Assembly: GCA_947172415.1 (NCBI GenBank)
Contig: OX359192.1
Location: 1,862,501-1,926,500, forward strand
Source of the DNA: Chondrosia reniformis
Taxonomy: Eukaryota; Porifera; Demospongiae; Chondrillida; Chondrillidae
Direction of reading: 5' to 3'
DNA: 64,000 nt
In this document: piece after piece, positions 1-64,000 of the stretch
How positions within the stretch are numbered: position 1 is the first letter of the stretch
How the letters are laid out: every line of letters starts with the position of its first letter
The notes under the pieces: generated by a model
Told to the model about the DNA's origin: nothing
The model's input: the letters and a program-made list of their open reading frames with translations, nothing else
Databases searched by the model: none
Translations under genes and position numbers: made by a program

Positions 1-777
1 AGTCTGCGCTGATGCCTGGGCAAAGAGACTCAGCAATCCATTGGAGATATGGTGCTCCCTATCATTATTGAAAGTGTCGGTGATGAGTAAAGTGTGACAG
101 AAGGTATACGAGCTTCCAAGCCTGTACCCACAAAATGGCCGCAATTCGTTAAAGGAATGTTCAAAGAGATATAAGTGTCTAGGATGGTACTGATTCGTAG
201 GTATGCTGTCATTCCCTTTAAAAGAAACATCTTCATGCAGCAAAGGTAGTGCATAGGCAGTATGAAGCAAGTATGACGGACTAGTTTTACAAACAAACTT
301 GAAGCCATGCCTCATCCAAAAGGTTTCAATATGAGGTTGGTAAGCAACTGAACAATTATCCAAATGAGCGTGCTCTTTGCCCAGGTTCCACAGTGCCGGT
401 AAAACACCTTGTAGGAAACTCCTCGTAACGTCTAGATATATAATATTTCCTTTGTAACTCCTCCTCTGTTCCTGCTTCGCTAACACTTCTGTAGCTCGGA
501 GGCGAAAGTCATCGATAACATTCTGTGAAAAGAGCTCTCTGTTAGCAAGACAATCAGGTAGCCCATCGATAAGGGCCGATTTCGTCAACCATTGAAAACT
601 AGGAACAGGATCATATATATTCTTGTTACTGTGTACCAAGTAGCATTTCCTCCAAATATGACTTGGTCCTAGTATATGAGGTTCCTTCGGCTTCGGTCTG
701 TGAATGTAAGAATAACCTCTTCGTAGTGCAGCTAATTGCCAAGTATTCCTACTTAATAACGACATCTTTTCCGCCAT
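1..777 (-). CDS. MRPL37: Mitochondrial large ribosomal subunit protein mL37, 5' part
   Basis: One uninterrupted frame runs from an ATG at 777 to the left window edge, giving 259 residues; the C-terminus lies outside. mL37 is a metazoan-specific protein of the mitochondrial 39S subunit. The family match rests on the segment QWLTKSALIDGLPDCL (human mL37 has a WLTK.KLIEGLP block at the same place) and on a later HLYLFEHSFNELRP...LLSLFAQA stretch that fits the family's YLLDKANLRP...FAFGSALAQA region. The start MAEKMSLLSRNTWQLAALRRG is basic and hydroxylated, as expected for a mitochondrial presequence. No intron is seen in the visible part. The next gene to the right, TBCA, is on the same strand about 1.1 kb away. 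The identification is from recognised motifs, not a database search. Confidence 0.8.
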   Translation of the reverse strand, partial: MAEKMSLLSRNTWQLAALRRGYSYIHRPKPKEPHILGPSHIWRKCYLVHSNKNIYDPVPSFQWLTKSALIDGLPDCLANRELFSQNVIDDFRLRATEVLAKQEQRRSYKGNIIYLDVTRSFLQGVLPALWNLGKEHAHLDNCSVAYQPHIETFWMRHGFKFVCKTSPSYLLHTAYALPLLHEDVSFKGNDSIPTNQYHPRHLYLFEHSFNELRPFCGYRLGSSYTFCHTLLITDTFNNDREHHISNGLLSLFAQASAQT

Positions 778-1854
778 CTTAAATAAAATATAGATTGCGA
801 TTATACATGTACTTATAAATGTTCATAGTATGTATACCCATATGTATGGTCTAAACACAGAGAACCATCCATTGAGCAAGTACAGGTGGTTTCAATGAAT
901 ATCTTGTAGGCATTCTTTGGCTGATTTGAATTCATCAGTTTCACTGAGATCCTTTTCATATTCATCCTAAAGGAAATGCATGTAGTGGCTGTTACAAGAT
1001 TAATAGCTCTGGATGGATTGATGCTTATTCTCTTGTACTCGTTACTTATGGTCTTGGGTATTCCCAAATCCATTACCATCCTTATCTGTTACCTTACCTA
1101 TCACTCTTTTTTATCCTATCCATTTACATATATCCATTATTTTAAACTGTAAAATTATAGTAAGATTTAGCAATTTTCATTTTCCTTAACCAAAAGAAAA
1201 CATTCCAAACAGATAACAAACAACTCTATTTACACTACCTATTAGATAAATGACAAAGCTACCCATGAGCTGGCAATGGAATGGTATACCTGAGGCTAAG
1301 AAGCTGTGCTGTCCGAAAGAACTTCAAAATCAAACATATATACATACTCATAGTAAAATTGATTATCTTTACGCATCAACAACACTACTTGGATACAAAA
1401 GGTTTCGAACCACAGATCTTCATTACCAATGATGCGGGTCGAAACACTATATTTCTGTACCCAAATATTATACATATATTTTGCTGCTGCTCAAAGATAA
1501 CAAATTTTCTATTACAAACACAACAAATATCCCCTACTATTTCATACTTATAGCAATATCTAAAAAACCAGGGGAGATGTCCGATACAAATTGTTTTTAG
1601 AAAGGTACCTACATTGTTTATTTTGTCTAAAAGATTAGCTTATCATTCTAGAACATTTTTACTTTTACGTACATGTCATGACACATGTAACTCCCAAAAC
1701 TGAGCTAACATATTCCATAAAGGGCTAGTCATATGCCTACACACTATGCAGGACTGCAAGTATTGGTTTTGATTGTAATTTCAATAATTACAGTTAGATA
1801 CAATTAGCCTTTATGCGAGGAACAAGAACAAGTGTATATTGTAGGCTAATACTT
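778..1854. other. Intergenic stretch between TBCA and mL37
   Basis: AT-rich sequence with only short open frames that lack family resemblance or splice context. It should contain the mL37 promoter (right side of 777) and the TBCA 3' UTR (left of 1855). Near 1395-1425, read on the minus strand, a GGTTCGAAACC stretch looks like a tRNA T-arm (B box), but no A box or cloverleaf partner was found, so it is not called as a tRNA. Confidence 0.5.
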
Positions 1855-2737
1855 TCAGTACTTGCTAATCGAATCCCTTCTAAGACAACTCACTACCAAA
1901 TCTTGAAGTTCATTTCTGGCTCTGTTCAGTCGGTTTGTGCAATCTGGTACCATATTTCGAGACTCCTCTAACACCTCAATCTATCAAGACAAACAGTAAT
2001 CAGTACAATGAACCTTCACATTCACAAAAGAGGTAGATAGTTAGCAATTAGCACTTCAACTGAAAAGCTAATAATAAGGACCTTTATCTTTATTATATTT
2101 ATCTGGAGACTGACACTCTCAGTTCAACTCTTACTTTCCGAATGATAAGCATAACAATACAAATCTAGATCTACTGATAAAGATCTAGTTAACAGATAGA
2201 ATATACATGTCATACGTGTGTGCCAAGGATTCACAGAAGATTAAGATAAAGAAAAAGACAAAGACTCCCAGGATCACTGATGAAGGGTGGAATTCCCAGA
2301 AACGGCTGTCTGACCCAGTGGAGAAGAAGATAAAAGCAGGGAAAAGAAGGAAGAAAAGACTCCTGTATCTTCATCCAAAGCTCTCTTCAGGTTTAGTTCC
2401 CCTATAGGCTCTTTTACAGAATAGGCATAGCATGTAGGAAAATGGTATATTAGATTTTTCATGATATACCAACCTAGTCGTACAACAAAATATCAAATTC
2501 CTGCACAAAAGGTTACTTGTTTCTTGATGTCATATTCATCTTTTTTCTCCTCTTTCATCTTTTCCACTTTAGCTTCTTGTTGTTCCGATTCCAATATGTA
2601 CATGTTTCTTTCCTTTACTAGACTAAGGGAATATGTAAGCTGATAAAACTGTATTGCGGTGTACAACGCTTTTCTTACCGTTTAACAACACCTGTTTTAA
2701 TTTTCATAGCCCTAAGCGGGTCACCCTTGGCAGCCAT
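1855..2737 (-). CDS. TBCA: Tubulin-binding cofactor A (three coding exons)
   Basis: Coding exons on the minus strand are 2679-2737, 2517-2622 and 1855-1980, joined in frame through GT-AG introns, giving about 96 residues. TBCA is a small three-helix chaperone that captures beta-tubulin in the tubulin-folding pathway. Diagnostic segments are MKIKTGVVKR at the N-terminus, RLVKERNMY, the acidic helix ending DEYDIKKQ, and EVLEESRNMVPDCTNRL in exon 3; each matches the family in the same order. Human TBCA is 108 residues; this one ends a few residues earlier with a basic tail, so an alternative last exon is possible. The ATG is 119 bp from the divergent ATG of the NT-C2 gene. Intron 2 carries a dispersed repeat (2222-2430). 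Confidence 0.88.
2222..2430 (+). repeat. Dispersed ~205-bp repeat, copy 1 (in TBCA intron 2)
   Basis: This block is nearly identical, over its whole length, to the reverse complement of 62990-63195, and more loosely to 5100-5255. The shared core reads through CCCAGGATCACTGATGAAGG, GACCCAGTGGAGAAGAAGAT and GTTTAGTTCCCCTATAGGCT. No terminal inverted repeats or target duplications were obvious. It contains a short open frame rich in Lys and Arg, probably fortuitous. All copies lie in introns. Confidence 0.75.
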
Positions 2738-2856
2738 TTTTAAAGGTTTAGCCGCTAACCATATTAATATGGGAGATGAAAAAGATGGGAGGGGCTTAGC
2801 AGCCACACATTCCGAGCCCCTCCTCCCATTTCTACTGTGTCTTGAAGGAGAGAAGA
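2738..2856. promoter_or_regulatory. Bidirectional promoter between TBCA and the NT-C2 gene
   Basis: The start codons of the two divergent genes are 119 bp apart, so this interval must hold both 5' UTRs and the shared promoter. It contains two facing G/C-rich boxes, GGGAGGGGCT at about 2790-2800 and AGCCCCTCCTCCC at about 2813-2826. They form an imperfect inverted repeat and resemble Sp1/KLF GC boxes. No TATA box is convincing. The role is inferred from spacing. Confidence 0.55.
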
Positions 2857-5800
2857 ATGAGTCTAGCCAAGGTTGGCAGGAAAATCAAGCGTACAGGAAA
2901 GGAAGCGGTGCAGTTCAGGTTTACCTCAACATTCGAGTACATAGATTTAGAATGCATCGGATCTTGGTACGTAACTAACTAGTGATATATTGCTCTACTG
3001 GACAGTACCTAGTAAAAAGGGGTTGCATAAAGCTATCATAATAAAATTTTATATATAAAATATCTCGGCAAAGACCACCACTTAAAATATAGGTACTTTT
3101 TAGTGCCACTTTATGTGACCATGAGATTAATAATCCAAATAGTAAACATATCTACTTATAGGATATCTATGCGCTGAAGGCTACGTATTCGTAGGTGATG
3201 ATGTTATCTGTCATCTACTAGTGCCACCGAGCCTTAATTGAGAAACTGTGCAAAGTGTTTAATTACCGTCTGGTCATGCTGAAATATATATTCCGATATA
3301 TTAAAGGTATAGCGGAGTTGTTTATGTTTGGGTAGTTAGCGAATTCACAGTGAATGCTATCGTCGTTATAGGTTATATTTCTTTAGTAGCCGTTTCGAGA
3401 TGGTGTCTTTCCTATAGTAGTTAGACATTAACTAGGCATTATAAAATAAGAAACACTTAAAGCTTCCTTTTAGCTTACATAGTAAAATTAGGTTTCGCTA
3501 TATTTATTTTTTATCCGTACTGTGTGTCTTAATTACTTCCGGTGAATCTGATGCTATTTACTCTATTTATGGCTAATAGGAGGCCTAGCCTGTTAAAGGT
3601 AATATGGCAACGATCTCACAGACGCGTGGAAACCATCGGAGTGAGTTGTACTTGTATATACTGTATATCCTCATATATACTCTTAACTGTGTAATGTATC
3701 AGTGTGAGTTGCAATAGACCATCCAAGGCACTCAAAAGTTCATATGCATATTTTTACACTACTCAAATTCACTGTGTTAGCATGGATATTAATCATAGGA
3801 GTATATTGATTGAGAAATTTAAAGTGATATATAAATATTTGAATATAAACAACAAAGGCTTCTGTTTTTCCTTTTAAGAGGTATAATTTTAAAATTGCAC
3901 CCTATAGAATAAATATATCCTTATAATATAGATTTTACTTTCACAGTTTAAGAATAGATGCATTCATGCATTGTCTATTAATATGTATAATGTACGTATA
4001 TGAACATCTACGTATGTACTACATACAGACTCGTTTTCGTTTCGGTTTAGCTCCTACTACATAGAAAATATGACTAGGTGGTCCAAAATACAATATGAAA
4101 ATTTGAGGGAAAGTCTACTTGCACTATAACTTGTTATACTTGATTTAAGTGAGGCAAAAGGGAGGCTATTTACCAAAGTTTAATTGTCCATTTCTAATAA
4201 CAAACTTATGCAATGACTTCCCTTTACAATATGTCATGCTTCATATATTATAACTGATATATGTACGTAGGTCAAGTGGATCCCAGTTGCTGACAGAGGT
4301 CCTGATGGTGCTACAGGAAGGGCACCCTTTGATCAACCCCTATCGATAGCCTTAATTGTCACTTTGTACAGAGTAAGTGTCTGATGTCTTTTCCTGATGC
4401 AATGGAGCTACTAATTTTCTTTCCTGTGCAGGATGCTAAGAAGACTGATTTTGAGGAGAAGGAGTACAAATATTACATAGAACATGTTAGTAAAAGAATT
4501 TATTGTATGACCCCATAATTTATTAATTTCTGCTGGAATCAGTGATTGCTTTACTGTATCAAAAATTGGAAAAGGGAATTAATAGGAGGGAGTTTAATAG
4601 AAACTAAACTTAGTTTATGTGTTAAGAAATGGTTCCATATATTAATTCTCAATTTTGCAGTTTGATAATATGCATATGTTTATGTATAGGAAGGTCCATC
4701 TGGAAAGAAAATACTGGCTACATTTTACATGAATTTAGGTGCTTATGCAGGAATTCCCAATAGCAAGTAAGTATGTATGCCTTCTTAAGGACAGTCTTAT
4801 TTTCATGGTCTATAAATATATTTTCTAACAGCAAGTTGTAAGGCAAATCCACCCACAAGGCCTTGGAGCCATTTTGTGTATCTACATCAGACTTTGGTCA
4901 TCTGGTTGGTCAGGTGTAATGCATGTGACTGTGTATATGTATGTAGGAGTGTCCTTGAGCTACTCTGCAAACCGGTTTCCAAGAAAGTCAGAAAAGCTCA
5001 GATTGGGTGTACCCTAGAATCTGAGTTTATCAAAGAAGGAAAAGAAGGGTACGTATGTACGTACGTATATCTACGTAAAATATAAGTATACTTTATAGAA
5101 AGGATTCACACAAGTTCAAGAAAAGGACAAAAATTCCCAGGGTCACTTATAAAGGGTGGAATTCCCATAAACAGCTGTCTGGCCCAGTGGAGCAAAGGAA
5201 GACTCCTGTATCCTCATTTCAAATTTCAAGCTCTCACCAGATTTAGTGTGAAAATGGTGTATTAGAACATGCCTAGTCTAATATATGAGTATGTATAGCC
5301 AGATTACTCTGTATTTCACTGTAGAGATGAGGACATGCTGAGCACATATAGTTCTATATCTGCAATAGCAGAGGATGTACCATTTGATGAAGAAGATGAG
5401 GAAGAAGGCGCTGAGGTTGAGCAATCACCAGCTTCTGTTAAAGAGGCAGTTGTAAAGACTGGATTTAGTTTCTCTGATGGCAGTAATCTGAGTCCCAAAA
5501 GTGACTCCAGTGAGAGTGTCACCCAAAATCAGATTAGAGCTGTGCCAGATTTGGATCCTTTGGGTAAGTGTTTAAACATGTACGTACGTACATATGCTTG
5601 GTATGTATGTACGTATTTTTTACCATTAATAAAGGAAAGTTTACAGAACCTTTACGATTCCCTGTATTGCTTGTCTAGCAGCAATTGTTTATTTATAAAC
5701 TATACAATAAAAGCATTCATGTTTTGACCAATTAACAAAGATCTTTATGTTTCTGATTTAAAATGGAATTGATTCAAACCTTCACGTTATGTAAGGACAT

Positions 5801-7622
5801 GCGTAAAGGAATGTGATGTACAGATAATATATGTTTCCAAAACTCTTATCTGTTTTCTTTATACAATTGAGATATCTTATATTGTAAATTTATGTTTTAA
5901 AAACTGGTACACTAGTTAAAATGTGTGTTGATTATAGAAGCTTTCACTCAAAACCTTCCCTTCAGCAAGTGTGGAACCTGGGCATGCTGTTAGGTATACC
6001 CCTATTATGCTTCTTTTTTCCCATTATTCATTTAAACAGTTCTCAATTTTATACCAAATATGCTCAAGAACTACACCCACGTATTATGCCAATGTTGTGT
6101 TCTTTATGAATCATACAATAACAATTAGTTTCAACAGCAACAAAAGCACAATGGTTCTAGGATCAGCCATTCTTGGCTTAACTGTATAGATACTCCTACA
6201 CCCATAGAACTACTTCATTTATTCTTGAATTTTGCTTACGTCTTTTCAATACTGATTATTCCCAATATTATGCTGGCATAATCGGCATATGCCTACGTAC
6301 ATGTTAATACATCTAAATATTTCAATGTTGGTCATGTACTTAAATAAAATGGATATATCCTTCCCCTTTGCCTACTGAAAGGAAGGGGGTTTGATTCAGC
6401 TGTATTAGAGAGATTTATTTACTTCTCTTCTCCAGCTGAAAGAGAGCACTCTGACCCCAAAGACCCTTCCAGAGGCAGAGGGGAATCCCCCAGTGATGGG
6501 GCATCTGCAAGTGGTGTAATCCTTGAGGTGGCTAAAAGTGGCCAAGATAGAAATATTGTAGAAAAGTCAGAAGATTTAGTTGATGCAAATATACAAGACA
6601 CAGCTATCATACCTCAATCAAAACCCCTCCCAAGTTTAGCAACAGAAGGAAAAGCAGATACCTTCTCAACTGCTAAGAGTAATTCATTTGTATCTCCAGG
6701 CACTGAGGTTAAAAATTCACCTCCGTCCTTATGGGTAGAGGGTACCAACCAAACGTATGAGCAAGGCAAGGAACCGTTAGATAAGCAGGATTCCCAGCAA
6801 TATGTCTTGCAAACTGATAAACTTGGGACAACCAGTCAAGTTGGAGAGGAGGAAATTCCAGAAAAAATGCCGGCAGTAAATCTTGGAGAAATAGTGGTGC
6901 CTTCTACCACATCAGCCAAAGAAAATATGGCAGACAACAAGGAACCTGAAAAGGATGAAGTATCAGAGCAGAACATGGACACTGCTGTAGTACCACAAGC
7001 TTTAGATAAGGCAGAGAATGAGACAGTCAGCCCTTCCACTTTAAATGGTGCAAAAAACAAAGAAGCCAGCCATACATCCGATCAGAATTCAATTTCATCT
7101 ATTAGCAGGGAAGGTAAAGCACCAGGGAAGAACATGGACACTGCTGTAAGACCACCAGCTTTAGACAAAGCAGAGAATGAAATTGCAGTCAATCAGGAAT
7201 CAGTTGTGGCATCTGATAAGAGGTCACTGCAGGAGAAGAGTGCTACCCCAAACTCGCTGTTTGCTCATAATTTGATGCAGGAGGAAGTAAAGGCACAAAA
7301 AGATAAAACAGAACAAGCTGCACTAAACAGTGAGAAGAAGAATCCGACAGCACCCAAAAGCAGCAGACAAGTTGCAGAAGTTGAGATTCAGTTGGACTTG
7401 CAAGAGTCTACCCTTTCCCACTCTAGCTCCACTCCAAACCTATCAGCAGATGTAACTAGGTTGGGAGTAACCCCTCTAGTAAAGCATAGTGAGTTGGGCC
7501 GATCCACTCCCAATCTGTCAGTTGCTCCACCTAAGCCCCCTAGACGCCAAAAATCAGCAGTGATTCGTCCAGGTATTCCTCCAATACTACACTATTTTAG
7601 GTTATACAGTGGGGACAATTGA
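2857..7622 (+). CDS. NT-C2 domain protein, EHBP1-like N-terminus with long disordered tail
   Basis: Eight exons join in frame: 2857-2966, 3580-3640, 4271-4372, 4432-4485, 4690-4766, 4947-5048, 5325-5563 and 6436-7622, giving 643 residues. The first ~150 residues match the N-terminal C2 (NT-C2) domain of EHBP1: MSLAKVGRKIKRTGKEAVQF, a WRPSLLKVIWQRSHRR strand, VTLYRDAKKTDFEEKEYKY, EGPSGKKILATFYMNL and PVSKKVRKAQIGCTLESEF. EHBP1 NT-C2 domains bind membranes and link endocytic vesicles to actin. The CH and bMERB domains of EHBP1 are not visible. The last exon is Ser/Pro/Glu-rich and disordered, with two NMDTAV.P.ALDKAENE repeats, two STPNLS motifs and a PPKPPRRQK SH3-type motif. An alternative donor at 7573 (phase 1) would fuse in frame to the exon at 7981 and so to the next gene; the stop at 7622 is the simpler reading. 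Confidence 0.72.
5100..5255 (+). repeat. Dispersed ~205-bp repeat, diverged copy 2
   Basis: Shorter and more diverged copy of the 2222-2430 repeat, in intron 6 of the NT-C2 gene. Recognisable blocks are CCCAGGGTCACTTATAAAGG, a GGAATTCCCA stretch, CTGTCTGGCCCAGTGGAG and ACTCCTGTATCCTCAT. A still shorter tail-end fragment may occur at about 57640-57710. Confidence 0.6.
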
Positions 7623-7988
7623 TCCATACTGCAAAGTGGTTAAGCTATCATGCAGGAATTTCCCATGTGAAGTCTTTCTAGTGAATGAGATGTCTTACAT
7701 GTGATGTATTGTGATGCATTCACTATACATGGATATATGAAATGTACAATTGTGTATTGACTTTTTATATAAGAAGCCAAATTCGTATCAATTAATATGG
7801 TTAAGATCCTTTTATAGTGTAAAACCAATGAAGTTTTTTAAATATAAAGTCTTTGTTCGGTCAAACTAATGTAAATTTCTGATACAGTAAAGTAACAGTT
7901 CAAAAACGTATACTGTTCCAAGTACTGTGTGCTACACTTGGATTACTATAACTGAAGTGTTTTTCAATACTATATTGTAGTCAGAGAT

Positions 7989-10900
7989 ATGGAGCCTATT
8001 TCTCCAACAGTCAGTGTGAGCATAGAAAGTAGAGATCCTCTAAATGACTGGATACCGACTTCAACTAAGTTCCTTAATGCAGATGGTAAAGATTTACCTG
8101 CAGCTATTCATTCTTCAACAAAAGTTATTGGGGTTAGTCACAATCATTGATCACTGCTAACTGTAGTTTACTATGCACTAAGATACGTATACGTAGGGCA
8201 CTAAGATACTATAGAAGATACCAGATACTTTATAAGATACTAAGATGTGATTTTATCTTCTATATAGTTATATTTTACTGCACAATGGTGTCCACCTTGC
8301 AAGAAATTCATGCCAAAACTGATCAAGTAAGGAGATATTTAATTATTGCACAATATTTTCATGTTTGATATTCTGTTGTTTGTAGATTCTATGAACTGTT
8401 GAAACAAAAAGACTGTCAATTTGATCTTCTCTACGTTTCAAGTGATCAGTAAGTTGGCAACATGCATGCTGTTGAACTACAAGTTGTGTATGCAGTGGTA
8501 TGGGGGTGTATATGCTGTATAGTTACCATAGTTACCACAGTTACCATAGTTACCACAGTTACCACAGTTACCACAGTACTCTGGCCTCTAAACCTTTGAA
8601 CTTTGACTTATTCTTTTAGTATTTGTAATACTATGCAAGATTGCATTCTTATATATGTATAGCCTTCATTAGGGTAAGTCTGCCATTTTGAATAACTGAA
8701 AGCTATGAATATCATTAAACTGGCCATATGTATGTATGTATGTAGTTCACAAGCAGACATGATGAATTATGTCAAATCTCAAAGTGTGTCATTTCCAATA
8801 ATTTCCTATGGAGACCTAGCAATAGAAAACTTGAGGAAGAAATTTGAGTGAGCTGAAACCTCTGTCTACTTACATGTGGGTTTCAAAGGGTCATTGATTA
8901 TTTTATTTGACATTAGCATTCACACTATACCCACTATACTGATAAGCGATCGAACAGGTAAATTGATTGACATGGAAGCCAAGAAAGCTATAGAGAAGGC
9001 AACTTCGGAGAGTTCAGCAATGAAATGCTACCAGTCTTGGTTGGAAGTGAGCATCTTTCGTATGCACCTTACGTATCTCTATACTGTTACAGTTATATAT
9101 GCACCTTATGTATGGTTTATTGCTGTGGCAATGCATTTAGGGACAACCAGCAAAGAAAGAGAAGAAAGGTATTTTAAACAGTTTGGCTGGCTTTGGCAAG
9201 AATTCGGTAAGTACAACTGGCCATATATCATATTTTGAATTTACATTCACCTGTATGTTGCAACATTTTACGTAAAGTTTGTATAAAACTCGCACAGGAC
9301 ACTCTACCTGTGAGCACACCAGAACGTGAGATAACAGAAGCCCCAAAAAAACAGGAGTTGGTTGATAACGAGGTGAGTTTAGTGCATGAATTTCATTTTC
9401 CAAGTTGATATCTGATTTGTATCTTTGTATCTGTGTAGTTTGAAAGGGCAAAGATTGAAACAAAAGCTGTAAGTTCTGAATGTCTGTCAAATTTGTACAC
9501 CCAGACTAATAAATGTACAATTAATTTGTAAGCATCAAATTATAAAACTATAAATTTGAAAAGGTAAATTATTAACACACAATCTTATCGTATAGCCAAA
9601 AAAAAAATTAAAGAGGAATAAATTTTGCTATTTTCAAAGATTCCGTAAATATAAAAATTCTACCTCAAAAATATCATAATGTAGCAGACATGTGGGTAAT
9701 TCTTGAATTTGAAATTGCAAAACTTTGGAAGGTCTTTTCTCCAAAAATATATACCCATGATAGTTTCCCGCTGTATGGTATGAAATGATAGTTGCTTAAT
9801 TAAGCGTACAAGATCTAGTCAGTTTATTGTTTATATACACAATACACTAAAATTATTATACCATATGGACTATTTTAGCATCTAATTTCAGTTACCATAA
9901 TTGTAGAGAACAAAGAGCACTGCAGCTGGATATGAGAAAGAAGCTTTAATAATCCAATTGAAAGAAAAAGATGAGCAAATTAGGTACGGCTTGTATAGAA
10001 TACATACTTTCTATCCAAAAAGATACTAACAAACAGTAAAATAAATCAATGCTTACAATAGGAACTTGGAAATTACTAATGAAGCACTTCAACAAACCAT
10101 TACCGACCTGAAAGAAGCAAATACTCTCTTGAAAGATAAGAACCTTCAGCTTGAAGAAGCTGTGAGTTCTTTGCAAAACATATGTACACACAATTTTATA
10201 CAGAAACCCTGTTCATGTATATACATACTAACATGCATATATGCAGAATTTTTACATCTTACCATTACCACTTCATCTAGTTCCAAAATGCCAAGAGTGA
10301 AAAATCCAGTTTGTTGAAAGAGAAAGAGGAGCTACTGACTCATTCTTCCTTATGTGGATGGCTGTTTAAGAGAGGGGTTAAGGGAATAACAGGCAAGAAG
10401 TGGAGGAGAAGATACTTTAAGACTGATAAGGCAAAACTATATTATTACAAGGAAGCCAATGATTCTATTCCACAAGGGTAAGATGTTATGATGTGAGCTT
10501 CAATCATACAATGACTCACATTCTATTCAATAGATAGTTAGATAGACAATTTTAATTTGCAACAAGATATACTCTTGCTTCAGCATAGCTGGTCTACCAG
10601 GAGTCCTAATACAATTTATATAATTAAATGTCTAATATATTTACATATATAATGTTTGTATATATATGGTATACGAGAGTTGGATACAGTGTTTTGTCCC
10701 AATTCAATTTGGTGTTTTATCTGTAATTTTCTATCAAACTAGTTTCATTGATCTTGCAACTGTGAGGGATGTTCATCCAGCTCCTGAAGACTTTCAGGAT
10801 AAAACAGGTTCAACCTTCTACATCATATCAGAAGGTCGCACTTACGAGATTCTAGCCATGAATCCAAATCAGATGAATGAGTATGGGAATCACATGATAC

Positions 10901-11715
10901 ATGCACAGTTTTATTTGTATAGTGAAACCTTACTAAAGCAAGACTCTCATAATGTTATTATCCTAATAGAGCATTCCTCCTAGGATAATAATGTAATTAA
11001 TCAGAATTACAGTACATGGCAACCCATACCTGTACACATATAGAGGATTCCTTTCCTATGGGAGAGGTTAAGATTTCAATACATTATCTGTACCCACCTC
11101 ACGATTTTATATGTATATATATAGGCACAGGCACATATATAGAATCCATGTAAATGTATATACACAAAAAAGGATACATACATATCCAGTCTCTTCTTTA
11201 TGTACTCAGTTTATGTCTTGCAATCTTAAATTTTAATTGGGTTTCCGAGAGGTGTACTGACCACTTTCATATAATGTAACCAGCTCTCCTGTGGTTAATT
11301 GTGCCCAGCGACCCATTAGTTAAGATGGCCCCTCCCACCGGAAATGGGCTGGGTCCTGATTATCAGCTTGTTCTGATAAATGAAATCACCACTAATTAGT
11401 GTGAATGACAACTAATTACTTACTTTGTAGTTATATAAGAGGGGGAATATATAATGGAGCATTGCCATGGAAATTGTAGCTCAGTGGGGAGCACTGGTGG
11501 TCATAACCATCATAACCAGTTGTCCTGGTTTCAATTCCAGCAATAGCTTCTTTCATGTTTTTTCCCTTTTACTTCAGGATGTTTGAGAATGATTTGGTTG
11601 TGGTTTTGATTATTCATGTAAAGGACTTCCAAATCTGTTTCTTTTTGTTAGATGGATCAAATCTGTCAAATATGTGGCACACTGGCACAAGCAAAACAGA
11701 CAATCTGATAATTGA
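7989..11715 (+). CDS. Thioredoxin (CPPC)-coiled coil-PH domain protein
   Basis: Thirteen exons join without a frame break: 7989-8132, 8268-8326, 8386-8448, 8746-8847, 8917-9046, 9141-9206, 9298-9372, 9439-9468, 9907-9983, 10062-10161, 10281-10477, 10743-10880 and 11652-11715, giving 414 residues. Residues ~20-165 are a nucleoredoxin/tryparedoxin-type thioredoxin fold: LYFTAQWCPPCKKF with the redox pair C56/C59, FDLLYVSSDQ, and IHTIPTILISDRTGKLI with the cis-proline. After a Lys/Pro-rich linker, residues ~215-305 are heptad-like coiled coil. Residues ~307-405 are a PH domain starting GWLFKRGVKGITGKKWRRRYF and ending MNEWIKSV with its invariant Trp. The basic residues of the first strands suggest phosphoinositide binding. 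A redox domain tethered to membrane through PH is inferred. The start at MEPISP is chosen because an upstream acceptor-like TAG precedes it; a fusion with the NT-C2 gene upstream remains possible. Confidence 0.75.
8521..8577 (+). repeat. 9-bp minisatellite AGTTACCAY x6
   Basis: Six head-to-tail copies of AGTTACCAT/AGTTACCAC in intron 3 of the thioredoxin-PH gene. Confidence 0.85.
11440..11565 (+). repeat. tRNA-derived SINE-like element, copy 1
   Basis: Contains an A box-like TAGCTCAGTGGGGAGCACTG and, 45 bp on, a B box-like GGTTTCAATTCC, in tRNA order and spacing, followed by a T-rich tail. The upstream leader GGGGGAATATATAATGGAGC and the GCCATGGAAATTG stretch recur with the same tRNA-like body at 25850-25965, 39977-40092 and 54100-54190 on the opposite strand. 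This shared leader plus tRNA body is what marks it as a repeat family rather than a tRNA gene. It sits in the last intron of the thioredoxin-PH gene. Confidence 0.65.
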
Positions 11716-11959
11716 TTGGTTGTTACAAGAATGACCTTGCAATTTGTAAAATTTAATTTCTACAGTCAATTTGTTAGCTTTTAAGGTGTTAATCTTTGTA
11801 GTCAACATTTTTGTGAAAGTCTTAATTGTAAAATCAATTATAATGAGTGTAAAGATGTGGTATCTACAAACTTGGCAAGACGAATATACAATGCTGAAGT
11901 GGATATAAGCATATGCATGGTATACGTAGTGACTCAGTCCTTAGCTATATAAGAGCTGG

Positions 11960-12140
11960 GAACACTATATATTTTCCCCCTTTTTCCCTTTCTTTTGAAG
12001 GCGGTCCAAGCTACCTTTTTACCTTTTTTTTCTTTTCTGGAAATGAGCCGTTCATTATTTTCCCTTTTTTTCCCTTTTCTTGTCCCCTTGCTATAACGTC
12101 ATTTTTTTCTTTTTTTGCTTTTGACGAATCGGAGTGATCG
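11960..12140 (+). promoter_or_regulatory. Pyrimidine-rich 5' flank of AFG2A
   Basis: About 160 bp of T/C-rich sequence with runs of T and CCCTTTTT motifs end directly before the AFG2A start codon at 12141. The preceding gene ends at 11715, so the AFG2A promoter and 5' UTR must lie in 11716-12140. No TATA box is convincing; assignment is by position. Confidence 0.45.
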
Positions 12141-15100
12141 ATGTCCAGTAAAAAGAGAACTCCAAAGAAGTTGGGAAGTGTAGGTAGACCTGTCACAGCC
12201 AGAAAGTTCTCAGAAGGAATATTTATCGGTCGGCTTCATCTTGTTGACGAAAGCAGGAAAGGTAAGCGTGGTCACCGATGGAAGGATGCACAAATTTAAA
12301 TTACTCGGATCCTTTAAGGAAAATTAGTTGATCCATCTGATGTCTGATAATTGAAGATAATGAATCACTTATATGAGGCAGCAGTATAGCAACTGTATAT
12401 ATGCAAGCTCAAACTTGTTCAAGCTACAGGGACTTGTAGTACAATTAGCCTTAAGCTTGCATGATATGGATCATAAAAGGGTTTTTTATTCCGCCCCCAT
12501 TGTGACAGGTAATGAACACACCCCTCTTAGAGAAGAGTATGTCTATCTTCATCCGGATGTTATGACAGCTTGTGGATTTGTGATCAATCACTTGGTGTGG
12601 TTAATTATTCCACTGGAGAGCTCCTCAGTGGAGCTCAAGGGAGACTCGGAGATGTACATAGCTGTGAAAACATGGCCTTTGACAAAAATGGGTGAAAATG
12701 GTAATTATTAGTAGTGTTACTGGAATCCGCACGACATTCTTACTCTTCTAACTTTTAAATACAGATTTAACCTAGGATTGAACCCTATGCCAACTAGCCT
12801 ATATTTACAAACATTAGAAATAGGCGTAAGTCAATGCTGAAGAAGACCCCCAGGTGGAAACGTTTAATTTGACAATAATTTGTGTTGCTGATGCTCAACT
12901 AACCCCTATTACTAATATGAGCGCAACAAATACTCCTTATCATTTCATTTAAAATGGATACTGTACATGAGCGTCCTCTCAGGGTCTTTCAGGCTCATTC
13001 AGAGCTCTATTGGTTTCCCTAAGTAATATATCTATATAGAAAACAGTCTATCCTAAATATAGATGTCTTTAGTTAAACTTTAAGTAAATGGTATTTTAGA
13101 TTATTCACGACTGTATGCTCTACATCCACTAACATATGTAACGATTGTATATGAAGTAACATTATTAATTAATTACTTGTGGTTTTATGTGACATATAAA
13201 AAAGAGTCTCAGTTAGATTGGACAGTTTTTGATCAGCTCTCTTATTGTGGTTGTATAGTTGCTGTTATTATTAAAAGTTGTACAAGTGTCTGCGCCCCGT
13301 TCTCGCTCACGTTTGTCCTTCTTTGTAACGCTACATTCGGTTTTCACTTACCTTGGATTGCTGAACGACAGGGCTGGTGTTACACATACATATCTTAAGT
13401 ATGTTGTTGTTGTGTGGTCTGTTGGTGAGATCCTTGTAAAGTGATGCTCTCCAGCTAAAACCCCTCCTCCAGCTAAAATAGATTTATTTTTTAGATTTAC
13501 TGTATCCTTATTATAACATTTTATATTAGTATACTACTGGTACCAGTATTCTACTCCATATACTAGTATACTACTAGTATTCTACTCCATATACTAGTAT
13601 ACTACCAGTATTCTACTCCATATACTAGTATACTACTAGTATTCTACTCCATGTACTATATATATGTATCTAAAGCTTTTGTACTGTGTGTACATTTGCA
13701 GGGATAGGATTGATTGAATCAGTCTACAGCTGCTATAACTTAACAGATGAAGTGTCTGTGAAAGTTACTTCTTTTTCATCAAAAGTCCAAGATGCTTCAG
13801 AAGTACACATCAATCCATGGTATGCATACTATGTTTCCACAGTAAATACATATATATGCTTGAGACATGATTATTTTGATTCTTTAGTAGTGAAGTCACC
13901 TTTCCATTGGACAGCACATTTAAAAGCTATTTCCAGCGAGTTCATGGTGAAGTACATGCACATACATACAGTATATTCTGTATAATACTCATTTGTAATA
14001 TACCAAACACTTTATGTATCATTTCTTCAGCTAATACTTGTAACTAAGGCCTTCTCAATTTTCGCAATTTATCTACTTTCAAATTTTGTAATTTTTCCTT
14101 TTTCTCTCCATCATATACTTGTTATATTCTCGTGTGTCTTTACTAGGCCAATACCAGTCATGTCTCTTATCTATTCAGATGGTAGAATCTTGTTGCCAGA
14201 CAATGTGGTCTCGTTACAGTATTTTGGTAAGCAGGCATTCTTCAAGATAGAGAAGATGGTTCCTTTTGACCATGCTACTGGTCAGCCAATCAAAACAGAA
14301 TGTGCAGTGACATCACTAGACTTCTCTGATGTCATTGAAATTGATGCAAAAATGGATAATCTCTCTGTACATGATGTTGATGATGAAGAACAGAGTAACA
14401 GCCTTGTGTCAGATAGTTTAGTGTCCATCAGGAGCGCTAGCAGTACAGTAGATAATATTCCAGTTGTGTGCCAACTTAAAATTAGAACCAATATTGTATT
14501 ACACAGTGATGACAGAGATAGTCTTGCAGCTAAAAAGGTTTGAGACCAATTTTAGGAAATGAAATGGAAATTATGTTTGTGTTACTATTCTTGTGTTTAG
14601 CATAGAGTTGCCTTTAAAGAGATTGCTGGGTGTGAAACAGTTGTAACGCTGTTAAAGCAACTTGTGAAACTTCCACTCGAAGATCCTAAATCATTTTCAA
14701 AGAAGGGGATTGATTTACCCAGAGCCATTTTGTTGTGTGGTCCTCCCGGCTCTGGGAAATCAATGTTGGGATTTGCTCTCTGTAATGAAGTGAACAGGCC
14801 ATCTATCATTCTAAATTCACTAATTTTAATGGAAAGGTAAATGGCTGCATGCACAGTATGTAGTTTGAAAATGATTTCCCAGCATACTAATTGTTCTCTT
14901 GTAAATTCAAATGCCTTCAGCTCCTTAACTGAAGAAATAAGTGAAAAGTTGAAGAGACTGTTAAGAGAAGCAAAGGAATGGTAAGAATGCCTTGTTTTGT
15001 GTTATGAACACCATTTGTAGCCCATATATAGCTAACTTGTGCACCCTCTGATAATGCAGTGCTCCATCATTGATATTTGTGGATGATTTATATCAAATGT

Positions 15101-17923
15101 GTCCTCATGGAGAATTAGGACCAAGTGAAGCAGAGAAGAAAGTCACTGCTTCTCTTTGTTCATTTTTGGACTCTCTTGCTTTTCAGTCTTCAGACAAACC
15201 AGTGGTTGTCATAGCAACCACTTCTAGCCCAGAACAGGTGGATCCAAGTTTAAGAAGAGCCGGTCGGTTTGATAAAGAGATAGAAATCAGTGTTCCTAGT
15301 GTTGAAAGTAAGCTAAAGATGTTGGAGGTGTTTACAGAAAAGTTTCAACACAACTTGACTGAGAGTGAGATTCAGTCGCTGGCTGAAATAGCCCATGGGT
15401 ACGTGGGAGCAGATTTGAAGGCACTCTGTAGAGAAGGTAGTCACGGGAACAGCCAAACCTGTCTCAGTAAAGATTACTGCTCTTTTTAAACTTCTCCTCT
15501 TAGCCCAGTATGCCGCCCTTGAAGAATGCTTGAGTGGAGCATCATCAAATGATCCAGGTCTAGTTTCCTTAGATCCGTATTGTGTAACGTACGAGCATTT
15601 CAAGACAGCTTTCCACAAGGTTCGTCCGACTGCAATGAGAGAGGTTCAGGTTGAGGTGCCCAAGGTCCACTGGTCGGATATTGGAGGCCTGGAGGACATC
15701 AAGAGCAAGCTGAAGGAGTCAGTGGAATGGCCACTAAAGCACCCTGAAGTATGAACAGCACACTGATAATGGTTGTCAAGCGCTTATAAATCATTTCTTT
15801 CCTAGGCTTTTAAGAGGCTGGGTATTTCCCCTCCAAAGGGTATTCTCCTTTACGGCCCACCGGGGTGTAGCAAGACTATGATTGCTCGGGCCGTTGCCAC
15901 AGAGAGTTCCTTGAACTTTCTGGCAGTGAAGGGACCAGAGCTCTTTAGTAAGTATGTTGGAGACTCAGAAAGAGCAGTAAGAAAGGTAATTCCTTTAAAT
16001 AGCTATTAAGGTATCATTTCCTCATGCAGTATTCCTCAACCTTCTCTTTCCATATACACTCACACAGATATTTCAAAGGGCAAGAGCGGCCGCTCCTTCC
16101 ATCATCTTTTTTGATGAAATTGATGCGTTAGCTGCACACAGGAAAAGGTTTCTTTCCATCTAATCTGTGTATACGTAGTATTATGGTTCAGCACTATAGT
16201 ATATGCCAGTATATGCCAGTATCCATGGTGATACGTACAGATTGTGAAATGTCAAATAATCAACCATCTTTTGGCATGTGCTCATTTTTATATCTATCAC
16301 TATTGATACCAGTGTAGCTGGGCATGGTAACCTATTCTAAAAATAGACATTGGTTCCAAAAATAGACACATGGACTGATAATAGATGTATAGTGGTCTCC
16401 ATGGACTAATAATAGATGTATAGTGGTCTCCATGGACTAATAATGATATATAGTGGTCTAACATATGCAAATGGTATTTTATGCACTTTCGTGTTCATGT
16501 TTGTAGTGAGGGTGCTAGTGTGGGTGACCGGGTACTGGCCCAGCTCCTAACTGAAATGGATGGTGTTGAATGCCTACAAGATGTTCTCATAGTGGCTGCG
16601 ACAAACAGACCAGATATGATAGACAAGGCAATTATTCGACCAGGAAGGATCGACAGAATTATTTATGTTCCTCTGCCAGACTTGGCCACAAGAAGAGAAA
16701 TATTAAAGGTTATTTGTATACAGTACATAATGTTATAGATAACCTCGCTTTTCTAAAACTACTTCCTAAAACTAATCTACTTTCCTGAAATTACTCAAGC
16801 CGAACAGCCTGTTCGGCTTGAGTAATTTCAGGAAAGTAGAGTAGTTTTAGGAAAGCGAAGTTATTATAACACCTAGCCACTCGAGTGTTCTCAAGTTAAT
16901 GTTATAGATGTTTACAATTATGTAATAAATAGGTATTAAAGTCTATTTGATTTATACATACATTGAGTATAATCCAAATGATTAGAAGGACCTATTTATA
17001 TACGTATGTACATATGCACTGGATCTCAATCAATCGATTACTAATCATCTTTCTTATTTTATTATTGACTTGACACAAATGATTCCCAAAACAATATACA
17101 TTTCAGATCCAATTTGAGAAGACTCCGGTAACCAGTGAAGTCAGTATTGAGGACTTAGTCAGCAGGACCTCAGGGTACTCTGGTGCTGAGGTAAGACATT
17201 GAAGTATATAATAAGTGGCCCAATAAAGTTGATAATGATCCAGTTGCCAGTACGTACTTGTTTCCATAGGATGAATTCTCCAGATCTAAAGGATGAAATC
17301 ATAATTTTCACAATTTAAAAGTTCCTGTGACTTTATAGTATTGGTCAATCAACAAATTTAACTGAATTCTTGACTGCCAGTATGTCATTATTTCCATACA
17401 CAGGAAGTGGTTTGAAGCATTTTTGGTCATTTCTAGATACGTAGTTAAATTAACAACTATATTTGGGAAATATACAACACTGGTAGTATAGTGGCAGTTG
17501 TATCCTAGTGGTAGGACACTGCAGCTGATGATCATGGGTTCATGTGTATATACATATGATTCTAGTTTTCCTAAAATTTTCCGAAATTGTAAAATGATTT
17601 GCCATCAAGTCAAGCACCATAATTGTATTTCACAATCATTAATCTCTGGATATTACCCCTGCCCACTCATGTCCCCTGAGGAGCACAATGACCTCTATTA
17701 TAGTTTTGTTGTTTATTCCTGACTGCAGATTGTCTCCTTGTGTCAAGAAGCAGCTTTGATTGCATTACATGAAGACATTCATGCTTTGGAGATCCTACCT
17801 GATCATTTTCAAAAAGCCCTTGAAGTAGTTAAGCCCCAAACGACTCCTAGTACAGTTCAGTATTATGAAAACTATAACAAAGGAATGCACAAATCTAACT
17901 TTACTCTTTTGTTTGGACAATAA
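12141..17923 (+). CDS. AFG2A: AFG2A (SPATA5) tandem AAA+ ATPase, complete
   Basis: Fourteen exons join in frame: 12141-12261, 12440-12691, 13702-13819, 13888-13946, 14158-14537, 14601-14836, 14921-14980, 15060-15436, 15504-15748, 15806-15985, 16068-16147, 16507-16708, 17107-17190 and 17729-17923, giving 862 residues (human 893). AFG2A extracts factors such as RSL24D1 from cytoplasmic pre-60S ribosomes. An N-terminal substrate/cofactor domain (~1-310) precedes D1, with Walker A GPPGSGKS near 357-364 and Walker B LIFVDD near 413-418. D2 has the family's unusual Walker A GPPGCSKT near 633-640, Walker B IIFFDEID near 688-695 and the sensor [10 protein letters not shown]; the second region of homology is [10 protein letters not shown]1's Walker B ends in Asp-Asp rather than Asp-Glu. 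The acceptor of exon 2 (after 12439) has a weak pyrimidine tract but is the only one found that keeps frame. Confidence 0.93.
13523..13652 (+). repeat. ~31-bp minisatellite in AFG2A intron 2
   Basis: Three to four tandem units built on TACTAGTATACTACTAGTAT followed by TCTACTCCATA. The unit is itself nearly palindromic. Confidence 0.8.
16369..16460 (+). repeat. 31-bp minisatellite in AFG2A intron 11
   Basis: Three tandem copies of a 31-bp unit starting CATGGACTAATAATAGATGT and ending ATAGTGGTCTC; the last is slightly shortened. Confidence 0.85.
16736..16866. repeat. Near-perfect palindromic element in AFG2A intron 12
   Basis: About 130 bp folding on itself around position 16809. The inner arms (CTACTTTCCTGAAATTACTC then AAGCCGAACAG, and its complement) pair perfectly for 31 bp around a 2-bp centre, and outer arms continue the pairing with a small internal loop. 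It resembles a short MITE or foldback element. Confidence 0.8.
17484..17545 (+). repeat. tRNA-like fragment in AFG2A intron 13
   Basis: GTATCCTAGTGGTAGGACAC resembles an A box/D arm, followed 15 bp later by GGGTTCATGTG resembling a degenerate B box. No acceptor stem is evident; probably a SINE fragment. Confidence 0.4.
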
Positions 17924-17934
17924 TCAAGTTACAT

Positions 17935-18490
17935 AATTATAAAATATACGGGCCCAGCCTTCATATGTACTTGTGTGGAATGGAAGATAGAGACATCTAA
18001 AAATATATACGTATATATACACATGTATGTATATACAATGCAATGCAGTACAATTAATATTTACAATACATGCACAATACTTTATGACATACAGATGATA
18101 GCCAAATTCTTAGCACATCTTGCACCCTACGCCGTATACGCCCTGACTCGGATGTGGTTTCTGTTACCATGTGCCCAATGCGTCCTGATGCATGGTAGAA
18201 CTCTCCATTTATGTATAGAAATTGGTATCGTCTAATTCGAAATTTCCAGTAAATCAACCTAGAGCTAGTACTATCTTGATTTTATTACTAAACAAACTTT
18301 GTGGTCTTCATATTCTAATATATATTATGTCTTCATATCAGATAATTAGTTATATACGACTATTAGCAACTTAACTGTATATTATTCACATTGGCTAACA
18401 TTTCTTATGGTAACTAGCTAAGGGTGCCATTTACCACTTCCAGCTAATAACCACGTGCACAGCAGATTTGATTTCCCTTGTGAGGGAGCT
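17935..18490. other. AFG2A 3' flank, nothing recognised
   Basis: AT-rich sequence with TATATACGTA-type runs and short unsupported open frames. No gene or clear element was seen. Confidence 0.4.
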
Positions 18491-18493
18491 AAG

Positions 18494-18697
18494 AATACCG
18501 ATGGTTGGTTGCATGCATTTGCATAATCAACAGGGTTAGAGACCATTTTTTGTAACTTGTACACAAGGACATAAAAGGCCAAGGCCTTTATATACGTATG
18601 TCATATGATGTCCATGTCCCTTGTGTACAATTGCAAGTTACAAAATGGTCTCTAACCCTGTTGATTATGTGAATGCATGCAACCAACCGTCGGTATA
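18494..18697. repeat. Foldback element with ~90-bp inverted arms
   Basis: The left arm (18494 to ~18585, with GGTTGGTTGCATGCATTTGC and CAGGGTTAGAGACCATTTT) is matched by its reverse complement at ~18605-18697, separated by about 20 bp. A few mismatches and indels separate the arms. No coding capacity; a MITE-like hairpin. Confidence 0.85.
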
Positions 18698-18804
18698 AAT
18701 ATATAAATTACAAATTGGTAAAATATAAGCACACAGTGAGCATGAGAATTTCCATTATACATTGACCACTGGTATACGTACATGAACATGTATATACTAG
18801 TATA

Positions 18805-20640
18805 TATAGTATAGCATAAATAACAATTACTTATATATACAGTTTATATACTCCCAAGCAATTTGTCTACATGTTCACACCCCATGCATATATAGCTGAT
18901 CATGCATGATATATAAAATAGCTCAGTTATATACCAATCATGAATATGATTAAACAAAACATTGGAGTAAACAATGACTTCCTATTACAGCCCACCAATG
19001 AAATATACATTATGTATTAGTATTGCAGGTCCAACAAGCCATAATTAGTCTGTGTACATGTGTATATACTACCATATGTTGATCATGGAAGCTATATACA
19101 CATATACCCACTGTAACAATATAAAATACTTTTATAATAATATTTGGAAAATGAGATTTAGCAACACAATGTTTCACAGAAATGAATTAACGTTTTAACC
19201 CGGAGGTCTTCTTCGCCAATGAGGAAAAACAAGTACAGCCAAGTTTAACTAAAGGATGTGATGGTGATTGAGTGATGATGTCATGGTTTGTGCACCAAAA
19301 AATAATTTGGACCCTGGAATGCAAGTTGACCCCATATGGCATGACATTATTCATTGACACCCCCTTTTTTCATTTTAGCTCAATCAATTAATTCAATTGC
19401 TTAAATTATAAAACGGTCGCCTAAACGAATTAATTTTGCGTCAATTTGGTGATGTAGAGTGATGTCTTTCTATTGTGTCACCAACACCCTTATATATATC
19501 GCTGCGTATACATTTTGAGAATCATGTGACGTTGCGAAAACAGAAAATATCCTGTAAGTGCCTTGATAGGTCGAGGAGAACTGGTCCCACATATCTTCGA
19601 GAAATCGTCAAATTATTTCACACTAATTAGGAACAATTCTTAAACTTAACGAAAACGTATATACAAATATGCATGACCTTCACTATAACTCGCTTATTCG
19701 GTAGCTCCTTCTCATAGGAGAGCGTCGGCTTGTCATATAGTAGTTCACGAAAGGATGATCTTTTGTTCCTATTTAATGTGAAATAATTTGACGATTTCTC
19801 GAAGATATATGTTCTCCTCGATCTATCAATGCACTTACAGGATATTTTCCGTTTTCGCAACGTCACATGATTAATTCTCAAAATGTATACGCAGCGATAT
19901 ATATAAGGGTGTTGGTGACACATTGTTATCTTGATTATTTGCAATTTTAAGTAAGCAAAATTTCGCCAGACGTTTGTCATATACACATGTACATGTACCA
20001 TGATATATGTTGGTTTCAAAGTGATCTGAACGATTGAAAATTTGTATCAATATAATACATTGTTTCAATATAAATTTCCTATATGTTTTCTATAGACTAA
20101 TGGCATTTAATACGCAGACTGTCCTCTAGTTTTCTATACCAAACGGAGGCCTAAATGAAAAATTCCTTAGTCTAAAATGAGTTTTATACCCTAAACTTTA
20201 TGAAAATAATGGTGATGGACATTGTCTATATAGGTGTTTTCGTATCGAATATTTTGTCTGCCGCGATCGATCGCACAACTGTCGCCCCACTGAACAGCTG
20301 TTACCCACTTCGCAATCTTTTACTCTCGCATTCATATCCCGATATAGCTATACGGTATATAAATCGATCGCACTCGCCCTCCTTGTTTAACAAGTTACTG
20401 GTTTAAGTAAACATTGTGGTTAAAAGAATGCGAGATAAAGCTTAGGTGTACGGGACGTGTATACGAAATTATATATGAGGTGTCAAATCAATACGTGTCA
20501 AAAGATTGCGCATACAGTCAAAACTCGCAATTCGCATTCTTTTGACACACGCATTCAATTCCCGATATACGGTATAACACTGTGTAATTGTTTCATGTGT
20601 TTGTTATTTGTCCACCCGCCCGCGTGGCTTTGAAGCCTGG
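18805..20640. repeat. Block duplicated in the tails of units A and B
   Basis: Sequence from about 18805 (TAGTATAGCATAAATAACAA) to 20640 reappears in the same orientation, diverged and with deletions, at 33556-34880 and identically in unit B at 47673-48997. Shared landmarks are GTTTATATACTCCCAAGCAA, the AACCCGGAGGTCTTCTTC stretch, TGACCCCATATGGCATGACA and the GCTGTTACCCAC stretch. No protein gene was recognised inside it. Confidence 0.8.
19474..19922. repeat. Foldback element with ~155-bp inverted arms
   Basis: The left arm 19474 to ~19637 (GTGTCACCAACACCC, ATCGCTGCGTATACA, CGTCAAATTATTTCAC) pairs with the right arm ~19763-19922 in reverse complement. The ~125-bp loop contains a smaller hairpin, GCTCCTTCTCATAGGAGAGC. 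The corresponding place in unit A (34220-34430) keeps the loop but has lost most of the left arm. Confidence 0.85.
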
Positions 20641-20826
20641 ATGAGAAACAGGAAATTACCTTGCTGTGGTCTGTGGTATATATATACCATATGCCCACTT
20701 TAAATTTGACTTCCAACAGTTCTGTACATGTGTGAGTGACATTCGTTCCATTGGGTATCAACTCGGTAAGTTGTATATAGCTATAACCATGTATAAACTT
20801 ACTCTGTTGTATATACGCCTATAGAA

Positions 20827-21159
20827 ATGACTGATTCAGGAGACCTCCAGCTCGTTTGTAAGTATAGCATTGCAACAGGTTTTGTAACAGGCCTAGGTAT
20901 TGCAGCAAGTTTTACAACAGATATTGCTAATGCAGTAACATCTGACATCTCTAAAGTTATTAGTAATAACATAGCTAAGGCAATCGTTAACGTCTGCAAA
21001 TTAATTTATCATAGCGGTATAATCGCTAACTTCTGGAAAGCACTTGTACCTTGGGTGCCAGCAAATGCCGTTCCCTTACTTATCGGTGCCGCTCTGGGTG
21101 CTGGAGTCACTCTAGTTGTGGTTGGAGGAATTATCTACTTTTACAAGTGTAATACGTAG
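20827..21159 (+). CDS. Small protein with C-terminal hydrophobic segment (110 aa)
   Basis: ATG 20827 to stop, one coding exon. The body is Ala/Ile/Ser-rich with amphipathic stretches (GFVTGLGIAASFTTDIANAV), and residues ~84-106 form one strongly hydrophobic Gly/Val-rich segment followed by YKCNT, like a tail anchor. Just upstream, a 5' UTR exon-like stretch ending CAACTCG before GTAAGT (about 20766) and an acceptor CCTATAG three bases before the ATG suggest a 5' UTR intron. The same layout, including GTGTGAGTGACATT and the TCAACTCGGTA donor, is found before the shorter genes at 31277 and 45394, so this is a small family. No known family was recognised; an ISG12-like resemblance was considered but is weak. 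Confidence 0.55.
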   Translation: MTDSGDLQLVCKYSIATGFVTGLGIAASFTTDIANAVTSDISKVISNNIAKAIVNVCKLIYHSGIIANFWKALVPWVPANAVPLLIGAALGAGVTLVVVGGIIYFYKCNT

Positions 21160-21429
21160 TATTAGTAACTTTCAAGCATGAGCTTGCTCAGAATGTAGTG
21201 TAAAAACTTGATTTGCATGGCTGAACTGAACTATATATAATACATTAGGCATGCATGCATGATTGATTAGTCATATCGTGATCAGTTGAAATTATAGTGT
21301 TGCGCTCTAAACTACATATATACTAACCCGTGTATACTGCACAGCGAAATTTAGGACGAAGTCAAGCGAGCAACGAATATATCTATTCCTATAGTCCGCG
21401 TCAACTTATATGCATATACGTAGCTTGCA

Positions 21430-21675
21430 TGATCACAGCTTTATTGTTGCTGTACATTATTGTCTGAAGACCTTGGAAATTGTTCAATGGATGGTTCTTG
21501 CTCAATATCCAAAAGGAATTAAGTTAGGTCAATTTGTTGCTGCCTGCATGCATGCATGATCAGAACATTGCCATTTTGGTGAAACACCACCGGCCTGACT
21601 GCATGCATGCTAAAGGTGATCAAGTCATATGTGGGCCATCGGATATTCACGAGATTATATTGACCTCATTTTTTT
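21430..21675 (+). repeat. Repeat block R3, diverged copy
   Basis: Shares GAAGACCTTGGAAATTGTTC, CCAAAAGGAATT, GATCAGAACATTGCCATTTT and AGATTATATTGACCTCA in the same order with 23430-23660, 33030-33260 and 47147-47377. The other copies are closer to each other. No conserved reading frame, so a non-coding repeat. Confidence 0.75.
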
Positions 21676-21759
21676 AAGAAGACTATATATAGATTACTTG
21701 GCATGCATGTGGCAGGCTGCACAACTGTTGATTCTCTTTTGCATGAGATTTAATCGCTA

Positions 21760-22070
21760 TAATATCCCTAAACTTCCTTTTTGGGACGCATTCGAGTGTT
21801 TGCAGTCGTTTTTGCATGCTTTTCTAAATGCCAAAACATGCTTCGATGCTCTACAACCTTCGCAAAGTGGTTAAACTGAAATAGGCGAAATTCTGAAATT
21901 CCTCATTTTTTTCTTCATTTTTAAAATGAGCCAGCGCTAACATGCGAACTTACGCAGGTACATACAAGTACTAAATCGTAGATTTCAACGTTCTCTATCC
22001 GAAGTGTGTTACTTTTGAAGGTGCCAAATAGAGGGCCTCTTCGAACGCCATTTTTTAATTAAGTTTCAAA
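21760..22070 (-). repeat. Dispersed repeat, inverted relative to copies in units A and B
   Basis: Its reverse complement matches 29920-30250 and 44037-44367: shared blocks include AATGGCGTTCGAAGAGG, CTGCGTAAGTTCGCATGTTA and AAGCATGCAAAAACGACTGC. A third partial copy lies at 36175-36240. Confidence 0.8.
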
Positions 22071-22444
22071 TTCTCTAATTCTTCTATAAACTAGGCGTAG
22101 CTTGCGCAAAAACGTTTTCTACGAGATATGGCCTTGAAAAATTGACGGCCAACAAGAGTCGACCGGAAATCGGTTTACCGGAAATCTATGAGAACCAGCC
22201 AAGTAGTTAGAGTTTAATTAGGGGAGCCTGGCGCCCCACGGGTTTTTAAACTCGAAATACTTGTTAATTTAGAGCTCTCGATTATATCGTCTATTCTGCT
22301 ACTTAATGAAACAAGACATATACAGTGATCATAATATTATATCGATCTTCTACTATCCATGATGTGTCCAAACAAGGAAGTGATGTGTATAGCTTAGTTT
22401 CTGCAGTATGCAATGTTAGCCTTACCATATGATCACTGTCTTAC

Positions 22445-22560
22445 TTTTCTAGGCATAGGCTGAAAGAGAGGCTAACGCTGGGGTGGGGCATGTACTTTCA
22501 CCTCCTCGTGGTGTGCCCTGGGGCAACTCTATATGAGTTGTGCTGAGAGAAGTACTATTT
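22445..22560 (+). other. Local GC-rich hairpin-forming segment
   Basis: In AT-rich surroundings this ~100 bp is G-rich. A GGGGCA...TGCCCT stem encloses a CACC...GGTG stem-loop around 22488-22525. It follows a GATCACTGTCTTACTTTTCT stretch also found before R3 copies. It is not recognisable as a known snRNA, snoRNA or tRNA. Confidence 0.25.
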
Positions 22561-23265
22561 TTCTTGAGTTAAATCACTTTTGAAACATAATTACATCATT
22601 ATAATTCATGTATTTTCATTTTGTAGGATATGGAGTTGTGTCTCAACCTATTTTGTGAGAACGCAAATTGTGTTTATGTGTATATGGTATATACAGATTG
22701 CTTTCGTGATGTGCCAATTAAGTTACTGTGTAGCATGCTCGACTCTTATATATAATTTGACATTTGAATGAGTTGTCTTAAAATATTGTAAGCTATATAA
22801 CGTTAACCATTCAGTGATCCTTATAAACTTAAGTTTACTTGCAAAAAGATTATGAATATTTGTACATACATATACGTAGCTATATGAAAAAGCCCATTTT
22901 TGTCACTTTCAAGATTTACCTAATTACAGCACTGGACTGATGTAACGTTTTGCTTGAGTCACATATATTATAATTAAAATTACTGGTGTGAGTACCCAGA
23001 CATCCATAGATCATACCTACTGTAATCTAAGACCTTGCAGTTTCTTTACATTGGCATATGCATGCATGGGATTATTGACCATTTAGCAACTTCCATTGTA
23101 AGGACATATTAATATACATGAAAGGCTAAATTCTTAATGTAATGTAAACCACAAAATGGTCTGTTATAAAACCATCAAGTATTGGCTTCATATCATTCCT
23201 ACTTCAGTTTGGTGTGCCCAAACACAAGTGTATGGTTATAAGTTCAGTATATATGCAACTTCTGT
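22561..23265. other. Nothing recognised
   Basis: AT-rich sequence. Around 23080-23165 there are facing GACCATTT motifs that may be the remains of a foldback element. No gene seen. Confidence 0.35.
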
Positions 23266-23269
23266 ATGA

Positions 23270-23765
23270 TTAGCCTTATCATATATATAATCACTGTCTT
23301 GTTTCGTTACTTTTTGCAGATGTACTAGTCGACCATGATCACTGGTGAACACTACCATTCCTACTTCTATAACATCATGTTTTGTATACGTATATATGTA
23401 ACTTGTTCACAGTTTTATTTGTAATGTTGCTGTGCATTATTGTCCGAAGACCTTGGAAATTGTTCAATGGTTCTTCTTCAATTCTCATATATACCCAAAA
23501 GGAATTTATAATTTGGTAGGTCAATTTTGTTGCCCCCTGCATGATCAGAACATTGCCATTTTAGTGAAATACCTGACTTTGCATGAAGCTGCATGCATGT
23601 TACAAGGGATTGACTTGTATGTGGCCCATTGGAGATTTGCAAGATTATATTGACCTCAATTTTAAGAAGACTAGTCTATATACTTGACTTGTGCCAGGCT
23701 GTCCAACTGTCACTAGTGCAATATCCTCTTTTACTTTTTGAATGCTTTTATCTTAAATGCATATA
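23270..23765 (+). repeat. Repeat block R3, copy next to unit A
   Basis: Matches 32800-33370 in the tail of unit A and 46917-47487 in unit B, from TCACTGTCTTGTTTCGTTAC through TGTACTAGTC, ATCACTGGTGAACACT, the GAAGACCTTGGAAATTGTTC block and CTGTCCAACTGTCACTAGTG. In all three places it directly precedes the 3' end of the minus-strand PH gene. Confidence 0.8.
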
Positions 23766-25849
23766 GACTCTAGTACTGACAACAATCTCTTGCCTGAGTA
23801 CAAATGTTTATTAAAATGAAATCGAAATAAGCCAAGATTACGTACAAACTGTACAAAAGAAAGAAAAGTTACTGTAACTTCAAAAATACATAAGTACATG
23901 TTTCACACTTAGGATCACCCAAATTACTTGACAAGGTTTCTTATTTTGAGGCAACACCAAGTTTTTCCTTTGCCATACGCAATATTTCTAAGGCATTTCT
24001 CTTAATTATTTCTGCATCCTTTCTTTCTTGCTCAGCACGTTCCAACTCTTCCCTTGCCTTCCTTCTTATGTCTTCTGCCTCCTTCCTAGCAACCCTGGCC
24101 AGCCTCAGAACCTCCTTTGCCTGCTCAAGACACAGAGGTGGGGTGTCTGGAAAGAAGTCAAATCCTGGCTCTGGATATACCTCAGTGGCACCCATGGTTT
24201 CATACTAAAAGCAATAGTGTACATCAATTATAATTAAACATTATGCACAATATTGCATCACTTTAAAAAAATATGCATGTATACAAGAATGGCAAATTAC
24301 CTCAGTGGATGCGTTACTAGCTGTGCTGTTTCGATCTGCTCTTTTTGTTGACTTGGAAGTATTCTCATTTAGTGTAGTATACTTGTAGTCCCTAGGAGGC
24401 GTGGCATTATAGGTAGATGGAAGATTTCCCAATAAATTCACTGGATTTGAAGATTTCATTTTTACATAGCCTTTGCCAGAATTATCCACTGAATTATCAA
24501 AGCCATTATTCTCGGGTGCTGTCATCTCTTCATAGACATCATCACCAACACCATTTTCTTCTACATCTTGATCAGCTTCTTCGTAGGTAGAACTTTCTCG
24601 ATCAGATTCAGTTGTCAGATTTGCCGAAGAAAGATCACCTTGGATTGACACTATCTCACTAGTGCCTTTGGTAGGTATAGACGGCTCAACGGACGGAGAT
24701 TTTTCTTTTGACACTGGAGCTGGTGGTACCTGATAAGTGTCCTCTATTCTTTGTGTGTGGTCCTGCAGCTGTGTGTGGGCAACATCTTCCTTTTGATCAT
24801 TACTTTCAAGTTCCAGCTGAATTGGCATTGATGTCTTGATCACTCCTGATACTTCTGGACTCTTGCTCAATTGTGATTTTGGATCCACTTCCAAAGCCTG
24901 TGGCTGTTTGTGGTCATCTAATTTTACTGGCTGTCCATCGGGTATAAGTACTGGTTCGGTTGGGCCAATGTTTGAATCTTGAATATGTGCATCTTTATCA
25001 GCCACTTGTGTATTGACTGAAGGCACTCGCTTTCTCGGCTTAGGAACAGGTCTATTTATGTCACTTGGTGCATTCATCATGGAACTGTCTCCTGATGAGG
25101 TAAGGTCACTGTTTTCAGAAAGTACTGATTTACTTCTTGGTGCTATTACAGGAATCCTTAAAGCATCCTGTTTGGTGTCATGTACATCTGGAAGGTTTGC
25201 CAAGCACTCTTTGTTGGGAGAGATGGTTGTCTTGTCCTCTGCAGGTTCCTTACAAGGCTGCTTCTGTTCATCACTTTTAAGGGAGGTTCTTCTGACAGCC
25301 GGAGGTGGTGGCTTACTAAATTGTAGTGCTGACTTCTTTTCATTGTTTGGTGTGGTCATAGGCGGGGTCTTTGGATTCCACTGGGAAAGATTGTCATATA
25401 CTTCCCCACCAGCTGATAATTCTTCTGGCATAAGTCCATTAGTGCTACTTTCTAGAGCAAGTTTAGGTTTGTTTGCAGTAGGAGGTTCAGGTTTGTTTGC
25501 AGTAGGAGGTACAGGTTTGTTTGCAGTAGGAGGTACAGGAGGGGGAGGACCACTTTCTTCCAAATCATCTCTACGCTTACTGACATCTCTAACACCATCT
25601 CCTCCTGCAACGCCCACTCTTCCAGGTGACTTGGGTGGCAGTAAGGCTATCTTTGTGGATCGTGTACGAGTCTTGGTGTGAGTGGGAGAGGGACTGCTTG
25701 GACCAGGTGACTCTACTGTACTCTCACTTACTGGGGAAGGAGGAGGTCCCTGTTGATTAAAAAATTTGGAAGATATTTTAAAAATATTTGCAAAACTTAA
25801 ACATAAAATTAGTCAAATTGATTACAAGTACCCTTATGGTATTGGAAAA

Positions 25850-25965
25850 TGAACCTAGAAACAGCTGCTTCAAACCACTACGCAGTGCTCTGCTACTGAG
25901 CTACAATTTCCACGGCAATGCTCCATTTATATTCCCCCTCATTAACAGTCTTATACTATTTAACA
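25850..25965 (-). repeat. tRNA-derived SINE-like element, copy in core A
   Basis: On the minus strand: leader GAATATAAATGGAGCATTGC, A box TAGCTCAGTAGCAGAGCAC, then GGTTCATTTTCC as B box. Lies in intron 6 of the PH gene copy and is repeated in cores B and C. Confidence 0.65.
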
Positions 25966-26353
25966 GGTAAGTAATCAGCCTTAATCCATACAAATTAGTA
26001 GTGAGTCATTATACCAGAACTAGCTAACAACATGTACGTACATATTTGAAATTGCTTAACAACCTACTCTTGTTTACAATGTATAAAACAGAAAATGAAC
26101 AAAACATCAACTTCCAACTATCACAGCGCTTGCAAACACATAGCCTAATGAATACAATACATTAAGGTAGCTAAATTTAACATGGACTTGCTTACATCAT
26201 CTTCATCAAAGGCACAAAACTTTCTAGGCTTCTTTCTCTTGGGTGCCTTGGGTCTAGTGGTAGTCAGATGCATGAGAGGAGTAGAAGTTGCAGCGTCTTG
26301 AGTCACCTGTATGGTCATAAAGAGTTAAACATTACTTACGTACGTACATGACA

Positions 26354-26541
26354 GATATTCGAGATGGTTCATCTTTGGTCTTTTGAGCGTCTATAGAGAT
26401 GCACTTTGTCTTCTGGAGAATCTGATGTTTCAATCCTCGAGGTCTTCTTCAGCGACTCTCCAGAAAACAAACTGTGTCTTTAGATGCAAAGACCAAAGAT
26501 GAATCATCTCTAAATGCAGTTAGAAGAAATCCCATCTAAGG
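26354..26541. repeat. Foldback element M1, first copy in core A
   Basis: Inverted arms (CATCTTTGGTCTTT and its complement AAAGACCAAAGATG; inner TTCTGGAGA/TCTCCAGAA) surround an AGGTCTTCTTCAGC motif and end in GCAGTTAGAAGAAAT. ACATGACAG occurs on both sides (26345-26353 and 26542-26550), consistent with a 9-bp target duplication. Lies in intron 5 of the PH gene copy. Confidence 0.75.
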
Positions 26542-27610
26542 ACATGACAGGCTACGCTGTTAAGGCTACAATAAATGTGGGAATCAAAGTGACTGTTTAG
26601 AAGTAGCGCATTGATACTTTACCTCATCAAATGCTGCCTTATCTGCTTTATTGAATTGGGATGTTTTGGAAACCCCTCCATCAGTTGCTTCCTTTTTCAT
26701 TTTCTTTTGCTAAAATGAAAAAGGTACTTAATAGTACAATCTCATTCACTTAAATGGGAGCTAGCAATCAGTAAATCATTCGTATTCTTACTTTGGAAGA
26801 GGATGAAGAGGGAGCTCTCGATTCTCCAGTCATTTCATCTTGATGTGCAAGCCTTACTTCTTCACATATGGCATTTACCCATGATCTCATTTCGTCTTCC
26901 GTATCAGTATAAAAGTAATAGTCTCGAAGATTTGTTCCTAAATCATTGTTTTCCTGTGAGATAGGTGAAACAAAAAATGGATTCTGCAGGTAAGTCAGCT
27001 ATTCAAAACACCAATATCTCTAAATGAACTTCTAATGCTATAAATACTTCTGTTATAGAGAATGAAATGATGTTTGTTGTGATCATAATGGTAATATAGA
27101 CATTTAAATGAGCATCATAGAATACAATTGCCTCATTCATTGCTGATGAAGACCTCAGTTTAATAAACAAAACCAAGTTTGGACAATATCATGGTTTTTG
27201 CACAATGATAAAAAAAGGGCTTGGAAATCTCAAACTAATGCTATTATCTTAGACAAGATACAGCTCCAACAAGCCATCGAGTGTGTGTGAGTGGATTCTT
27301 ACCATTGCCTTCAAAACCATCATATTTGCACTCTTCTTGATGACATTTTTTGGATCTGAAGAGCAGGCCTTTCTGCAGTCACTATAGTCTGCCAGACATA
27401 CAATACCACATGGCTTCTTGTCCTGAGCAGCATAAGAAAGATATCTTTAATATATCTAATTTAATAAGGAGTACCTGTTTCACAATAGAGTCTAGCATTG
27501 TTATATTGCAATTTGAGTGTAGATTGAGGTATATAGACAAACAATTGGACAGTATGTATAATTGTGAAACCTTGCATCCATTCAGTTTTATGGAACAAGT
27601 ACTAAACTAT

Positions 27611-27798
27611 CTTTGGAAAGGGTCATCTTTCGACGTTGGGAGCGTCTAGAGACGCAGTTTTTCTGATTCTTCTTTCTGCCAGATGTTTCGACCCTGGGGG
27701 TCTTCTTCAGTGATTGCGTCTCTAGACGCTCCCAAAGTCAAAAGATGACCCTTTCCAAAGATAAGTTCGACGCAGTTAGAAGAAATCCTTATTCTATT
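27611..27798. repeat. Foldback element M1, second copy in core A
   Basis: 188 bp with ~45-bp arms (CTTTGGAAAGGGTCATCTTT and AAAGATGACCCTTTCCAAAG; GAGCGTCTAGAGACGC inside) around CGACCCTGGGGGTCTTCTTC. It ends GACGCAGTTAGAAGAAATCC. The 14-bp AAGTACTAAACTAT is found directly on both sides (27597-27610 and 27799-27812), a clear target-site duplication. Confidence 0.85.
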
Positions 27799-28309
27799 AA
27801 GTACTAAACTATATATAGTCAGTGATGACATTATGGATAAGATAGCCACTAGTTTAATATGTTACAAGGCAACCTAAAACAACATGTACGTACTTCCTTA
27901 CGACGATGAGTAGGAGTGTGGATAAACTAGTTATAAGTAAACATTGTGGTTAAAAGAATACAAGATGAAACTTAAGGTGCACGGATTAGTATACAGAATT
28001 ACTAAAGTGTCATATTAAAGTGCATCAAACGATTGCGACTTAGGGCAAATTTTGTAATCTCACATTCTTTAGACACACAACTTCAATTTCCTATATATAT
28101 AAATTGCTATTAAGAGTTGGACAAGCTCATTAAATTGTTAGAGGGTTCTTCTGTAGAGTCTCCCGTGCCAGTTTGATTTTTGATTCAATGCACACTCACA
28201 TGATACTCTACCAATCAGATCTTCCCACTAACTTTTAGGAATATGAATTGGAATTGATCACAATGGGACATTACAATGCCTATAGTGATATTTGAAAAAC
28301 CTTTAACTT

Positions 28310-29050
28310 CATATGTCCAGTGTATATACATATGATTCTAGTTTTCCTAAAATTTTCCGAAAGTGTAAAATGATTTGCCATCAAGTCAAGCACCATAATT
28401 GTATTTCATCATCATTGAACTCTGGATATTACCCCTGCCCACTCATGTCCCCTGAAGAGTGCAATGAACTAATGGGCGGAACCAAAGTTTGTTTGATGGG
28501 AACCAGAGTCTCCCCCTAGCCACTCAAAAAGATGGCAGACTAGCCACTCAAACCTCCATTGTATGCCATACTGATGAGTCCTAATAAGGACAAAACAGCT
28601 GTTTATAGCTCGACCAATAAGTACTCTCACAAGCAAAAAGCTTGTGGTTTCCTTATCGGCAGATAAGGGGTACAGCTTAAAGTGTGGCTGACCACACTAA
28701 TATAAGATCTAAAACTGATCTTAAAACATTCATATATAACAATTATTTAACTCTGGATATTACCTCTGCCCACTCATGTCTCCTGAGGAGCACAATGATC
28801 TCTATTATAGTTTGTTGTTTATTCCTGACTGCAGATTGTCTCCTTGTGTCAAGAAGCAGCTTTGATTGCATTACATGAAGACATTCATGCTTTGGAGATC
28901 CTACCTGATCACTTTCAAAAAGCCCTTGAAGTAGTTAAGCCCCAAACTACTCCTAGTACAGTTCAGTATTATGAAAACTATAACAAAGGAATGCACAAAT
29001 CTAACTTACTCTTTTGTTTGGACAATAATCAAGTTGCATAATTATAAAGT
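28310..29050 (+). pseudogene. Displaced 3' end of AFG2A (intron 13 part plus exon 14), copy A
   Basis: 28316-28470 matches 17547-17700 of AFG2A intron 13, and 28745-29050 matches 17640-17945, including the CTGCAG acceptor and exon 14 (28835 onward). The encoded segment [20 protein letters not shown] onward is almost unchanged, but one T is missing in the run after AAATCTAAC, shifting the last residues and moving the stop to 29041. The two parts are separated by ~270 bp that include the ribozyme-like motif, and a CTCTGGATATTACC stretch occurs in both. There is no upstream AFG2A exon, so it cannot encode the ATPase. Confidence 0.85.
28556..28625 (+). ncRNA. Decayed hammerhead ribozyme-like motif, copy A
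   Basis: CTGATGA at 28571 is followed by GTCC, a 6-base loop and GGAC (stem II, 28578-28591), then AAAAC where the catalytic core requires GAAAC, then AGCT and GTT. Order and spacing match a type I hammerhead with a very short stem III. Flanking ATA/TAT and CG/GC pairs can form stem I with one mismatch. The G12-equivalent is A and the cleavage triplet is GTT, so it should be inactive or nearly so. Confidence 0.55.
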
Positions 29051-29444
29051 ATGTGGGGCTTTATATACTTGCATGGAATGGAAGATACAGACATCTAAAA
29101 AAATATATATTCATGTATTTACAAATGCAGTATATTAACAATACAATTCTTCATGTGGCTATCATGATGTGTCCAAACATATATAGGAGCATTGTGCACG
29201 TGTATGGTTAAGTCAATCGCTTAAATTACAGCATGCCACTTCTGTATGGTTACCTTACCACATGATTACTGTCTTGTTCGTTACTTTTAAATTAATAAAA
29301 AAATAAGTGACTGAACCATACACATAGGAAATTCAATGTGGAAATGAAACTAAGGACGTCGACCGCACAGCATGGGTACTGTACCCTTAACAACATACCT
29401 AGGTATATTGTGTATATACTCCATATTATACAAGGTAAATAAAA

Positions 29445-29874
29445 ACATTCAAAAATGAAGTTCAAAGTACTTATTACCGAGCGGTATAGCGAGGTTAATT
29501 GTTTCCGTAGCTTAGGGGAGTCGGATCATAGATAATGTTGTTCGTTTAACTATGGTCGAATCGAGGTTGCCAACGCACATAATTGCTTAAAGGTGTGGCA
29601 AAGAAAGTTTTCCCGTTTATTTAGGCCCTGGGGGTCTTCTTCAGTCACTGAAGAAGACCCCCAGGGTCGAAACGTTTGGCAGACAGAAGAATCGAAAAAA
29701 CTGCGTCTCTAGACGCTCTAAAAGTCGAAAGATGAACCTTTACAAAGATAAGTTCGACGCAGTTAGAAGAAATCCTTATTCCATTATTGATCACTTTCTT
29801 GTTTCATTACTTTTTCTAGATGTGCCAATCACAGTTATAGTGCCATCCCTACTTTTAACTTCATTTTTGAATGT
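29445..29874. repeat. Terminal-inverted-repeat element M2, copy A, with nested M1
   Basis: Ends are ACATTCAAAAATGAAGTT at 29445 and its complement at 29874; the right end continues TTATAGTGCCATCCCTACTT inward. An M1-type element (about 29610-29790) is nested inside. The shorter M2 copy at 36290-36397 shares both ends. Confidence 0.7.
29626..29666. repeat. Perfect 41-nt palindrome inside nested M1
   Basis: CCCTGGGGGTCTTCTTCAGT, one central C, then the exact reverse complement. It is a duplication in inverted orientation of the M1 core motif. Confidence 0.9.
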
Positions 29875-29919
29875 TTTTATTTAACTTTTTATTATACAGT
29901 ACACTGTACAGAGAATTTG

Positions 29920-30250
29920 AAGCTTAATTAAAAAATGGCGTTCGAAGAGGCCCTAAATTTGGCACCTTCAAAAGTAACACTCTTCGGATAGAGCGCGTTG
30001 AAATCTAGGGTTGCCTATTCCCTAGTTTGGAAACATTAATGACGATTTAGTACTTGTGTGTACCTGCGTAAGTTCGCATGTTAGCGCTAGCTCATTTGAA
30101 AAAAGAAGAAGAAGAAGAAGAAAAAGAAAAAAGGAGGAATTGCAGAATTTGGCCTATTTCGGTTTAACCACTTTGCGAAGGTTATAGAGCATCGTAACAT
30201 ATTTTGGCGTTTAGAAAAGCATGCAAAAACGACTGCAAACACTCGAATGC
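29920..30250 (+). repeat. Dispersed repeat (matches 21760-22070 inverted), copy A
   Basis: Reverse-complement relative of 21760-22070, with a private GAAGAA-rich expansion around 30106-30135. Confidence 0.8.
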
Positions 30251-30352
30251 AACCGAAAATCCCATCGTTGTTGATTTATGAGGTGTTAATTGATAATACA
30301 TTGAATAGGGTGGCCTTGTTTTTTTTTGGCCATCTCTACGTACTCTCTGATC

Positions 30353-30987
30353 ATAGATTATCTATACTAATTACGTAGTATAGATAATCTATGCTGTATT
30401 CTCTATGGATTAAGGTCATCGTTTTAACTGCATTCATAGATAAAACTTGATTTTTAATCATATTCATAGCATGGCCTAGTTCAGTCACGAGTACCACAGG
30501 TCCACCTCACAAATTAGCGGGAATTGGCGGGGCTTTCAGCAAAGTGTACATACATGGATGAATTCTTCCCCAAAATACTTTTCTTCGTTGATACAGCGCA
30601 AGAGACTTCTTATAGCAATGAAGAGGTATACAGACGAATAGGTCTGGGTGTAATACGTGTTCTTCTTTTAATAAGCTCCTTTCCTGAGAGGGGAACGACT
30701 GGTAGACTTAGCTGGGGATATGAATTCTACTCTAGTCAGTCAGCACGGGGTAAAACCATTGGATTGGAACGGAAAACATTTCAATCTCTCAAATCTTCTA
30801 ATCTAAATAATTTTTTGGCCGATTTGAAGAAGAAAGTAATCAAAGTGGAGTGTGGCGATAAGACGGATATTGCAGAAGTTTATAAACGTACGACTTATGC
30901 ATTGATGTCGTTGCTCTACCAATTCCCATGGGACGAGCCAGACGTTCTGTCGCCTAACAAGGTTACGTAGTATAGATAATCTATGCT
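30353..30987 (+). mobile_element. Palindrome-bounded segment carrying the TICRR exon-1 fragment, copy A
   Basis: A 25-bp sequence starting TTACGTAGTATAGATAATCT lies on both sides of the TICRR fragment (30371-30395 and 30963-30987) in the same orientation. Its core also occurs inverted at 30353-30369 (ATAGATTATCTATACTA), so the left end is a palindrome. The layout suggests that a TICRR fragment was captured between ends of a small element, or inserted into one. Confidence 0.55.
30554..30970 (+). pseudogene. TICRR (treslin) exon-1 fragment, copy A
   Basis: 138-codon open frame from ATG, matching the first exon of TICRR at 61015 with few differences (for example F for L in ILFFVDTA). It holds the start of the treslin N-terminal domain: VDTAQE, LSWGYEFYSSQSARG and PWDEPDVLSPNK. 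Homology stops exactly at AACAAG, where a repeat end supplies Val-Thr-stop. About 160 bp of TICRR 5' flank is also copied. It cannot make full treslin; whether the fragment is transcribed is unknown. Confidence 0.8.
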
Positions 30988-31276
30988 CTGATGATATTCA
31001 TATGGGACCCTAATAATAATAATGACTATTAGAGTGACAATCAGTAATCTGACCAGCCAAAATAGGCTTACTAGTCACAAAAAATTGGTGGGGTGATTAC
31101 AATAAGTTGTGAATAAAAGGGAGTGCCTAAGTTTATACACTGTGTATCTGACATCCAACAATTTCTGTGTGAGTGACATTTTGGGTATACATCAACTCGG
31201 TACGTTCTACGTATAGCTAACTATATATACATGTATATATTAATCATAAATTTACTCTGTTAGTTAGTGCCTAGAA

Positions 31277-31492
31277 ATGGCCAATTTAGGAGAGCGCATA
31301 TGCGAGTACACTGTGGACACGAGTTACATGACTCTTATAAGGCCACTACTCGTTGAAGTTTTACAAGAAATCCTTACCTTCTGCCGAGAAAGAGCAGCTA
31401 ATATGAGAGAAAACGCCGGTCCCGTAATTGTCGCTGCTGGAATTATTGCAATCCTTGTTGGAGGAGTCATCTGCTTTCACAACGATCAATAG
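31277..31492 (+). CDS. Small tail-anchored-like protein (71 aa), copy A
   Basis: Single coding exon from ATG 31277. The N-terminal 45 residues are polar and helical-looking; residues ~47-66 (AGPVIVAAGIIAILVGGVIC) are hydrophobic, followed by FHNDQ. It is related to the 110-residue gene at 20827 by its C-terminal Gly/Val hydrophobic segment and by a shared 5' region: GTGTGAGTGACATT, TCAACTCGGTAC as donor and CCTAGAAATGGCC at the acceptor/start. Function not recognised. Confidence 0.5.
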   Translation: MANLGERICEYTVDTSYMTLIRPLLVEVLQEILTFCRERAANMRENAGPVIVAAGIIAILVGGVICFHNDQ

Positions 31493-31619
31493 GATGAGTA
31501 ACTTTGCTCAGAATGTAGTGTGATAACTTTATTTGGCTGAACTAAACTAATACGTAAAACTTTCAGTACTATGTATTACATATACGTATATGATTATGAA
31601 AGTAGTGTTGCGCTCAGAA

Positions 31620-31949
31620 TTATCGGTTCGTTTCTTGTTTCTGCAGCAGGGATTGATGACACACACCACCCACACTTGGCATTCTGCAGACGCAGTAAAT
31701 CGGGATCTTCCGTGTTGCTTTCTTCTTCGTCGTGGATGACGAACTTGGTCGTTTCCTTCGGATTGCTCTCTTGCGGGTTTCCACGCAGTCAGGCGGGTAC
31801 CGACGATCCGTGAGGTAGGCGTACACGTCCTGCACCAAATCGCCAGCTTCTTCCGCCTCCTCGAAATCCCTGAACGTCTCATCCATCCTCTCTCTATCTT
31901 CTACCATCCGTTCGCACGTTTCGTTCACAAGTGAGAGCGCGTGTATCAC
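31620..31949 (-). pseudogene. Transposon integrase-like fragment, copy A
   Basis: 109-codon frame on the minus strand. DVYAYLTDRRYPPDCVETRK followed by RAIRRKRPSS resembles the segment before the zinc-binding region of integrase-like proteins of the KRBA2/SCAND3 type. IYCVCRMP resembles the start of a PHD-like C4HC3 finger, but the rest of the finger is missing. Probably a relic of a domesticated or dead transposon. The family assignment is a motif-level judgement. Confidence 0.35.
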
Positions 31950-31969
31950 CTCGGACTAGTTATCACCGG

Positions 31970-32008
31970 GGGCGGACCAATTATCGCCTGCCATAAATTG
32001 GTCCGCCC
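31970..32008. repeat. Perfect 13-bp stem hairpin, copy A
   Basis: GGGCGGACCAATT and AATTGGTCCGCCC separated by 13 bases; unusually GC-rich for its surroundings. Confidence 0.85.
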
Positions 32009-32109
32009 GATGGACCGATTTTTTCGTGACAAAACCATAGACTTAGTCACTAACTCGGGGTATACTGCACAGCGAGATTAAGGACAAAGTCAAGCAACAT
32101 ATATATATA

Positions 32110-32720
32110 TCAATTCCTAACTAGGCAGATGCATTGCATCATGGGGGCGAGCCTGAGCAAGCCGAATGAAAGGTGGTATAGCAGAAGCGTGAGGTAGCCC
32201 AGGATCGAGCTGTGAAGGAGCTGGAGAGGCCACAAGACATGAGTGCCATGTGCATGTGTGTGGGTGAGTGTGAAGGAGCTGGGAAGGATGCGAGATGAGT
32301 GTTACCAGAAGACATGCATAGGGTAGAGTGGGGATGCATGTATATAGAGGGTGGAGAATAGGGAAAGGTCCATGCATGGTGTGGAAGGTACTGATGGAAA
32401 GGAGTGAGAAGGGCCATGAAAAGAGGAGAGGAGAGCAGATAGATAAGGGGAGCAAGCTCAGCAGGATGCTATGGATGTCAGGCTGGGGTGGCCATGGGAG
32501 GGAGCATTAAGGCTGAAGCGAGAATAGGTGCTGATCTTCGCGATGGCGCTCCAGAAAACGATGGGTATGGGTAAGGTTGGCAAGTAGTCTTTATTTCGTG
32601 CGCTTAACCAACCGTTTGAAGCTTTCCGCGGCGAATATTCAATCCGTTCACGAGCGGCGGCCATTTTGGTTGCTAATGAGGTAATCTAATATAAACTAGG
32701 CAGATGCTAATCATCGTGGG
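32110..32720. other. G-rich purine-biased island, copy A
   Basis: About 600 bp of much higher GC and purine content on the plus strand (GGAGCTGGAGAGG, GAGAAGGG, AGGAGAGGAG). GGCAGATGC and GGGGCGAGCCTGAGC occur at both ends (32124-32155 and 32700-32730), suggesting an inserted block between short direct repeats. Long frames on the minus strand lack any family resemblance and are treated as a by-product of composition. Confidence 0.4.
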
Positions 32721-32799
32721 GCGAGCCTGAGCTGAGGCAGTCGTGCGAATAGAATACGTATAAGCGTGCGAATTGCATCCCCGTAATGCCAAATTGAAA

Positions 32800-33375
32800 A
32801 ATGATTAACCTTATCATATAATCACTGCCTTGTTTCGTTACTTTTTGCAGATGTACTAGTCATGATCACTGGTGAACACTGCCATTCCTACTTCTATAAC
32901 ATCATGTTTTGTATATATATATACGTAACTTTTATTATTTGCAATGATAGCCCAGCACAGGCTTACGTGCAAAAAAACTCCCCCTTTTCATAAAGGTAAC
33001 TTGTTCACAGTTTTATTTGTAATGTTGCTGTGCATTATTGTCCGAAGACCTTGGAAATTGTTCAATGGTTCTTGTTCAATTCTCATATATACCCAAAAGG
33101 AATTTATAATCAGGTAGCTAGGTCAATTTTGTTGCCCCTGCATGATCAGAACATTGCCATTTTAGTGAAACACCTGACTTTGCATGAGGCTGCATGCATG
33201 TTACAAGGGATGGACTCATATGTGGCCCATTTGAGATTCGCAAGATTATATTGACCTCAATTTTAAGAAGACTAGTCTATATACTTGACTTGTGCCAGGC
33301 TGTCCAACTGTCACTAGTGCAATATCCTTTTTTACATTTTGAATGGTTTTATCTTAGACTCTATGTACTGACAAC
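32800..33375 (+). repeat. Repeat block R3, copy in tail A
   Basis: See the shared landmarks described for 23270-23765. It is followed directly (33376-33555) by a copy of the extreme 3' end of the PH gene, including the stop codon and the last few codons (GVASK), and then jumps to sequence homologous to 18805 onward. Confidence 0.8.
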
Positions 33376-33555
33376 GATCACTTGCCTGAGTACAAACATT
33401 TATTAAAATGAAATCGAAATAAGCCAAGATTACGTACAAACTGTACAAAAGAAAGAAAAGTTACTGTAACTTCAAAAATACATAAGTACATGTTTCACAC
33501 TTAGAATCACCCAAATTACTTGACAAGGTTTCTTATTTTGAGGCAACACCAAGTT

Positions 33556-34880
33556 ATAGTATAGTAAGGTATAGTATAGCATAAATAACAATTACTTATA
33601 TATACAGTTTATATACTCCCAAGCAATTTGTCTCCATGTTCACACCCCACATATATAGCTGATCATGCATGATATATAAAATAGCTCAGTTATATACCAA
33701 TCATGAATTTGATTAAACAAAACATTAGAGTAAACAATGACTTCCTATTACAGCCCACCAATGAAATTTACATTATGTATTAGGTATATATATATACAGT
33801 ATTGCAGGTCCAACAAGCCATTAGTCCATTAGTACTACTATTTACATGTGTATATATGTTGATCATGCAAGCTATATACACAAATACCCAATATATATAA
33901 CAATAAAAAATACGTTTATAATAATAATGAGATTCAGCAACACAATGTTTCACAGAAATGAATGTTTCAACCCGGAGGTCTTCTTCAGCAATGAGGAAAA
34001 ATGAGTACAACCAAGTTTAAATAAAGGATGTGATGGTGATTGAGTGATGATGTCATGGTTTGTGCACCAACTAATAAATTTGGACCCTGGAATGCAAGTT
34101 GACCCCATATGGCATGACATTATTCATTAACACCCCCTTTTTTTAATTTAGCTCAATCAATTAACTCAATTATTATTGCTTAAATCAGTATAATACGGTC
34201 GCCTACACGAATTTCTTTTGCGTCAATATAGGAACAATTCTCAAACTTAATACAAATATGCTTTATCTAACCTTCACTATAACTCGCTTATTCGGTAGCT
34301 CCTTCTCGTAGGAGAGCGTCGGCTTGTCATAGCCGTTCACGAAAGGATGATCTTTTGCAACGAGGTGGTGACGTATTCGAAACGTCACATGATTCACAAA
34401 ATGTGTACGCAGCGATAGAAAGACATCACCCAAATTGTACAATCATAACCTAGAATTCTTCATTATTATCTTGCAATTTTAAGTAAGCAAAATTTCGCCA
34501 GACGTTTGTCATACACATGTACCATGTTGGTTTCACAGTGATCTGACCAATTGAAAAATTGTATGAATATAATACATTGTGGTCCTCCAGTTTTCTACCA
34601 AAGGGAGGCGTAAATGAAAAATTCCTTAATCTAAACTGAATTTTATACCCTAAACTTTATGATAATATGGTGATGGTCATTGTCTAGGTGTTTCGTATCG
34701 AATATTTTGTCTGCCGCGATCGATCGCACAACTGTCGCCCCCTTGGCTGAACAACTCGATCGTACACTGAACAGCTGTTACCCACGTGTTAACCAAGGGG
34801 GCGAGTGCGATCGATTTATATAATAAATTGTTTCCTGTGTTTGTTATTTGCCCACCCGCCCGCGTGGCTTTGAAGCCACT
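33556..34880. repeat. Copy of the 18.8-20.6 kb block in tail A
   Basis: Same orientation as 18805-20640 with many indels. It includes an AACCCGGAGGTCTTCTTC motif at about 33968 and the loop plus right-arm remnant of the large foldback element (34220-34430). Confidence 0.8.
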
Positions 34881-34932
34881 TCTTTGGATGAGAAACAGGA
34901 AATTTATGGAGCGCCAAAGTGGACAAAAATGA

Positions 34933-35014
34933 AGATCGATGTCGATGTCGATATCTAAGAGCGATGTCGATATCGATGTCGATGTCAATCGATCGTCGGT
35001 GTCGACAGTCGATC
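34933..35014 (+). repeat. GATGTC/GATATC simple repeat before the HECT-like gene, copy A
   Basis: Runs of CGATGTCGATGTCGATATC-like hexamers, many of them palindromic (GATATC, ATCGAT), ending about 55 bp before the ATG at 35070; likely part of that gene's promoter or 5' UTR. Confidence 0.7.
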
Positions 35015-35069
35015 GTCTGTAATACCTGTTCTTCTTTACCAGCTGTTCTTCTTTACCAGCTGTTAAGAA

Positions 35070-37391
35070 ATGGCGGAAGACAAAGTACAACAGGCTATTG
35101 ATATTCTCATACCGCTTCTCGGTCAGCGTGAGGCTGGAGAAAGCTCCAATTCAGGGTCAATAAACAGTGAACCACGCCAAAGAGGTATAAGTTAGGCCAA
35201 GCAGCTACAGGCTAATTTGATTTGCGATTCAGTGTTTCGTGCTACTACATGGAAATCTCAAAAACTAAACCCCTAGTACCGTGTTATGTAACTGCGCGAA
35301 CATCTTTTTCTACGGGTTCATCGTTATATTATATTGCGCCCACGACGTTGACGTTTTTGTACTATTCAGTATAAGGTAAATATACTATTCACATGCACTC
35401 CTTGGATATTGAAGGCCCTAATTGACAATATATACAATATCGAATATTATAATGTGAATGCTATATAACATGAAGTATCTGTCCGGATGGACGGTTGCAG
35501 CAATGAAGTGTACATAATTATAATTACTGGTGTATACAAACTTTTATGCATAGGTATATGGTGAGAGATAGGCCAAATATAATTGTATGGCATCATGGCA
35601 AAATTTAAAAACTCATGTAGTGGACATGTATACATGGTGTCTGTGAATGCTGACATAAAGTGGTAGCTTCATGTATATTTGTCCATCTGATCATGTATGG
35701 TGAGATATAGGCACATATTATATAAACTTTCTATACTCATTGATCATGCTTAATATAGATGCAGGAGTTGAGTTATATACTTACGGGATGCCAGCATTAA
35801 ACATTAATTCATACTGAATTTGCATGGGCTGGCATGAGCTTAGGGCATTAGGCCTATATAGTCTTCATATGTATCCTTGGTAGTCTATGTAGAAATTTTA
35901 ATGTCGTGTCACTTTTCCCTAAGTTTTTTCTCACCATTCACAGACTCATTGTTCATGCATTATAGATGCATGGCATGCAGTATATAAAGCATGATCAATG
36001 ATTATGAGTTATAGAAAGTTTAATGTACATATATATTCTCACCATACACCAACATAATATATCAGAGAGTATGGCAGTACTCTCTAAGTAGGGATGGCCG
36101 AAAAAAACATGGCCGCCCAATCCAATGTATTATCAATTAACACCTAATAAATCAACAGCGATAGGATTTTTGCTTGTATTCGAGTGTTTGCAGTCGTTTT
36201 TGCATGCTTTTCTAAATGCCAAAACATGCTTTCGCCAAGAAAACTTTCAAAACAAATGTTAATAATTGGAGCAATACAAATTAAATAAAACATTCAAAAA
36301 TGGAGTTAAAAGTAGGGATGGCACTATAACAACGATTGGCACATCTAGAAAAAGCTGTTATAGTGCCATCCCTATTTTTAACTTCATTTTTGAATGTGTT
36401 TTTTAACTTCATTGTTATGGTCTGCATACCTAATACAGGGGCAAATATTCGAGGCTCCTGCAGCCGGGCTTTGGATGCAGTTAGGTCTTTCAGGAACCGT
36501 TTGGGTGGTACTGCAACACTGAATGACATCACAGCTGAACAAAAAGCCAACTTTGGCCCTTACAAGCAACCAAAAGGGAAAGGGCCTGCCAAAAGAAGTA
36601 AAGGAATAAGTTGGACTGTTAAAATGGTATGCTTGAGCTCCACTAATGCTAAGCGAGTGCCTTGTACTGTTGTTGAACGAGAAGCACTTATAGAGGCTGG
36701 CTTGGGAGAGAAGAAAGTATTCATTGAAGACATAAATTGTTCACATGAGGAGTTTAAATCTGCAATAATTGCAACTTTTCCCAAGCTAGGTGAATGTGGG
36801 GGGTTCGATTTGTTACGATGTATACCCAATACCAAGGAGTTAGAGGTCATTTCTGTGGCTATATCACAGTCACCGAAGCTCTTGAAGAGTGTGGTGGCAT
36901 GTGGAAGGGTATTTATCCGACCAATTCAGAAGAACTTGGCCCTTGATCCTGACAAGGAGCTAACCTCTCCGGTGCAGGTGTGTTCGAATATATACTGCAG
37001 GAGTCACTGCATGATACCATCAATGACTCGTGCATTTGGCGTATCGATATCTTTGTTTGTAATTTAGCTTAATGAAAAATGTATCTACTGTGGTGAAGAA
37101 GTGGCCTTGACTCATTTGAGAAAGCATGTGCAGCGTTGCAGGTTTGACACATGTATATAACTAACCAGCTATATAGCAATTATTTCATGAATATATATAC
37201 TTATATTAAAGAGTATACCGTACTCTTTGATAACATACTCTATGTACATATGTTATAGACTCAAACCAATAGATAGTGAATCAGACAGTGGTAGCAGTAC
37301 TAGTCTAGGTAATAAGCCTGCCCCAAAGATTCCTTGCATAAGTATTTCATCTGATGAGTCTGAGGACCTGGATGCAGCTGTGCCTTCCAAG
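35070..37391 (+). pseudogene. 5' half of a HECT-protein-like gene, copy A, cut at the unit junction
   Basis: Four exons join in frame: 35070-35184, 36439-36977, 37068-37141 and 37259-37391 (287 codons). The N-terminus is MAEDKVQQAIDILIPLLGQR. Exon 2 has SFRNRLGG, FGPYKQPKGKG and EALIEAGLGEKKVFIED, followed by FPKLGECGGFDLLRC and GRVFIRPIQKNLALD. Exon 3 has a CIYCGEE...HLRKHVQRC putative zinc site, and exon 4 is Ser/Asp-rich. This order resembles N-terminal halves of uncharacterised animal proteins that end in a HECT (G2E3-like) ubiquitin ligase domain. No VWA or HECT exon follows; the core of unit B begins 250 bp on. Intron 1 (35185-36438) contains M2. Confidence 0.6.
36290..36397. repeat. 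Palindromic M2 element, copy A
   Basis: 42-bp inverted arms (ACATTCAAAAATGGAGTTAA, then AAGTAGGGATGGCACTATAACA) with a 24-bp loop, in intron 1 of the HECT-like gene copy. Confidence 0.85.
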
Positions 37392-39597
37392 GTATTGCAT
37401 AATATACATTTTTATATTTTCATATGCATAATACCTATGCATGCTTGTTATGCAGGTAGCCACTGAAGAAGTATATATATTAGCGTAATTAATAAGGCAT
37501 ATTATCAACGATTGTGCAATAGGAGTTGTATTTACAATAGTTACAAACATTGGTCATGCATGTATGCATTCGAAAAGCTCTGCAGGTGCACAGCCACTAG
37601 GTCTTGCATCATCCCTAATTGGTTATTGGTTAGACCAATAGACTCTATGTACCGACAACGATCTCTTGCCTGAGTACAAACATTTATTAAAATGAAATCG
37701 AAATAAGCCAAGATTACGTACAAACTGTACAAAAGAAAGAAAAGTTACTGTAACTTCAAAAATACATAAGTACATGTTTCACACTTAGAATCACCCAAAT
37801 TACTTGACAAGGTTTCTTATTTTGAGGCAACACCAAGTTTTTCCTTTGCCATACGCAATATTTCTGAGGCATTTCTCTTAATTATTTCTGCATCTTTTCT
37901 TTCTTGCTCAGCACGTTCCAACTCTTCCCTTGCCTTCCTTCTTATGTCTTCTGCCTCCTTCCTAGCAACCCTGGCCAGCCTCAGAACCTCCTTTGCCTGC
38001 TCAAGACACAGAGGTGGGGTGTCTGGAAAGAAGTCAAATCCTGGCTCCGGATATACCTCAGTGGCACCCATGGTTTCATACTAAAAAAGATAGTGTACAT
38101 CAATTATAATTAAACATTATGCACAATATTGCATCACTTTAAAAATATGCATGCATTACCAAATCAACAAATCCTTTCAATAAACAGAAATATACAAGAA
38201 TGGCAAATTACCTCAGTGGATGCGTTACTAGCTGTGCTGTTTCGATCTGCTCTTTTTGTTGACTTTGAAATATTCTCATTTAGTGTAGTATACTTGTAGT
38301 CCCTAGGAGGCGTGGCATTATAGGTAGATGGAAGATTTCCCAATAAATTCGCTGGATTTGAAGATTTCATTTTTACATAGCCTTTGCCAGAATTATCCAC
38401 CGAATTATCAAAGCCATTATTCTCGGGTGCTGTCATCTCTTCATAGACATCGTCACCAACACCATTTTCTTCTACATCTTGATCAGCTTCTTCGTAGGTA
38501 GAACTTTCTCGATCAGATTCAGTTGTCAGATTTGCCGAAGAAAGATCACCTTGGATTGACGTTATCTCACTAGTGCCTTTGGTAGGTATAGACGGCTCAA
38601 CAGACAGGGATTTTTCTTTTGACACTGGAGCTGGGGGTACCTGATAAGTGTCCTCTATTCTTTGCGTGTGGTCCTGCAACTGTGTGTGGGCAACATCTTC
38701 CTTTTGATCATTACTTTCAAGTTCCAGCTGTATTGGCATTGATGTCTTGATCACTCCTGATACTTCTGGACTCTTACTCAATTGTGATTTTGGATCCACT
38801 TCCAAAGCCTGTGGCTGTTTGTGGTCGTCTAATTTTACTGGTTGTCCATCAGGTATAAGTACTGGTTCGGTTGGGCCAATGTTTGAATCTTGAATATGTG
38901 CATCTTTATCAGCCACCTGTGTATTGACTGAAGGCACTCGCTTTCTCGGCTTAGGAACAGGTCTATTTATGTCACTTGGTGCATTCATCATGGAACTGTC
39001 TCCTGATGAGGTAAGGTCACTGTTTTCAGAAAGTACTGATTTACTTCTTGGTGCTATTACAGGAATCCTTAAAGCATCCTGTTTGGTGTCATGTACATCT
39101 GGAAGGTTTGCCAAGCACTCTTTGTTGGGAGAGATGGTTGTCTTGTCCTCTGCAGGTTCCTTACAAGGCTGCTTCTGTTCATCACTTTTAAGGGAGGTTC
39201 TTCTGACAGCCGGAGGTGGTGGCTTACTAAATTGCAGTGCTGCCTTCTTTTCATTGTTTGGTATGGTCATAGGCGGGGTCTTTGGATTCCACTGGGAAAG
39301 ATTGTCATATACTTCCCCATTTGTATTTTCAATATCTACTTCTTTTGGTGGTGTAAGCGGTGGGCTGTCTTCCCGGGTAAGTTTCGGTTTGGTTTTAGTT
39401 GGTAGAGGGGGAGGCGGACCACTTTCAATGAAAGACTCCATTTTACCCTGTTGACTCTCTTCCTTTTGTAGAGAATGCTTGATTTCATCTGAAGCAGCAA
39501 GAGAGACAGGATGCAAATTATTTTGCTTTGAATCACCAGCTGATAATTCTTCTGGCATAAGTCCATTAGTGCTACTTTCTAGAGCAAGTTTAGGTTT

Positions 39598-39674
39598 GTT
39601 TGCAGTAGGAGGTTCAGGTTTGTTTGCAGTAGGAGGTACAGGTTTGTTTGCAGTAGGAGGTACAGGAGGGGGAG
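39598..39674 (-). repeat. Coding minisatellite (PPTANKP repeats) at the recombination point of core B
   Basis: Three near-identical 24-bp units encode PPTANKP-type repeats in exon 7 (minus strand). Counterparts lie at 25475-25535 and 53715-53791. Variants to the left of this stretch in B match C and those to the right match A. Confidence 0.8.
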
Positions 39675-39976
39675 GACCACTTTCTTCCAAATCATCTCTA
39701 CGCTTACTGACATCTCTAACACCATCTCCTCCTGCAACGCCCACTCTTCCAGGTGACTTGGGTGGCAGTAAGGCTATCTTTGTGGATCGTGTATGAGTCT
39801 TGGTGTGAGTGGGAGAGGGACTGCTTGGACCAGGTGACTCTACTGTACTCTCACTTACTGGGGAAGGAGGAGGTCCCTGTTGATTAAAAAATTTGGAAGA
39901 TATTTTAAAAATATTTGCAAAACTTAAACATAAAATTAGTCAAATTGATTACAAGTACCCTTATGGTATTGGAAAA

Positions 39977-40092
39977 TGAACCTAGAAACAGCTGCTTCAA
40001 ACCACTACGCAGTGCTCTGCTACTGAGCTACAATTTCCACGGCAATGCTCCATTTATATTCCCCCTCATTAACAGTCTTATACTATTTAACA
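39977..40092 (-). repeat. tRNA-derived SINE-like element, copy in core B
   Basis: Counterpart of 25850-25965, apparently identical. Confidence 0.65.
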
Positions 40093-40480
40093 GGTAAGTA
40101 ATCAGCCTTAATCCATACAAATTAGTAGTGAGTCATTATACCAGAACTAGCTAACAACATGTACGTACATATTTGAAATTGCTTAACAACCTACTCTTGT
40201 TTACAATGTATAAAACAGAAAATGAACAAAACATCAACTTCCAACTATCACAGCGCTTGCAAACACACAGCCTAATGAATACAATACATTAAGGTAGCTA
40301 AATTTAACATGGACTTGCTTACATCATCTTCATCAAAGGCACAAAACTTTCTAGGCTTCTTTCTCTTGGGTGCCTTGGGTCTAGTGGTAGTCAGATGCAT
40401 GAGAGGAGTAGAAGTTGCAGCGTCTTGAGTCACCTTTATGGTCATAAAGAGTTAAACATTACTTACGTACGTACATGACA

Positions 40481-40668
40481 GATATTCAAGATGGTTCATC
40501 TTTGGTCTTTTGAGCGTCTATAGAGATGCACTTTGTCTTCTGGAGAATCTGATGTTTCAATCCTCGAGGTCTTCTTCAGCGACTCTCCAGAAAACAAACT
40601 GTGTCTTTAGATGCAAAGACCAAAGATGAATCATCTCTAAATGCAGTTAGAAGAAATCCCATCTAAGG
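40481..40668. repeat. Foldback element M1, first copy in core B
   Basis: Counterpart of 26354-26541. Confidence 0.75.
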
Positions 40669-41727
40669 ACATGACAGGCTACGTACAATAAATGTGGGAA
40701 TCAAAGTGACTGTTTAGAAGTAGCGCATTGATACTTTACCTCATCAAATGCTGCCTTATCTGCTTTATTGAATTGGGATGTTTTGGAAACCCCTCCATCA
40801 GTTGCTTCCTTTTTCATTTTCTTTTGCTAAAATGAAAAAGGTACTAAATAGTACAATCTCATTCACTTGAATGGGAGCTAGCAATCAGTAAATCATTCGT
40901 ATTCTTACTTTGGAAGAGGATGAAGAGGGAGCTCTCGATTCTCCAGTCATTTCATCTTGATGTGCAAGCCTTACTTCTTCACATATGGCATTTACCCATG
41001 ATCTCATTTCGTCTTCCGTATCAGTATAAAAGTAATAGTCTCGAAGATTTGTTCCTAAATCATTGTTTTCCTGTGAGATAGGTGAAACAAAAAATGGATT
41101 CTGCAGGTAAGTCAGCTATTCAAAACACCAATATCTCTAAATGAACTTCTAATGCTATAAATACTTCTGTTATAGAGAATGAAATGATGTTTGTTGTGAT
41201 CATAATGGTAATATAGACATTTAAATGAGCATCATAGAATACAATTGCCTCATTCATTGCTGATGAAGACCTCAGTTTAATAAACAAAACCAAGTTTGGA
41301 CAATATCATGGTTTTTGCACAATGATAAAAAAAGGGCTTGGAAATCTCAAACTAATGCTATTATCTTAGACAAGATACAGCTCCAACAAGCCATCGAGTG
41401 TGTGTGAGTGGATTCTTACCATTGCCTTCAAAACCATCATATTTGCACTCTTCTTGATGACATTTTTTGGATCTGAAGAGCAGGCCTTTCTGCAGTCACT
41501 ATAGTCTGCCAGACATACAATACCACATGGCTTCTTGTCCTGAGCAGCATAAGAAAGATATCTTTAATATATCTAATTTAATAAGGAGTACCTGTTTCAC
41601 AATAGAGTCTAGCATTGTTATATTGCAATTTGAGTGTAGATTGAGGTATATAGACAAACAATTGGACAGTATGTATAATTGTGAAACCTTGCATCCATTC
41701 AGTTTTATGGAACAAGTACTAAACTAT

Positions 41728-41915
41728 CTTTGGAAAGGGTCATCTTTCGACGTTGGGAGCGTCTAGAGACGCAGTTTTTCTGATTCTTCTTTCTGCCAGA
41801 TGTTTCGACCCTGGGGGTCTTCTTCAGTGATTGCGTCTCTAGACGCTCCCAAAGTCAAAAGATGACCCTTTCCAAAGATAAGTTCGACGCAGTTAGAAGA
41901 AATCCTTATTCTATT
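41728..41915. repeat. Foldback element M1, second copy in core B
   Basis: Counterpart of 27611-27798, with the same 14-bp flanking duplication. Confidence 0.85.
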
Positions 41916-42426
41916 AAGTACTAAACTATATATAGTCAGTGATGACATTATGGATAAGATAGCCACTAGTTTAATATGTTACAAGGCAACCTAAAACAAC
42001 ATGTACGTACTTCCTTACGACGATGAGTAGGAGTGTGGATAAACTAGTTATAAGTAAACATTGTGGTTAAAAGAATACAAGATGAAACTTAAGGTGCACG
42101 GATTAGTATACAGAATTACTAAAGTGTCATATTAAAGTGCATCAAACGATTGCGACTTAGGGCAAATTTTGTAATCTCACATTCTTTAGACACACAACTT
42201 CAATTTCCTATATATATAAATTGCTATTAAGAGTTGGACAAGCTCATTAAATTGTTAGAGGGTTCTTCTGTAGAGTCTCCCGTGCCAGTTTGATTTTTGA
42301 TTCAATGCACACTCACATGATACTCTACCAATCAGATCTTCCCACTAACTTTTAGGAATATGAATTGGAATTGATCACAATGGGACATTACAATGCCTAT
42401 AGTGATATTTGAAAAACCTTTAACTT

Positions 42427-43167
42427 CATATGTCCAGTGTATATACATATGATTCTAGTTTTCCTAAAATTTTCCGAAAGTGTAAAATGATTTGCCATCA
42501 AGTCAAGCACCATAATTGTATTTCATCATCATTGAACTCTGGATATTACCCCTGCCCACTCATGTCCCCTGAAGAGTGCAATGAACTAATGGGCGGAACC
42601 AAAGTTTGTTTGATGGGAACCAGAGTCTCCCCCTAGCCACTCAAAAAGATGGCAGACTAGCCACTCAAACCTCCATTGTATGCCATACTGATGAGTCCTA
42701 ATAAGGACAAAACAGCTGTTTATAGCTCGACCAATAAGTACTCTCACAAGCAAAAAGCTTGTGGTTTCCTTATCGGCAGATAAGGGGTACAGCTTAAAGT
42801 GTGGCTGACCACACTAATATAAGATCTAAAACTGATCTTAAAACATTCATATATAACAATTATTTAACTCTGGATATTACCTCTGCCCACTCATGTCTCC
42901 TGAGGAGCACAATGATCTCTATTATAGTTTGTTGTTTATTCCTGACTGCAGATTGTCTCCTTGTGTCAAGAAGCAGCTTTGATTGCATTACATGAAGACA
43001 TTCATGCTTTGGAGATCCTACCTGATCACTTTCAAAAAGCCCTTGAAGTAGTTAAGCCCCAAACTACTCCTAGTACAGTTCAGTATTATGAAAACTATAA
43101 CAAAGGAATGCACAAATCTAACTTACTCTTTTGTTTGGACAATAATCAAGTTGCATAATTATAAAGT
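42427..43167 (+). pseudogene. Displaced 3' end of AFG2A, copy B
   Basis: Counterpart of 28310-29050; exon 14 begins at 42952 and the shifted frame stops at 43158. Confidence 0.85.
42673..42742 (+). ncRNA. Decayed hammerhead ribozyme-like motif, copy B
   Basis: Same sequence as 28556-28625, with the same AAAAC lesion in place of GAAAC. Confidence 0.55.
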
Positions 43168-43561
43168 ATGTGGGGCTTTATATACTTGCATGGAATGGAA
43201 GATACAGACATCTAAAAAAATATATATTCATGTATTTACAAATGCAGTATATTAACAATACAATTCTTCATGTGGCTATCATGATGTGTCCAAACATATA
43301 TAGGAGCATTGTGCACGTGTATGGTTAAGTCAATCGCTTAAATTACAGCATGCCACTTCTGTATGGTTACCTTACCACATGATTACTGTCTTGTTCGTTA
43401 CTTTTAAATTAATAAAAAAATAAGTGACTGAACCATACACATAGGAAATTCAATGTGGAAATGAAACTAAGGACGTCGACCGCACAGCATGGGTACTGTA
43501 CCCTTAACAACATACCTAGGTATATTGTGTATATACTCCATATTATACAAGGTAAATAAAA

Positions 43562-43991
43562 ACATTCAAAAATGAAGTTCAAAGTACTTATTACCGAGCG
43601 GTATAGCGAGGTTAATTGTTTCCGTAGCTTAGGGGAGTCGGATCATAGATAATGTTGTTCGTTTAACTATGGTCGAATCGAGGTTGCCAACGCACATAAT
43701 TGCTTAAAGGTGTGGCAAAGAAAGTTTTCCCGTTTATTTAGGCCCTGGGGGTCTTCTTCAGTCACTGAAGAAGACCCCCAGGGTCGAAACGTTTGGCAGA
43801 CAGAAGAATCGAAAAAACTGCGTCTCTAGACGCTCTAAAAGTCGAAAGATGAACCTTTACAAAGATAAGTTCGACGCAGTTAGAAGAAATCCTTATTCCA
43901 TTATTGATCACTTTCTTGTTTCATTACTTTTTCTAGATGTGCCAATCACAGTTATAGTGCCATCCCTACTTTTAACTTCATTTTTGAATGT
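43562..43991. repeat. Element M2 with nested M1 and 41-nt palindrome, copy B
   Basis: Counterpart of 29445-29874; the perfect palindrome lies at 43743-43783. Confidence 0.7.
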
Positions 43992-44469
43992 TTTTATTTA
44001 ACTTTTTATTATACAGTACACTGTACAGAGAATTTGAAGCTTAATTAAAAAATGGCGTTCGAAGAGGCCCTAAATTTGGCACCTTCAAAAGTAACACTCT
44101 TCGGATAGAGCGCGTTGAAATCTAGGGTTGCCTATTCCCTAGTTTGGAAACATTAATGACGATTTAGTACTTGTGTGTACCTGCGTAAGTTCGCATGTTA
44201 GCGCTAGCTCATTTGAAAAAAGAAGAAGAAGAAGAAGAAAAAGAAAAAAGGAGGAATTGCAGAATTTGGCCTATTTCGGTTTAACCACTTTGCGAAGGTT
44301 ATAGAGCATCGTAACATATTTTGGCGTTTAGAAAAGCATGCAAAAACGACTGCAAACACTCGAATGCAACCGAAAATCCCATCGTTGTTGATTTATGAGG
44401 TGTTAATTGATAATACATTGAATAGGGTGGCCTTGTTTTTTTTTGGCCATCTCTACGTACTCTCTGATC

Positions 44470-45104
44470 ATAGATTATCTATACTAATTACGTAGTATAG
44501 ATAATCTATGCTGTATTCTCTATGGATTAAGGTCATCGTTTTAACTGCATTCATAGATAAAACTTGATTTTTAATCATATTCATAGCATGGCCTAGTTCA
44601 GTCACGAGTACCACAGGTCCACCTCACAAATTAGCGGGAATTGGCGGGGCTTTCAGCAAAGTGTACATACATGGATGAATTCTTCCCCAAAATACTTTTC
44701 TTCGTTGATACAGCGCAAGAGACTTCTTATAGCAATGAAGAGGTATACAGACGAATAGGTCTGGGTGTAATACGTGTTCTTCTTTTAATAAGCTCCTTTC
44801 CTGAGAGGGGAACGACTGGTAGACTTAGCTGGGGATATGAATTCTACTCTAGTCAGTCAGCACGGGGTAAAACCATTGGATTGGAACGGAAAACATTTCA
44901 ATCTCTCAAATCTTCTAATCTAAATAATTTTTTGGCCGATTTGAAGAAGAAAGTAATCAAAGTGGAGTGTGGCGATAAGACGGATATTGCAGAAGTTTAT
45001 AAACGTACGACTTATGCATTGATGTCGTTGCTCTACCAATTCCCATGGGACGAGCCAGACGTTCTGTCGCCTAACAAGGTTACGTAGTATAGATAATCTA
45101 TGCT
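44470..45104 (+). mobile_element. Palindrome-bounded segment with TICRR fragment, copy B
   Basis: Counterpart of 30353-30987, with direct 25-bp copies at 44488-44512 and 45080-45104. Confidence 0.55.
44671..45087 (+). pseudogene. TICRR exon-1 fragment, copy B
   Basis: Counterpart of 30554-30970; 138 codons, same truncation after LSPNK. Confidence 0.8.
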
Positions 45105-45393
45105 CTGATGATATTCATATGGGACCCTAATAATAATAATGACTATTAGAGTGACAATCAGTAATCTGACCAGCCAAAATAGGCTTACTAGTCACAAAAA
45201 ATTGGTGGGGTGATTACAATAAGTTGTGAATAAAAGGGAGTGCCTAAGTTTATACACTGTGTATCTGACATCCAACAATTTCTGTGTGAGTGACATTTTG
45301 GGTATACATCAACTCGGTACGTTCTACGTATAGCTAACTATATATACATGTATATATTAATCATAAATTTACTCTGTTAGTTAGTGCCTAGAA

Positions 45394-45609
45394 ATGGCCA
45401 ATTTAGGAGAGCGCATATGCGAGTACACTGTGGACACGAGTTACATGACTCTTATAAGGCCACTACTCGTTGAAGTTTTACAAGAAATCCTTACCTTCTG
45501 CCGAGAAAGAGCAGCTAATATGAGAGAAAACGCCGGTCCCGTAATTGTCGCTGCTGGAATTATTGCAATCCTTGTTGGAGGAGTCATCTGCTTTCACAAC
45601 GATCAATAG
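45394..45609 (+). CDS. Small tail-anchored-like protein (71 aa), copy B
   Basis: Encodes the same protein as 31277-31492, with the same 5' flank including the putative 5' UTR intron. Confidence 0.5.
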   Translation: MANLGERICEYTVDTSYMTLIRPLLVEVLQEILTFCRERAANMRENAGPVIVAAGIIAILVGGVICFHNDQ

Positions 45610-45736
45610 GATGAGTAACTTTGCTCAGAATGTAGTGTGATAACTTTATTTGGCTGAACTAAACTAATACGTAAAACTTTCAGTACTATGTATTACATAT
45701 ACGTATATGATTATGAAAGTAGTGTTGCGCTCAGAA

Positions 45737-46066
45737 TTATCGGTTCGTTTCTTGTTTCTGCAGCAGGGATTGATGACACACACCACCCACACTTGGCATT
45801 CTGCAGACGCAGTAAATCGGGATCTTCCGTGTTGCTTTCTTCTTCGTCGTGGATGACGAACTTGGTCGTTTCCTTCGGATTGCTCTCTTGCGGGTTTCCA
45901 CGCAGTCAGGCGGGTACCGACGATCCGTGAGGTAGGCGTACACGTCCTGCACCAAATCGCCAGCTTCTTCCGCCTCCTCGAAATCCCTGAACGTCTCATC
46001 CATCCTCTCTCTATCTTCTACCATCCGTTCGCACGTTTCGTTCACAAGTGAGAGCGCGTGTATCAC
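45737..46066 (-). pseudogene. Transposon integrase-like fragment, copy B
   Basis: Counterpart of 31620-31949. The GC-rich hairpin follows at 46087-46125 and the purine-rich island at 46227-46837. Confidence 0.35.
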
Positions 46067-46916
46067 CTCGGACTAGTTATCACCGGGGGCGGACCAATTA
46101 TCGCCTGCCATAAATTGGTCCGCCCGATGGACCGATTTTTTCGTGACAAAACCATAGACTTAGTCACTAACTCGGGGTATACTGCACAGCGAGATTAAGG
46201 ACAAAGTCAAGCAACATATATATATATCAATTCCTAACTAGGCAGATGCATTGCATCATGGGGGCGAGCCTGAGCAAGCCGAATGAAAGGTGGTATAGCA
46301 GAAGCGTGAGGTAGCCCAGGATCGAGCTGTGAAGGAGCTGGAGAGGCCACAAGACATGAGTGCCATGTGCATGTGTGTGGGTGAGTGTGAAGGAGCTGGG
46401 AAGGATGCGAGATGAGTGTTACCAGAAGACATGCATAGGGTAGAGTGGGGATGCATGTATATAGAGGGTGGAGAATAGGGAAAGGTCCATGCATGGTGTG
46501 GAAGGTACTGATGGAAAGGAGTGAGAAGGGCCATGAAAAGAGGAGAGGAGAGCAGATAGATAAGGGGAGCAAGCTCAGCAGGATGCTATGGATGTCAGGC
46601 TGGGGTGGCCATGGGAGGGAGCATTAAGGCTGAAGCGAGAATAGGTGCTGATCTTCGCGATGGCGCTCCAGAAAACGATGGGTATGGGTAAGGTTGGCAA
46701 GTAGTCTTTATTTCGTGCGCTTAACCAACCGTTTGAAGCTTTCCGCGGCGAATATTCAATCCGTTCACGAGCGGCGGCCATTTTGGTTGCTAATGAGGTA
46801 ATCTAATATAAACTAGGCAGATGCTAATCATCGTGGGGCGAGCCTGAGCTGAGGCAGTCGTGCGAATAGAATACGTATAAGCGTGCGAATTGCATCCCCG
46901 TAATGCCAAATTGAAA

Positions 46917-48997
46917 AATGATTAACCTTATCATATAATCACTGCCTTGTTTCGTTACTTTTTGCAGATGTACTAGTCATGATCACTGGTGAACACTGCC
47001 ATTCCTACTTCTATAACATCATGTTTTGTATATATATATACGTAACTTTTATTATTTGCAATGATAGCCCAGCACAGGCTTACGTGCAAAAAAACTCCCC
47101 CTTTTCATAAAGGTAACTTGTTCACAGTTTTATTTGTAATGTTGCTGTGCATTATTGTCCGAAGACCTTGGAAATTGTTCAATGGTTCTTGTTCAATTCT
47201 CATATATACCCAAAAGGAATTTATAATCAGGTAGCTAGGTCAATTTTGTTGCCCCTGCATGATCAGAACATTGCCATTTTAGTGAAACACCTGACTTTGC
47301 ATGAGGCTGCATGCATGTTACAAGGGATGGACTCATATGTGGCCCATTTGAGATTCGCAAGATTATATTGACCTCAATTTTAAGAAGACTAGTCTATATA
47401 CTTGACTTGTGCCAGGCTGTCCAACTGTCACTAGTGCAATATCCTTTTTTACATTTTGAATGGTTTTATCTTAGACTCTATGTACTGACAACGATCACTT
47501 GCCTGAGTACAAACATTTATTAAAATGAAATCGAAATAAGCCAAGATTACGTACAAACTGTACAAAAGAAAGAAAAGTTACTGTAACTTCAAAAATACAT
47601 AAGTACATGTTTCACACTTAGAATCACCCAAATTACTTGACAAGGTTTCTTATTTTGAGGCAACACCAAGTTATAGTATAGTAAGGTATAGTATAGCATA
47701 AATAACAATTACTTATATATACAGTTTATATACTCCCAAGCAATTTGTCTCCATGTTCACACCCCACATATATAGCTGATCATGCATGATATATAAAATA
47801 GCTCAGTTATATACCAATCATGAATTTGATTAAACAAAACATTAGAGTAAACAATGACTTCCTATTACAGCCCACCAATGAAATTTACATTATGTATTAG
47901 GTATATATATATACAGTATTGCAGGTCCAACAAGCCATTAGTCCATTAGTACTACTATTTACATGTGTATATATGTTGATCATGCAAGCTATATACACAA
48001 ATACCCAATATATATAACAATAAAAAATACGTTTATAATAATAATGAGATTCAGCAACACAATGTTTCACAGAAATGAATGTTTCAACCCGGAGGTCTTC
48101 TTCAGCAATGAGGAAAAATGAGTACAACCAAGTTTAAATAAAGGATGTGATGGTGATTGAGTGATGATGTCATGGTTTGTGCACCAACTAATAAATTTGG
48201 ACCCTGGAATGCAAGTTGACCCCATATGGCATGACATTATTCATTAACACCCCCTTTTTTTAATTTAGCTCAATCAATTAACTCAATTATTATTGCTTAA
48301 ATCAGTATAATACGGTCGCCTACACGAATTTCTTTTGCGTCAATATAGGAACAATTCTCAAACTTAATACAAATATGCTTTATCTAACCTTCACTATAAC
48401 TCGCTTATTCGGTAGCTCCTTCTCGTAGGAGAGCGTCGGCTTGTCATAGCCGTTCACGAAAGGATGATCTTTTGCAACGAGGTGGTGACGTATTCGAAAC
48501 GTCACATGATTCACAAAATGTGTACGCAGCGATAGAAAGACATCACCCAAATTGTACAATCATAACCTAGAATTCTTCATTATTATCTTGCAATTTTAAG
48601 TAAGCAAAATTTCGCCAGACGTTTGTCATACACATGTACCATGTTGGTTTCACAGTGATCTGACCAATTGAAAAATTGTATGAATATAATACATTGTGGT
48701 CCTCCAGTTTTCTACCAAAGGGAGGCGTAAATGAAAAATTCCTTAATCTAAACTGAATTTTATACCCTAAACTTTATGATAATATGGTGATGGTCATTGT
48801 CTAGGTGTTTCGTATCGAATATTTTGTCTGCCGCGATCGATCGCACAACTGTCGCCCCCTTGGCTGAACAACTCGATCGTACACTGAACAGCTGTTACCC
48901 ACGTGTTAACCAAGGGGGCGAGTGCGATCGATTTATATAATAAATTGTTTCCTGTGTTTGTTATTTGCCCACCCGCCCGCGTGGCTTTGAAGCCACT
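46917..48997. repeat. R3 block and copy of the 18.8-20.6 kb block, tail B
   Basis: R3 at 46917-47492, PH-gene 3' end at 47493-47672, 18.8-kb-type block at 47673-48997; order and sequence as in tail A. Confidence 0.8.
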
Positions 48998-49186
48998 TCT
49001 TTGGATGAGAAACAGGAAATTTATGGAGCGCCAAAGTGGACAAAAATGAAGATCGATGTCGATGTCGATATCTAAGAGCGATGTCGATATCGATGTCGAT
49101 GTCAATCGATCGTCGGTGTCGACAGTCGATCGTCTGTAATACCTGTTCTTCTTTACCAGCTGTTCTTCTTTACCAGCTGTTAAGAA

Positions 49187-51508
49187 ATGGCGGAAGACAA
49201 AGTACAACAGGCTATTGATATTCTCATACCGCTTCTCGGTCAGCGTGAGGCTGGAGAAAGCTCCAATTCAGGGTCAATAAACAGTGAACCACGCCAAAGA
49301 GGTATAAGTTAGGCCAAGCAGCTACAGGCTAATTTGATTTGCGATTCAGTGTTTCGTGCTACTACATGGAAATCTCAAAAACTAAACCCCTAGTACCGTG
49401 TTATGTAACTGCGCGAACATCTTTTTCTACGGGTTCATCGTTATATTATATTGCGCCCACGACGTTGACGTTTTTGTACTATTCAGTATAAGGTAAATAT
49501 ACTATTCACATGCACTCCTTGGATATTGAAGGCCCTAATTGACAATATATACAATATCGAATATTATAATGTGAATGCTATATAACATGAAGTATCTGTC
49601 CGGATGGACGGTTGCAGCAATGAAGTGTACATAATTATAATTACTGGTGTATACAAACTTTTATGCATAGGTATATGGTGAGAGATAGGCCAAATATAAT
49701 TGTATGGCATCATGGCAAAATTTAAAAACTCATGTAGTGGACATGTATACATGGTGTCTGTGAATGCTGACATAAAGTGGTAGCTTCATGTATATTTGTC
49801 CATCTGATCATGTATGGTGAGATATAGGCACATATTATATAAACTTTCTATACTCATTGATCATGCTTAATATAGATGCAGGAGTTGAGTTATATACTTA
49901 CGGGATGCCAGCATTAAACATTAATTCATACTGAATTTGCATGGGCTGGCATGAGCTTAGGGCATTAGGCCTATATAGTCTTCATATGTATCCTTGGTAG
50001 TCTATGTAGAAATTTTAATGTCGTGTCACTTTTCCCTAAGTTTTTTCTCACCATTCACAGACTCATTGTTCATGCATTATAGATGCATGGCATGCAGTAT
50101 ATAAAGCATGATCAATGATTATGAGTTATAGAAAGTTTAATGTACATATATATTCTCACCATACACCAACATAATATATCAGAGAGTATGGCAGTACTCT
50201 CTAAGTAGGGATGGCCGAAAAAAACATGGCCGCCCAATCCAATGTATTATCAATTAACACCTAATAAATCAACAGCGATAGGATTTTTGCTTGTATTCGA
50301 GTGTTTGCAGTCGTTTTTGCATGCTTTTCTAAATGCCAAAACATGCTTTCGCCAAGAAAACTTTCAAAACAAATGTTAATAATTGGAGCAATACAAATTA
50401 AATAAAACATTCAAAAATGGAGTTAAAAGTAGGGATGGCACTATAACAACGATTGGCACATCTAGAAAAAGCTGTTATAGTGCCATCCCTATTTTTAACT
50501 TCATTTTTGAATGTGTTTTTTAACTTCATTGTTATGGTCTGCATACCTAATACAGGGGCAAATATTCGAGGCTCCTGCAGCCGGGCTTTGGATGCAGTTA
50601 GGTCTTTCAGGAACCGTTTGGGTGGTACTGCAACACTGAATGACATCACAGCTGAACAAAAAGCCAACTTTGGCCCTTACAAGCAACCAAAAGGGAAAGG
50701 GCCTGCCAAAAGAAGTAAAGGAATAAGTTGGACTGTTAAAATGGTATGCTTGAGCTCCACTAATGCTAAGCGAGTGCCTTGTACTGTTGTTGAACGAGAA
50801 GCACTTATAGAGGCTGGCTTGGGAGAGAAGAAAGTATTCATTGAAGACATAAATTGTTCACATGAGGAGTTTAAATCTGCAATAATTGCAACTTTTCCCA
50901 AGCTAGGTGAATGTGGGGGGTTCGATTTGTTACGATGTATACCCAATACCAAGGAGTTAGAGGTCATTTCTGTGGCTATATCACAGTCACCGAAGCTCTT
51001 GAAGAGTGTGGTGGCATGTGGAAGGGTATTTATCCGACCAATTCAGAAGAACTTGGCCCTTGATCCTGACAAGGAGCTAACCTCTCCGGTGCAGGTGTGT
51101 TCGAATATATACTGCAGGAGTCACTGCATGATACCATCAATGACTCGTGCATTTGGCGTATCGATATCTTTGTTTGTAATTTAGCTTAATGAAAAATGTA
51201 TCTACTGTGGTGAAGAAGTGGCCTTGACTCATTTGAGAAAGCATGTGCAGCGTTGCAGGTTTGACACATGTATATAACTAACCAGCTATATAGCAATTAT
51301 TTCATGAATATATATACTTATATTAAAGAGTATACCGTACTCTTTGATAACATACTCTATGTACATATGTTATAGACTCAAACCAATAGATAGTGAATCA
51401 GACAGTGGTAGCAGTACTAGTCTAGGTAATAAGCCTGCCCCAAAGATTCCTTGCATAAGTATTTCATCTGATGAGTCTGAGGACCTGGATGCAGCTGTGC
51501 CTTCCAAG
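49187..51508 (+). pseudogene. 5' half of a HECT-protein-like gene, copy B, cut at the unit junction
   Basis: Exons 49187-49301, 50556-51094, 51185-51258 and 51376-51508, encoding the same residues as copy A. Core C starts about 250 bp after the last exon. The palindromic M2 element is at 50407-50514. Confidence 0.6.
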
Positions 51509-51933
51509 GTATTGCATAATATACATTTTTATATTTTCATATGCATAATACCTATGCATGCTTGTTATGCAGGTAGCCACTGAAGAAGTATATATATTAG
51601 CGTAATTAATAAGGCATATTATCAACGATTGTGCAATAGGAGTTGTATTTACAATAGTTACAAACATTGGTCATGCATGTATGCATTCGAAAAGCTCTGC
51701 AGGTGCACAGCCACTAGGTCTTGCATCATCCCTAATTGGTTATTGGTTAGACCAATAGACTCTATGTACCGACAACGATCTCTTGCCTGAGTACAAACAT
51801 TTATTAAAATGAAATCGAAATAAGCCAAGATTACGTACAAACTGTACAAAAGAAAGAAAAGTTACTGTAACTTCAAAAATACATAAGTACATGTTTCACA
51901 CTTAGAATCACCCAAATTACTTGACAAGGTTTC

Positions 51934-54900
51934 TTATTTTGAGGCAACACCAAGTTTTTCCTTTGCCATACGCAATATTTCTAAGGCATTTCTCTTAATT
52001 ATTTCTGCATCCTTTCTTTCTTGCTCAGCACGTTCCAACTCTTCCCTTGCCTTCCTTCTTATGTCTTCTGCCTCCTTCCTAGCAACCCTGGCCAGCCTCA
52101 GAACCTCCTTTGCCTGCTCAAGACACAGAGGTGGGGTGTCTGGAAAGAAGTCAAATCCTGGCTCCGGATATACCTCAGTGGCACCCATGGTTTCATACTA
52201 AAAAAGATAGTGTACATCAATTATAATTAAACATTATGCACAATATTGCATCACTTTAAAAATATGCATGCATTACCAAATCAACAAATCCTTTCAATAA
52301 ACAGAAATATACAAGAATGGCAAATTACCTCAGTGGATGCGTTACTAGCTGTGCTGTTTCGATCTGCTCTTTTTGTTGACTTTGAAATATTCTCATTTAG
52401 TGTAGTATACTTGTAGTCCCTAGGAGGCGTGGCATTATAGGTAGATGGAAGATTTCCCAATAAATTCGCTGGATTTGAAGATTTCATTTTTACATAGCCT
52501 TTGCCAGAATTATCCACCGAATTATCAAAGCCATTATTCTCGGGTGCTGTCATCTCTTCATAGACATCGTCACCAACACCATTTTCTTCTACATCTTGAT
52601 CAGCTTCTTCGTAGGTAGAACTTTCTCGATCAGATTCAGTTGTCAGATTTGCCGAAGAAAGATCACCTTGGATTGACGTTATCTCACTAGTGCCTTTGGT
52701 AGGTATAGACGGCTCAACAGACAGGGATTTTTCTTTTGACACTGGAGCTGGGGGTACCTGATAAGTGTCCTCTATTCTTTGCGTGTGGTCCTGCAACTGT
52801 GTGTGGGCAACATCTTCCTTTTGATCATTACTTTCAAGTTCCAGCTGTATTGGCATTGATGTCTTGATCACTCCTGATACTTCTGGACTCTTACTCAATT
52901 GTGATTTTGGATCCACTTCCAAAGCCTGTGGCTGTTTGTGGTCGTCTAATTTTACTGGTTGTCCATCAGGTATAAGTACTGGTTCGGTTGGGCCAATGTT
53001 TGAATCTTGAATATGTGCATCTTTATCAGCCACCTGTGTATTGACTGAAGGCACTCGCTTTCTCGGCTTAGGAACAGGTCTATTTATGTCACTTGGTGCA
53101 TTCATCATGGAACTGTCTCCTGATGAGGTAAGGTCACTGTTTTCAGAAAGTACTGATTTACTTCTTGGTGCTATTACAGGAATCCTTAAAGCATCCTGTT
53201 TGGTGTCATGTACATCTGGAAGGTTTGCCAAGCACTCTTTGTTGGGAGAGATGGTTGTCTTGTCCTCTGCAGGTTCCTTACAAGGCTGCTTCTGTTCATC
53301 ACTTTTAAGGGAGGTTCTTCTGACAGCCGGAGGTGGTGGCTTACTAAATTGCAGTGCTGCCTTCTTTTCATTGTTTGGTGTGGTCATAGGCGGGGTCTTT
53401 GGATTCCACTGGGAAAGATTGTCATATACTTCCCCATTTGTATTTTCAATATCTACTTCTTTTGGTGGTGTAAGCGGTGGGCTGTCTTCCCGGGTAAGTT
53501 TCGGTTTGGTTTTAGTTGGTAGAGGGGGAGGCGGACCACTTTCAATGAAAGACTCCATTTTACCCTGTTGACTCTCTTCCTTTTGTAGAGAATGCTTGAT
53601 TTCATCTGAAGCAGCAAGAGAGACAGGATGCAAATTATTTTGCTTTGAATCACCAGCTGATAATTCTTCTGGCATAAGTCCATTAGTGCTACTTTCTAGA
53701 GCAAGTTTAGGTTTGTTTGCAGTAGGAGGTTCAGGTTTGTTTGCAGTAGGAGGTACAGGTTTGTTTGCAGTAGGAGGTACAGGAGGGGGAGGACCACCTT
53801 CTTCCAAATCATCTCTACACTTACTGACATCTCTAACACCATCTCCTCCTGCAGCACCCACTCTTCCAGGTGACTTGGGTGGCAGTAAGGCTATCTTTGT
53901 GGATCGTGTACGAGTCTTGGTGTGAGTGGGAGAGGGACTGCTTGGACCAGGTGACTCTATTGTACTCTCACTTACTGGGGAAGGAGGAGGTCCCTGTTGA
54001 TTAAAAATTTGGAAAATATTTTTAAAATATTTGCAAAACTTAAACATAGAATTAGTCAAATTGATTACAAGTGCCCTTAGGGTATTGGAAAATGAACCTA
54101 GAAACAGCTGCTTCAAACCACTATGTACAGTAGTGCTTTGCTACTGAGCTACAATTTCCACGGCAATGCTCCATTTATATTCCCACGCTTATACTACTTA
54201 TCAGGTACTAAGTAATCAGTCTCAATCCATACAAATTAATAGTGAGGCATTATACCAGAACTACCTAACAACATGTACATACATATTTGAAATTGCTTAA
54301 CAACCTACTCTTGTTTACAATGTATAAAACAGAAAATGAACAAAACATCAACTTTCAACTATCACAGTACATGCAAACACACAGCCTAATGAATACAATA
54401 CATTAAGGTAGTTAAATTTAACATGGACTTGCTTACATCATCTTCATCAAAGGCACAAAACTTTCTAGGCTTCTTTCTCTTGGGCGCCTTGGGTCTAGTT
54501 GTAGTCAGATGCATGAGAGGAGTAGAAGTTGCAGCGTCTTGAGTCACCTTTATGGTCATAAAGAGTTAAATATTACTTACGTACGTACATGACAGATATT
54601 TGAGATGGTTCATCTTTGGTCTTTTGGGTGTCTATAGAGATGTACTTTGTTTTCTGGAGAACCTGATGTTTCAATCCTTCAGTGACTCTCCAGAAAACAA
54701 ACTGTGCCGTTAGAAGCAGCAAAGACCAAAGATGAATCATCTCTAAATGCAGTTAGAAGAAATCCCATCTAAGGACATGACAGGCTACGCTGTTAAGGCT
54801 ACAATAAATGTGGGAATCAAAGTGACTGTTTAGAAGTAGCGCATTGATACTTTACCTCATCAAATGCTGCCTTATCTGCTTTATTGAATTGGGATGTTTT

Positions 54901-56560
54901 GGAACCCCCTCCATCAGTTGCTTCCTTTTTCATTTTCTTTTGCTAAAATGAAAAAGGTACTTAATAGTACAATCTCATTCACTTAAATGGGAGCTAGCAA
55001 TCAGTAAATCATTCGTATTCTTACTTTGGAAGAGGATGAAGAGGGAGCTCTCGATTCTCCAGTCATTTCATCTTGATGTGCAAGCCTTACTTCTTCACAT
55101 ATGGCATTTACCCATGATCTCATTTCGTCTTCCGTATCAGTATAAAAGTAATAGTCTCGAAGATTTGTTCCTAAATCATTGTTTTCCTGTGAGATAGGTG
55201 AAACAAAAAATGGATTCTGCAGGTAAGTCAGCTATTCAAAACACCAATATCTCTAAATGAACTTCTAATGCTATAAATACTTCTGTTATAGAGAATGAAA
55301 TGATGTTTGTTGTGATCATAATGGTAATATAGACATTTAAATGAGCATCATAGAATACAATTGCCTCATTCATTGCTGATGAAGACCTCAGTTTAATAAA
55401 CAAAACCAAGTTTGGACAATATCATGGTTTTTGCACAATGATAAAAAAAGGGCTTGGAAATCTCAAACTAATGCTATTATCTTAGACAAGATACAGCTCC
55501 AACAAGCCATCGAGTGTGTGTGAGTGGATTCTTACCATTGCCTTCAAAACCATCATATTTGCACTCTTCTTGATGACATTTTTTGGATCTGAAGAGCAGG
55601 CCTTTCTGCAGTCACTATAGTCTGCCAGACATACAATACCACATGGCTTCTTGTCCTGAGCAGCATAAGAAATATATCTTTAATAAGGAGTACCTGTTTC
55701 ACAATGGAGTCTAGCATTGTTATATTGCAATTTGAGTGTAGATTGAGGTATGACAAACAATTGGACAGTATGTATAATTGTGAAACCTTGCATCCATTCA
55801 GTTTTATGGAACAAGTACTAAACTATCTTTGGAAAGGGTCATCTTTCGACGTTGGGAGCGTCTAGAGACGCAGTTTTTCTGATTCTTCTTTCTGCCAGAT
55901 GTTTCGACCCTGGGGGTCTTCTTCAGTGATTGCGTCTCTAGACACTCCCAAAGTCAAAAGATGACCCTTTCCAAAGATAAGTTCGACGCAGTTAGAAGAA
56001 ATCCTTATTCTATTAAGTACTAAACTATATATAGTCAGTGATGACATTATGGATAAGATAGCCACTAGTTTAATATGTTACAAGGCAACCTAAAAGAACA
56101 AGTACGTACTTCCTTACATGAGTAGGAGTGTGGATAAACTAGTTATAAGTAAACATTGTGGTTAAAAGAATACAAGATGAAGCTTAAGCTGCACGGATTA
56201 GTATACAGAATTACTAAAGTGTCATATTAAAGTGCATCAAACGATTGCGACTTAGGGCAAATTTTGCAATCTCACATTCTTTAGACACACAACTTCAATT
56301 TCCTATATATATAAATTGCTATTAAGAGTTGGACAAGCTCATTAAATTGTTAGAGGGTTCTTCTGTAGAGTCTCCCGTGCCAGTTTGATTTTTGATTCAA
56401 TGCACACTCACATGACACTCTACCAATCAGATCTTCCCACTAACTTTTAGGAAAATGAATTGGAATTGATCACAATGGGACATTACAATGCCTATAGTGA
56501 TATTTGAAAAACCTTTAACTTCTTATGGTTCTATTTTTAACAGTTTCACTCTGCTATTAA

Positions 56561-56618
<58 letters not shown>

Positions 56619-59600
56619 GCATACTCATACAGCCAGACATATTGGCGATAATATGTATGTATCTAGATTTCTTCTAACTGCGTCGAACTTATCTAAAATA
56701 TAACCTTTCTTCAGTTTTACTTACGTATGTTCCAAACAACACAAACATGTCCCACACAATGAAAGTTTGTATTAGCTTACACCATCGGAGGTCACTAGAA
56801 GTATGTAGGAAATTCTGTCTAGATGGTTTTAATTTAAATGTTACTGCAGTTTTGAAGCATAGTACAGTCTTCACATACGTACATACATACGTAGAGTGAA
56901 AACCTTGATATACAGTACATCCTTCCGCATTATAAATAAAACATTGATTCAAGTTGAGGAACCTATTACGTATCTGACTTGAACAGTTGAAAAAAGATTG
57001 TTAATGATGACGAAACAGCTGTCTATGACTCGACCATCTTTTGGAGTGGCTTAGGGGGAGTCTCTGGTTCCCATTAAGTGAACCTCGGTTCCACCCATTA
57101 CTCATGAGCTCCTCGGGGGACACGAGTGGGTGGGGCAAATAATGATGACATACTGTACGTATCAATGCTTTAAAATCAGATTTATAGATCTTAAAATTCC
57201 TCTACTTTTTCCCAAGTGAATATTTACTGGAAATATAATAAGTGAAGATGGAGTTTACCCCAGCAAGATAAGACGTCAGTCACTTGGCTGATCACATAAT
57301 ACCTTACAGTAAATAATCACTTTTTATCGTATAGCCTCTGCACTGGCGCCTAGTGTAATTAATTTCCTTGCTTCATTATACAGATTCTACAGATAACTCA
57401 CACTTGGGGCTGTGTAATAGAAGATGTAGTGGTTATCCAAAATGAACCATCGCTTCTTCCAGTTCGACATGATACCTGTTCCTCCCAGTTTAGTCATGTA
57501 CCCTGACCTTCTAGGCTTCACAAAGCTGGAGGCCTCTGGACCAGTGGATTGGTCCCCTTTGTCACGATTCTAAAAGTAGAGAGATACTTACAGTACATAC
57601 AACTGGTCACAGTGACACAGTACTATACGTATCTATAGAGCAGAAAAATAAAGAGAAGACTCTTGTATTTGCGTCCATGGCTCTCACTAGGTTTAGTTCC
57701 CTATAGGCTTTACCATATTATAGTGTTTAGACAATTGGATGTAACACACACTTTAAATCATACTTCTCAATGACAACAGAGAGACATTAATTAAAGCTAG
57801 AAGTTAAGTATTATATAAAAAGTTCTACACCAATTTAAACTGAATCTTCTATTTTTGTGTTATTTATTACTTCAGTACTTCTATTTACTATTAACTATCA
57901 CCCTGATCATCTTGTAGAAACCATTCTTTTTGCTAATGGGTGTATTAGGAAGTGGCTTACAGTCTAAATCATGGTTACGTCTTATAAGGTGAACACACCT
58001 TGAAATAAAAATATGTACATACGTATACAAAATTGGTACTAATACACTGAAAATTCTTTACTTAAAGGAATATATACATACGTCTGAGTAGCGTAACATA
58101 GAGCACTGAAGACTAATGTATATAGCTTGAATTGGCAGTTACAGACTAGACCTACTTTAAAATTCTAGTCTGTGATTATTCATTCTAATGATGTACGTAC
58201 GTACATACCAGGGCAAAAAGTACAGTGAAACCTGTTTAATGTGGAGCCATTTTAACTTGTCCTTATTAGAGAGGTGGCCACATTACATGGTGCCCATTAC
58301 GTGCGCGTACATGTATATAGGATTTTAATACTTTAGGAGCAGGAGCAGGGTGAAATTTGGAGGAAACCACTCTACTCTACTCTAGTGACCGATTACAAAG
58401 TTTTATTGTATTTTAGATGCAGATCATTTCAAAGTTTTTAGCTACTGTAATATTAAAGAATACAGTTAGTTGTGGCATTACAGTAAGGAGGGAGCTTTTA
58501 TCTGCTACTACTAGTTTGGCATATATAATAATCTCCGTGATAATCGCTGTGATAATCACGACTATTACAGATTTCTAACTACGTATGTATACCAAAGCAT
58601 AAAGTGAAAGTCAGTGTTGGACAGGAAACAAACTTATGCAGAATAAAAAATGGCAGATCAAGATGGCAGTACCATGTGTTAGCAGTGAAGAATGAAGAGT
58701 TTAATCACCAGTAACTACGTACATAGATTTCTTTTGTAGTGACTAGATTTGATTTGTAACTACAAATTTTGCTGCCTATCTGATTTACTTTCTGTATATT
58801 AACTGGGCTCCATGAAAAGTAGTCTTCATTGGCTAATGAGTCACCCAGTATAGGTGAAGTGAAGTGAAGTGAAGGACACTGATTTCAGTCATTAGTGCTA
58901 TTGAGTTACAACTAGCAAGTTGAAGCCAAGTACATTCCTTCAATTTCCTTCTAATATCTGATCAAGCATGTGACACTTCCAAAATGGTGAATCTCATTAA
59001 CGTCAGACTAGCAAAGACCCCGCCCACTCTTATGCAACAGGACCAAGTCTGACAGGCATTGACAACAAACCTGATCTTGTAAAACATTATATTTTGCTTA
59101 CATTTCACTGACCTATAAACTTGTCATAATGCATGTAGCCACCTAATTATTACAAGGAAAACAATTTTATTGACAATGAAACTGAATGGCTCTGCCATTC
59201 AAGTATTTAGAGCTGAATGCTTGAAATATAAAGAAAAAGTACTTTTAAAACCAGAATAGCCCAACTGTTTACAAGATTCAACATTCCTTTTTAGGGGTTT
59301 CTGGAGTACGCATACAACATTACAGTACACACAAGGATCCCAATGTACGAACATCTTACTACGTATTGCATATAATCTAATACCCATTTTCAACATGCTA
59401 CATACGTACATCTAATTTAGAGTAAAAGGCCTATAGGGACTAAATCTACTGAGAATGAGGATATAAGAATTTTCTTCTACTGCTCTACTTCTCCATATAC
59501 AAAATCAATTAGGAAATTTATAATCAGCTTTCCATTAACAAAACTTTTAAATATCTAAACCTCAGCTGCAATTGTTTGTTTTAGATTTGACAATTAAGAC

Positions 59601-60593
59601 CAACCTACTATAGAAAATTTGAACTATGTAGATAAGTGGCATTCCTTAATGGTGTTGCGTCTTTAAAGAGTTAGTTATTTAAAGGTTAATGTAAGATTAT
59701 CAGTTAAGTATAATGAAAATACTTTGCATCCTACATCCTACTATATTTACTCAGTTCTACAGCCCCAAGAATGAGAATTTTATGAGAATTTTTTTCTTGA
59801 ACTCTACCTCAATAAAACATACACATTAATAATGGAATTATGCTCTAGGTCAAATTTGTCTAAACGTGGCATAACAGAAGCCATTAAAATCACACCAATA
59901 ATTAGACAAGGGAATATTATGCTGATGACATGTAGTTAAATTTCCAATGACACCATGACACTTCTTTTATCTTGAAAGTAGGTTTGTAAAGTACACAAAG
60001 TGAAGGGAGGGCGACTGTCATAACAACTGCCAACACTGTAAGGGGTTTGTTTGTTATCAAATGGAAACGGAAAAATTCCCAAAACAAGTCAACTTATTTA
60101 TACTAAAAAGAAGATATTCTGATTCAGAATAACACTGATACATTATCTGTGTGTTAACTTACAATTTACGGATACTCAAATGAACGATACGTGTCATTAT
60201 TGGCTCTATAATTAAAGGGTACACGGTAAACCAATTGCCTCTTCTTGGCCAACCTTAGAAAATACACAGATCATCGCTACAGAATATGCATCGGAAAATC
60301 CTTTCACAAGGGACCACCCTGAGAGACACAATGGCGTATTATATTCAGTCAAGAGCTAAGGGATTTTAATGATCTCATGTTTCAAGGGCAACTTAGAGGT
60401 ATAAGAGAACAAACATAACACTAGCTCCTCCATTCTGTTAGGAGACGCGCAGCACAGTTCTCTGGGATACGATGTATCGTTCAGCCTAACATTACACCAA
60501 TCACTGAAAAGGCCGGAGCGAGATCTATACCTATACACTTACCATCACGGAACTAACAGACACTGAATCTATAGTGCGCTTGACCCAGTCCAT
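51934..60593 (-). CDS. PH domain docking/adaptor protein with YxxM and proline-rich motifs, complete copy C
   Basis: Eight exons, all joined in phase 0: 60543-60593, 57402-57569, 55536-55655, 55025-55186, 54856-54942, 54437-54547, 52329-53993 and 51934-52197, giving 875 residues. Residues ~38-160 are a PH domain: SGYMTKLGGTGIMSNWKKRW FILDNHYIFYY through LRDYYFYTDTEDEMRSWVNA, closest in style to PLEKHA4-7 and GAB PH domains. A basic KAPKRKKPRK patch follows. Exon 7 is Pro-rich (PPPPVPP, PPTANKP repeats, PPPPLPTK, RPVPKPRKR), typical SH3 ligands. YEEM, YVKM and YETM match the YxxM docking site for PI3-kinase p85 SH2 domains; YDNL and YTTL are further candidate phosphotyrosines. The last exon is a Glu/Arg/Lys-rich helix, probably coiled coil (EQAKEVLRLARVARKEAEDI). 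A GAB/DOS-like signalling adaptor is inferred. It is head-to-head with TICRR. Confidence 0.78.
54100..54190 (-). repeat. tRNA-derived SINE-like element, copy in core C
   Basis: Counterpart of 25850-25965 with small differences in the anticodon-side region. Confidence 0.6.
54598..54770. repeat. Foldback element M1, first copy in core C, internally deleted
   Basis: Same position as 26354-26541, but it has lost the AGGTCTTCTTC part of the core motif. Confidence 0.7.
55827..56014. repeat. Foldback element M1, second copy in core C
   Basis: Counterpart of 27611-27798, with the same flanking AAGTACTAAACTAT duplication and one arm substitution. Confidence 0.85.
56562..56617 (+). repeat. (CA)n microsatellite, about 28 units
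   Basis: Uninterrupted CA dinucleotides, 40 bp beyond the point where C stops matching A and B. A lone M1 end (TTCTTCTAACTGCGTCGAAC) lies at 56668-56690. Confidence 0.95.
56996..57045 (+). ncRNA. Hammerhead-like relic in PH gene C intron, stem II deleted
   Basis: TGATGA at 57005-57010 is directly followed by CGAAACAGCTGTCTATGACT. The CGAAAC core and a GTC cleavage triplet are intact, unlike copies A and B, but stem II is missing. The next ~130 bp (to 57140), with AGTCTCTGGTTCCC and CACGAGTGGGTGGGGC, matches in inverted order the sequence beside the motif in tails A and B. Confidence 0.5.
57570..60542. other. Intron 1 of PH gene C; nothing coding recognised
   Basis: About 3 kb between coding exons 1 and 2. 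It holds a (GTGAA)n run at about 58852-58875, a possible R1 fragment at 57640-57710, a possible DNA-transposon end ACAGTGAAACCTGTTTAATG at 58221 (no partner end found), and short open frames without support. Confidence 0.5.
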
Positions 60594-61014
60594 GGCTACC
60601 GAACAAGGCGCCCTTAGAAGCTAGTTCCTACATGTGCTAGCTCACTTATGAAATTAACCAATCTCATTGTTATTCAAAAATTTAGCAGTACGATAGTAAA
60701 CAACTCGATTCAACAACTCCAACGAGTGTGAACTAGACTACAAGTACCTACCTTGCTAGACATGACAATTCATAAAGAGTCGTCCAGAGTTATTCTACGG
60801 CTGACACTCGCTGCTCGGATTCACGCAGATATAGCGCCTATATACTGTATTCTCTATGGATTAAGGTCATCGTTTTAACTGCATTCATAGATAAAACTTG
60901 ATTTTTAATCATATTCATAGCATGGCCTAGTTCAGTCACGAGTACCACAGGTCCACCTCACGAATTAGCGGGAATTAGCGGGAATTGGCGGGGCTTTCAG
61001 CAAAGTGTACATAC
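60594..61014. promoter_or_regulatory. Bidirectional promoter of PH gene C and TICRR
   Basis: The divergent start codons are 421 bp apart. The right 170 bp (from about 60846) is the piece copied with the TICRR fragment in tails A and B, so the TICRR side of the promoter was partly duplicated and the PH side was not. A short non-productive ATG/donor (ATGTCTAGCAAG, then GTAGGT) on the minus strand near 60764 may mark a 5' UTR exon. Confidence 0.5.
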
Positions 61015-64000
61015 ATGGATGAATTCTTCCCCAAAATACTTTTCCTCGTTGATACAGCGCAAGAGACTTCTTATAGCAATGAAGAGGTATACAGACGAAT
61101 AGGTCTGGGTGTGATACGTGTTCTTCTTTTAATAAGCTCCTTTCCTGAGAGGGGAACGACTGGTAGACTTAGCTGGGGATATGAATTCTACTCTAGTCAG
61201 TCAGCACGGGGTAAAACCATTGGATTGGAACGGAAAACATTTCAATCTCTCAAATCTTCTAATCTAAATAATTTTTTGGCCGATTTGAAGAAGAAAGTAA
61301 TCAAAGTGGAATGTGGCGATAAGACGGATATTGCAGAAGTTTATAAACGTACGACTTATGCATTGATGTCGTTGCTCTACCAATTCCCATGGGACGAGCC
61401 AGACGTTCTGTCGCCTAACAAGTGTAAGCGAACATTGCAGATGAAACAAATATCAGTTGGAAGTGCAGAGAGGTTAGTATATTATAATTACACAGTTAGC
61501 ATAGTTGAGATGTTTAAAGGCTAACGTTCGTCTTGTGGATGGATTATAATCTTAATTTGTAAAGTTTTATGTTTTTAATTTATCTTCTTTGATGGTTCTG
61601 ATATTAGAGGAGTTTATTGGAATATTAGCATAAATAAAGGAAGTGTATATGCACTATTTATATAGTAAGGCTTTGTTGCAGCTTAAGTGGGATATATTGA
61701 ATTGTGGATGAACCTAATGAATGGTCTTCAAATGCCAACATGAGTAAACCATATTATTATTATAGTACAGGTGACATATACAGGCCCGTAGCCAGGGGGG
61801 GTTCAAGGGGTTTGAATGGGCCCCTAAAATTTCCTGTTTAGAAGTTTATCATTTAAATGAATGATAGTTACTTTTAGCTACATAGGAAACCAACCTTCTA
61901 TATCACACAGTCCTACTATTTCCCCCTGATGTGTAATGAATTATGCCACTGGAAGATTGCAGCTTTGCTGCTTAGCTGGGAATGGTCTCGGACTCTCGCG
62001 TATACGTACGTAAAAGGTCCCTTCTCATGGTAGTGTGCGTTGCGTAAAAATGGCGGAAACTTTCAACACAGATCAAATTTTAGAACCCCCCTACTGAGAA
62101 GGCTGGCTACGGGCCTGATATATTGTCAGATAAAATGCCATTTATTTTACTTACATAGGAGAACCAATTTTATATTTATTGTCAGTACCTGCCCTACTCC
62201 AAGCCACCACATTGAAGAGATTTCAGAGCTGACTGTAGCAAAATCAGTTAAAACCTTTATCTCTGGGGATCTCTCAACTCAACTACAGAGGCAGGGTATT
62301 GCTGTATTTTGGATTGATACTTACATTGACCTGATTGGATTGAAGGTTAGCAGTGCTAACTCCTTTAATTATGTACCACTGTCTGATTCTGACAGCTACC
62401 TACTTAACACTTGGTTCTTTAACTTTGATAGGATAATAAGGAAGGATCACGTTTGGTGAATTCTTTCTTGAAAGCTGAAGGAGGATGTGTTATTCCACTG
62501 TCTTCTCTAATTTTTCCTTTTCAAAACTCTACTTTGGGCTTTGAGACCAACAGACCCTGGTTAAGGTTTGATGCTCAAAAACCACCTCCATATGAGAGAA
62601 TAAAGAATGGTATTTCTATCCGGACCAAACAGACCTCAACAAGTAAAAACTGTTTAAACTATCAACCTCGGGCGATATCTCTAAGAGATGATGGAATCCA
62701 TCAGCCTTGCAAGGTTCTGGGAGACATTGAAGTTCCCTTTTACAGTTGCAGTAAGTACATTTGATCAAATATACTCTACCTATAGTGGGAACTTTCAAGA
62801 GAAATAAATTTTGTTATTTCTGAGGATTCCTTTTAAGTCTACCTTGAAAATGTATCACACATAATAATATAATACAAATGAGGCTAATCCTCAAAATAAA
62901 CTGAGAATTCTATGGAAGAGCTTTTCTGCAAAATTATGTACCCACAAAGATTTCTCTCTCTGTGATATTAATGATATATGAAAACATGCTATATGCCTAT
63001 TCTGTAAAAGAGCCTATAGGGGAACTAAACCTGAAGAGAGCTTTGGATGAAGATACAGGAGTCTTTTCTTCCTTCTTTTCCCTTCTTTCATCTTCTTCTC
63101 CACTGGGTCAGACAGCCGTTTCTGGGAATTCCACCCTTCATCAGTGATCCTGGGAGTCTTTGTCTTTTTCTTTATCTTGATCTTCTGTGCACATATACAG
63201 TATGTGTATTTGTAAATTATAGTTTTTGTGACTTGTAGTTGTTCAAGTTCAATTTAAAGGTTCTGAAATCTGAATCTATTCGTGACAAATGTATATTTTA
63301 GTAGCTCTAGGAGACTTTACACTGTTTGCTAATTTGTAATTAAGAAATTTCTTTATGCATGAAAGCCTTCAGTATTGAATTACTGATGAATGTGAAAATG
63401 GTATTCAGCAATTGTAATGCTTCAAGATATGTATGTAACTGTGGACAGTAAAAAGTGAAATTAATATTGTATATGCGTACATGAAACATTTTTATGGCAA
63501 AAGTCACACAATTAATGGTTTGAATGGTCCAAATACATAAATTACCTACAATTTATAAACCACTATTACGTACGTATATATAACCCAGGGCTGTAATGCA
63601 GAACTTGGGACCCGGACGGGGGGCTTATATCAATAGGCAGTCAGTTCATTTGTTACCTCTTATACCAATAGGCAGTCAGTTCATTTGTTACCTCTTATAT
63701 CAATAGGCGGTCAGTTCATTTGTTACCTCTTATATCAATAGGCGGTCAGTTCATTTGTTACCTCTTATATCAATAGGCGGTCAGTTCATTTGTTACCTCG
63801 CTGGTTCAAGAGTTGCTAATGTAGAGCCATATCATATAAATGGTAAGATATCGAACTCTGAAGAGAAGACTCTTAACAAGAAATTTGAGCTGGAAGGCCC
63901 TCTCAAAGCCAATGATCATTATCCCCTACTGAGTCATACAAGTAAGGCAGTCTTATTGGCTGCTGTGTCACCTCAGCAGATATCTCCTTCGTGGCTTCAG
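61015..64000 (+). CDS. TICRR: TICRR/treslin, N-terminal part (runs off window)
   Basis: Exons 61015-61472, 62159-62345, 62432-62750 and 63777 to the window end join in frame. Treslin loads CDC45 onto origins together with TOPBP1 at replication initiation. The family N-terminal domain is recognisable throughout: ILFLVDTA, LSWGYEFYSSQSARG, FPWDEPDVLSPNK, FIFIVSTCPTPSH, GIAVFWIDTYIDL, GGCVIPLSSLIFPF and GDIEVPFYSCSGQFICYLAG. The start is taken at MDEFFPK; an upstream in-frame TTG is not used. An alternative donor (GTAAGC) lies at 61424, next to where the duplicated fragments stop. Intron 1 contains a DNA-transposon MITE, intron 3 an R1 repeat. The acceptor of exon 4 lies in the last copy of a 35-bp tandem repeat. 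Confidence 0.85.
61781..62117. mobile_element. Non-autonomous DNA transposon (MITE) in TICRR intron 1
   Basis: Terminal inverted repeats CAGGCCCGTAGCCAG at 61781-61795 and its exact complement at 62103-62117; inside, GGGGGGGTTC faces GAACCCCCC. ATATA flanks both sides and may be the target duplication. 337 bp, no transposase. Confidence 0.85.
62990..63195 (-). repeat. Dispersed ~205-bp repeat, copy 3 (TICRR intron 3)
   Basis: Reverse complement nearly identical to 2222-2430, over 60 kb away. Confidence 0.8.
63625..63799 (+). repeat. 35-bp tandem repeat x5 carrying the TICRR exon-4 splice acceptor
   Basis: Five head-to-tail copies of a 35-bp unit (TTATATCAATAGGCGGTCAG then TTCATTTGTTACCTC). 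Each contains the acceptor TATCAATAG; only the one in the last copy (exon from 63777) gives the open TICRR frame. Confidence 0.92.

Follow-up and report, generated by a model that had tools for sequence, protein, structure and literature searches.

Core B of a sponge tandem array as a hybrid of its neighbours, probably formed by unequal crossover between direct repeats

Our analysis of a 64,000-nucleotide stretch of the Chondrosia reniformis assembly (hereafter, the window) indicates that the middle one of three repeated cores, core B, combines sequence from the cores on either side and would have arisen through unequal crossover (NAHR) between the direct repeats A and C. We put the probability of this reading at roughly 0.8. 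Self-comparison of the window resolves three direct cores (A, B, and C) with two 9,322-bp tails between them (Table 1), and the outer cores, A and C, are ~96% identical in direct orientation (self-blastn and alignment). The left flank of B is that of C, and the right flank of B is that of A. The left flank of A and the right flank of C are each unlike the flanks of the other cores, as must be the case if a duplication took place between A and C.

Table 1. Features of the array and its surroundings (positions in the window)
Feature	Position	Strand	Basis
Core A: partial PH-domain gene copy lacking the first PH exon; right (5') half of B probably comes from it	23763..28315	-	self-blastn, alignment, tblastn
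Tail 1: rich in repeats, same sequence as tail 2, with an orphan Treslin exon	28316..37637	.	self-blastn, alignment
Treslin N-terminal exon copy in tail 1 (tail 2 equivalent, 44507-45078); ~97% identical to 60841-61422	30390..30961	+	self-blastn, tblastn
Core B, left part, C-type	37638..39533	-	alignment; 41/44 variable events B=C, A=B 0
Clump (3,004 bp) with all 10 inter-unit differences (8 B-private, 2 A-private)	37866..40869	.	alignment
35-bp stretch common to B and C, missing in A; 3' end of large open frame, coding or intronic	38155..38189	-	alignment
216-bp (72-codon) in-frame block common to B and C, missing in A	39318..39533	-	alignment
Exchange interval, 147 bp, A (25407-25553) = B = C (53651-53797); one C-type to A-type switch	39534..39680	-	alignment
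Coding minisatellite, 24 bp x 3.1 (PPTANKP repeats), within exchange interval	39592..39666	-	TRF
Core B, right part, A-type	39681..42432	-	alignment; 63/70 variable events A=B
B counterpart of the 767-bp A=C identical run; B differs at 40846 and 40869	40790..41556	-	alignment
11,113-bp run identical to 26753-37865	40870..51982	.	alignment
Tail 2, identical to tail 1	42433..51754	.	self-blastn, alignment
Core C: left (3') half of B probably comes from it; belongs to the sole copy with all three PH exons found	51755..56527	-	self-blastn, alignment, tblastn
First PH-domain exon found, adjoining core C only	57399..57557	-	tblastn; PF00169

In the three-core alignment, we counted variable events inside B (37638-42432) and dropped, uncounted, the alignment columns beyond it, which fall in non-homologous flank. 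This yields 114 events, 44 to the left of the exchange interval and 70 to its right. On the left side, B agrees with C at 41 events, is private at 3, and agrees with A at none, while on the right side it agrees with A at 63 events, with C at two (40268 and 40436), and is private at 5. The pattern switches once, within the exchange interval, and the junction is in register, with neither insertion nor deletion. The first-pass annotation had placed core B at 37641-42426 and predicted one switch within 39536-39677, both of which agree closely with the measured limits, and the variants that it had listed were recovered on the expected sides. The 72-codon block and an extra ~30 bp near 38155 (measured as 35 bp) are common to B and C, as are SSNPANLLG and TSEITSIQG (SSNPVNLLG and TSEIVSIQG in A). 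Right of the interval, A has KRRDDLEES and GVSKTSQ in common with B, where C reads KCRDDLEEG and GGSKTSQ, and the intron variants near 39.9 kb are also shared by A and B.

No single three-copy tree accommodates B as an unrecombined copy, since the outlier is A to the left of the interval and C to its right. In addition, informative sites that alternate along the core, the pattern named in advance as speaking against a crossover, were looked for and not seen. With one switch and only 2 discordant sites among the 114 events, alternating gene conversion along the entire core was rejected. The same observation bears on the scenario in which a three-core array of other origin came first and B was made hybrid later, by gene conversion from both neighbours. 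Such conversion would agree with a 767-bp run of identity between A and C (described below), which suggests that the cores do convert one another, and the tails could have been homogenised as well. However, B shows no patchwork, and the identity between the repeated units runs from core B across the entire tail into core C, over 11,113 bp. We therefore hold a later conversion of B to be distinctly doubtful.

The position of the junction is informative about the kind of exchange. Non-homologous joining gives no reason for the same junction position in two paralogues, and the in-register junction thus marks a homology-driven exchange. It sits in a 147-bp tract of A=C identity that contains the minisatellite. 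It counts against the reading that A and C have longer identical runs (767, 317, 258, 192, 186, 151, and 148 bp). What NAHR leads one to expect is largely what we found: a hybrid middle repeat with one in-register switch inside a parental identity tract (with two discordant sites), parental direct repeats of high identity flanking the duplicated segment, and, as expected if the event is recent, identical duplicated intervening segments. An older tandem duplication would have left A and C as direct repeats ~13.9 kb apart (by coordinate arithmetic). A misaligned exchange of core C on one chromatid with core A on another, within the 147-bp identity, would then have produced the order A-tail-(C-left/A-right)-tail-C, adding one 14.1-kb unit and creating the hybrid core. 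For this order, only an A-tail-C ancestor is needed. Both the order and the two identical tails, which the annotation had predicted, are observed.

The two tails differ at no position and lie inside a longer perfect run (26753-37865 = 40870-51982). Since the tails carry no allelic differences, we infer that the partners of the exchange were sister chromatids or near-identical haplotypes. Given a rough allelic divergence of ~1%, perfect identity over 11,113 bp points to such partners or to later homogenisation.

Template switching during replication (through fork stalling or break-induced replication), with an in-register return from C to A that duplicated 14.1 kb without a reciprocal crossover, would give the same product as NAHR, and from sequence alone the two cannot be told apart. 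Error-prone synthesis would suit the eight B-private changes clustered at the junction. However, at 2 of the 10 clustered differences (40268 and 40436) it is A that differs while B equals C, which mutagenic synthesis of B leaves unexplained, and the junction is free of insertions and deletions. We consider template switching possible but doubtful, and infer that the exchange was a crossover.

An assembly artefact, whether from a double pass through one A-tail-C locus or from two haplotypes placed end to end, would be conceivable given that the 14.1-kb unit slightly exceeds the mean read length of 12.9 kb (all reads, microbial included; computed from figures in PMC12181767), and the alternate haplotype might, in principle, be where the B-private alleles come from. 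Against this, the window contains no N, and the junction needs a real sequence that joins C-left to A-right. Reads of the present A and C copies, if used twice, could not yield the eight B-private alleles, which suggests that B is a separate physical copy. PMC12181767 describes a curated HiFi/hifiasm assembly with a QV of 69.8, from which 4 haplotypic duplications were removed. Concatenated haplotypes in particular are disfavoured, since they would differ at ~1% of positions by a rough estimate (a heterozygosity of 1.0-1.3%, itself rough and inferred from k-mer completeness given in part of PMC12181767), yet 11,113 bp are identical. Altogether, an artefact seems unlikely, and we give it very little weight; the observation is probably real and correctly read.

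One unequal crossover probably does not account for the whole array. When the two repeated units (25407-39533 and 39534-53650) are compared, they differ by nine substitutions and one 10-bp gap, eight of these being private to B and two to A. All ten differences lie within 3.0 kb around the junction, leaving 11,113 bp without any, and every exception to the pattern of B, none of them listed in the first-pass annotation, is found inside the same 37866-40869 (8 B-private events, plus 2 sites in the A-like part where B=C). Differences between the units would be spread evenly if nothing else had happened, and they are not. Under a uniform clock, the clump has P = 9e-6 (circular gap test formula; 20 of 2,000,000 simulations), and scaling by the older A/C divergence gives P = 0.003. 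This rate-corrected test used the segments with an older paralogue, with 85 events inside the clump (the two A-private sites included) and 65 outside. On core sequence only, P = 0.11. Local mutation-rate variation as the sole cause of the clump is weakened by these tests but still conceivable.

In addition, A and C are identical over 767 bp (26673-27439 in A, 54906-55672 in C), a run that spans two PH exons and ~500 bp of intron in a stretch that is otherwise ~3% different (P ~3e-7). Gene conversion between the outer cores is its probable origin. NAHR itself is not called into question by the clump, but a history of one event is, and the array probably did not arise from one exchange and then stay unchanged. 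As such, the "single unequal crossover" of the first-pass annotation holds for the unequal crossover, on the strength of the order, the in-register junction, and the identical tails, but "single" is too strong for the entire array in view of the clumped differences and the 767-bp run.

At least one further exchange would have taken place before, with, or after the crossover, either as gene conversion of the tails or as a transfer in which another haplotype supplied 3 kb of the core. Since the A-private sites poorly fit mutagenic synthesis of B alone, an allelic origin of the centre of B or a later tail conversion would fit better. One tentative possibility, which we think improbable, is that the central 3 kb of B came from other A/C haplotypes through a repair event with several template switches (to homologues and back to the sister), or that a repair-associated burst of changes occurred around the NAHR junction, in either case with the flanking 11 kb identical. 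Conversion at the crossover is named as a signature of NAHR in a passage of PMC2583991.

The cores carry copies of a PH-domain gene. When the translations of the three exons at C are joined, they match the PH domain PF00169 (E 3.7e-17); the domain is complete at C only. A 555-aa proline-rich exon comes after the PH exons at C. In tblastn of the window, PH exons 2 and 3 match at A, B, and C, whereas exon 1 has its full match at C only and was not found at core A or B with E up to 1. Cores A and B both end, on their right side, before PH exon 1, so B would be a hybrid of partial copies, and B as a new complete gene was rejected. Any gene count made here will take in copies that are hybrid or truncated. 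The other window hits to PH exon 1 are weak and lie outside cores and tails, at 10284-10448 (29%, E 0.007) and 17079-17129 (E 0.63). The former, on the + strand, perhaps belongs to another PH-domain gene.

Between A and C, the large exon (24241-25812 and 52281-54140) differs by 16 synonymous and 10 nonsynonymous changes (pN/pS 0.19, P 2.7e-5). This low ratio suggests that the two copies were under constraint for much of their divergence. Despite its missing first PH exon, core A may have kept its function until recently, or it may rely on a different first exon. Between B and C, we counted one synonymous change and six nonsynonymous ones (pN/pS 1.79, P 1.0), too few to judge. A protein search for the gene through the genome (117,379,552 bases, 15 contigs; 10 candidates scored) gave 6 matches, all of them in this cluster. 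The best solved matches, among 44, were cytohesin-3, PLEKHA5, and TAPP1, and the open reading frame of the large exon of C had no match in Pfam. By eye, the gene has proline-rich and YxxM motifs, and it may be a docking gene of GAB/DOS-like type.

The event is of an ordinary, already known kind, and the understanding of its mechanism is unchanged by core B. Anti-Lepore globin and the Drosophila Bar duplications each gained an extra copy from unequal exchange between duplicated sequences. Core B would share this origin of the added copy, but it lacks the gene's first PH exon and hence probably does not give a full product. Among human NAHR duplications between direct low-copy repeats, CMT1A is an example (PMC2583991, in part) that resembles the sponge array in that direct repeats, here ~96% identical, have their intervening sequence duplicated. 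The sponge repeats are smaller, at 4.8 kb against the 10-400 kb given for most human cases in the same part of that source. In cell culture, recombination was 20-fold lower when uninterrupted identity fell from 232 to 134 bp (PMC2583991, same part); the uninterrupted identity used here is 147 bp. At maize p1/p2, two directly oriented copies gave rise to a third through unequal crossover, as proposed here, with conversion homogenising the copies later (a section of PMC2686159); in the sponge, two of the three copies lack the first PH exon. What core B offers is an unequal-crossover junction that is textbook-clean, with both parents still flanking it, in a small tandem array apparently in mid-expansion and with signs of further exchange. 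One literature search on Chondrosia reniformis combined with "tandem duplication" gave a single paper, whose title is on another subject, and we claim no wider absence from print.

The tails preserve traces of the older history. Among five tail open reading frames, Pfam gave one match, Treslin_N (PF21854, E 1.1e-9), for the exon at 30390-30961. Its order and orientation are as at C, where 60841-61422 sits right of the core and probably belongs to the Treslin gene itself. In addition, sequence left of core A (23266-23963) recurs in the tail at 32801-33555 with ~90-94% identity. Given these two observations, A and C look like remnants of an older tandem duplication that repeats have since disrupted. 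Some tail sequence also matches many other places in the genome (at least 294 matches). A 2.6-kb dispersed repeat at 34905-37472 is 92% identical to C5:2818606-2821272, and the 245-aa open frame within it (36330-37067) had no Pfam match. A 201-bp direct repeat (33355-33555 and 37639-37839, 99%) flanks ~4.1 kb of tail at the left boundary of core B and is also present before core C. An apparent (CA)n microsatellite, seen in translation, lies at ~56.5-56.6 kb, immediately beyond the right end of core C.
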